A DNA stretch of 38,988 nt from Candidatus Blautia excrementipullorum. GTDB taxonomy: Bacteria > Bacillota > Clostridia > Lachnospirales > Lachnospiraceae. Location: NCBI GenBank assembly GCA_019118645.1, contig DWYN01000084.1, positions 1 to 38,988 of the forward strand, written 5' to 3'. Numbering within the stretch: the stretch's first letter is position 1; each line of letters starts with the position of its first letter. The notes beneath the pieces were generated by a model. It was not told the origin of the DNA, ran no database searches, and saw only the letters and a program-made list of their open reading frames with translations. Of the stretch, positions 1 to 38,988 are shown one piece after another. A program made the position numbers and the translations under genes.

Positions 1-98
1 CTCAGCGGCGGCTGCGACATGTTCAATCTGCGGGCGGCTTCATTAATGCTTCCCGTGGCCGCAATCTCCCGAAAATACTCCAATTGTCTGATTTCCAT
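1..98 (-). CDS. LysR-type regulator, 5' end only
   Basis: Reading leftward from 98 the frame gives MEIRQLEYFREIA followed by TGSINEAARRLNMSQPPLS, the start of a LysR winged helix-turn-helix domain (EAARRL-x-MSQPPLS is the recognition helix). An in-frame ATG four codons upstream (110) is an alternative start. The rest of the gene lies beyond the left edge. It is transcribed away from the ABC exporter operon starting at 241, the usual divergent arrangement of a LysR protein with its target, so it may control that operon (inference). Confidence 0.8.
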   Translation of the reverse strand, partial: MEIRQLEYFREIAATGSINEAARRLNMSQPPL

Positions 99-156
99 TT
101 TATCTGACATCCTTTGCCCGGCTGATATACAAATTTTATATTATTCTGCATCAAAA

Positions 157-193
157 ACAATATTATACATATCATATTGTACAGGAATATAAT
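157..193. promoter_or_regulatory. Inverted repeat and -10 box between LysR and ABC operon
   Basis: ACAATAT (157-163) and ATATTGT (174-180) form a perfect 7-bp inverted repeat with a 10-bp centre. A TATAAT (188-193) follows, correctly oriented for the ABC genes and about 48 bp before their start; no good -35 box is visible. A dyad of this size just upstream of a promoter lacking a -35 suits a LysR-type activator site. The binding protein is inferred from the divergent neighbour only. Confidence 0.45.
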
Positions 194-240
194 AGAAAAT
201 GTCAATTCATAAGATATAGAGAAACGGAGGGAAAGAGATT

Positions 241-2040
241 ATGCGTACTCTCGCGCCTTTTCTGAGAAATTACAAAAAAGAGAGCATTCTGGCGCCTTTC
301 TTCAAGTTCCTGGAAGTTGTATTTGATCTTCTGGTTCCCATTGTCATCGCCAGAATTATCGATGTGGGCATCGCCCGAGATGACCGCGGCTTTATTCTTC
401 AGAATTTCTTTATTCTGATACTGATGGCGGCCGCTGGCCTGACTGTAAGTATTACAGCGCAGTATTTTGCCGCCAAAGCCAGCGTGGGATTCTCCACAGA
501 GCTGAGACAGGCCGTATACGATCATATTCAGGGGCTGTCCTATTCCGAGATCGATACCCTCGGCACAGACACTCTGATCACCCGTCTTACGGACGATATC
601 AATCAGGTACAGAACGGACTGAATATGGGTCTGCGTCTTCTGCTCCGAAGCCCGTTTATCGTTATCGGATCCATGGTCATGGCGTTTACCATTAATGTGC
701 GCTGTGCGCTGATCTTTGCGGGAGCCATTCCTGTTCTTTTTCTTGTTGTTTTTGTAATCATGTATCTCAGCATCCCTCTTTTCCGAAAAGTGCAGGGTAA
801 GTTAGATGACGTAACTGGATTAACCAGAGAAAATCTTACCGGAGTCCGCGTCATCCGGGCTTTCTGCCGGGAAGAGGAATCTGTAAGGGAATTCGATGAG
901 AGCAACCGGGAACTGACAAAACTGAATGAGCTTGTCGGAAAGCTTTCCGCGCTTCTGAACCCTGTCACCTATGTGCTGATCAACATTGCCACAGTGATTC
1001 TGATCCACAGCGCAGGAATTCAGGTGAGTCTTGGAAATATGCAGCAGGGTGAAGTAGTCGCTCTCTATAATTACATGGCTCAGATGATCGTTGAGCTTAT
1101 CAAGCTTGCTTCTCTGATCATTACCCTGAATAAAGCGGCAGCCTGTGCCGGCCGTGTAGCCGGAATCCTTCATGTGAATTCCAGCATGGACTATCCTTCC
1201 CGGACTTCAGAAACAGTTTCCGGAAATTCTGCCGTTGAGTTTCAGGATGTAAGCTTTTCCTATCCGGGAACAGGAGCTCCCAGTCTGAGCGGCATCAGTT
1301 TTTCTGTGAAAAAAGGCCAGACTGTCGGAATCATAGGAGGAACCGGAAGCGGAAAGACCACCCTGGTCAGCCTGCTTGCCAGATTCTACGACGCCACCTC
1401 CGGCAGAGTCCTGCTGGACGGGGTAAATGTATCCGATTATTCCCAAAAAGATCTTCGGTCCCGGATCGGAGTAGTTCCCCAGAAAGCTGCCCTTTTCAAA
1501 GGCACTATCCGCGATAACATGAAATGGGGCCGTGAGGAAGCCACCGACGAGGAAATCTGGGACGCTCTCTCCACTGCCCAGGCCCGTGAAATCGTAGAAG
1601 GAAAACCGGGCAGACTTGATTTTGCTCTGGAGCAGAACGGAAAGAATCTTTCCGGGGGACAGAGACAGCGCCTCACCATCGCCCGCGCCCTGGTAAAAAA
1701 TCCGGAGATTCTGATTCTCGATGACAGTGCCAGCGCTTTGGATTTTGCCACAGACGCCGCGCTTCGGAAAGCACTCAGCCGGCTGAAAGGAAAAACAACC
1801 ACTTTTCTTGTTTCTCAGCGCGCGGCCAGCATCCGCCAGGCTGATCTGATTCTGGTTCTGGATGACGGCACGCTCTGCGGACAGGGAACTCATGAATCTC
1901 TGATCCGCTCCTGCTCTGCCTACCGTGAAATCTACTTCTCCCAGTTCCCGGAAGAACAGCTCCGGTATGAAACAGAAAGCAAAAAAATTTCCGGAGCAGA
2001 CACAGCGGCTGCTGTCAGCGGAAAGGAGGTTCTCTCATGA
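241..2040 (+). CDS. ABC exporter subunit 1 (permease-ATPase, degenerate site)
   Basis: Half-transporter of 599 residues: six-helix exporter domain (about 1-310), then a nucleotide-binding domain. Walker A GGTGSGKT is at 366-373, signature LSGGQ at 470-474 and Walker B ILILDD at 490-495. The catalytic glutamate is replaced by Asp495 and the switch histidine by Gln526 (LVSQRAAS). These substitutions mark the degenerate-site subunit of heterodimeric exporters such as TM287/288 and BmrC/D. GGAGG lies 10 bases before the ATG. The stop overlaps the next start (ATGA), so the two are translationally coupled. Substrate unknown; such pairs export drugs, lipids or peptides. Confidence 0.93.
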   Translation: MRTLAPFLRNYKKESILAPFFKFLEVVFDLLVPIVIARIIDVGIARDDRGFILQNFFILILMAAAGLTVSITAQYFAAKASVGFSTELRQAVYDHIQGLSYSEIDTLGTDTLITRLTDDINQVQNGLNMGLRLLLRSPFIVIGSMVMAFTINVRCALIFAGAIPVLFLVVFVIMYLSIPLFRKVQGKLDDVTGLTRENLTGVRVIRAFCREEESVREFDESNRELTKLNELVGKLSALLNPVTYVLINIATVILIHSAGIQVSLGNMQQGEVVALYNYMAQMIVELIKLASLIITLNKAAACAGRVAGILHVNSSMDYPSRTSETVSGNSAVEFQDVSFSYPGTGAPSLSGISFSVKKGQTVGIIGGTGSGKTTLVSLLARFYDATSGRVLLDGVNVSDYSQKDLRSRIGVVPQKAALFKGTIRDNMKWGREEATDEEIWDALSTAQAREIVEGKPGRLDFALEQNGKNLSGGQRQRLTIARALVKNPEILILDDSASALDFATDAALRKALSRLKGKTTTFLVSQRAASIRQADLILVLDDGTLCGQGTHESLIRSCSAYREIYFSQFPEEQLRYETESKKISGADTAAAVSGKEVLS

Positions 2041-3797
2041 ATAGGGATTCAAACAGGCAAAAAAACACCAGTATGGAAATTCTCTGGAAGGTTCTGCGTT
2101 TTATCGGACGATACCGCTTTCTTCTGATCCTCAGCATCCTCCTTGCTTCCGCCTCCGTAATCCTGCAGCTGTATGTCCCGATCCTCTTTGGAGATGCCAT
2201 CGATGAGATCATCGGCGAAGGGCGGGTGAATTTTCAGAGAATGTGGTACTATCTGCGGCGGATTCTTGTGATGGTGCTTCTGTCCGGAGTTGCCACCTGG
2301 ATCATGAATATTATCAATAACCGGGTAACCTACCGGACTGTACAGGATATCCGTGCAAAAGCGGTTCGTCACATTCAGGTACTGCCGCTCTCTTATCTGG
2401 ACAGGCACAGCACAGGAGATATCATCAGCCGTGTGATTGCGGATACGGATATTCTTTCTGACGGCCTTCTTCTGGGATTTACGCAGCTTTTTTCCGGAAT
2501 CGTCACTATAATCGGAACACTGATCTTTATGCTTTCAAAGAATATCTGGATCACGCTTCTGGTAATCGTGCTGACCCCTTTGAGCTTTTTTGTGGCCAAA
2601 TTTATCTCCTCCCGCTCCTTCCAGATGTTCCGGAAACAGAGTGACGCCAGGGGAAGACAGACCGCTCTGATCGAGGAGATGATCGGAAACCAGAAAGTTG
2701 TACAGGCCTTCGGATATGAAGAAAAGTCTTCCGAAAAATTCGCCCAAATCAACAGTGAGCTGAAAGAATACAGTCAAAAAGCTGTATTTTTCAGCAGCCT
2801 CACCAATCCGTCCACACGTTTTGTAAACAATGTAATTTATGCGGCAGTGGCATTGGCAGGGGCTTTTCTGATTCCCGGCGGCCATTTGACGGTGGGCGGT
2901 CTTTCCGTACTTCTCTCTTACGCGAATCAGTATATGAAGCCCTTCAACGACATCAGCTCAGTGGTTACGGAGCTTCAGAACGCTCTCGCCTGCGCCGCAA
3001 GAATTTTTTCGCTCCTGGAAGAAGAACCGGAAACTGCGGATTCTTCCGGTACGCTTTCCAATGTAAAAGGAAAAGTAGATATTCAGAATGTATGCTTCCG
3101 TTACAGCCCGGAGAAAAAACTCATCGAAAACTTCAATCTTCATGCTGATCCGGGAAAAAGAATCGCCATTGTAGGGCCCACCGGCTGCGGAAAGACAACC
3201 TTCATTAATCTTCTGATGCGTTTTTACGATGTAAACAGCGGGACAATTTCCATAGACGGACAGCCTGTCATGGGACTTTCCAGGCATTCTCTGCGCAAAA
3301 GCTTTGGCATGGTTCTTCAGGACACATGGATTAAAAACGGCACAGTGCGGGAAAATATCTGCATCGGAAAACCAGACGCATCCGAAGAGGAGATCATTGA
3401 AGCGGCCCGTAAATCCCACAGCTGGGAATTCATCCGCCGCCTTCCCCGTGGGCTGGATACCGTGCTCCGGGAAGACAGCCTGAGCCAGGGGCAGAAGCAG
3501 CTTCTGTGCATCACCCGGGTAATGCTCTGTCTTCCTCCTATGCTGATCCTGGATGAAGCTACGTCCAGCATTGATACCAGAACAGAAATGATGATCCAGG
3601 AAGCATTTAATCAGATGATGGAAGGACGCACCAGTTTTATTGTGGCTCACCGTCTGTCCACCATCCGAAATGCGGACGAAATCCTTGTTATGAAAGAAGG
3701 AAGCATCATCGAGCAGGGAACACATGAAGAGCTGATGAAAAAAGGCGGATTTTATAAGAATCTCTATAACAGCCAGTTTGTGAAGGTCTCTGATTAA
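2037..3797 (+). CDS. ABC exporter subunit 2 (permease-ATPase, catalytic site)
   Basis: Partner half-transporter of 586 residues. Transmembrane domain about 20-320; Walker A GPTGCGKT 380-387; variant signature LSQGQ 482-486; Walker B LILDE 503-507 with Glu507 intact; switch His538 in VAHRLST. In the heterodimer this subunit's Walker motifs pair with the canonical LSGGQ of subunit 1 to form the hydrolytic site, while its LSQGQ faces the degenerate site of subunit 1, matching the TM287/288 pattern. AAAGGAGG lies 7 bases before the ATG inside the end of subunit 1. A strong hairpin follows the gene. Substrate cannot be told from sequence. Confidence 0.93.
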   Translation: MNRDSNRQKNTSMEILWKVLRFIGRYRFLLILSILLASASVILQLYVPILFGDAIDEIIGEGRVNFQRMWYYLRRILVMVLLSGVATWIMNIINNRVTYRTVQDIRAKAVRHIQVLPLSYLDRHSTGDIISRVIADTDILSDGLLLGFTQLFSGIVTIIGTLIFMLSKNIWITLLVIVLTPLSFFVAKFISSRSFQMFRKQSDARGRQTALIEEMIGNQKVVQAFGYEEKSSEKFAQINSELKEYSQKAVFFSSLTNPSTRFVNNVIYAAVALAGAFLIPGGHLTVGGLSVLLSYANQYMKPFNDISSVVTELQNALACAARIFSLLEEEPETADSSGTLSNVKGKVDIQNVCFRYSPEKKLIENFNLHADPGKRIAIVGPTGCGKTTFINLLMRFYDVNSGTISIDGQPVMGLSRHSLRKSFGMVLQDTWIKNGTVRENICIGKPDASEEEIIEAARKSHSWEFIRRLPRGLDTVLREDSLSQGQKQLLCITRVMLCLPPMLILDEATSSIDTRTEMMIQEAFNQMMEGRTSFIVAHRLSTIRNADEILVMKEGSIIEQGTHEELMKKGGFYKNLYNSQFVKVSD

Positions 3798-3857
3798 AAA
3801 TATCATATCCATCCGGTCAGTTATCTATAGCATAAAACATAGAATCATACGCAGCAA

Positions 3858-3892
3858 ACCGGCGTGCTTTTCCGAAGAAACAGCACGCCGGT
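3858..3892. terminator. Hairpin between convergent genes
   Basis: ACCGGCGTGCT (3858-3868) pairs perfectly over 11 bp with AGCACGCCGGT (3882-3892), loop 13 nt. It lies between the ABC operon (+) and the NUDIX gene (-), so it probably ends both. Neither side has a strong T-run, so factor-independent efficiency is uncertain. Confidence 0.6.
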
Positions 3893-3906
3893 CTGCCATC
3901 TGTCTG

Positions 3907-4368
3907 TCAGCCGTTAAGTTTGCCTATTTCAAGCTCCCCTGACATTTCCATATTCCAGCACTGCTCAAGTGCCCAGTTCTGCATCTCCGAATACATTTTG
4001 CCCCGGATTGCGTCATAGTCCATCCACAGAAATTCATGATCTTCCTCCACCGGACACTGAATACGTTCATTTAACGTTCCATAGTAATAGCGCTGGATCG
4101 GGTGAAACAGTCCTTTTCTCTCATGTACACAGTAAGTCTCCGCAGCCGCCACCATTCTGTGAGCCGTACAGGTATACCCACATTCCTCCAGGCATTCCCT
4201 TCTGAGGCATTCCTCATCGCTTTCGTTGCCCTGGATGCCCCCTCCCAGGAGGAAATATCCTCTCGGCGTGCGGACTACAGCCGTCTGTCCTCCTGAAAAT
4301 GTAATCAAATACGCTCCTTCTCGATTATAATACTGCCCCTTTTCCCTATGTCCGAAAACTTTATACAT
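3907..4368 (-). CDS. NUDIX hydrolase
   Basis: Protein of 153 residues with a complete Nudix box of form GX5EX7REUXEEXGU: GGIQGNE, then seven residues, then RECLEECGY. The family cleaves nucleoside diphosphates linked to another group, using Mg2+ bound by the box glutamates; the substrate cannot be assigned. GGAGG lies 6 bases before the ATG at 4368; a longer frame back to 4380 would start on a TTG that covers this site and is rejected. It lies 43 bases downstream of the CmpB-type gene on the same strand, a possible two-gene unit. Confidence 0.88.
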   Translation of the reverse strand: MYKVFGHREKGQYYNREGAYLITFSGGQTAVVRTPRGYFLLGGGIQGNESDEECLRRECLEECGYTCTAHRMVAAAETYCVHERKGLFHPIQRYYYGTLNERIQCPVEEDHEFLWMDYDAIRGKMYSEMQNWALEQCWNMEMSGELEIGKLNG

Positions 4369-4411
4369 TTTTTCCTCCAAAGAAAGCTGAAAAAGCTGTC
4401 TCCACAGTATT

Positions 4412-4939
4412 CTATATCATTAGGAAAAAAATATCTGCCGCAAGAATGGCCGCCAGAACGGCGAAAACTGCTGTTCTCACTCTGTCCGGCATCTTACCTG
4501 CCCCCTTCTCAAAAAGAGGCTGTAAAAAGTAGAGTATCACCATCCCGCCAACTCCAAAGCGGAGGCTTGGATTCAGCGCAATTCTGCCCTGAAAGTTAAA
4601 GGCGAATCTGGTATAGTCCCACATCCATTCCCCTCTTGTAAATTCCATGATATAGCTTGCCGCAAGTTCCACAAATGTAGTAACCGCCACAATACCTAAA
4701 AAAACAAGTACCGGGGTTATGTTCACTGTTCCCGCCCTGATTCTTCTTGCTTTCAGCCAATTCAGAGAAAACATGAGAAGCAGAGCTCCGAATCCATATA
4801 CTACGCAGTAGGGGCCGAAAAGAACTCCTCGATTGGAAAATCCCCATCTATACACCGCTACCTCGAGGAATACTTCATAGCACCATCCCAAAAAAGAATA
4901 TAACATAAAAGAAATAAAACATGTCTGTACTCTTTTCAT
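4412..4939 (-). CDS. CmpB-type (ABC_trans_CmpB family) membrane protein
   Basis: Protein of 175 residues with about five hydrophobic segments and the family signature near the N-terminus: SFLGWCYEV, then NRGVLFGPYC-VYGFGA. Such proteins are annotated as putative ABC-transporter permeases (PF06541) but lack an ATPase partner and their role is unproven. The start at 4939 is preceded by GGAAGGTG. No ATPase gene is adjacent; the NUDIX gene follows 43 bases downstream. Family assignment is from recalled motifs; a transport function should not be assumed. Confidence 0.75.
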   Translation of the reverse strand: MKRVQTCFISFMLYSFLGWCYEVFLEVAVYRWGFSNRGVLFGPYCVVYGFGALLLMFSLNWLKARRIRAGTVNITPVLVFLGIVAVTTFVELAASYIMEFTRGEWMWDYTRFAFNFQGRIALNPSLRFGVGGMVILYFLQPLFEKGAGKMPDRVRTAVFAVLAAILAADIFFLMI

Positions 4940-5090
4940 CGTTCACCTTCCCTGTCTTTTGTTCTTTCTTATAATTTCATTATAAATCCCGGTTTCTCAA
5001 AATACAAGTGAACATATCCTGCAATCTCTTCACATATTCTTCATAATTTAGACAGCTTATCGTCACAAACAGACATTTTCCTTATCCTGC

Positions 5091-5138
5091 AAAAATGCTG
5101 CCGCATCTATGATTTTCTAATCCTTTGATGCGACAGCA
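5091..5138 (-). terminator. Rho-independent terminator of alpha-glucosidase
   Basis: On the minus strand TGCTG-T-CGCATCA pairs with the opposing TGATGCG-type arm (5096-5107 with 5126-5138; one C/A mismatch), followed by five T (5091-5095). It lies 7 bases after the stop of the GH13 gene. Confidence 0.75.
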
Positions 5139-5144
5139 CTCCTC

Positions 5145-6818
5145 CTATCTGACTTCCCCCACGATGAACTGATATGCGTCTAAACCGATAATTCCGTTTT
5201 CTATCTTCACATGATCCAGATTGTTCAGCAGTATTTCTGCGGATTCTGCCGGAACAGCAATTTCTCTCGGCTCCTTCTGGAAATTCGCCAGCACAAGAAG
5301 CCGTCTCTCCCCTTCCCGGAAAAATCCGATCAGATTCTTCTCCTCCTCCAGGAAAGGAACCAATTTTCCGTATACCGCCGTATCCTTATATTTTTCTGAC
5401 TTTCTGAGAGCAATCAGAGCCTTATAAAAGGAAAGAACGGATCCTTCGTCATTTTCCTGCGCCTCCACATTAATTCTGCGGTAATTTGGGTTTTCTTTCA
5501 GCCATGGAGTCCCATTTGTAAATCCGGCATGGTCGCTGCCGTTCCACTGCATAGGCGTACGGGCGTTGTCCCTGGAAAAAACAGAAACTCTTTTCAGGGC
5601 TTCCTCCTCGCTGAGGCCTGCCGCCAGCGCTACTCTGTACTCGTCCAATGTGCTGACGTCATCCACATCCTGAATGCTTCGGAACACGGTATTTTCCATG
5701 CCGATCTCCTGGCCCTGGTAAATAAACGGAAGCCCCCGCAGCATAAAATAAACTCCGGCAAGCAGTTTCTTTGACGCATCGCAGAGGTCTTCCGGAAGAA
5801 TGTAATGGCTGACGCCTCTTGGCTCGTCATGATTTTCAATGATATTGGAAATCATCCCAATATCTCCGATTTTTTCCTGTGCAGAGAAAATGCAGGACTT
5901 GTACTCCTCCGGAGTAAGATACGGCTTACTGTCATACCACCCTTTTTCGCTTTTTCCATACACGGTTTCAGCAAAATCAAACATTGTGGAAAAATATCCG
6001 CCTTCTCCGATAAAATCAGCAATCTCCTCTTTCTTCTCATTAAACACTTCCCCTACCGTAAATGCATTGTGGGGGTGAAAAGTTTCTTTTGCCATCTCTC
6101 CAAGAAATTCCCCTACTCCTTTTGCCTCCGCCAGCATGTGGTCAATGCTGGACAGCCCGTCCTCTCTGTCCGCCGGATAGTTACAGAAAGGAAGCTTCTT
6201 TTTTATATTGATAATCGCATCAATGCGGAATCCGCCAAGACCTTTGTCCAGCCACCAGTTGATATTTTTATATACCTCCTGCCTTACTTTCGGATTCTCC
6301 CAGTTCAGATCCGGCTGTTTTTTATGAAATACATGAAGGTACTGCTTATCCGGATGTCCCGGAAGAGGCTCCCACACCGGTCCTCCGAAATAACTTCTCC
6401 AGTTGCAGGGCGTCCGGTCATTCTTCCGGTCCTCAATATAGAAGAAATTTCCGTACTCGCCGTCCGGATCCTGAATCGCCTTCTGAAACCACTCATGTTC
6501 ATCAGAGCAGTGATTTACCACCAGATCCATGAGAATATACATGCCCCGCTTTTTCGTTTCCTGTATCAGGCGTTCCATATCCTCCATCGTTCCAAACCGC
6601 GGATCTATGCTGTAATAGTCTGCAATATCATATCCCTCGTCCGCAAGGGGAGATTTATAAATAGGCGACAGCCAGATAATATCCACGCCCAGATCCTTAA
6701 GATAATCCAGCTTGGAAATAATTCCGGGAAGATCTCCGATCCCGTCTCCATTGGAATCGTAGAAACTCTTGGGATAAATCTGATATGCCACTTTGTCATG
6801 CCACCACTGTTTTTTCAT
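5145..6818 (-). CDS. GH13 alpha-glucosidase / oligo-1,6-glucosidase
   Basis: Cytoplasmic GH13 subfamily 31-like enzyme, 557 residues, no signal peptide. It releases glucose from the non-reducing end of malto- or isomalto-oligosaccharides. Conserved regions: DLVVNH 98-103; nucleophile Asp200 in GFRIDAI; acid/base Glu257 in TVGEVF; ENHDEPR with His330 and Asp331. The residue after the nucleophile is Ala, which in this subfamily is associated with alpha-1,4 preference, while Val goes with alpha-1,6 (family knowledge). Start taken at ATG 6818 (MKKQWWHDK), with GGAG 10 bases upstream; ATG 6839 is an alternative without a ribosome site. Divergent from an AraC regulator, with no sugar transporter beside it. 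TreC- or DexB-like specificity cannot be excluded. Confidence 0.9.
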   Translation of the reverse strand: MKKQWWHDKVAYQIYPKSFYDSNGDGIGDLPGIISKLDYLKDLGVDIIWLSPIYKSPLADEGYDIADYYSIDPRFGTMEDMERLIQETKKRGMYILMDLVVNHCSDEHEWFQKAIQDPDGEYGNFFYIEDRKNDRTPCNWRSYFGGPVWEPLPGHPDKQYLHVFHKKQPDLNWENPKVRQEVYKNINWWLDKGLGGFRIDAIINIKKKLPFCNYPADREDGLSSIDHMLAEAKGVGEFLGEMAKETFHPHNAFTVGEVFNEKKEEIADFIGEGGYFSTMFDFAETVYGKSEKGWYDSKPYLTPEEYKSCIFSAQEKIGDIGMISNIIENHDEPRGVSHYILPEDLCDASKKLLAGVYFMLRGLPFIYQGQEIGMENTVFRSIQDVDDVSTLDEYRVALAAGLSEEEALKRVSVFSRDNARTPMQWNGSDHAGFTNGTPWLKENPNYRRINVEAQENDEGSVLSFYKALIALRKSEKYKDTAVYGKLVPFLEEEKNLIGFFREGERRLLVLANFQKEPREIAVPAESAEILLNNLDHVKIENGIIGLDAYQFIVGEVR

Positions 6819-6886
6819 ATTTTTTACACTCCAGTCCATTATATTTTCTGTGTATGTTTTTCTTGTGTTTTCTCAAACATAATTGT

Positions 6887-6892
6887 ATTATA
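6887..6892 (-). promoter_or_regulatory. -10 box of the alpha-glucosidase promoter
   Basis: TATAAT on the minus strand, about 70 bases before the ATG. The -35 region is poor (AGACAA at 16 bp), as expected of an activator-dependent promoter, and an AraC-family gene is divergent. The rest of the 225-bp intergenic region (6819-7043) is AT-rich with no clear operator. Confidence 0.45.
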
Positions 6893-7043
6893 GTGTCATA
6901 TCAGATATTTGTCTTTTATTTTTTCCATATTATTTTGTAAAATTTCCACCTGTTAAATAAGAAAAGGACATTTCCGGCAAATCTGCCGCCGAATTCTTCC
7001 GGAAAAAACAAAAGGCAGGTACGGAAAGGAGTTTCCGCAATAT

Positions 7044-7958
7044 ATGGAACAGAAAAAAACACAATACAGAGAAAAAACGGAGCACGGCGGCTATCTGTAT
7101 CCGCTGGAGACCTACCGCTTCCATTTTAATCAGGAGGGGAAAAACATTTCTCAGCTCTGTGTCTCCTATCACTGGCATCCGGAGGTGGAAATTCTGATCG
7201 TGGAGTGCGGAGAGCTGGACATCACCATCGAAGGCAGACGATATACAGGGACGCCAGGAGACATTTTTTTCGTTAATTCCGGGTTCCTTCACACCATGTA
7301 CGCACAGGCCGGAAAAAATACTGTATACAGTGCAATTGTGTTCGATCTCTCTTTTTTATCTTTTCAGATGTATGACTATGTGCAGAGTCATTATCTGGCT
7401 CCCCTTCTTTCCGGAAAGCTGAAATTTCCGGAAAAGCTGGAAAAAGCAGGGGGCTCTGCCCCTGCTCTCTGCCGCATGCTGAAAAATGTCATCGTTCTGA
7501 ATGAGCACCGGCTCGCCTGTTATCAGTTTGAAACCAAGCTTTCCCTTCTTGCTGTATTTCTGGCGATGTATAAAGAAAATCTTTTTATTCCGGAATCGGA
7601 GCGCTCTCAGAAAATATCCCGGGAGCATATCGCTCAGATCAAGGATATCCTCTCCTATATCCGGGAACATTACCAGGAAAAAATTATGCTGGATGATATC
7701 GCCTGCGCCCTGCATCTGTCGCCCAAATATTTCAGCCGGTATTTTAAAAGGCAGTTCGGCCGTTCTTTCACAGAATATGTAAACGCCTTCCGGGTGGAAC
7801 AGTCCCTTTCCATGCTTGAGGACCGGAAATACAGTATTTCAGATACTGCTTTCCAAAATGGTTTTGAAAGTCTGAGCTATTATGTAAAGGTATTCAAAAA
7901 AATAATGGGAATGACTCCGGGAGAATACAGAGAAAGCGCATCGTCCTCGGCAGACTGA
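7044..7958 (+). CDS. AraC-family regulator, cupin sensor plus HTH
   Basis: Protein of 304 residues. The N-terminal half is an AraC-type cupin (SYHWHPEVEILIVECGELD is the typical beta-barrel entry; GTPGDIFFVNSG follows). The last 100 residues hold two helix-turn-helix motifs: MLDDIACALHLSPKYFSRYF, then ISDTAFQNGFES with the family end GMTPGEYR. Such proteins sense sugars and activate metabolic genes. It is divergent from the alpha-glucosidase, so that gene is its likely target (inference). AAAGGAG lies 12 bases before the ATG, a slightly long spacing. Confidence 0.9.
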   Translation: MEQKKTQYREKTEHGGYLYPLETYRFHFNQEGKNISQLCVSYHWHPEVEILIVECGELDITIEGRRYTGTPGDIFFVNSGFLHTMYAQAGKNTVYSAIVFDLSFLSFQMYDYVQSHYLAPLLSGKLKFPEKLEKAGGSAPALCRMLKNVIVLNEHRLACYQFETKLSLLAVFLAMYKENLFIPESERSQKISREHIAQIKDILSYIREHYQEKIMLDDIACALHLSPKYFSRYFKRQFGRSFTEYVNAFRVEQSLSMLEDRKYSISDTAFQNGFESLSYYVKVFKKIMGMTPGEYRESASSSAD

Positions 7959-7970
7959 ATGCGCCTTTTT
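7936..7970 (+). terminator. Terminator overlapping the araC stop codon
   Basis: GCGCAT (7936-7941) and ATGCGC (7959-7964) flank the stop codon and are followed by CTTTTT. The 5' arm is inside the last codons of the regulator. The helicase gene converges from the right and ends at 7987. Confidence 0.6.
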
Positions 7971-7986
7971 CTTCTCTTATACATTT

Positions 7987-10900
7987 TTATTCTCTGGGCG
8001 GCTTTCCCGTAATTTTATAATACAGATTCAATGTCTGTTTCCTGTCTCCGCCATAGAGAAAATAGTAGTCAATCTGATCCGCTCCGTCTGTATACACATA
8101 ATTTCCATACATGGGAACCATACAGCACATGACTGTCCGCTCCGCTGCCGTCCCGATACCGTATCCGTATTCAGAAAGCAGAAGAGGCATGCGCATTTTT
8201 CCGCCCCCGAAACTGATATATCTCGCCTTCTGATTCATCCACTGCAGATCCTCCGCCAGGATCCCCTTTGCGGATATCTTTTCCCCTTTTGCCCAGTCAA
8301 AATAATTCCAGGTCTCAAAAGATACCGATGCTTCGATCCGGCGGGGCTGATCCGGTCTTTCCGCCAGCAGCCGATTTCCGTTTTTCGCAAAGAACTGAAG
8401 CGCTCCGCTTCCTTTATCTGCGATAACGGAAATTCTCTCTGTCGCCATTTCCACCAATTTTTTTCCTGCCCTGGCTGTCCACTTAACAGGCTGCTCCGGT
8501 TCATACTCCCAATATCCTTTTCGGAACCGGATATCTGTACCTTTTCGAAACTGTACCCGGATAATGCTTTCTTCCACAGGAGTCAGCTTCAGAACGCCGC
8601 ACCTGCTGATCAGAAGGAGAGATTTTTTTGTTCTTTTCACAGTGTGGACAGAAACGTCCAGCCAGTCCTTATTCTTCGGGCGAAGCACGGAAACATCCGG
8701 GCATTCTCCGAAATGATATCCTGACTGATTTACCGGCTGCCGGCTGCTGTCCTTCCGTAACGCCGGTTTTTTTTGTGTTCTGCCGCATTCTGAATCCATG
8801 CGGTTTCCGGGCATTTTTCTCTTTTCCGGCGCCGCAGCGGATTTCCGCACTTTTTCATCTTCCAGCGTCTTAAGCTTCTTTTCAAGCGGCACCGGTTTTT
8901 TGATCAGGTCTGTCAGGTCTCCCCGATGGACTGCCGTCAGTTCGTGGAGCGCCCGGGTTGCCGCCACATACAGAAGTTTCACATACCTGTCTTCGGCAGG
9001 ATAGTTCTCCCCGGAGGGATCATAAAGCAGTACTGCATCAAATTCCAAACCTTTTGTGTATTCTACAGGAAGAATCATCACTCCTTCCGTAAAATCAGCG
9101 GTTTCCGGATCGCTGTCAGCCAGCGTGATATTTTTTTCAAGATATGCTCTTACCGCTGCCGCTTCTTCCTCGTCTCTGCATATTACTGCAATCGTATCAC
9201 GGCCTTTTCTCTGCCAGTTTTCGATGCATTTCTGCGTTTCAGCCAGCATTTCTTTCTCATCGGCACACGCTGAAATACATACCGGACTTCCATGGCGGCT
9301 GATGGGCTCCGCAGGGTAGACGGCAAAGCTCCCGTGCCGAAGAATCCCGGCAGCAAAATCCGAAATTTCAACAGTATTGCGGTAGCTTCTTTTCAGGAGG
9401 CAGAAGCCGTCCGGGTCTGTCGGCAGCATCAGACGTTTTAGCTCCTCCCAGTCATTCAGCCCATAGCCATAGTAAATATTCTGAGACACATCTCCCATAA
9501 TGGTGTATGTGCATCCCCGCAGGCAATAGGACAGAGATTCATATGCCATCATTCCAAAATCCTGCGCCTCATCAATAATCACATGGCTTGCCTCCCGGAT
9601 TCCGTCTGTCTCCTTGATGCGTTTATAGAGATAGGCCAGCGCCGCCAGATCATAAAGGTCAAATTTTTCTTCCGCAAACGTCACATTCTTCCCATTTTCC
9701 GCCTGAATCTTTAAAAACTGCCGGTAAAGTTCAAATATGGATCCTTTCCACTGCTTCTTCCCAAAATGCCTTCGATACCTGCGGTACAGTTCCTTTTTTT
9801 CTTCCTGCGAGTAAGATACATTTTTGCCGGTCAGTTCATTCTCCAGCCTGGAAATCAGCATATTGTTCAGCATATTGATTTTGCCCTGTACTGAAATCAA
9901 AGGATTTTCCGAAAGGCAGCGGCTGACGGCGGCTTCGTCCATCAGAAGCACTCCGTTTTTCTCCAGGCGGACTTCTTCCCGGGAAACCAGCGTATTTTCA
10001 TATTTCCGGCAGAACTGTTCCAGATCGCGGAACCAGTCGCTGCCGCCCTTTATCCGGGCTGTCTGGTCCTTTTTGTCAAGGGGGCGGATACTGTATACTT
10101 CAGGATTCCAGTCCTCATAGAGAAGCCTTACAAACAGCTGCTCCATAGTCATCTGAGGAACCCCGTACACATCCAGATCCGGAAGAACACTGGTAATATA
10201 ATTCAGCAGAATCCGGTTGCTCCCTATAATATAGAAATCCTCCGGGCGAAACTCTTCCTCATAGTTATACAGAATATAGGAAATACGATGCATGGCTACC
10301 GTCGTTTTTCCCGAGCCTGCCGACCCCTGGACGATCAGATTCCTTTTGGGAGAACGCCGGATCACTGCATTCTGCTCTTTCTGGATGGTTGCAATGATTT
10401 CCCCGAGTACAGCCGTCTTATTTTTTGCGAGGTATTTTGTCAGAAGTTCGTCATTGGCCACTACATCAGAATCAAAGTAATCTTTCAGCCGGTCATTTTC
10501 AATCTCATAAGTTCTCTTGTTCCTCAGTTCAACCTCATAAGTTCCCTCGTTCTTTACGGTATATGTACACCGGCCTGTATTATTCTCATAATAGACTGAG
10601 GCAAGCGGAGCTCTCCAGTCTATGACTACAGGGTCCGCTGTATTTTCAGAAATTCCGACTCTTCCTACATAATAGGCTTCTTCAGGATGATCCTGTGCTT
10701 TAAAGTCAATCCTTCCAAAATAAGGTCTCTTTCTCGCTTTCCGGCACCGAAGCAAATCACGGTTATTTTCTCTGAGCTGAGTCTGCGCGGTATGCAGAAG
10801 CATAAGATTTTCTTTGGCTTCCGTCCCCTCCGCTTCCATAATATCATACATTTCATACAGTTCCTCTGACAGCTGCCGGATCTGCTTCTGCATTTTATCA

Positions 10901-11001
10901 AGATTTTCCTGCGCCAGATGAATCACTCTGCACAACTGCTCTTCCTCGTCCCGCCGGCTGAGCCCCGGAACAGGTCTGCGATTATTCTTCTTTTCTTTCA
11001 T
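7987..11001 (-). CDS. helD: HelD-type helicase fused to GH31 N-terminal-like domain
   Basis: Uninterrupted 1004-residue frame. Residues 1-690 are a superfamily-1 HelD protein, a motor that releases RNA polymerase from DNA: N-terminal coiled coil (about 20-90), VIDWRAP motif near 127, Walker A GSAGSGKT 226-233, DEAQD near 476, GDVSQNIY, LKRSYRNT, GLEFDAVLLYDP and YVAATRALHEL near 680. A basic linker (about 695-760) follows. Residues about 795-1004 then resemble the mutarotase-like N-terminal domain of GH31 glycosidases (strand pattern, SEYGYGIG, IDYYFLYGGD, final LYYKITGKPP) and stop where a catalytic barrel would begin, so no hydrolase activity is expected. Probably cotranscribed with tetR, 45 bases upstream. 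HelD assignment is firm; the second domain is by recalled resemblance. Confidence 0.85.
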   Translation of the reverse strand: MKEKKNNRRPVPGLSRRDEEEQLCRVIHLAQENLDKMQKQIRQLSEELYEMYDIMEAEGTEAKENLMLLHTAQTQLRENNRDLLRCRKARKRPYFGRIDFKAQDHPEEAYYVGRVGISENTADPVVIDWRAPLASVYYENNTGRCTYTVKNEGTYEVELRNKRTYEIENDRLKDYFDSDVVANDELLTKYLAKNKTAVLGEIIATIQKEQNAVIRRSPKRNLIVQGSAGSGKTTVAMHRISYILYNYEEEFRPEDFYIIGSNRILLNYITSVLPDLDVYGVPQMTMEQLFVRLLYEDWNPEVYSIRPLDKKDQTARIKGGSDWFRDLEQFCRKYENTLVSREEVRLEKNGVLLMDEAAVSRCLSENPLISVQGKINMLNNMLISRLENELTGKNVSYSQEEKKELYRRYRRHFGKKQWKGSIFELYRQFLKIQAENGKNVTFAEEKFDLYDLAALAYLYKRIKETDGIREASHVIIDEAQDFGMMAYESLSYCLRGCTYTIMGDVSQNIYYGYGLNDWEELKRLMLPTDPDGFCLLKRSYRNTVEISDFAAGILRHGSFAVYPAEPISRHGSPVCISACADEKEMLAETQKCIENWQRKGRDTIAVICRDEEEAAAVRAYLEKNITLADSDPETADFTEGVMILPVEYTKGLEFDAVLLYDPSGENYPAEDRYVKLLYVAATRALHELTAVHRGDLTDLIKKPVPLEKKLKTLEDEKVRKSAAAPEKRKMPGNRMDSECGRTQKKPALRKDSSRQPVNQSGYHFGECPDVSVLRPKNKDWLDVSVHTVKRTKKSLLLISRCGVLKLTPVEESIIRVQFRKGTDIRFRKGYWEYEPEQPVKWTARAGKKLVEMATERISVIADKGSGALQFFAKNGNRLLAERPDQPRRIEASVSFETWNYFDWAKGEKISAKGILAEDLQWMNQKARYISFGGGKMRMPLLLSEYGYGIGTAAERTVMCCMVPMYGNYVYTDGADQIDYYFLYGGDRKQTLNLYYKITGKPPRE

Positions 11002-11046
11002 TTGCTCACACCCGCTATTTTCCAGCTCATTGCTGTAAATGTGATT

Positions 11047-11676
11047 TTACTCAAACCCCTGGAGGAGTTTTTCAGCCACAGATTTTGTAATTTCGTAGAT
11101 CGACAGAAAAACATAATCCGTATGCGAACGCTCCAGGGCTTCCCTTTGTTTCTCCGTTATCACAGTATAGGGATAGATCCCGAACATGAAAGGAAAAAAG
11201 GCATAAATAAATCCCTGTATATCGGGAACCGTCATCCGGGGAAAAAATTTTTCCAGGCAGCAGCTTACTGCCTGCATGGAGTTCCCATATGCAGTTTTAA
11301 AAGCTATCAGATTTTCCATCCGGCTATTCGCTTCCATGTCGTAATGGTTCATAGACATGAGCTTCAGCAGCCGGCTGCGGCGTTCCAAAGAGTGCGCCAA
11401 TTCATCCGCAAACTGGTCAGATGACATACACTGATGGCTTTTCCTCAGCTCAGTCAGATCCTTAATCCACGCCTCATATTCTCTCTGAAGCAGGGCAAGA
11501 AAAATCTCCTCTTTCGTATGAAAATAATAATAGATCAGCGTTCGGGTAAAGGATGTCTTCGCCCCAATGTCTTTGAGGGTCACATCCTTGAAGTTCCTGG
11601 TTTCATAAAGTTCCGCACAGGCATTGATGATTTCATCCTTCCTGGCCTGGGTCAATTCCTCCGAGCCTTTTGGCAT
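11047..11676 (-). CDS. TetR-family repressor
   Basis: Protein of 209 residues with an N-terminal TetR helix-turn-helix: ARKDEIINACAELYETRNF, VTLKDIGAKTSFTRTLIYYYF, HTKEEIFLALL. The C-terminal ligand domain is not assignable. AAAGGAG lies 8 bases before ATG 11676; the longer frame from 11685 starts on a GTG abutting the ribosome site and is rejected. The promoter upstream is near-perfect and its -35 box lies inside a dyad, the mark of autorepression. The next gene downstream (45 bases) is the helicase fusion, so both should be induced when a ligand releases this repressor (inference). Confidence 0.9.
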   Translation of the reverse strand: MPKGSEELTQARKDEIINACAELYETRNFKDVTLKDIGAKTSFTRTLIYYYFHTKEEIFLALLQREYEAWIKDLTELRKSHQCMSSDQFADELAHSLERRSRLLKLMSMNHYDMEANSRMENLIAFKTAYGNSMQAVSCCLEKFFPRMTVPDIQGFIYAFFPFMFGIYPYTVITEKQREALERSHTDYVFLSIYEITKSVAEKLLQGFE

Positions 11677-11744
11677 AGCTGGCACTCCTTTCGCAAAACT
11701 ATATCAGAAGCAGTCATATAGCGCATTTTTAATCCATTGCAGCT

Positions 11745-11773
11745 ATTATACCCGTTCCTTGACATTGTGTCAA
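11745..11773 (-). promoter_or_regulatory. tetR-helD promoter with operator in the -35 box
   Basis: On the minus strand TTGACA (11773-11768), 17 bp, TATAAT (11750-11745): both hexamers and the spacing match the sigma-A consensus exactly. TTGACA-CAA-TGTCAA (11759-11773) is a perfect 6+3+6 dyad containing the -35 box, so a bound TetR dimer would block polymerase. Confidence 0.85.
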
Positions 11774-11943
11774 CTTTGGCAGAATTAAGTTATAGGCAGT
11801 AGATTATCTGCACATCTTCAGAATTTCAGCAGCATCTTTTTTAGGCTTCCTCTTATAGTCCTCCCTTTGGAATTTTTTTTTGCAGCTCAAGTATATTAAA
11901 TTCTAAAATATATACAAGATTTATTGTTTATTCGTTTCTATAA

Positions 11944-11972
11944 TTGACTTCTATGGAATTTTGCGTTATATT
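11944..11972 (+). promoter_or_regulatory. Promoter of the LysR gene at 12018
   Basis: TTGACT (11944-11949), 17 bp, TATATT (11967-11972), with the start codon 45 bases further on. The gene-free stretch 11677-12017 otherwise holds only the tetR promoter and operator; between them (about 11790-11930) I see AT-rich sequence without a frame or strong dyad. Confidence 0.75.
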
Positions 11973-12017
11973 AACCTTATCAAGCCTTATACAGAATCAC
12001 AAAGGAGGGAAATCCAG

Positions 12018-12914
12018 ATGGAACTGCGTGTACTGGAATATTTTTTGGCCACAGCAAGAGAACAGAATATCACTGCGGCCGCGGAATCTCTGCACATTTC
12101 ACAGCCGGCTCTTTCCACACAGTTAAAAGCTCTCGAGGCAGAGCTGGGAAAGCAGCTTTTAATCCGGGGAGTAAAAGGTTCCCGAAAAGTTCTTCTGACA
12201 GAAGAAGGGATGATTCTGCGCAAACGTGCTGAGGAAATCCTCTCGCTTGTCAGACGCACAGAAAATGAGATCACACAATCAGATGAAAGCATTGCCGGCA
12301 ATGTGTTTATCGGAACAGGTGAGACGGAAGTCGTACGCTTATTCGCCAGAGTCGCAAAAAAACTGCAAAAAAAATATCCGGATATCCGATATCATATCTC
12401 CAGCGGCAATGCGGAGCATGTATTGGAATATCTGGATAAAGGTCTCATTGATTTCGGACTGCTTTTTAAGGAAGTTGACGCGCACAAATATGAAGCCATT
12501 CCAGTTCCGATCAGAGACACCTGGGGCGTTCTGATGCGAAGAGATTCCCCCCTGGCGGAAAAAGAAGCGATCCGTCCGGAGGATCTGTGGGATAAACCGC
12601 TGATCGTCTCCCATCAAAAAGGGGAAGATCTTTACCTTGGGCGTTGGCTCCAGCGGGAAGAGTCTGAGCTGCATATTGTCGCAACCTATAATCTGCTCTT
12701 TAACGCTTCTCTATTAGTAGATGAAGGCCTTGGATACGCTCTGTGCTACGATAAGCTCATTAACACTCAGGGCAGCAATCTGTGTTTTCGGCCTTTTTCT
12801 CCCCAGCTGGAAGCCCCGGGTTTTATTGTTTGGAAAAAATATCAAATGTTTTCCAAGGCGGCAAATACCTTCCTTCAATGTCTGAAGGAATTGCTTCAAG
12901 ATGAAGAAGCTTAA
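12018..12914 (+). CDS. LysR-type regulator
   Basis: Protein of 298 residues: N-terminal winged HTH (VLEYFLATAREQNITAAAE, then LHISQPALSTQLKALE) and a periplasmic-binding-like effector domain. AAAGGAGGG lies 7 bases before ATG 12018; a frame extending to 11961 overlaps the promoter and is rejected. It converges on the exported flavodoxin gene and shares the 4-bp TTAA with it, each strand reading TAA as stop. LysR genes commonly accompany this flavodoxin type, so it is the likely regulator (inference). The effector is unknown. Confidence 0.9.
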   Translation: MELRVLEYFLATAREQNITAAAESLHISQPALSTQLKALEAELGKQLLIRGVKGSRKVLLTEEGMILRKRAEEILSLVRRTENEITQSDESIAGNVFIGTGETEVVRLFARVAKKLQKKYPDIRYHISSGNAEHVLEYLDKGLIDFGLLFKEVDAHKYEAIPVPIRDTWGVLMRRDSPLAEKEAIRPEDLWDKPLIVSHQKGEDLYLGRWLQREESELHIVATYNLLFNASLLVDEGLGYALCYDKLINTQGSNLCFRPFSPQLEAPGFIVWKKYQMFSKAANTFLQCLKELLQDEEA

Positions 12915-13543
12915 AGTTCCAGTCCATCAAGCCATTCCTGAACCTCTGCCTCGTCAACGCTTGAGCTGAACCTCATGCCTTCCTGCCAGTCGCCGGTTCC
13001 CGCCATTTCCTCCAACAGTTCGCCGCTCTCTCCAATGTCCGAGGAAGAGGATGTGCAGAACGGAATTACTGTTTTATCTGTAAAATCGTTTTCCTCCACA
13101 AAACTGTCTACCGGCCATGCGGCAATTCCCCACCAGATCGGGTATCCGATAAATACAGTGTCGTAAGAGTCCCAGTTATCTGCCGATGTTGTCTCAAGTT
13201 CCACATCTCTCAGGCTCTCATCTGCATATTCCTGAGATACGCGACTGTTCTCATCATTATAATTCAAATCCTCATCTGTATAAGGTTCCTTCGGCTCCAG
13301 TTCAAAAAGATCACCGCCGGTTGCATCTGCAATTATTTTTGCAGCCTCCTCTGTGTTTCCTGTTGCTGAATAATATACAATAAGAATATCAGAGGATGCT
13401 TCCCCTGTATCCTCTTTTGTCTCCTCTGCGGTCTCTTCCGCCGTATCTGTCTGTCCGGCAGCATAAGCCGGAACATATCCTGCCAGCATACTCATAGTTA
13501 CTGCTCCTGTCAGAATCATAGAAAGAATTTTTTTTGTTTTCAT
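12911..13543 (-). CDS. Exported flavodoxin (Flavodoxin_4 type)
   Basis: Protein of 210 residues. Residues 1-29 form a signal peptide (basic KTKK, hydrophobic core, cleavage likely after AYA) without a lipobox Cys. An acidic Thr/Glu linker follows, then a flavodoxin domain with FMN phosphate loop YYSATGNTEEAAKI, SYDTVFIGYPIWWG and FCTSSSSDIG. It is expected to carry FMN and transfer electrons outside the membrane, unlike ordinary cytoplasmic flavodoxins. AAAGGAG lies 10 bases before ATG 13543; ATG 13552 is only one base from the ribosome site and is rejected. Neighbours are a convergent LysR gene and DUF3737 upstream on the same strand. Redox partner unknown. Confidence 0.88.
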   Translation of the reverse strand: MKTKKILSMILTGAVTMSMLAGYVPAYAAGQTDTAEETAEETKEDTGEASSDILIVYYSATGNTEEAAKIIADATGGDLFELEPKEPYTDEDLNYNDENSRVSQEYADESLRDVELETTSADNWDSYDTVFIGYPIWWGIAAWPVDSFVEENDFTDKTVIPFCTSSSSDIGESGELLEEMAGTGDWQEGMRFSSSVDEAEVQEWLDGLEL

Positions 13544-13590
13544 TTTCTTCATTCTCCTTTCGTTTTTTTCTGCATCTCTGTCATATCTTA

Positions 13591-13624
13591 AGTATATCGA
13601 GAAAACTTTCTTTTGAGAATTCTC
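13591..13624 (-). promoter_or_regulatory. Promoter and palindrome upstream of exported flavodoxin
   Basis: On the minus strand TTCTCA, 17 bp, TATACT (13596-13591). The -35 hexamer overlaps the perfect 10-bp palindrome GAGAATTCTC (13615-13624). A weak -35 within a dyad suggests a regulated promoter. If real, the flavodoxin can be transcribed apart from DUF3737. Confidence 0.45.
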
Positions 13625-13666
13625 CATTTGTTATGCAGTAAAAACCTTTTGGTAACAATTTGGTTC

Positions 13667-14527
13667 TCAGGCGCAGGCGTTTTTCGTTTTCCTCTGGCAA
13701 ATGCTGACTGTACCGTCCGCGCCGTCGATGTCTCTGATCACCTCTCCGACAGAAGGAACTGTAATATGTCCGGCCAGAGGGTTCTTTATACTTATCACCG
13801 GAGTTGTTATCTCGGCCTCTACCTGAGACCGTTCAAAGGCAAGATCCGTATCAACCATCTCACAGTTGATCAGTTTCAGACCTTTGCAGTAGCACAGAGG
13901 CTGCGTCCCGATAATTCTGCAGTTTTCAAAAGTAACATTTTCGCAGTACCAGGCCAGATATTCTCCCTTTACCACACTGTTGCGCACCATTACATTTTGG
14001 GCATGCCAGAAAGCGTCCTTGGTGTCGAATACGCAGTTATCAAATACAGAATCCTCAATATACTGAAAAGAGTATTTTCCTGTCATTTTTACATTGCGGA
14101 AGTACAGGCGGTCAGAGCGCATCATAAAGTATTCGCTTTCTACTGTGCAATTGTCCATTTTTATATCATGGACTGACCATCCAAATTCCGGTGAAATTAT
14201 ATCGCAGCCTTTCATCTTTACCTTGCTGCACTCTCTCAGTGCCTTGATGCCATGAAGTTTCGTGTCTGTAATCTCTATATGGTCGGAATACCACAGAGCA
14301 GCGCGGCAGAGTTCTGTCATTCTGGAATTGCGGATCTTCAGTCCGTGGTCATGCCAGAACGGATACCGCAGGTTAAAAAAACAATGCTCTGCTTCTATAT
14401 TCTCGCATTCCTTAAAGGCGCTCTCACCATCCGCCGGACCATCGAAAGCACAGTCCTTTGCCAGGATATCCCGGCTTCCATAAAGGGCACGTTCTTCATC
14501 AAAAGTCTGATTTTTAATCATCTTCAT
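13667..14527 (-). CDS. DUF3737 family beta-helix protein
   Basis: Protein of 286 residues with the repeating short-strand pattern of a right-handed beta-helix: recurring units such as VKMKGCDI, IKMDNCTV, VMVRNSVV and VTFENCRI about 20 residues apart, rich in Cys and aromatics. It matches the DUF3737 family, whose function is unknown; the fold resembles polysaccharide-acting proteins, but no catalytic residues can be assigned. AGGAGG lies 10 bases before ATG 14527; the longer frame from 14548 would start on a GTG that covers the ribosome site. The exported flavodoxin follows 123 bases downstream. Confidence 0.8.
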   Translation of the reverse strand: MKMIKNQTFDEERALYGSRDILAKDCAFDGPADGESAFKECENIEAEHCFFNLRYPFWHDHGLKIRNSRMTELCRAALWYSDHIEITDTKLHGIKALRECSKVKMKGCDIISPEFGWSVHDIKMDNCTVESEYFMMRSDRLYFRNVKMTGKYSFQYIEDSVFDNCVFDTKDAFWHAQNVMVRNSVVKGEYLAWYCENVTFENCRIIGTQPLCYCKGLKLINCEMVDTDLAFERSQVEAEITTPVISIKNPLAGHITVPSVGEVIRDIDGADGTVSICQRKTKNACA

Positions 14528-14565
14528 AATATATATGCCTCCTAACACTCTCAGTCTCTGGTTTT

Positions 14566-14594
14566 ATTATAGAACTGCGGAAAAGAACTGGCAA
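14566..14594 (-). promoter_or_regulatory. DUF3737 promoter
   Basis: On the minus strand TTGCCA (14594-14589), 17 bp, TATAAT (14571-14566), about 40 bases before the start codon. Confidence 0.75.
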
Positions 14595-14702
14595 ATGCTT
14601 ATCTGTTATATTCATCCATAGCTAAAAAGAATATCTCTTTCTGTACGCCAGTCCGGACTGCTCTTCCCTTTCTTTTGCAAAACAGAGCACTTTTCCCGAA
14701 AA

Positions 14703-14750
14703 CAAAAATTTCCCCGGCAGAGCCCTGTAAAACAGAACCCTGCCGGGGAA
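14703..14750 (-). terminator. Terminator of the CoA-disulfide-reductase fusion gene
   Basis: TTCCCCGGCAG (14710-14720) pairs perfectly over 11 bp with CTGCCGGGGAA (14740-14750). On the minus strand the stem is followed by ATTTTTGTTTTC. It lies about 30 bases beyond the stop at 14779. Confidence 0.9.
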
Positions 14751-14778
14751 CATCCATATGCCTGTGAAATTGCCGCAA

Positions 14779-17349
14779 TCAGCAGGTGGCTCCGCCGATC
14801 ACTGTCTTCTCCAGAATCTGCTTCTTGTCAATTCTGCTGTTCAGAAGCTTATCCTGTACATAATCAAATCCAAGTCTCTCAATGGTATCTGCAAAACGTT
14901 CTCCGGAGATTCCCTCATTGCGGAAGAAGAGAATTGCTCTCTCCACCAGATCAATCACTTCCTCTTCTGTAGCGAAGATTTTGTCAAGAGGCCGGCCTTC
15001 AGCGACTTTCTTGCCCCATCGGCCTCCGATATATACCTTGTAGCCTATCAGAGACTCATTTACCGCGCCGAATGGGCATCTGCCCACACAGCGTCCGCAG
15101 TGATTGCATTTTTCTGAAGGTATCTGGATCTTTCCGTCCTCCAGCGCAGCAATCTTAATCGGACAATTCTCCACTACCTGACATTTCTTGCAGCCCCTGC
15201 ACTTGGAAAGATCGATCTCCGGCAGCCGCTGACCAATAATTCCGATATCATTCAGGTTTGGTTTCACGCAGTTGTTGGGGCAACCGCCCACAGCGATTTT
15301 AAACTTGTGAGGAAGATCTACGCCATGGTATCCGATATAATACAGCTGATGCAGCTTTTCGGAAAGTTCAAAGGTGTCAATCAGTCCGTACTGGCAGGTA
15401 GTTCCCTTACAGGATACCACCGGGCGCACCTTCGATCCTGTGCCGCCTGTTTCCAGTCCGGCTTCTTCCAGAAATGCAAATACGGCTTCCAGATTGTCAT
15501 AAGGCACTCCCTGGATTTCCAGGGTCAGACGGGTGGTCATCGTCACCTCGCCGGAGCCGAATTTCTCCGCTGCCTCAGCTACCTTACGCTGCTCTTCGGA
15601 GGTCAGTTTGCCGTTTCTGGTAATTACGCGGACATTGAATACATCGTCATATCTCTTGTCCTGCAGGCATCCAAGTCCTTTTACACGCTTAATCTCCGCC
15701 GCCGAAAGCTTCTTTCCATTTCGCGGTACTTTTACATCATTAAAAGTCACGCCGCCTTCCAGAACCTTTGTATTTGTATAGCCGTAAGCTTTCAGGCGGT
15801 TCTGAAGGAAATAGCCTCTCTTTCCTTTTGTACATACGAGGAGAAGTTTGGCGTCTTTATCCAGTCCCTCTATCGGTCCGTCCACCGCGGAAAGATCTAC
15901 CCAGCGGGCATTTGCTACTGTCTGCTGAGGCTGCACGTCAATAACTGTATAGTCTTTTGCCGCCCCTGCCGCATATTCTGCGGGGCTCATGGAATTCATA
16001 ACTCCGTCGATTTTGTTCTCCAGTATGTAGCATGCGGTGACAAACGGATGAATCGCTGTGGAGAACGGCGGTGCATATGCAAAATCAAGAGTGTCAAAAT
16101 CATCCAGTTTCATTTCCCGGGAGATTCCCACAACTGCAATATCTGTCATTTTATCTACCGCTCCGGCACCCAGTACCTGGATTCCCAGGAGTTTTCTGGT
16201 GGATGTCTCTGCAGTAAGCTTCACAATAAAGGAAGAAGCGCCGGGATAATAATGCGCTTTGTCATCCACTACACAGATCACAGAAGTCGTTTCATATCCT
16301 GCCGCCTTTGCCTGCTCTTCTGTCAGGCCGGTACGTCCTCCATTCAGAGAAGGAAGCATCCGCACCACTCCTGTGCCCAGGCATCCGCCATAGCCCTTTC
16401 CCGTTCCGTTCATGGCTTTTGCCATGGCACGGGCCGCCAGGTTCGCAGTAGATCCCATAGCAGACCACTGAGCCTGTCCGGTAATGGCATTTTTAACCAT
16501 CGCACAGTCTCCCACGGCATAGATGTCCGGGAGATTTGTCTTCATCTGTGCATCAGTGAGGATCGTTCCCTTAAACATCTCCAGTCCGGAATCCGCCAGA
16601 AATCCTGTAGCCGGACGAATACCGACGGCTATAATCACAACATCCGCAGCTAAAGTTCCGTTTCCGGTAACAACCTTTTCCGCTTTTCCTTCTCCCTCAA
16701 TTCCGTTCAAAGTTGTGGAAGTCAGCACGCGCATTCCGGCTGCCTTTAGCTGTTTCTTTGCATAATCCGCCATCTCAGCGTCAAAAGCATTGGGCGCAAT
16801 CTGGGAAGCCGCATCGATTACAGTTACTTCCAGCCCCTGGGCCATCAGATTTTCGGCAACTTCCAGTCCGATAAATCCTGCTCCGCAGACTACCGCCCTG
16901 CGGCATTTCTTTTCTTCCACATAACTGCGGATCCCTACTGCGTCATCAGGTGTACGAACACAAAATACACCGGGAAGCGTAACTCCCTCAATCGGAGGAA
17001 CAAAGGGAACCGCTCCGGTGGCAATAATCAGTTTGTCGTATGTTTCTGTAAATTCTTCACCGGACTTTTTCTTCAGACAGACAGTTTTTGAAGTACTGTC
17101 AACAGAAGTTGCCTCGCATCCTGTATAAACTTCCGCGCCTGTCAGTCCGGAATACTTTGCCGGGGTATTGACAATCAGGGCGTCCCTGGACGGAATATCC
17201 CCTCCGATATAGTAGGGAAGGCCGCAGCCTGCATAAGAAATGTCTTCTCCCTTGGTAAACACCTTCACCTCTGCGCTCCGGTCACAGCGTTTGAGTTTTG
17301 CGGCTGCTTTTGTTCCGGCAGCTACGCCGCCGAGAATCACATACTTCAT
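14779..17349 (-). CDS. CoA-disulfide reductase-rhodanese-sulfite reductase-like-ferredoxin fusion
   Basis: Single 856-residue chain. Residues 1-440 are a CoA-disulfide-reductase-like FAD/NAD(P)H enzyme (VILGGVAAGTKAA, ISYAGCGLPYYIGG with redox Cys42, VCGAGFIGLEVAENL). A rhodanese domain follows (about 450-545, loop VCTKGKRGYF with Cys near 506). Next is a siroheme/4Fe-4S domain of the sulfite/nitrite reductase type (CKGTTC near 647, GGCPNNC near 688). Last come two 4Fe-4S ferredoxin motifs (CRGCKKCQVVENCP, CNHCGRCVGRCP). It probably couples NAD(P)H to reduction of polysulfide, sulfane sulfur or sulfite in the cytoplasm; the exact substrate is unknown. AAAGGAG lies 9 bases before ATG 17349. 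Divergent from LysR, with its own terminator, so monocistronic. Confidence 0.9.
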   Translation of the reverse strand: MKYVILGGVAAGTKAAAKLKRCDRSAEVKVFTKGEDISYAGCGLPYYIGGDIPSRDALIVNTPAKYSGLTGAEVYTGCEATSVDSTSKTVCLKKKSGEEFTETYDKLIIATGAVPFVPPIEGVTLPGVFCVRTPDDAVGIRSYVEEKKCRRAVVCGAGFIGLEVAENLMAQGLEVTVIDAASQIAPNAFDAEMADYAKKQLKAAGMRVLTSTTLNGIEGEGKAEKVVTGNGTLAADVVIIAVGIRPATGFLADSGLEMFKGTILTDAQMKTNLPDIYAVGDCAMVKNAITGQAQWSAMGSTANLAARAMAKAMNGTGKGYGGCLGTGVVRMLPSLNGGRTGLTEEQAKAAGYETTSVICVVDDKAHYYPGASSFIVKLTAETSTRKLLGIQVLGAGAVDKMTDIAVVGISREMKLDDFDTLDFAYAPPFSTAIHPFVTACYILENKIDGVMNSMSPAEYAAGAAKDYTVIDVQPQQTVANARWVDLSAVDGPIEGLDKDAKLLLVCTKGKRGYFLQNRLKAYGYTNTKVLEGGVTFNDVKVPRNGKKLSAAEIKRVKGLGCLQDKRYDDVFNVRVITRNGKLTSEEQRKVAEAAEKFGSGEVTMTTRLTLEIQGVPYDNLEAVFAFLEEAGLETGGTGSKVRPVVSCKGTTCQYGLIDTFELSEKLHQLYYIGYHGVDLPHKFKIAVGGCPNNCVKPNLNDIGIIGQRLPEIDLSKCRGCKKCQVVENCPIKIAALEDGKIQIPSEKCNHCGRCVGRCPFGAVNESLIGYKVYIGGRWGKKVAEGRPLDKIFATEEEVIDLVERAILFFRNEGISGERFADTIERLGFDYVQDKLLNSRIDKKQILEKTVIGGATC

Positions 17350-17457
17350 AATGTATTTCTCCTTTCGTATCGTTTTATGTACAGGCATATCCCGCTGAAA
17401 TTCTGTGTAAATTCAGCGGAATTGCCGGAACTGCTGGTCTCAGCTTTTCTGAAATCT

Positions 17458-17508
17458 ATTATAATACTTGATATCTATAAATGGAAATTGTAAAATACAA
17501 TTTATAAT
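17458..17508. promoter_or_regulatory. Shared operator and divergent promoters
   Basis: AAATTGTA-AAA-TACAATTT (17485-17503) is a perfect 8+3+8 dyad that also fits the LysR T-N11-A rule. Leftward, TATAAT (17463-17458) with weak -35 TTCCAT (17486-17481) at 17 bp serves the fusion gene; the dyad abuts that -35, as for an activator. Rightward, TATAAT (17503-17508) touches the other edge of the dyad, which would let the LysR protein repress its own gene. Confidence 0.7.
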
Positions 17509-17594
17509 ATTGAAAAAATCTATGGATATTTCACAGAAGATTTTCGGATGCATCCTGTCCGGAAAATATCATAAGAAGCGAAAGGAACCTTTAT

Positions 17595-18563
17595 ATGACA
17601 ATCCGACACCTGAAAATTTTTATAGCCGTTGCAGAATATGAATCCATGAGCGCAGCCGCCAACCGTCTCTATTTAACCCAGCCCACAGTCAGTCAGGCCA
17701 TAAGGGACCTGGAGACGCATTACCAGGTACATCTGTTTGAACGGCTTCATAAAAAACTTTTTATTACCGAGGAAGGAAAACAGCTGCTGGAACTTGCACG
17801 GATGGCCGTAGGAAGTTTCGACAGCCTGGAGCTTTCCATGCAGCGCTTTCAGGAGCGGCTTTCTCTGCGCATCGGATCCTCTCTCACGGTAGGCACCTGC
17901 CTGATGTCCAGTGTAATTTCTGACCTGGAGGCAGCCTGCCCGAAAATGGACATCTACTCTTTCGTCAGCAACACGGCAGAAATTGAGCAGAAGCTTCTTC
18001 GAAAAGAACTGGACGCGGCGGTGGTGGAAGGCACCATCGAGTCGCCGAAGCTTGCCACTATTCCCATTGTAGAAGATTCTCTTGTTCTTGTATGCGGAAA
18101 AAATCATGATTTTTACAATAAAGATGTGGTTTATACCTCCGAACTGGAGGGAAGAAAATTTGCCGTCCGGGAAAAAGGCAGCGGAACCAGGAAGCTGTTC
18201 GAGCAGTATCTCTCCGCCCACAACATCCATATCCAGACCTCCTGGGAGGCCAACTGCCCCCGAACGATTTTAAACGCTGTGATACATAACAATGCTCTCG
18301 CCGTAATTTCACAGAGGCTTCTAAAGCATGAAATACGTCACAGATCTGTAAAAATTTTCCATTATGAAACAGGAGAATGGAACCGCTTTTTTAAACTCGT
18401 TTACCTGAAAAAAGGGGCCGAGAATGCGGAAAAAACCGACAGATCATCCATCAGCGGCTATCTCTCCCCCTGTCTTGAAAATCTGCGCACTGTACTGGAG
18501 CGCTACCGTACTCTGACACAGCCTCAGGAATTTCCTGCCTGTATCTTAAAAAATGACGTCTGA
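17595..18563 (+). CDS. LysR-type regulator of the redox/sulfur fusion gene
   Basis: Protein of 322 residues: HTH MTIRHLKIFIAVAEYESMS, then AANRLYLTQPTVSQAIRDLE, followed by an effector domain of the CysB/CbbR/CysL class (REKGSGTRKLFEQYL is a typical ligand-site segment). AAAGGAA lies 8 bases before the ATG. It is divergent from the CoA-disulfide-reductase fusion, with a strong dyad between them, so it most likely activates that gene in response to a sulfur or redox metabolite (inference). A GC-rich terminator follows the stop. Confidence 0.92.
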   Translation: MTIRHLKIFIAVAEYESMSAAANRLYLTQPTVSQAIRDLETHYQVHLFERLHKKLFITEEGKQLLELARMAVGSFDSLELSMQRFQERLSLRIGSSLTVGTCLMSSVISDLEAACPKMDIYSFVSNTAEIEQKLLRKELDAAVVEGTIESPKLATIPIVEDSLVLVCGKNHDFYNKDVVYTSELEGRKFAVREKGSGTRKLFEQYLSAHNIHIQTSWEANCPRTILNAVIHNNALAVISQRLLKHEIRHRSVKIFHYETGEWNRFFKLVYLKKGAENAEKTDRSSISGYLSPCLENLRTVLERYRTLTQPQEFPACILKNDV

Positions 18564-18572
18564 CCTGCCGGC

Positions 18573-18605
18573 AGCCCGCCGCGTAATACGCGGCGGCTTC
18601 TTTTC
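18573..18605 (+). terminator. Terminator after LysR
   Basis: CCGCCGCG-TAATA-CGCGGCGG followed by CTTCTTTTCT. It lies between the convergent LysR and activase genes and may serve both, though the T-run favours the plus strand. Confidence 0.85.
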
Positions 18606-18618
18606 TGTCCCGTCCCGG

Positions 18619-21600
18619 TCAGATGCTGACAGCCAGCTCGCCTGACGTTTTCCGGTATTCCGCTTTTTTCCTTCCGTCCGCTTCGTTTCCATACCAGGTT
18701 TCTTTCATATTCATAACCAGCATCTGCAGACGGTTCTCAATATTCGCAAAACTTACGTCCGGGTCATAGTCCAGTGGAAGAATCTGTGCATCCGGATATT
18801 TCTCCTTCAGTTTTTTGGCGATTCCTCTTCCAACCACATGGTTCGGAAGGCAGCCAAAAGGCTGAAGTATAACAAAAGCTCTGCACCCTTCTTTCGCATG
18901 GTGAAGAATTTCTCCCGGTATCAGCACACCCTCCCCGGCGTCAAAGGTATGGTGGATAATCGGATCGCTCTCTTTCACCAGATCCTGCATTCTCACGGCA
19001 GGCTCGTAGAGAGGATGTTCTTTCGCAATACGGTCTGTTGTGTCGTGGGCAAGATTGAAAATATGATCCGCCGTATATAGCCAGGTTTTTTTCCCGATTC
19101 CTCTTTTTAAATGATACTCCTGAATCTGTTTGTCCTGATAGAAGTAGGTCTTTCTGATTACATCGGTCATTCTGGCCTCAATCACCTCGAACCCATTGCT
19201 CTCCAGGTATTTTTCAATATCATGGTTTGCTCCGGGATGGAAATTCAGGAGATATTCTCCTACGATCAGAACTCTTGGTTTTCTTCTGGAGCGGTCATAG
19301 GAAACCTTTCTCATTGTCTCTATTCCTTTGCGGAAGCCTTTTACCGCTCCCGAAATACCGGACTGTTCCATTCCCTCCACAAGGCTGTCCATGGCCTCCT
19401 CAAAAGCGCGCTCCGCGCTTCCTTTCTCCAGTTCATACGGCCGGATCTTTCTCAGAAGCTCTTCCAGAGCGTCAATCATGGGCATGGCAAAGGCAATCCT
19501 CAAGGAAGAAGCCAAATTCAGCCGGAATCCCGGATGCAGATCATGGCTGTCGCAGTCATCGTTGGTCAGAATCGGAACCTGCGGAAATCCGGCGTCATCC
19601 AGAGCCTTCCGCAGCAGCGCGCTGTAATGAGTAAGACGGCAGTCACCAATATATTTTCCCATTCCGATTGCCGTCCGGTCAGGATCATATTTTCCGCTTT
19701 TCAGGGCAGCCAGAGCCTCGCCGATCACAATCTGTGCAGGAAAACAGATATCATTATGTACATATTTCTTACCGAGACGGATAGCCTCCTCGCGGCCGGG
19801 CTGCAGGGAAACCGCCCGGATTCCCTGCCCGCAGAACGCTGCGGACATGATCCGGCTGAAAGCATGGGAAGTGTTGGGAACCAGCACTACCTTCTCTTTG
19901 CGGTCTTCCTTGGTGAATTTCACCGGATAAGGTTCCGGGAGATCGCCGGGAACAGTCTTTTCGCCTCTTCTGCGCTTCATCATTACTGTCTCCAGGAAAG
20001 AGCGGACTCTGATGCGCAGAGGGCCCTGTATATCGCTTTCATCCACTTTAAGGATCAGAGGCGTTTTCCCTGAAATTTCCCTCATCATTCTGACAATCTC
20101 GTCTGACAGATAAGCGTCATGGCCGCAGCCGAAGCTGACAAGCTGCACGTACTCCAGAGACTGGCTTTCCGCAGCCATAACAGAGGACGCCAGCATCCTT
20201 GCATGATAATTATTTACAATATCCAGACGGCTTCTGCTCAGATCCACTTCCTCAATTCCGGGAAGAGAGTCTGCTGTCAGTACCGGAATTCCGTAGCCTG
20301 CAAACATCTCCGGCAGTTCATGATTTACAAGAGAATCGTTCTGATAAGGTCTGGATGCAAGAACAACTGCAAACTTGTTGTCTTTTTCCACCTCGGCAAG
20401 AACGGCCCGGCCTTCTTCTTTCAGTTTTTTCCGGAACGACTTCTGCGCTCTGTTTCCCGCCTCAATGGCTTTTTCTGTCAATTTTCCGGGAATCTGAAAC
20501 TCCTCTTTCATATATTTCGTCAGCTGCTTCTTCTGATCTGCCTCTGTGTACCAGTGAAACATCGGCGCATCAAAGGGAACTCCCCATTGGCCGGCAGGAT
20601 CGTCGGAATTTCGAATCACAAGAGGATATCCCTTCACCACAGCGCACATGGACTGGCTTGTCTCCTCAAGATTTTCTGAAGGAACCGTCGTTATCACCGG
20701 CATAAAAATCCGGTCTGCTCCCTTTTTCACCAGATTCCGGATATGACCGTGCACAAGCTTCGCCGGGAAACAAACTGTGTCTGAAGTAACCGCTGACAAT
20801 CCGTCCTCGTAGATCCTGCGGGTACTGAAATCGGAAAAGCAAACGCCGAATCCCAGAGACTTCCAGAAAGCTGTCCAGAAAGGCGCATTCTCCCAGAAAG
20901 AAAGCACGCGGGGCATTCCCACTGTAATTCCGTTCTTCTCCATAAGCTCCGGATAATCATATTCCTGAAACAGCAGTTCTTTTCTTGTCTGAAACAGATT
21001 CGGAACCTTTTTCATTTTCTGTGTTTTTTCCTTCAGCTGTTCCCTTACTTTTTCATCTTTCGGATTTCCCAGAATTTCTCCTCTTTCGCAGCGGTTATTG
21101 GTAATCCACGAACTTCCGTTGGAAAAAGAAATTACGGTTCGTTTGCAGTGATTGCTGCAGAAGGGGCATGGCATATTTGCCGACTGGCTGTAGGAAAATC
21201 CCTCCAGATCGTCCAGACTGATAAAGGTCTGTTTCTCCGGTTCCTTCTGATGCTGTTCCTTTGCCGTCAGAGCCACTCCGATAGCGCCCATGAGTCCCGG
21301 ATAAGGAGCTCTCGTTACCGGTTTTCCGATATATTCTTCCAAAGCACGGAGCACTGCATCGTTTTCAAAAGTTCCGCCCTGAACTACAATCTTATCTCCC
21401 AGAGAGTCCACATTGGAAAGTCTGACCACCTTGGTAAATACATTTTCTATAATGGAGCGGCAGAGACCGGCCATAATATCCTCCGCCAATCTGCCGTTTC
21501 TCTGTTCCGTGATAATGCTGCTGTTCATAAACACCGTGCACCGGCTGCCAAGAACTGCCGGGTGTTTGGATGAAAACGCAGCTTCCGCAATCTTCTCCGC

Positions 21601-23061
21601 TGGAATATGAAGGGAAGAAGCAAAATTCTCAAGGAAAGAGCCGCATCCGGAAGAGCAGGCCTCATTTACCAGGATATTGGTGATAATGCCGTTCTCCAGC
21701 CAGATGGCTTTCATGTCCTGGCCGCCGATATCGAGAATAAAAGAAGCGTCCTTCACATATTTTTCCGCGGCTCTCGCATGAGCCACTGTTTCCACTGTAT
21801 GGTATTCCGCCTGAAAAGCGTTTGCAAAAAGCTGTTCCCCGTACCCGGTGGTTCCCGCTGCGAGAATATGCAGCCGGAGTCCTTCTTTCCTGTAGCGGTC
21901 CCTCATTTCAATCAGGGCTCGCTTCGCCACATCCAGGGGCGAGCCTTCATTTGGCGCATAAAAAGAATCCAGGATTTCCTCTTTTTCATCAATCAGTACA
22001 AATTTCGTTGTTGTACTTCCGGAGTCAATTCCAAGGTAAGCGTATACATCTTTTCCAGCGGAAGGTTTTTTCCATATGCGAGGAGCTTTTTTGTGTCTGC
22101 TTTCGAATTCTTTTCTTTCAGCGTCTGAACGGAACAATGGCTCCGATTCCTGCTGCTCCCCTTTTTCCATTTCTGTCATTTTTTTCTCAAAAGAAGCAAG
22201 CAGTTCTTCAGGCGTCCGGTCTTCGCTTTTTTTCATCATATTTTTCAGAGAAACTGCAGCCCCGTACGCCACCATAAGTTCCGGATGTTCCGGTACAAGG
22301 ACCTCCTCCTCTGAAAGCTTAAGTCTCTCTGCAAAAACTTTTACAAGTGCAGGGTTAAAAGTCAGGGGGCCTCCCTCAAAGGCCACTGGAGCTTTGATCT
22401 CAAGTCCCTGCGCCAAACCGCCGATGGTCTGTTTTGCAATGGCGTGAAAAGCAGACAGTGCAATATCCTCTTTTGCCACGCCCTGATTCAGAAGCGGCTG
22501 GATATCCGTTTTTGCATAAACGCCGCACCGTCCCGATATGTCGTAAACACAGGAACCTTTTTCTGCCAGCTCCTGGAATTTTTCCACAGGCACCTTCAGA
22601 ACAGAGGCAATCTCGTCCACAAAAGCTCCCGTTCCTCCCGCGCAGCTGCCGTTCATCCGCATATCTGCCACACTTACCGCATGGGTCTCAGGATCTTCCC
22701 TGAAGAAAATCATCTTCGCATCCTGCCCGCCAAGTTCAATGGCTGTTCCGATGGAAGGATACTGCGCCTTCAGGGCTTCTGCGTTAGCTGCAACTTCCTG
22801 TATAAAAGTAAGATTCAGTTTTTCCGCGATTGGCTTTGCCCCGGATCCGGTCATTCCGGTCTGAAGTTTTCTGCCGGGGAACTGTTCTTTCAGCATAGAC
22901 AGCACAAACGCAATACTTTTTACCTGGTCAGCATGATGTCTTCTGTAATCTGAAGCTAAAATTTTTTCGGTTTCCGGCTCCACCACCACGACCTTTGTTG
23001 TGGTGGAACCAACGTCAATTCCGACCAGCAGATTCTGCTCCTTTTCCTTATTTTTCATCAT
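18619..23061 (-). CDS. Giant two-module acyl-CoA dehydratase activase-like protein
   Basis: Protein of 1480 residues. Two ASKHA ATPase modules of the HgdC/BadF type: GIDVGSTTTK at 14-23 and GIDSGSTTTK near 345. Each keeps a cluster-ligand Cys pair exactly 39 residues apart (Cys140/Cys179, and the NEAC/SRC pair of module two), the spacing of HgdC Cys127/Cys166. A Cys motif follows (CPFCSNHC, later NRCERGE), then a DUF2229/HgdB-like C-terminal half (FWENAPFW, VSFGCGHDAYLSDE, CDSHDLHPGF). Relatives use ATP to push low-potential electrons onto 2-hydroxyacyl-CoA dehydratases or double-cubane proteins. No separate dehydratase lies nearby, so the target is unknown. Ribosome site GAGGAAG; ATG 23058 is an equal alternative. 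An unusual hairpin lies in its leader. Confidence 0.9.
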   Translation of the reverse strand: MMKNKEKEQNLLVGIDVGSTTTKVVVVEPETEKILASDYRRHHADQVKSIAFVLSMLKEQFPGRKLQTGMTGSGAKPIAEKLNLTFIQEVAANAEALKAQYPSIGTAIELGGQDAKMIFFREDPETHAVSVADMRMNGSCAGGTGAFVDEIASVLKVPVEKFQELAEKGSCVYDISGRCGVYAKTDIQPLLNQGVAKEDIALSAFHAIAKQTIGGLAQGLEIKAPVAFEGGPLTFNPALVKVFAERLKLSEEEVLVPEHPELMVAYGAAVSLKNMMKKSEDRTPEELLASFEKKMTEMEKGEQQESEPLFRSDAERKEFESRHKKAPRIWKKPSAGKDVYAYLGIDSGSTTTKFVLIDEKEEILDSFYAPNEGSPLDVAKRALIEMRDRYRKEGLRLHILAAGTTGYGEQLFANAFQAEYHTVETVAHARAAEKYVKDASFILDIGGQDMKAIWLENGIITNILVNEACSSGCGSFLENFASSLHIPAEKIAEAAFSSKHPAVLGSRCTVFMNSSIITEQRNGRLAEDIMAGLCRSIIENVFTKVVRLSNVDSLGDKIVVQGGTFENDAVLRALEEYIGKPVTRAPYPGLMGAIGVALTAKEQHQKEPEKQTFISLDDLEGFSYSQSANMPCPFCSNHCKRTVISFSNGSSWITNNRCERGEILGNPKDEKVREQLKEKTQKMKKVPNLFQTRKELLFQEYDYPELMEKNGITVGMPRVLSFWENAPFWTAFWKSLGFGVCFSDFSTRRIYEDGLSAVTSDTVCFPAKLVHGHIRNLVKKGADRIFMPVITTVPSENLEETSQSMCAVVKGYPLVIRNSDDPAGQWGVPFDAPMFHWYTEADQKKQLTKYMKEEFQIPGKLTEKAIEAGNRAQKSFRKKLKEEGRAVLAEVEKDNKFAVVLASRPYQNDSLVNHELPEMFAGYGIPVLTADSLPGIEEVDLSRSRLDIVNNYHARMLASSVMAAESQSLEYVQLVSFGCGHDAYLSDEIVRMMREISGKTPLILKVDESDIQGPLRIRVRSFLETVMMKRRRGEKTVPGDLPEPYPVKFTKEDRKEKVVLVPNTSHAFSRIMSAAFCGQGIRAVSLQPGREEAIRLGKKYVHNDICFPAQIVIGEALAALKSGKYDPDRTAIGMGKYIGDCRLTHYSALLRKALDDAGFPQVPILTNDDCDSHDLHPGFRLNLASSLRIAFAMPMIDALEELLRKIRPYELEKGSAERAFEEAMDSLVEGMEQSGISGAVKGFRKGIETMRKVSYDRSRRKPRVLIVGEYLLNFHPGANHDIEKYLESNGFEVIEARMTDVIRKTYFYQDKQIQEYHLKRGIGKKTWLYTADHIFNLAHDTTDRIAKEHPLYEPAVRMQDLVKESDPIIHHTFDAGEGVLIPGEILHHAKEGCRAFVILQPFGCLPNHVVGRGIAKKLKEKYPDAQILPLDYDPDVSFANIENRLQMLVMNMKETWYGNEADGRKKAEYRKTSGELAVSI

Positions 23062-23094
23062 TTATTTCCATCTTCCTCTATCCGTATAAATTCA

Positions 23095-23135
23095 CTGCAC
23101 CTGCAAAAATGCCGGCGGCATTCAGGCAGGTGCAG
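23095..23135 (-). other. Two-tier inverted repeat in the activase leader
   Basis: CTGCACCTGC (23095-23104) pairs with GCAGGTGCAG (23126-23135); inside it AATGCC pairs with GGCATT around GGC, separated by symmetrical 3-nt internal loops. There are 16 perfect base pairs in 41 nt. It lies 34 bases before the activase start and after a plausible promoter, so it would fold in the mRNA leader. No T-run follows on the minus strand, so a simple terminator is unlikely. Confidence 0.75.
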
Positions 23136-23157
23136 ACGTTTCTTCTGTCAGTGTTAT

Positions 23158-23187
23158 ATTGTAACGCTTTTTTCTTTCATTTTTCAA
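23158..23187 (-). promoter_or_regulatory. Putative activase promoter
   Basis: On the minus strand TTGAAA (23187-23182), 18 bp, TACAAT (23163-23158). The transcript would begin near 23151 and carry a leader of about 90 nt containing the hairpin. Confidence 0.5.
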
Positions 23188-23289
23188 GTATAAATTTCGA
23201 CATTTCTGTATAAATATTTTCCGGATCTTCTCAGCACAGTTTCACAAAGAAACCCATACACCGTCTTCCGGCCGCTTTCTCTTCCGTTT

Positions 23290-26200
23290 TTATTCGGTTC
23301 TCAGCGCTTTTACCGGATCACTCTTTGCTGCTTTTTTAGAAGGAATCAGCCCTCCCAGCAACGTCAAGAAGACACTCAGCACAATCAGTATTACCGCATA
23401 TCCAGCCGGAAGCACTGCATTGATATCTGTTCTTCCCGCTATGGAATGAATAATCTGGTTGCCCGGGATCAGAAGGAGCAGCGTAATTCCAATTCCCATG
23501 ACTCCTGCACAGAAACCGATAATAAAGGTTTCCGCATTGAACACCTGAGAAACATTTCTTTTTGATGCGCCGATAGCCCTCAGAATACCGATCTCTTTTT
23601 TTCTCTCAAGGACACTGATATAAGTGATAACTCCGATCATAATGGAAGATACAACCAGAGAAATCGCCACAAAAGCCACAAGCACATAGCTGATTACATT
23701 TATGATATCTGTCACAGAAGACATCAGGGTTCCCACCATATCTGTATAGGTAATTGCCTTCTCCTCCTGGCCGGAGGCTTCCATTCTCTCATTATAGCTG
23801 TCCAGAATATTCAGGATCTGTTCCTTGCTCTCAAAATCTTTTGGGTAGATGGAGATTCCTCCCGGTTTATTTTTATCTGCGTATCCCAGCTTTCTGAGGT
23901 TATTCTCGTAAGCAGCATCCTCATTGGACATCATGGAAGTCAAAAGTTCTGTCAGCTCATCCTGATCCATATTTACCTGGATGGCATCCATAAAAGCATC
24001 TTCATCTATGCTGACAGCATTTTCCATAGCGGAACCCATCTGTCCAAGAGCCTGCTGAATGGCATTTGCCATGCTTGTACCAATCTGTCCGGCCGCCTGC
24101 TGCATAGCGCTCCCGATTTTTGCTCCAAGCTGGCTCATAGCTTCCTCCATACCGGAATCCATCTGTTTTTCCACTTCTTCCCGGATACCTTCGCCTTCCT
24201 TATCAAGAATCTCGGAAATCTCTCTGGAAGCACTTTCCAGATCTATTGCTCCTGCAATATTATTATAAAGTCTCTGCTGTCCGTCCTCTGATTTCAGATA
24301 GTCCAGGTATGCCTCTCCCACAGCCGCGGCGCCGGGAAGCACATTCTCTGCCGCATATTCCTGATAACCGGCCAGGATTGAAGAAAAAATCTTCTGAACC
24401 TGATCCGGCTGAATCTGGATATCAATACTGTCCCGGATCGCTGCTTCCGCCTGCGCCATCAGATTCTGCTGCACCTCCGGAAGCTGAAGATAAGCAAGAA
24501 TTGTCGCCACACTGGATTCTTCAATATTATTTTCCTTTGCATAATTCTGGTAATCCGTTACCAGCTGTGCGGCAATGCCCCAGAGCCGTTCTGTTGGAAC
24601 TGTGACACTGACTCCGGACGATATAATCTCTCTGATGCCCTCTTCCAGAATCTTCTGCGCCTCTTCTGTATTCAGATACTCCTGAAAGCTCTGAACCGGA
24701 TTTTTTATTTCCAAATCTGAGCCCTCCGGCAGGCTTTCCTGAAATCCCTCGATCATGTCCCGGGTCATTGACTCCATTTCTTCGGCGGAAACTGCCAAAT
24801 CAATTCTCTGGCTGAGATCGCCTATCTCCTGCTGCAGTTCCCCGGCGATTTCCGGCAGCATAGAGGAAAAATCAATATCCATCATACTGCCCAGGTCCAT
24901 CTGGCTTCCGTCCATCTGAAAGATTCCCTCCAGAGAAGAGGTGTCCAGATCTGCACCGGAAATCCCGGACAAGTCAAGAGACGAAAAAGCATCCTCGTCC
25001 ACCTGAAAAGCCTTGGCCATGGCGTCTCCATCCACGCTGAAAAGAGAAGATACATCAAACTCGTTTTCATCCTCTTCTTCTCCAAACTCTTTCCCGCTGA
25101 ACACATTGACATTCTTATTCTGAAGCTGATTTTTTACAATCCGGCTGCCGGCCGCTTCCTCGATTACGTGGCTGGTCAGCTCCGGCGTATAGCCGATTCC
25201 GCTGGTCAGCATAGCAATATCCGTGCCTTCTGCAGGTTTTACAATTCCTACAATCGTGAGATCCTCCCCCGCTTTTACGGTCTTTTCCATATAGTCCTCA
25301 TCGCCGGATTTGTCCGTCCAGACATTGTAGTCTTCATCATATTCATAGAGATCCGCACTGTTGACAAGTTTAAACTGGATTCCCAGAATATCGTCATAGG
25401 AGTAGGCATGGATATCCTGAGGCGTTTCCACATTCTCTTCCTCTGCAAACTGCTCTACCATCTGATCCAGTTCCTCGCCGTCCCGGAGTCCCAGAGTATA
25501 CAGCATCAGATCACTAATATTCCCATTTGATGTAAGAACTAGAACACACTCGTTATATTCCTCCGGCCAGCGGCCCGCCATAACATCATACTGGCCTTTA
25601 TACAAATCTTCGTCTGCAGGCATCTCATAGAACATATCTGTATTCATACTCATAGACATCAGACTATTTGTGCTTTGTCCGGATCCCAGTCCAAGGGCGG
25701 AAAAAGAGCGGTCCGGGTTCACCTGCCGTATGCCGTCCTTTTCCTCCAGAAAGATCTGAGGAGATACATTGTATGTGTACTCTATGGAGTTCACATAATC
25801 ATCCATGCCGCTTTCTCCGCTGTCCAGAAAAGTTTTCAGCGACTCCAGGTCATTGGAATCCATTTTCGAAAACATATTGGTCACCATCTCGTTGACGCCC
25901 ACCTGCCCTTCTCCTGCGGAAGCGGCTCCATTTGCGGCGTCAATCATCATAGACGTGAGATCCACCCCGGTACTGCTGATCTCCAGGGGATATTCAGAAA
26001 GAGTATCTTCCTCCACGGACTGGATATAATCATTGACGCCTGTCGACAGCGAAAGAATCAGGGCAATCCCGATAATACCGATAGAGCCGGCAAAGGAAGT
26101 AAGAATGGTTCTCGCCTTCTTTGTCCTTAAGTTGTGAAAACTCAAGGACAAAGCCGTAAGAAAGGACATGGAAGATTTTCCCATATTTTTATGGCGGGGA

Positions 26201-26901
26201 GGTTCCATTGCCGATTCATCCACCTCATAAGGCATGGAATCAGATCGAATCTTTCCGTCCCGCAGATTTACAATGCGGGTGGCATACTGCTGGGCCAGCT
26301 CCGGATTATGCGTTACCATCACTACCAGACGTTCCTTTGCCACCTCTTTCAGAAGATCCATTACCTGTACACTGGTATCACTGTCCAGAGCGCCGGTCGG
26401 CTCGTCTGCCAGAAGAATTTCCGGATCGTTTACCAGGGCTCTGGCAATGGCCACCCTCTGCATCTGTCCGCCGGACATCTGGTTCGGCTTTTTGTGGATC
26501 TGCTCTCCCAGCCCTACCTGTTCCAGAGCTTTTTTTGCGCGTTCACGGCGCTCACTCTTTGAAATTCCGGATATCGTAAGGGCCAGCTCCACATTTGACA
26601 AAACCGTCTGATGGGGAATCAGATTATAGCTCTGAAAAACAAATCCAATGGTATGGTTTCTGTAGGAATCCCAGTCTTTGTCTTTATATTTTTTGGTGGA
26701 TATCCCATTGATGATCAGATCGCCGCTGTCATACCGGTCGAGACCGCCAATGATATTCAGAAGAGTGGTTTTTCCGGAACCGCTGGGACCAAGAATGGCG
26801 ACAAACTCATTTTCCCGAAGATTCAGACTTACGCCGTCCAGGGCTTTCTGAACGAGATTTCCGGTTTTATACTGTTTATATATCTGTTGAATCTGAAGCA
26901 T
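23290..26901 (-). CDS. ABC ATPase-FtsX permease fusion with large external domain
   Basis: Protein of 1203 residues. Residues 1-230 are a MacB/LolD-type ATPase: Walker A GPSGSGKT 38-45, signature MSGGQMQR near 145, Walker B LLADEPTGALD near 168. One membrane helix follows (about 262-290), then some 780 external residues and a C-terminal three-helix FtsX domain (ISVLERKKEIGILRAIGASK, ending SDPVKALRTE). Type VII ABC proteins do mechanical work on substrates outside the membrane (peptide resistance, toxin or lipoprotein handling). The external part is unusually large and has internal repeats: DxDA(M/F)xxA(F/I)QV near 622 and 963, and three (K/Q)(I/M)G(S/T)xMxxA units near 920-958. AAAGGAAGAG precedes the ATG. 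Substrate unknown. Confidence 0.9.
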   Translation of the reverse strand: MLQIQQIYKQYKTGNLVQKALDGVSLNLRENEFVAILGPSGSGKTTLLNIIGGLDRYDSGDLIINGISTKKYKDKDWDSYRNHTIGFVFQSYNLIPHQTVLSNVELALTISGISKSERRERAKKALEQVGLGEQIHKKPNQMSGGQMQRVAIARALVNDPEILLADEPTGALDSDTSVQVMDLLKEVAKERLVVMVTHNPELAQQYATRIVNLRDGKIRSDSMPYEVDESAMEPPRHKNMGKSSMSFLTALSLSFHNLRTKKARTILTSFAGSIGIIGIALILSLSTGVNDYIQSVEEDTLSEYPLEISSTGVDLTSMMIDAANGAASAGEGQVGVNEMVTNMFSKMDSNDLESLKTFLDSGESGMDDYVNSIEYTYNVSPQIFLEEKDGIRQVNPDRSFSALGLGSGQSTNSLMSMSMNTDMFYEMPADEDLYKGQYDVMAGRWPEEYNECVLVLTSNGNISDLMLYTLGLRDGEELDQMVEQFAEEENVETPQDIHAYSYDDILGIQFKLVNSADLYEYDEDYNVWTDKSGDEDYMEKTVKAGEDLTIVGIVKPAEGTDIAMLTSGIGYTPELTSHVIEEAAGSRIVKNQLQNKNVNVFSGKEFGEEEDENEFDVSSLFSVDGDAMAKAFQVDEDAFSSLDLSGISGADLDTSSLEGIFQMDGSQMDLGSMMDIDFSSMLPEIAGELQQEIGDLSQRIDLAVSAEEMESMTRDMIEGFQESLPEGSDLEIKNPVQSFQEYLNTEEAQKILEEGIREIISSGVSVTVPTERLWGIAAQLVTDYQNYAKENNIEESSVATILAYLQLPEVQQNLMAQAEAAIRDSIDIQIQPDQVQKIFSSILAGYQEYAAENVLPGAAAVGEAYLDYLKSEDGQQRLYNNIAGAIDLESASREISEILDKEGEGIREEVEKQMDSGMEEAMSQLGAKIGSAMQQAAGQIGTSMANAIQQALGQMGSAMENAVSIDEDAFMDAIQVNMDQDELTELLTSMMSNEDAAYENNLRKLGYADKNKPGGISIYPKDFESKEQILNILDSYNERMEASGQEEKAITYTDMVGTLMSSVTDIINVISYVLVAFVAISLVVSSIMIGVITYISVLERKKEIGILRAIGASKRNVSQVFNAETFIIGFCAGVMGIGITLLLLIPGNQIIHSIAGRTDINAVLPAGYAVILIVLSVFLTLLGGLIPSKKAAKSDPVKALRTE

Positions 26902-27062
26902 AAATAATCTCTTCCTTTCTTTCGATTCTTTTCTATAGCCTCTGCGCTCAGAACTGCATACGTTAATTCCTTTTTCATCTTTTTATATCCTCGTTCCGAT
27001 TTTGAGTTCGATTTTATTATTCTATCACATTCATCAGGATTTTTCCATCCTGCATAACAGAA

Positions 27063-27105
27063 CAGACGGAGCCGTCAGCTCCATTCAATGAGCCGGCTCC
27101 GTCTG
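27063..27105 (-). terminator. Hairpin after the CPBP gene
   Basis: CAGACGGAGCCG (27063-27074) pairs perfectly over 12 bp with CGGCTCCGTCTG (27094-27105). It lies 32 bases beyond the CPBP stop. The T-run is weak, but position and stem length suit a terminator. The rest of 26902-27136 shows a possible TATAAA for the ABC gene and nothing else. Confidence 0.6.
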
Positions 27106-27136
27106 CCTTCATTCGTAATCAGAAAAATGTCTTTTC

Positions 27137-28093
27137 TCAGATTTTTCCTATTCCATTCATTGCCGTCAAAACTTCCATAAGGATAAAAAGAATCATCCAT
27201 ACAGTGGTAAAGGCGTAAAAATAATATCTGCCTCCAATTCTGTTTTCTCTTCTCCACCTTCCAATCGCCTCTCTGTTCAGAAAAAGGATCACACAGGCCG
27301 CAGCAAAAAAAGCGGCCGGTATCCCATATTCCAGCACAGATTTTAATGGTTCCGCCGTCACTCCGGCAATTCTTCCCAACAAATCCGAAAATACCAGATT
27401 ATTAAGAAGATGAATCAGTATCGACCATTTTAGGGAGTACTCCACCGCCACATAACCCAAAACAAGCCCGGTTCCCGCGGCAAACAATCCCTGAACAAAA
27501 TTTCCATGCATCAGCCCGAAAAGTACCGCTGATATGACAATCGCAAATTCTTTTCCATAAGGCAGCATTCTTCTCAGAACATATCCCCGGAATACCAGTT
27601 CCTCCGCTGCCGGAGCCGCCAGCGTACTGTAAATAAACATAGACAAAGTGGTATTTACCGAAGATGCACTCTCAACCGATTTGGCAAGAGTGTATCCAAG
27701 GGGATTCAGAAGCAGTTCCGCCAGAGACGCCGCTGCCGCAAATACCGCCTGGCAGGACATAAACACACAGAACACAGCCAGAAAGGCACTCGTTTTCATC
27801 GGTTTCCATGTATGAAACATCTCCTTTATCATACAGTTCTTTCTGTATCGGAGCGCCAGATAGAGCAGTCCTGCCGCCGTACCGGCAAGACTCAGAAGGC
27901 CGGCATTGTCCATGGCATGATTCAGCAGCACCTTTCCGATCTGGTCTGCGCCTTCCACTGCTCCCCGCCCGCCTGTAAGAGCCGTACTTTTACACAAAAC
28001 ATATAAAAATGTGACCCCTGTGAGTATTATCTGATAAATAAAAATGCTTCTCGCAGTTTGGTTTACCTGTTTTTTCAGTTCTTTTTTCATCAT
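27137..28093 (-). CDS. CPBP-family intramembrane metalloprotease
   Basis: Protein of 318 residues with about eight hydrophobic segments. The three CPBP (Abi) motifs are present: EELVFR in APAAEELVFRGYVLRRM, FGLMHGN, and HLLNNLV; Glu and His side chains form the metal site. Family members cleave in the membrane (prenylated-CaaX processing in Rce1, peptide or pheromone handling and bacteriocin immunity in Firmicutes). AGGAG lies 5 bases before ATG 28093 (28090 is an equal alternative); the longer frame to 28306 overlaps the kinase gene and is rejected. A LytTR-type double box and its own -10 precede it, so the adjacent two-component system likely controls it. Confidence 0.88.
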   Translation of the reverse strand: MMKKELKKQVNQTARSIFIYQIILTGVTFLYVLCKSTALTGGRGAVEGADQIGKVLLNHAMDNAGLLSLAGTAAGLLYLALRYRKNCMIKEMFHTWKPMKTSAFLAVFCVFMSCQAVFAAAASLAELLLNPLGYTLAKSVESASSVNTTLSMFIYSTLAAPAAEELVFRGYVLRRMLPYGKEFAIVISAVLFGLMHGNFVQGLFAAGTGLVLGYVAVEYSLKWSILIHLLNNLVFSDLLGRIAGVTAEPLKSVLEYGIPAAFFAAACVILFLNREAIGRWRRENRIGGRYYFYAFTTVWMILFILMEVLTAMNGIGKI

Positions 28094-28126
28094 CCGTTCT
28101 CCTGTTCCGACTGTTTTCTTTATCAC

Positions 28127-28193
28127 ACTATAAACCAAAAAGAAAGAGAGCCTCCGTTTTTTGTTGTAAACGGTGCTCTCTTTGTTGTGAACG
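28127..28193 (-). promoter_or_regulatory. LytTR-type direct repeats and promoter of the CPBP gene
   Basis: On the minus strand GACGTTCACA and ACCGTTTACA lie exactly 21 bp apart, two helical turns, within longer repeats CGTTYACAACAA (28182-28193 and 28161-28172). The published LytTR consensus is [TA][AC][CA]GTTN[AG][TC][TA]; the inner copy matches 10 of 10 and the outer 9 of 10. Downstream, TATAGT (28132-28127) lacks a -35 box at 17 bp (GGAGGC there), as at AgrA- or VirR-dependent promoters. The ATG is 33 bases further. Confidence 0.7.
28135..28183 (-). terminator. Terminator between kinase and CPBP genes
   Basis: AAAGAGAGC pairs with GCTCTCTTT (28143-28151 with 28175-28183) and, inside, CCGTTT with AAACGG (28154-28159 with 28168-28173). 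On the minus strand it is followed by CTTTTTGG. It begins 11 bases after the kinase stop and shares bases with the LytTR boxes, so the protease gene needs its own promoter. Confidence 0.7.
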
Positions 28194-29543
28194 TCATTGC
28201 ACAGGAAAATCCTGTAAGAAAAGAAGGATTTCCAAACTGTAAATCTTCCTTTTGTCTTTCTCCAGTATCTGTCTGTAAATACGCCCTTTATATTTTTCCG
28301 CAGCATATATCATGTTCAGAATTCCAAGCCCATGGTCTTCCTTTTCTTTTTTCGCCGTAGTCCCCGGCGGCAGAATCACTCCGCTGCTGACCGGATTCTG
28401 AAAAGTCAGTGACAAAATTCCTCCCTGCTGCCTGATATAAACCGAAATCCATTTCGGACTTTCTTCCTGGTTCATCAGAGACTCCAGTGCGTTATCCAGG
28501 GCATTGGCAAATATAGTGCAGATGTCAGTCGCGCGAACAGTGAGAGGATCCGGCAGTTTTCCCTCCAGTCTGATTTCAATGTCTCCTGCCCTGGCAATGA
28601 GGTTTTTCTCATTCAATATTGCGTCTGCAATTTCATTTCCTGTACGAAGTTCCCTCCCTGTTTCTCCCAGCTCCTCCTGAAGCTCCTGTATATAAGCCTT
28701 TACTTTTTCCAGGTCGCCCCGGCCAGCCAGCTCTCCAAGGCAGAGAAAATGGTTTTTCATATCGTGACGAAATCTTCGTATATTTTCTTCCCGTTCCTGA
28801 TAAGCGCGAAAATGGTTTAGTTCCGTCTTCAGATAATGCTCCCCAACCGTTGTCATATATTGAAAATAATCCTTTTTATTTTCCTGCTGTATCAAAACAA
28901 TGGCGGATATCTCAAGAAGAATCACTGCAAAGCACCCAAATCCCGCGAAAATTCTGGACGCCTTCTCCTCCATTCCCATTTCCTTCACGGCAATTATCAT
29001 GAAGCCGGCAGCAAGAAGAAATACACCTGAAATATTCAGGAAAAATTCTTCCCACCTTCCAAGCTTCCTGTACGGAGCATCCAGACGGAGCCTATGACGG
29101 ATTTTCTGTCTGTTCCAGTATAAGAGCCCTGCTCCCATCCAGAAAATCACATCCACCGCATAGGTCCAGGAGCTTATCTTCGGATAGTTTCCCGACAATG
29201 TATATGGAATTCCAAAAAGCAGGGCCAGAAAGCCAGTAAGGAATCCCATAGTTGGAATCAGAAGACCGATTCCCGCTATCCTGTGCGCTTTTCTTGTCAG
29301 GAATATATGGATGCAGAAAAAAAGCGTAGGGATAAGAAACGCCGTCCCCTCCGACCCCGGCCCAATACAGACCTGGGTCAGAAAAGATGCCAGGAAAAAA
29401 GCTGCAAGATACCATGCCCTGACGTTTTTGTCTGTAAGAGCCGGCTCCAGATATACAACTCTTTTTATAAACAAAAGCGTCAGGAGAATCTCCGCGGAAG
29501 AAATCACTTGATAAACGCATAATAATAAAATTCTGAAGTTCAT
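28194..29543 (-). CDS. AgrC-like sensor histidine kinase (GHKL, HPK10 type)
   Basis: Protein of 449 residues. The N-terminal half has about six or seven membrane helices, as in AgrC/BlpH peptide sensors. The cytoplasmic half has the HPK10 phospho-acceptor segment RRFRHDMKNHFLCL and an N-box FANALDNALESLMN, then a C-terminal glycine motif (HGLGILNM). GGAGGG lies 4 bases before ATG 29543; the longer frame from 29567 overlaps the regulator. The response regulator stop lies 17 bases upstream, so the two form one operon. No AgrB/AgrD-type pheromone gene is visible nearby, so the signal is unknown. Confidence 0.9.
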   Translation of the reverse strand: MNFRILLLCVYQVISSAEILLTLLFIKRVVYLEPALTDKNVRAWYLAAFFLASFLTQVCIGPGSEGTAFLIPTLFFCIHIFLTRKAHRIAGIGLLIPTMGFLTGFLALLFGIPYTLSGNYPKISSWTYAVDVIFWMGAGLLYWNRQKIRHRLRLDAPYRKLGRWEEFFLNISGVFLLAAGFMIIAVKEMGMEEKASRIFAGFGCFAVILLEISAIVLIQQENKKDYFQYMTTVGEHYLKTELNHFRAYQEREENIRRFRHDMKNHFLCLGELAGRGDLEKVKAYIQELQEELGETGRELRTGNEIADAILNEKNLIARAGDIEIRLEGKLPDPLTVRATDICTIFANALDNALESLMNQEESPKWISVYIRQQGGILSLTFQNPVSSGVILPPGTTAKKEKEDHGLGILNMIYAAEKYKGRIYRQILEKDKRKIYSLEILLFLQDFPVQ

Positions 29544-29560
29544 TTTTCCCTCCGGAATGT

Positions 29561-30262
29561 TCAGCATTCCTGCATGAAACGGGCGGCCGTTTTTTGAAAT
29601 GCGCTCCTGCGGCCTCTTCCTACCGGAATTCTTGTCCCATCTGTCAGAAGCACTTCTCTTCCGTCAAAAGCCCGTACTTTTGACATATTGATGATGTAGC
29701 TTCGGTGAACCTGAAAAAACTGCGGTGAAGGCAGGGCTTTCTCCTGATCCTTCAGTTTTTTCCTGACAAGATAACCGTCTGTTTCTGTCTGAATCCGTAC
29801 ATACACATTCTCACTTTTAAAATAAAGGATCTGATTCAGAGGAACATAGAATTCTCTGCCGTCCAGACTGACCGTCAGCCTCCGCTCCGACATTTTGCGT
29901 CTTTCCGCCGCCTCCAGCGCCTGATGAAGCTTACCTCTGTCCACCGGCTTTTCCAGAAACCGAAAGGCGCCCACTTCATATCCTCTTGTGGCAAATTCTG
30001 TATGACTGGTAAGAAGAATTACCGGAACTGCGATTTTTTCTTTTTCCATCTCCACCGCTGTCTCCAATCCGGAAAGTCCCGGCATCTCGATATCCAGAAA
30101 GACGCAAAGGTACGCGTACGGGTTCTTTTTTACCTCCTGCAGAAGAGCTGCTCCGGTGGAAAATGTCCTGATTTCCACATCCAGGCTCCGAAAATACTGT
30201 TCCAGCTCTTTTTTCATAATTTCCAGGAAAATCGGTTCGTCATCGCATACCGCAATTTTCAA
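29561..30262 (-). CDS. LytTR-family response regulator (AgrA-like)
   Basis: Protein of 233 residues. Receiver domain: acidic pair Asp8/Asp9, phospho-acceptor Asp57 in FLDIEMPG, Lys in LEKPV. LytTR DNA-binding domain from about 130: ILYFKSENVYVRI, FQVHRSYIINMSKVRAF, IPVGRGRR. The start is a TTG at 30262 with GAAGGTG six bases upstream; no in-frame ATG fits better. It is followed by its kinase, and LytTR-consensus boxes lie before the CPBP gene 1.4 kb downstream, the best candidate target. It is separated from pgi by a terminator. Confidence 0.92.
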   Translation of the reverse strand: MKIAVCDDEPIFLEIMKKELEQYFRSLDVEIRTFSTGAALLQEVKKNPYAYLCVFLDIEMPGLSGLETAVEMEKEKIAVPVILLTSHTEFATRGYEVGAFRFLEKPVDRGKLHQALEAAERRKMSERRLTVSLDGREFYVPLNQILYFKSENVYVRIQTETDGYLVRKKLKDQEKALPSPQFFQVHRSYIINMSKVRAFDGREVLLTDGTRIPVGRGRRSAFQKTAARFMQEC

Positions 30263-30299
30263 AACAGCACCTTCTTTCTGTATTCCCCGGACGTATACA

Positions 30300-30336
30300 A
30301 AAGAAAAGCACCGCCGATGGCAAATCCGGCGGTGCT
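30300..30336 (-). terminator. pgi terminator
   Basis: On the minus strand AGCACCGCCG pairs with CGGCGGTGCT over 10 bp, followed by TTTCTTTTG. It lies 20 bases after the pgi stop and upstream of the LytTR regulator gene. Confidence 0.9.
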
Positions 30337-30355
30337 CCGCTTACGTTCCTGTTTG

Positions 30356-31936
30356 TTAAATATTCAGAAGATCGCTGTATACCTTCAGCGCACCGTCTGT
30401 TTCATGAGCGAGAACACGTTTCGCAAGAACTTTTCCAAGCTGAACCCCTTCCTGGTCGAAGCTGTTCAGATTCCACAGGAATCCCTGGAACATTACCTTA
30501 TTCTCAAAATGTGCAAGAAGAGCTCCCAGAGAGCGCGGATTTACCTGCTCGCCGATAATAATGCTGGAAGGACGTCCGCCTTCAAAGTTCTTATTGCGGT
30601 TCTCATCTGCCTTTCCGCAGGCAAAAGCCATAATCTGAGCGGCAACGTTTGCACAGAGCTTCTGCTGGCTTGTACTTTCCTGAATCACAACATCTGTATC
30701 CATCTGATTCTTTTTGAATCCGATAAACTGAAGAGGAATGATGTCAGTTCCCTGATGGAGAAGCTGGTAGAAGGAATGCTGGCCATTTGTTCCCGGTTCA
30801 CCGAAAATCAGAGGTCCTGTCACATAATCCACCGGCTCGCCGAAACGGTTCACTGATTTGCCGTTTGATTCCATATCCAGCTGCTGCAGGTGCGCCGGAA
30901 AACGGCTGAGCGCCTGAGAATACGGAAGAACAGCTGTGCTGGGATACCCCAGAACGTTTCTCTCATACACGCCGATCAGAGCATCCAGCATCGCCGGATT
31001 CTGAAGTACGTCCTCATTCAGCGCTGTTTTGTCTTCCGCAGCCGCGCCTTCCAGGAACTGCGCAAACACTTCCGGCCCAAACGCGAGAGACAGTACGGCT
31101 CCTCCTACAGCTGAAGTAGAGGAATAGCGTCCGCCGATATAGTCATCCATAAAGAAGGCTGCAAGATAATCGTCGCTCTTTGCAAGAGGAGAAGTCTCAC
31201 TGGTAACGGCAATCATATGTTTGGAAGGATCCAGTCCCTCTCTGGAAAGGGCGTCCTTTACAAAAGATTCGTTTGTCAGCGTTTCAAGCGTTGTACCGGA
31301 CTTGGAAACCAGAATAAAAATAGAATGAGCCACATCGATGGTATGAAGCACCGCAGCGGCGTCATCCGGATCTACGTTGCTGATAAATTTTGCCTCCATC
31401 TTAAAAGCATTGTTTTTCTTTGCCCAGTTTTCCAGCGCCAGATACATCGCTCTGGGGCCAAGGTCGCTTCCGCCAATGCCGATCTGAACAACTGTGGTGA
31501 ATTTCTCTCCTGCTCCGTTTGTAATCTCGCCTTTATGTACCTTATCTGCAAATTCAGCGATTTTCTCCTGCTGTTCCACATAAAAAGCACGTTTATCGAC
31601 GCCGTCCGCCTCAACTTTATCTCCAAGCTGTCCCCTGGTCAGATGGTGAAGAACAAGACGTTTTTCTCCTGTATTGATGACTTCTCCATTATAAAGAGCC
31701 GCAAATTTTTCTGTCAGCTGCGCCTCTTCCGCAAGCTTTTTCAGCGCCTCCAGAACTTTGCCGTTTACCTGCTTCGCCGCATAATTATAGGCAAGTCCTT
31801 CCGCCATGGGCACACTGTAATTTTTTACACGCTCCGCTCCTTCTTCCCCGCTCATTACTTCTGCAAGATTTACTTTTTCTGTTTCAAAAAGTTCCTTATA
31901 AGAAGCAAGGGTATCTAAGTTGTTCCAGGTAATCAT
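30356..31936 (-). CDS. pgi: Glucose-6-phosphate isomerase
   Basis: Protein of 526 residues, interconverting glucose 6-phosphate and fructose 6-phosphate in the cytoplasm. Family signatures are visible: VVQIGIGGSDLGPRAMY, phosphate loop VSKSGTTLETLTNE, GGRYSSTSAVGG, and the catalytic region EPGTNGQHSFYQLLHQGTD. AAGGAGG lies 9 bases before ATG 31936; a longer frame to 32080 runs through the promoter and is rejected. It has its own consensus promoter overlapping the end of the upstream kinase gene and its own terminator, so it forms a single-gene unit. Nothing unusual in the protein. Confidence 0.97.
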   Translation of the reverse strand: MITWNNLDTLASYKELFETEKVNLAEVMSGEEGAERVKNYSVPMAEGLAYNYAAKQVNGKVLEALKKLAEEAQLTEKFAALYNGEVINTGEKRLVLHHLTRGQLGDKVEADGVDKRAFYVEQQEKIAEFADKVHKGEITNGAGEKFTTVVQIGIGGSDLGPRAMYLALENWAKKNNAFKMEAKFISNVDPDDAAAVLHTIDVAHSIFILVSKSGTTLETLTNESFVKDALSREGLDPSKHMIAVTSETSPLAKSDDYLAAFFMDDYIGGRYSSTSAVGGAVLSLAFGPEVFAQFLEGAAAEDKTALNEDVLQNPAMLDALIGVYERNVLGYPSTAVLPYSQALSRFPAHLQQLDMESNGKSVNRFGEPVDYVTGPLIFGEPGTNGQHSFYQLLHQGTDIIPLQFIGFKKNQMDTDVVIQESTSQQKLCANVAAQIMAFACGKADENRNKNFEGGRPSSIIIGEQVNPRSLGALLAHFENKVMFQGFLWNLNSFDQEGVQLGKVLAKRVLAHETDGALKVYSDLLNI

Positions 31937-32000
31937 GATTGGATTCCTCCTTAAATTTAATAGGTTCCTAGCACTGCCGGATTTTCCTTTTATAAATCTG

Positions 32001-32029
32001 ATTATAATATTAAATCCGGGGAATTTCAA
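32001..32029 (-). promoter_or_regulatory. pgi promoter
   Basis: On the minus strand TTGAAA (32029-32024), 17 bp, TATAAT (32006-32001). The -35 lies inside the last codons of the kinase gene. An inverted repeat CCGGATTT/AAATCCGG flanks the start-site region. Confidence 0.8.
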
Positions 32030-33065
32030 GACTGAGCGTACAAAGAGGGAATGTAAGAATAAATTCTGTGCCTTTTCCAAGCTCGCTGGCTACTTCTATT
32101 GCACCGCCATTCGCCTCAACAATCATCTTTGCCAGAGGAAGGCCCAGACCAAGCCCCTGTTTGTCCTTTGAAAAACGGCTCCTGTAAAAACGCTTAAAGA
32201 TATGATGCAGATCCTCCGGGTGGATTCCGCTTCCGCTGTCTTTTATATGGATCCGAACCATGGACGCTGACTTTTTCCAGCGTACCTCTATCCTATCTCC
32301 CTTCTCCGTATGGTCAAAGGCATTTTTCACAATGTTTTCAATTGCTTCCGTCATCCAGACCCGGTCGCACATCAGAAAGGTATCTTCCTCTCCCTCCACG
32401 GTCAGTTCTTTCTCTTCCCGCCTGGCCCGGTATGCAAAATGCAGTTCCGCCTCTCCCATTAGATCCGCTATGTTTACCGAAGTTTTGTCAAAAACAATCG
32501 ACCCAGCGTCCAGCTTCGTGATTTTCAACAAATTCTGAACCAGTGTCTCAATCCGTTCCAGCTCCTTTTCCGACAAAACAGCAAACTCCCTCACTTCCGA
32601 CAGATCCTCCGTTTCTCCCTGAAGCAGTCCGTTATAAATATTCAGCGCCGCAAGAGGAGTCTTCAGCTGATGGGAAATATCTGATATCGTATTTTTCAAA
32701 AATTCTCTGGAACCCTGCTCTTTTTCCACCTTCGCATTCAGAATAGCCGCAAGAGAATTTACCTCATGAAACAGCCGGTACATCTCGCCTTCTTCTTCAC
32801 AGGAAATACGTGTCTCTAAATTTCCGGAAAGAAATTCTGTTATTTTTTCTGCCGCGTCCTCCATAATTTTATTCTGCTCTGAGAAATATCTGCAGCAGGC
32901 AGCCAGAATCAGAACTCCCATTCCCAATCCGCAGACCAGAATCAGCAGCGGGGCGGTTCCCGGCCTGTAACTCATAATCCATGCAGACAGCAGGCCGAAA
33001 CCTGTAACCGCCGCCAGGATGATAGAAATCAGTTTCCGGATTTTTTTATCCGCCAGTATTTTCAT
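32010..33065 (-). CDS. Sensor histidine kinase (HisKA, two TM helices)
   Basis: Protein of 351 residues: two adjacent membrane helices (about 10-65) with almost no external loop, a HAMP-like linker, HisKA phospho-acceptor in ISDISHQLKTPLAALNIY, N-box IENIVKNAFDH, G1 KDSGSGI and G2 GLGLGLPLAK. A short-loop kinase like this senses membrane-associated signals or a partner transporter, as in BceS/VanS-type systems (family knowledge). It starts by TAATG overlap with the response-regulator stop (ATG 33065), so the two are translationally coupled. Because that regulator is frameshifted, expression of this kinase may be reduced. Confidence 0.92.
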   Translation of the reverse strand: MKILADKKIRKLISIILAAVTGFGLLSAWIMSYRPGTAPLLILVCGLGMGVLILAACCRYFSEQNKIMEDAAEKITEFLSGNLETRISCEEEGEMYRLFHEVNSLAAILNAKVEKEQGSREFLKNTISDISHQLKTPLAALNIYNGLLQGETEDLSEVREFAVLSEKELERIETLVQNLLKITKLDAGSIVFDKTSVNIADLMGEAELHFAYRARREEKELTVEGEEDTFLMCDRVWMTEAIENIVKNAFDHTEKGDRIEVRWKKSASMVRIHIKDSGSGIHPEDLHHIFKRFYRSRFSKDKQGLGLGLPLAKMIVEANGGAIEVASELGKGTEFILTFPLCTLSLEIPRI

Positions 33066-33759
33066 TATTTTCCTCTCCCTGCCGTGTTCCACTTATATCC
33101 CATCCGGCGCACAGTTATGATTCTGTCCGGTTTTCCCGGATTATCTTCAATTTTTGTTCTGAGACGGCGGATATATACCGTCAGTGTATTTGGATCCACA
33201 TAGTCCTCCCGGCAGTCCCAGAGACGGCCTAAAATCTGTTCCGGAGAAAGAACCTGATCCGGGTTTTCCATGAACAGGCGAAGAAGTTTGTATTCATTCG
33301 CTGTCAGCTCTACTTTTTTTCATTTTTATATACTTCGCCTTTTAACAGGCGGATCGTAATCCCGCCTGAAGTCAGCTCCGTCTCCGCCTGGTTAAAATTG
33401 TCGCTTCTGCGCAGCAGGGCATTGATCCGAGACAAAAATATTGCCAGCTTAAAAGGCTTGGTGATATAATCATCCGCGCCGATATCCAAGCCCATAATGA
33501 TATCTGTTTCCTCGTCCGCGGCAGTCAGAAATATGATCGGCACTTTCGAAGTCCGGCGTATCTTCCTGCAGAAATCAAAGCCGGAGCCATCGGGCAGAGA
33601 TACATCCAGTATCACAAGGTCGTATTTTCCATCTGCCCACATTCCTTCCGCTTCCAAGGCAGTACGCGCAGTATCTATCTCGTAGCCCTGCTTCTTTACG
33701 GCAAAGGAAAGGCCGTTAAGAAGGCTCAGGTCATCTTCCAGTAAAAAAAGTCGTTTCAT
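33065..33759 (-). pseudogene. OmpR-family response regulator with frameshift
   Basis: Two frames make one OmpR/PhoB-type regulator. The first (33759-33310) holds the receiver (EDD, phospho-acceptor Asp52 in LVILDVSLPDG, TKPF) and stops at KNEKK-TAG. The -1 frame continues immediately as VELTANEYKLLRLFMENP and the winged helix (LTVYIRRLRTKIED, RIITVRRMGYKW), ending at 33065. The break is a run of seven A (33314-33320); eight would restore the frame. In the zero frame the run reads A-AAA-AAG, the dnaX slippery heptamer, directly before the stop. Alternatives: sequencing error, real inactivation, or -1 slippage. The start has AGAGAGGA upstream; the PAP2 gene ends 29 bases before. Confidence 0.85.
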
Positions 33760-33788
33760 TCTGTTAATCCTCTCTCATTATGTTCCTG

Positions 33789-34331
33789 CTAATCCTGGCT
33801 CGGCAGATATCCGCTCTTCCTGTCCAGTTTTTTCACCAGCATACTCCCGATCCAGCCTGACAAAATTCCGAGAAGCGCTCCCGCAAGCACGTCCGACGGA
33901 TAATGCACATAAAGATAAAGCCGCGTAAATCCGATCAGCACAGATAAAATCAGTGCCGGAATCCACAGACGGTTTTTCATAAAAAATAAAGCGGACGCAA
34001 CAGCAAATGCTGCTCCTGTATGGCCGGAAGGAAAAGAGTAATCCGACAAAGGCGGAATCAGAAGCTGTATTTCCGCAGTCACATGATAGGGCCTCGGACG
34101 GGCGGCAAGAGGTTTCAGTATCACATTGCAGCACAGCGCTTCCAGGATAAGACTTGCAGCAGCCGCTGCTCCCGCTTTTCTTGTTCCTGGAAAAAGAAGA
34201 AGGAGAACAGAGCAGATAATCCATACAATTCCCCGGTCTCCCAGCTTTGTGATCAGAGGCATAACTGCGTCAAACACATCGTTTCGCAGATAGGTCTGTA
34301 TGAACTCCAAAATCTCTAAATCAAAATTCAT
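33789..34331 (-). CDS. PAP2-family membrane phosphatase
   Basis: Protein of 180 residues with about five membrane helices. The three PAP2 motifs are complete: KPLAARPRP, YSFPSGHTG, and TRLYLYVHYPSD with the nucleophilic His. Members dephosphorylate undecaprenyl pyrophosphate (BcrC-like, giving bacitracin tolerance) or other lipid phosphates, with the active site facing outside. It lies between the Rrf2 gene (38 bases upstream) and a two-component system (29 bases downstream), which recalls cell-envelope stress operons in which a BcrC-like enzyme accompanies its sensor. Start 34331 has AAAGGGG upstream. Confidence 0.9.
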   Translation of the reverse strand: MNFDLEILEFIQTYLRNDVFDAVMPLITKLGDRGIVWIICSVLLLLFPGTRKAGAAAAASLILEALCCNVILKPLAARPRPYHVTAEIQLLIPPLSDYSFPSGHTGAAFAVASALFFMKNRLWIPALILSVLIGFTRLYLYVHYPSDVLAGALLGILSGWIGSMLVKKLDRKSGYLPSQD

Positions 34332-34369
34332 AAGGAATCCCCTTTCCCACAGTTCCGCAGCAGGCGAAA

Positions 34370-34879
34370 CTAATTTTTCAGATCTGTTTTCTCAGAAAGC
34401 ATCTTCTCCGTTTTCGTTTCATCCGCAATATCTGAGACGGATTCAGGATCGGATACTCTTCCGTGGAAATCTTCAACCATTGATTCCAAAGTAATGCCTT
34501 CCATTGTACGCCGCACGGAATCTTCGATCTCCCGGTACGGCCCCTGGAGCACCATACGGATATTCCTGGCAACCAGGCATTTCCGGTCTTCACAGGAATG
34601 AATTCCAATTAAAGAAGAAATACCGTCCGGTTCAAGGGCTTCATATATCTTATATAAAGTAATTTCAGAAAGGGGTCTGCAAAGCTCAGCCCCTCCGGTA
34701 CCGCGGGCCACTGTAATAATTCCCGCCTTTTTCAAAGCGCTGAGCACATTTCGGATCACTACGGGATTGCAGCCGGTGCTCTTTGACAGCAATGTACTGG
34801 TTACCCGTACCTTTCCCCTTGCTTCATTTATAAAAATCAGACAATGTACCGCTATAGAGCATTTCATGCTGAGCTGCAT
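34370..34879 (-). CDS. Rrf2-family regulator
   Basis: Protein of 169 residues with the Rrf2 winged HTH: KCSIAVHCLIFI, VTSTLLSKSTGCNPVVIRN, LSALKKAGIITVARGTGGAEL. A CEDRKC pair follows near residue 95, and a further Cys precedes it, where Fe-S Rrf2 members (IscR, NsrR) carry ligands; the spacing (C-x4-C) is not canonical, so redox sensing is possible but unproven. AAGGAGG lies 5 bases before the ATG. It is divergent from an EFR1 flavodoxin-ferredoxin gene; three TTACATC half-sites lie between them. Downstream, PAP2 follows by 38 bases. Confidence 0.88.
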   Translation of the reverse strand: MQLSMKCSIAVHCLIFINEARGKVRVTSTLLSKSTGCNPVVIRNVLSALKKAGIITVARGTGGAELCRPLSEITLYKIYEALEPDGISSLIGIHSCEDRKCLVARNIRMVLQGPYREIEDSVRRTMEGITLESMVEDFHGRVSDPESVSDIADETKTEKMLSEKTDLKN

Positions 34880-34916
34880 GGCAACCTCCTTCTGAACAAA
34901 TAAAATCCTGGTTCTG

Positions 34917-34992
34917 ATTATATGTAACTCTTGACTTTACATCCACCCGGTGATATACTTCCTATAGTAGATGTAATTTCATTTTTTACATC
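34917..34992. promoter_or_regulatory. Divergent promoters with three TTACATC half-sites
   Basis: Rightward promoter: TTGACT (34931-34936), 17 bp, TATACT (34954-34959). Leftward -10 TATAAT (34922-34917) for the Rrf2 gene. TTACATC occurs at 34937-34943 (inside the rightward spacer and over the leftward -35) and as the dyad GATGTAA-N9-TTACATC (34970-34992) just after the rightward start. The arrangement fits repression of both genes by Rrf2; which protein binds is inference. Confidence 0.65.
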
Positions 34993-35092
34993 ACCAATTA
35001 TATATAATTTACAGAAAATTTTCAAGTAAGCACCTGCAATCATTTTAACATAAGAAAAATTTGCAGGGAAGCTTCTTTTGCAGATATATCGT

Positions 35093-35135
35093 CCCGAAAA
35101 AATGTTGTGGACAGCACAAAATATATGTTTTCGGG
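35093..35135 (+). other. Nested inverted repeat in the EFR1 leader
   Basis: CCCGAAAA (35093-35100) pairs with TTTTCGGG (35128-35135); inside, TTGTG (35105-35109) pairs with CACAA (35115-35119). It ends 18 bases before the GGAGG of the EFR1 gene, within a leader of about 200 nt if the promoter at 34931 is used. TTGTG-N5-CACAA resembles a Rex site in its arms, but the spacing is too short. Confidence 0.6.
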
Positions 35136-35168
35136 TGATAAAATATGAACGATTGGAGGAAATTTGAA

Positions 35169-35930
35169 ATGAAAATCTATGAAATTTGTTTCAGTCCCAC
35201 CGGAGGGACAAAAAAGGCCGCCGATATGCTGGTAAATGAAATGAAGTCAGAGATTCAGACCATTGACCTGACAGACAGCAAAGCGGATTTTTCCGGTATT
35301 TCCATCGGGGAAAGCGACGCTGCAGTAATTGCCGTTCCTTCCTACGGCGGCCGTGTGCCTCAGCCTGCTGTCCAGCGTCTTTCCTCAATAAAGGGAAACG
35401 GTGCAAGAGCAGTTCTCGTCTGCGTTTACGGCAACCGTGCGTATGAAGATACTCTGGCCGAGCTCCAGGATACTGCAAAAGAGGCCGGCTTCCGTGTCGT
35501 TTCAGCTGTTTCCGCCATAGCGGAGCACTCGATTGCCAGACAGTTTGCCGCCGGCAGACCGGATGCGCAGGATCAGTCCACACTCAGGGAATTTGCCGAT
35601 AAAATCCAGGAAAAACTTATGGCAGAAGACTTTTCAGAGCCTGCCATTCCCGGCAATCGTCCTTATAAAAAAGGCGGCGGAGCGGATATGATGCCAAAGC
35701 CAACAAAAGCGTGTGTCAAATGTGGTTTATGCGCCGAAAAATGTCCTGTACAGGCGATCGATCCAGGCGATGTCAAAAAAGTTGACAGCAAATCCTGTAT
35801 TTCCTGTATGCGCTGTGCAGCCGTCTGTCCCCACTCCGCCCGGGAAATAAACGGAGTTATGCTTGCTGCAGTTAAAACTATGCTGAAGAAGGCCTGCTCT
35901 CAGCGGAAAGAATGCGAGTTGTTCATTTAA
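35169..35930 (+). CDS. EFR1-family flavodoxin-ferredoxin
   Basis: Protein of 253 residues. N-terminal flavodoxin-like domain with FMN loop FSPTGGTKKAADML and IAVPSYGGRVPQPA; C-terminal bacterial ferredoxin with two 4Fe-4S motifs, CVKCGLCAEKCP and CISCMRCAAVCP. It should shuttle electrons between a flavin and low-potential clusters in the cytoplasm; the partner is unknown. GGAGG lies 9 bases before ATG 35169; a frame from 35145 starts before the ribosome site and is rejected. It is divergent from the Rrf2 gene, with shared half-sites and a structured leader, so it is probably tightly regulated. Confidence 0.9.
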   Translation: MKIYEICFSPTGGTKKAADMLVNEMKSEIQTIDLTDSKADFSGISIGESDAAVIAVPSYGGRVPQPAVQRLSSIKGNGARAVLVCVYGNRAYEDTLAELQDTAKEAGFRVVSAVSAIAEHSIARQFAAGRPDAQDQSTLREFADKIQEKLMAEDFSEPAIPGNRPYKKGGGADMMPKPTKACVKCGLCAEKCPVQAIDPGDVKKVDSKSCISCMRCAAVCPHSAREINGVMLAAVKTMLKKACSQRKECELFI

Positions 35931-35955
35931 ATATTTTTCCCAGGGCCTGCCTTAT

Positions 35956-36165
35956 TTACATTTTTTGCAGTTTTCTTTTCATGGTTATATATACTGGTAT
36001 TAAAATTGTTGTCTGCACAGCCGTTAATGCAGCACCAAATATAATCATAAAGGTAAGATACAGTATAAAATGCTTTGCCGCGCCCCAATACTGTTCGCAC
36101 ATTTCGTTCTTTCTTTCTCCATGTTCGGGCAAATCAATGCTTATTATTTTCTTTACAACTGACAT
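35956..36165 (-). CDS. Small membrane protein, 69 residues, unknown
   Basis: The frame starts at ATG 36165, two bases after the acetyltransferase stop, with GGAG 7 bases upstream inside that gene's last codons, so translation is coupled. Residues 1-30 are polar (ISIDLPEHGERKN); one long hydrophobic stretch (about 36-60, ILYLTFMIIFGAALTAVQTTILIPVY) crosses the membrane once or as a tight hairpin; the end is basic (MKRKLQKM). I do not recognise the family. The coupling and ribosome site make it likely real. Confidence 0.55.
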   Translation of the reverse strand: MSVVKKIISIDLPEHGERKNEMCEQYWGAAKHFILYLTFMIIFGAALTAVQTTILIPVYITMKRKLQKM

Positions 36166-36167
36166 TT

Positions 36168-36806
36168 TCATTCTCCGTTTCTTTTTAACTGCTGTATACA
36201 CCCTGACTGGATTGCCGCAATATTATCCTTTATATTGTTTTCTGACCAATCCCACCACCTTAACCGGAGCAATTTTTCTATGGTTGCTTCATCAAAACGC
36301 TTTCGGATTAGTCTTGCCGGGACACCTCCCACAATCGCATAAGGCGGCACATCTTTGGTTACAACAGCCCGGCTGCCTATGATTGCGCCATCTCCAATCG
36401 TAACTCCTGAAAGAATGACTGCCTCGTAACCAATCCACACATCATTGCCAATAACAATATTGCCTTTGTTATCCCATGCGTCTGTTACCTTTTTCTTTTC
36501 AAGTCCCCACTCTTCAAAAAACAGGGGAAAAGTGTAAGTGGATAAGGAAGTCAGTGTGTGATTTGCGCTGTTAAACAGAAATCTTGCCCCACGGGCAATG
36601 GAGCAGAACTTCCCGATAATGAGCTTGTCCTGATTGATTGGATAGTGATATAAGACATTATTGTTCTGAAATTCTTTCGGGTCATTTACAAAGTCGTTGT
36701 ATATTGTATAGTCGCCGACTTCAATATTCGGGTTTGTAATAACATTTTTCAGATAAATCGTCTGCGTGTCTTTCCTTTGGGGATATATCTTATCTGCCTC
36801 AGCCAT
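36168..36806 (-). CDS. CatB/Vat-like xenobiotic O-acetyltransferase
   Basis: Protein of 212 residues of the left-handed beta-helix acetyltransferase fold. [20 protein letters not shown] and FNSANHT (catalytic His) match the Vat/CatB group; hexapeptide turns follow ([37 protein letters not shown]), ending [16 protein letters not shown] and LRWWDW. Vat enzymes acetylate streptogramin A and CatB chloramphenicol, but many homologues have no resistance role, so the substrate is open. AAGGAGG lies 9 bases before ATG 36806; ATG 36815 abuts the ribosome site. A coupled small membrane protein follows. The region is more AT-rich than its surroundings. Confidence 0.88.
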
Positions 36807-36899
36807 TTTCAACATCCTCCTTGAACTTTTTGCTTTGAGATAATTGTACTTACTGGAAGATATATCCTCAATCTACAGAGCACTACAGACTCAATTAGT

Positions 36900-36935
36900 A
36901 GAAAAGGAGAGCCTCTCTGACAGAAGCTCTCCCTT
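36900..36935 (-). terminator. Terminator after the CD3324-type gene
   Basis: On the minus strand GGAGAGC (36932-36926) pairs with GCTCTCC (36912-36906), followed by TTTTC. It begins 6 bases after the stop at 36938 and separates this gene from the acetyltransferase. Confidence 0.75.
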
Positions 36936-36937
36936 TG

Positions 36938-37201
36938 TTATCTCTGGTAAATAATTTTTCTGACAGCATATATCGAAAGATAGTAACGGTCAGCAAGTTC
37001 TTCCACAGAAGTTCCCTGACGGTATTCTGACACAATCATCTGATTGCGCCGCTTAAGTTCCTCCCGATATCCAGACAATTCGCCCCATGATTTATGCTGC
37101 TCGTCTTTTGCGGGAACATAAATATATCCTGCCTGAATATATTTTTGCAGTTCTTTAACCAAAGCAGCCGGGAGAATTGTGTTTGCATTTATATATTTCA
37201 T
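36938..37201 (-). CDS. CD3324-family (Mor-like) HTH regulator
   Basis: Protein of 87 residues beginning MKYINANTILPAALVKELQKYIQ, the start typical of the CD3324 family, followed by GYIYVPAK and a C-terminal helix-turn-helix (EYRQGTSVEELADRYYLSIYAVRKIIYQR region). Related to Mor-type activators; targets unknown. AAGGAGG lies 10 bases before ATG 37201; the frame stays open upstream to 37333, but that part precedes the ribosome site and is left out. Upstream, 37202-37483 holds no gene beyond the esterase promoter. Confidence 0.8.
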   Translation of the reverse strand: MKYINANTILPAALVKELQKYIQAGYIYVPAKDEQHKSWGELSGYREELKRRNQMIVSEYRQGTSVEELADRYYLSIYAVRKIIYQR

Positions 37202-37421
37202 ATGCAGGCTTCCTCCTTGACTGATAAATCCAAGCAGGCAAAGCCAGCATTCTTCGATAAGCGACTGTAAAGTTACTCCACGCAACCGGATTATTGTGTT
37301 ATTAACTTGTGATAATGTCTCTTTGGGATTCACTTGAGATTTTGTCTCTTTTTACTATTCTATAAATGTTATGAAAGAAGGTAAAATTATATTGTCACAA
37401 AAGTAAGCACTTTCTTCGTAC

Positions 37422-37449
37422 TTGCTTTCGTTTTCTGATGCAGTATAAT
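37422..37449 (+). promoter_or_regulatory. Esterase promoter
   Basis: TTGCTT (37422-37427), 16 bp, TATAAT (37444-37449), 35 bases before the start codon. Confidence 0.6.
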
Positions 37450-37483
37450 ATTTGTACAAGGAATCTTCAAAAGGGGAGGCAGT

Positions 37484-38167
37484 ATGATGACTTCATTTAC
37501 CATAGGTCAAAAACAAATAGATGTGTTTCCATGCTTTAAGCCGGACAGACCGATTATCTATTTGAATACTTACGGTCAAGAGGGAAAACAGGTTTTTCAG
37601 CACTTGCAGGACACTGGATGTCAAGATTTTTCACTGGTAGCGATCAGCCGTCTGGAATGGAATCACGATATGGCTCCATGGGACATTCCTCCTATATCAG
37701 AAAAAGACAGCCCCTGCACCGGTGGGGCCAATGCTTACCTCAGATTGCTGCTGGATAAAATAATGCCGAAGGCAGAAAAAACCGTTCCGGGCAAACCATC
37801 ATGGCGGGGTATCGCAGGTTACTCTCTGGCAGGGCTGTTTGCTGTGTATGCAATCTATCAAACAGCTGTCTTTTCCCGTATTGCCAGTATATCCGGTTCA
37901 CTTTGGTTTCCGGGAATTAAAGACTACCTCTTTTCCCATACCCCTGAGGAAAAACCAGAATGCATGTACTTTTCATTGGGCGACCGGGAATGCAGAACCC
38001 GGAATAAATTATTAAAATGCGTTCAGGAAAATACAAAGGAAATTAAATCCTTCTATGAAAAACAGGGAATCTATACAATCTTCCAGCTAAATCCCGGCAA
38101 TCACTTCAAAGACAGTACATTACGGACAGCAGCGGGAATTCAATGGATGGTTTCCAGGAAATCATGA
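37484..38167 (+). CDS. Alpha/beta-hydrolase, putative esterase
   Basis: Protein of 227 residues, no signal peptide. Nucleophile elbow GYSLAGLFA (Ser near residue 115), a probable acid in SLGDRE and a catalytic His in NPGNHFKD, in the order of the PF00756 esterase family (esterase D, Fes/IroE-like). Some relatives hydrolyse enterobactin-type siderophores, but no siderophore genes are nearby, so the substrate is left open. GGGGAGG lies 4 bases before the first ATG and 7 before the second (37487), so either may be used. Codon use is AT-rich like the flanking acetyltransferase region. Confidence 0.82.
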   Translation: MMTSFTIGQKQIDVFPCFKPDRPIIYLNTYGQEGKQVFQHLQDTGCQDFSLVAISRLEWNHDMAPWDIPPISEKDSPCTGGANAYLRLLLDKIMPKAEKTVPGKPSWRGIAGYSLAGLFAVYAIYQTAVFSRIASISGSLWFPGIKDYLFSHTPEEKPECMYFSLGDRECRTRNKLLKCVQENTKEIKSFYEKQGIYTIFQLNPGNHFKDSTLRTAAGIQWMVSRKS

Positions 38168-38233
38168 CCGCATCCATTCCCCGATAAGCTGTCCGGATGT
38201 TTATTTTTCTTTATTTATATGAAAAGATCTCCT

Positions 38234-38839
38234 TTATGAAGGCGATACCGTTTGAGAATTGGCCTGAATAATTTCCTGCAAAGAGATGTGTTCATTGCGG
38301 TAGCGGGCCTGGGAGTTTTTCTCCGGGACGGTCAGCTGGACTGCCTTGCTGGGGCAGGCATGGGCGCAGGCCAGGCAGGTTTGACAGTTGCCCGGCGTAT
38401 GCACTGCTCTGCCATTTACCACATGAATGGATCCGGAGGGACATACTTTCTCGCAAATCCCACAGCCTACACATTTTTCCGTCACACGCAGCAAATGCTG
38501 CCAGGCATCCGGAGGCATTTGGCTCATCCGATTCAGGAACTCCTGATGAGCTGCCCGATCCTGGTCAGTCACGGGGGAAATCCAGCGCCGGCGAGAGTTT
38601 ACATCCGCCGCAATTCCTGCCAACTGGCCTTCCACGTCTTTATCCAGACGTTTTTGTTCCTCCATATCAAATCCGGGCAGCCAGTTATCTACCATCAATA
38701 CCACATTGATATAGGCAGCCTGAATACCGCACGTTTTACAAAGCTCATCAGCCAGTTCAGCCGCTCCGCCATGTCGGTTGCCATAAGTAAGTATCTACAG
38801 ACTATTGCCAGTTCCCGTAAAATAAAAAACCATAATCAT
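38234..38839 (-). pseudogene. EFR1-family flavodoxin-ferredoxin, internally deleted
   Basis: From ATG 38839 (GGAG just upstream) the frame reads MIMVFYFTGTGNSL, the flavodoxin FMN loop of EFR1 proteins, then an in-frame TAG (38797-38795), then at once ILTYGNRHGGAAELADELC, a segment that in intact relatives lies much further along. The middle of the flavodoxin domain is missing (roughly 65-75 codons by family length). The rest is intact: MVDNWLPGFDMEEQ, then ferredoxin motifs CVGCGICEKVCP and CQTCLACAHACP, and a normal stop at 38234. A downstream product could start internally at 38704, but no ribosome site is evident. It differs in sequence type from the intact EFR1 gene at 35169. Confidence 0.85.
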
Positions 38840-38845
38840 TTCTCT

Positions 38846-38941
38846 CCTTTCTTTCCGCTATTAGCGTCGGGTTAAAATAACCATCTAGTGTCAGGCTAAA
38901 ATAGCCAATCCTAGTTAAATTAAAAAAGCCATTACATACAG
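38846..38941. repeat. Tandem 24-bp dyad repeats at the right edge
   Basis: GGTTAAAATAACC (38870-38882) and GGCTAAAATAGCC (38894-38906) are dyads exactly 24 bp apart; a third, decayed copy (AATTAAAAAAGCC, 38918-38930) keeps the period, and CGCTA-T-TAGCG lies just before at 38856-38866. Between copies CTAGTGTCA or CTATTAGCGTCG recurs. The first two arms differ by a matched T-to-C and A-to-G pair, so pairing is conserved. Multiple short terminal repeats recall IS21-family ends, but no transposase is visible in the window. Confidence 0.6.
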
Positions 38942-38988
38942 TTCTTCATCCTTTTATACTGATGATAAGCCAATGCATCAGAAAAGGA

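Follow-up and report, generated by a model that had tools for sequence, protein, structure and literature searches.

The 38,988-nt stretch of DNA analysed here (the window) carries a gene whose product is, as judged from sequence comparison, a structural model and a tree, a second HelD-type isoform of Lachnospiraceae, in which a GH31 N-terminal domain is kept at the C-terminus on a flexible basic tether. On balance, we favour the view that exaptation has turned this GH31 domain into a module that binds nucleic acid or the polymerase, giving a new HelD isoform in Lachnospiraceae. If true, the protein would illustrate plainly how a domain from a sugar enzyme can be put to new use in transcription, as the sequence still shows where the fold came from, which residues of the sugar site are gone and how the charge has switched. 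No described case of a HelD with a GH31-type domain was found in the open-access literature, judged by title or abstract start of the best-ranked matches, in agreement with the original prediction, which knew of no described role for such a pairing.

Architecture of the fusion gene and its motor

The frame first predicted is real and lies on the minus strand, which had not been named: positions 7987–11001 form a single unbroken frame of 3,015 nt, comprising 1004 codons and a stop. The product is composed of a HelD-type motor (residues 1–700), a disordered basic linker (residues 701–764) and a GH31 N-terminal β-sandwich (residues 765–1004), which is the architecture as first described, with the motor aligned to B. 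subtilis HelD and the tail recognized by a family profile. The source genome is a 184-contig draft, which would favour the joining of two genes by misassembly, a concern raised with the original prediction. However, 76 of 80 related loci from other records carry the whole fusion gene unbroken, one of them in Hungatella hathewayi DSM 13479, whose chromosome is complete, so that misassembly is excluded with near certainty. Three of the remaining loci are truncated at a contig end (L040, L057 and L067) and one is split over two frames (L061); other hosts of the fusion include Kineothrix alysoides, Catenibacillus scindens and Roseburia faecis. These loci are the best 80 of 251 relatives from a scan of 84,980 species genomes, which favours tailed genes because its six search peptides include two from the tail, the core-profile count given below being the fairer one.

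The motor contains Walker A and B and motifs IV–VI of an SF1 helicase, and domain scans place SF1/UvrD families over residues about 207–689. Specifically, Walker A (GSAGSGKTT, residues 226–234; positions 10300–10326, minus strand) and motif II (DEAQD, residues 477–481; positions 9559–9573, minus strand) are followed by motor domain 2A, including motifs V and VI, which is assigned to about residues 538–700 (positions 8902–9390, minus strand) by domain scan, alignment and phmmer. K232 and T233 of Walker A, the DEAQD motif, R541 and R683 are invariant in 51 aligned sequences. A phmmer search of the PDB matches the motor half to chain 6wvk_H, B. subtilis HelD, at E 2.8e-73; the match falls into two blocks, residues 62–294 and 441–701, which flank an insertion that splits domain 1A (about residues 295–440; positions 9682–10119, minus strand); the insertion is mostly helical in the predicted model and is the probable equivalent of the clamp arm. 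The HelD helicase with SF1 motifs of the original prediction is thus borne out as a HelD-type motor.

The N-terminal domain, about residues 1–203 (positions 10393–11001, minus strand), has a long predicted helical hairpin at residues 16–91 and would correspond to the secondary-channel arm, its limits being set by analogy with B. subtilis HelD (as described in PMC7749167). Together with the split 1A domain, this helical arm places the motor with class I HelD. Consistent with this assignment, the top seven Foldseek matches of the full-length model all come from HelD of B. subtilis or M. smegmatis, the best being 6wvk_H and 6zca_H, while GH31 structures start at rank 33. The best NCBIfam model, HelD_BACSU, is matched at 353.2 bits and misses its equivalog cut-off of 419; the protein is therefore best described, on sequence grounds, as a HelD-type motor and not as the HelD orthologue.

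Features of the tail and linker

The tail (residues 765–1004; positions 7990–8709, minus strand) is predicted to be a complete, non-catalytic GH31 N-terminal domain, as judged from a family profile, a structural model, Foldseek and alignment. The window tail alone gives a weak match to Pfam PF13802 (Gal_mutarotas_2; E 0.007–0.01, 16.6–17.0 bits), which does not reach the gathering score of 27, and 30 of 65 tails match PF13802 individually at E<=0.01. A profile of the 65 aligned tails, searched against the PDB, matches GH31 α-xylosidases at E 8.8e-13, 2.5e-11 and 2.8e-7. The model of the tail alone, a check proposed with the original prediction, has a mean pLDDT of 93.6 and a pTM of 0.92, and all 50 PDB matches listed by Foldseek are GH31 enzymes, several of them without a GH31 label and presumably GH31 by our own assignment. 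Aligned with 15 true GH31 N-domains, the tail spans the domain up to LTGK and ends at LYYKITGK, while the enzymes run on into the barrel. The catalytic (β/α)8 barrel is absent from the fusion, and the frame stops at the barrel boundary; the non-catalytic GH31 domain ending where the barrel would start, as originally proposed, is thereby upheld. The tail was also considered as a standard HelD C-terminal domain lacking GH31 similarity, a reading that had been named as one that would overturn the prediction. This was rejected: seven of nine untailed relatives examined stop 0–2 residues past the motor and the other two stop 13–15 residues past it.

In GH31 enzymes, the sugar pocket is built by the barrel together with the N-loop (as described in PMC4742823); in glucosidase II the N-loop of the N-terminal domain helps to form the active-site pocket, as it does in other GH31 enzymes, and Asp303 sits on the substrate (PMC4742823). 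Residues 911–937 of the fusion (positions 8191–8271, minus strand), a tail-specific and partly basic segment, align with the GH31 YGLGQ/N-loop region, and we infer that this segment is the counterpart of the N-loop. The GH31 N-loop motif is not retained by the tails. In particular, the seven residues present in 15 of 15 GH31 enzymes and aligned with 911, 912, 914, 918, 923, 933 and 936 are kept in 0–7% of 97 tails. Furthermore, the tails lack a 31-residue run that the enzymes carry at the point after residue 892 (positions 8325–8326, minus strand, placed by alignment). Other residues are instead specific to the 97 tails, namely K912 (73%), K925 (74%), A926 (99%), R927 (81%), S930 (97%) and R937 (81%), and C960 is likewise tail-specific (98%).

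The tail has also reversed its charge. Over 215 shared columns, net charge is positive in 97 of 97 tails (+1 to +13, median +7) and negative in 15 of 15 GH31 N-domains (−14 to −3, median −11). These 15 controls are near relatives, 13 of them from the same bacterial family, so that a genome-wide bias does not explain the reversal. Counting the end of the domain as well, a positive net charge holds for 96 of 97 distinct tails; only L160, at −2, is negative. The greatest gains of lysine or arginine include residues 844, 847, 905, 908, 912, 927 and 937; residues 912, 927 and 937 sit in the former N-loop region. The HelD core, for its part, is acidic, with a median net charge of −19.

The linker (residues 701–764; positions 8710–8901, minus strand) has a pLDDT below 50 at residues 714–753, a net charge of +10 and a pI of 10.2, the family median pI being 9.6. 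Its length across relatives ranges from 18 to 180 aa, and its dN/dS exceeds that of the core in 17 of 19 pairs having a value, with a maximum of 0.99.

Distribution, origin and local context

The original prediction asked how many HelD homologues carry the tail and whether the tail is confined to one clade. As far as sampled, the tailed form is one clade within one family, whose members are mainly gut bacteria, where family means a GTDB-based grouping. The HelD lineage is present in 66 of 397 genomes of the family (core profile, E<=1e-100), of which 32 have the tail and 34 have untailed forms only; G420 has both. The tail is found in 33 of 397 genomes, the 33rd being G069, whose tail lies at a contig end (the 32/34 split and the total of 33 were counted by hand from match listings). 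No free-standing or otherwise fused tail was found among the strong matches in the 397 genomes. The three short tail frames are those of G111 and G069, cut by contig ends, and G212, in which the tail is in a different frame from the motor; the tail match of G423 contains one internal stop. Within the genus of the window, the tailed gene occurs in six of 64 genomes (G000, G004, G028, G038, G039 with two copies, and G056), all of which also hold a canonical HelD at 30–32% identity.

Outside the family, no fusion was found in the sampled genomes of the order, class and phylum at E<=1e-20, a threshold at which divergent tails could be missed. Specifically, the tail profile matches 11 of 392 genomes in the order sample, all in the window's own family; three of 391 in the class sample, two of these being whole GH31 enzymes of another family; and one of 348 in the phylum sample, the window's own. 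By NCBI family names, 62 of 80 loci are Lachnospiraceae, three fall in other families (L015, L064 and L066, one each) and 15 are given none; L015 (G755) and L066 (G316) belong to the window's own family in the GTDB-based search. Carriage on mobile elements was considered and rejected: a plasmid search returned two weak matches annotated "TIM-barrel domain-containing protein", and a phage search returned one unannotated candidate record.

The GH31 domain was most likely captured once and then travelled with the motor, because the tailed form is nested in untailed relatives, a single branch separates the tails from GH31 N-domains and the core and tail distances are correlated. A tree of 134 cores, including 97 tailed rows (among them G212, with its tail in the other frame), requires two changes: the tail is gained within a group of untailed relatives and apparently lost in G060. 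This tree comes from a quick search with SH-aLRT support only and omits 21 of 29 canonical rows as well as cut genes and short and identical rows; the G060 loss lies on branches below the star limit, the starred branches alone forcing one change. No tail remnant was detected in G060 at E<=10 within 15 kb. In a comparison with the 15 GH31 N-domains, a branch with a support of 100/100 sets the tails apart. For 96 proteins, the distances between cores track those between tails (r=0.92), a correlation that 0 of 999 permutations equalled. The tailed copies of the genus stand at separate places in the tree, the window with L022 and G004 with L055, which suggests horizontal movement of the tailed gene.

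In 20 close pairs, dN/dS is 0.06–0.25 for the tail (20 of 20 pairs) and 0.05–0.21 for the core, with some pairs so close (tail dS down to 0.01) that their values are unsure. The low tail values show purifying selection, by which the tail is retained for some function. The median pairwise distance is 0.59 for the tail vs 0.38 for the core.

In six genomes of the same genus, a whole GH31 gene is closely followed by the canonical HelD. An origin of the fusion from such a neighbouring pair is not supported, the order there being GH31 and then HelD, and is further disfavoured by the highest-scoring GH31 enzymes, which are from another family of the class (L163–L166, 156–164 bits) vs a best score of 133 in the window's own family.

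A TetR-family regulator (positions 11047–11685, minus strand; Pfam TetR_N 2.4e-9, TetR_C_34 8e-15) lies 45 bp upstream of the fusion gene, preceded by a perfect sequence match to a sigma-70-type promoter, TTGACA-17-TATAAT (positions 11745–11773, minus strand). A 15-bp perfect palindrome, TTGACACAATGTCAA, overlies the −35 element of this promoter (positions 11759–11773, minus strand) and is suggestive, as modest evidence, of a TetR operator. The palindrome was spotted first and tested afterwards, and it is no rarity: at <=1 mismatch, 11 of 100 shuffled versions of the window contained a match, and a search for palindromes with arms >=7 did not recover this element. The original prediction had proposed control by an autoregulated TetR and hence induction by a small molecule. 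An autoregulated two-gene operon is plausible in the window genome, given the 45-bp spacing, the promoter and the palindrome, but the case for small-molecule control as a general trait of the system is weakened. A scan of 51 upstream neighbours, made up of the window's own and 50 of the 69 found, matches TetR_N in the window alone, as read from a count-ordered list whose families counted at least twice do not include TetR_N, and a TetR operon as a family trait is accordingly rejected. When the neighbours at 76 loci are compared with the window's TetR, a single weak relative (29%) emerges. No conserved upstream partner was seen among the 51 scanned, the commonest families being Aminotran_1_2 (4), CorA (3) and DegT_DnrJ_EryC1 (3); downstream neighbours were compared with the window's own neighbours. 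Judged by gene neighbourhoods, the TetR is peculiar to this locus and does not belong to the HelD-GH31N system.

Possible roles of the tail and relation to known systems

HelD opens RNA polymerase using two arms and clears nucleic acid from the polymerase (as described in PMC7749167 and PMC7749165). The motor of the fusion protein would presumably act in the same way, wedging its two arms into a stalled RNA polymerase; the polymerase would be opened and its nucleic acid released, and ATP would then let the motor go. We consider the chances even that the tail is an exapted, tethered clamp for nucleic acid, a reading based on the loss of the sugar-site loops, the absence of the barrel and the turn of the domain to a basic charge. 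The basic tail may grip nucleic acid beside the stalled complex, either flanking DNA or the released transcript, and could thereby raise the residence time or stop displaced strands from rebinding. Of the ligands originally proposed, nucleic acid fits the charge reversal, while a glycan or glycosylated antibiotic is made less likely by the near-complete loss of the seven GH31 residues from the tails. The adjacency of canonical HelD and GH31 genes in six genomes counts against the clamp as an unexplained link, as does the net negative tail of L160. The basic surface is also compatible with docking on acidic parts of RNA polymerase or on the protein's own acidic core, and A926, S930 and C960, among the most conserved tail-specific residues, are uncharged and hint at some specific partner.

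The tail might, more tentatively, be a docking module for RNA polymerase or for a factor on the polymerase, like the Tudor-like C-terminal domain of PcrA/UvrD, and would recruit the motor there. The layout resembles that of PcrA, in which a folded β domain follows a poorly conserved stretch (as described in PMC5397179), and the conserved uncharged residues A926 (99%), S930 (97%) and C960 (98%) suggest a specific partner; however, the fold is unlike Tudor domains, the arms of HelD already bind the polymerase (PMC7749167), so that an extra anchor is less needed, and the charge reversal suits nucleic acid at least as well. It is unlikely that the tail folds as a basic, autoinhibitory lid on the acidic motor until polymerase or nucleic acid displaces it. 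Such contacts would suit the contrast between the core (median net charge −19) and the mostly basic linker and tail, as well as the flexibility of the linker, but the full-length model places the tail on the motor at low confidence (pTM 0.60) and so supports no docking, and the linker varies from 18 to 180 aa.

The main idea of the original prediction, in which the tail would have kept its ability to bind a small sugar, glycan or glycosylated antibiotic and would gate the motor, is improbable in our estimate. An inherited sugar-sensing role is unlikely because the N-loop motif and the 31-residue loop are lost and the charge is reversed. The GH31 fold, the TetR gene with its operator-like palindrome at the locus and the six genomes of the genus in which canonical HelD adjoins GH31 all speak for sugar or drug binding, but the barrel is absent, the seven residues found in 15 of 15 GH31 enzymes are kept in 0–7% of tails, and the TetR is not conserved. 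It is very unlikely, finally, that the tail is a functionless passenger of the gene fusion: the faster evolution of the tail than of the core and the apparent loss of the tail in the G060 lineage are what a passenger would predict, but tail dN/dS is low in all 20 pairs, the tail has persisted through deep divergence, the tree showing one apparent loss, and the tail has acquired new conserved residues.

An exapted tail would bear on the question, raised in section 3.5 of PMC8655204, of why bacteria keep several HelD isoforms, giving it a concrete handle in the form of one isoform with a separable domain. The same section puts the size variation of HelD down to the arms, and no HelD above 872 aa is among those given in PMC8655204. 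According to section 3.4 of that paper, HelD occurs without the RNA polymerase δ subunit in all but two of the Clostridia compared there; that the tail compensates for the absent δ subunit is speculation.

Compared with class I HelD of B. subtilis (PDB 6wvk/6zca), the fusion protein is likewise a two-arm SF1 motor, in which the motifs, the N-terminal arm and the split 1A domain align, but it has about 300 additional C-terminal residues. HelR of Actinobacteria, which has been linked to rifampicin, also has a HelD-type motor, and stretches of the fusion protein match HelR models, although the scores, 144/1100 and 134/750 bits, are far under the HelR cut-offs. PcrA/UvrD resembles the fusion protein as an SF1 motor that acts on RNA polymerase and has a C-terminal β domain (as described in PMC5397179); it differs in that the tail of the fusion is an unrelated fold on a different motor family, with polymerase binding by the tail a candidate activity. 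The N-domains of GH31 α-xylosidases and α-glucosidases (YicI 1we5, 5zn6 and 7kmp) share with the tail the whole β-sandwich, with a TMq of 0.68–0.77 to the 20 best matches, and the tail ends at their barrel boundary; in contrast to these enzymes, the tail is without the barrel, the N-loop motif and the 31-residue run, and its charge is reversed.

Apparent tail loss and frame separation among tailed HelD relatives

On the tree of HelD cores, one relative from genome G060 (locus L155/L090; L155 6021–8333) is positioned inside the tailed clade, the group of HelD-type motors fused to a C-terminal GH31 N-terminal-type β-sandwich. The protein ends 15 residues past the motor, and a search of its vicinity found no tail remnant, an apparent secondary loss of the tail. 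In G212 (L151/L201), the motor (749 aa) and the tail (323 aa) are located in different, overlapping frames of a 3.5-Mb contig; this separation may reflect a sequencing error, or it may be a natural split.

A tailed HelD in a record filed as phage

An intact tailed HelD of 1077 aa is encoded at positions 982–4215 of MT836747.1 (L227), a ‘Bacteriophage sp.’ record of 8.9 kb, unverified and unannotated, whose source was human faeces. The record is probably a bacterial contig deposited under a phage name.

Other genes in the window

The window encodes an 869-aa protein (14779–17388, minus strand) that carries nitrite/sulphite reductase domains after its pyridine-nucleotide disulphide oxidoreductase part; a divergent LysR gene lies at 17595. 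A 1480-aa BadF/BcrAD-type activase protein with DUF2229 is located at 18619–23061 (minus strand). The minus-strand stretches 23290–26901 and 27137–29567 encode a frame of 1203 aa that combines an ABC ATPase with an FtsX-like permease domain at the C-terminus; its neighbours are a protease of the CAAX type and a protein with a GHKL domain.

Canonical HelD beside GH31 genes

The genome of the window carries the untailed, canonical HelD and a GH31 gene on separate contigs (L156 and L157). At six loci, L149, L150, L223, L224, L225 and L226 (genus genomes G015, G056, G014, G038, G028 and G016), a whole GH31 gene lies upstream of canonical HelD (683–710 aa) on the same strand, with a spacing of 60–520 bp and, at L149, an intervening 132-aa frame. 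This adjacency is a second, independent HelD–GH31 neighbourhood.
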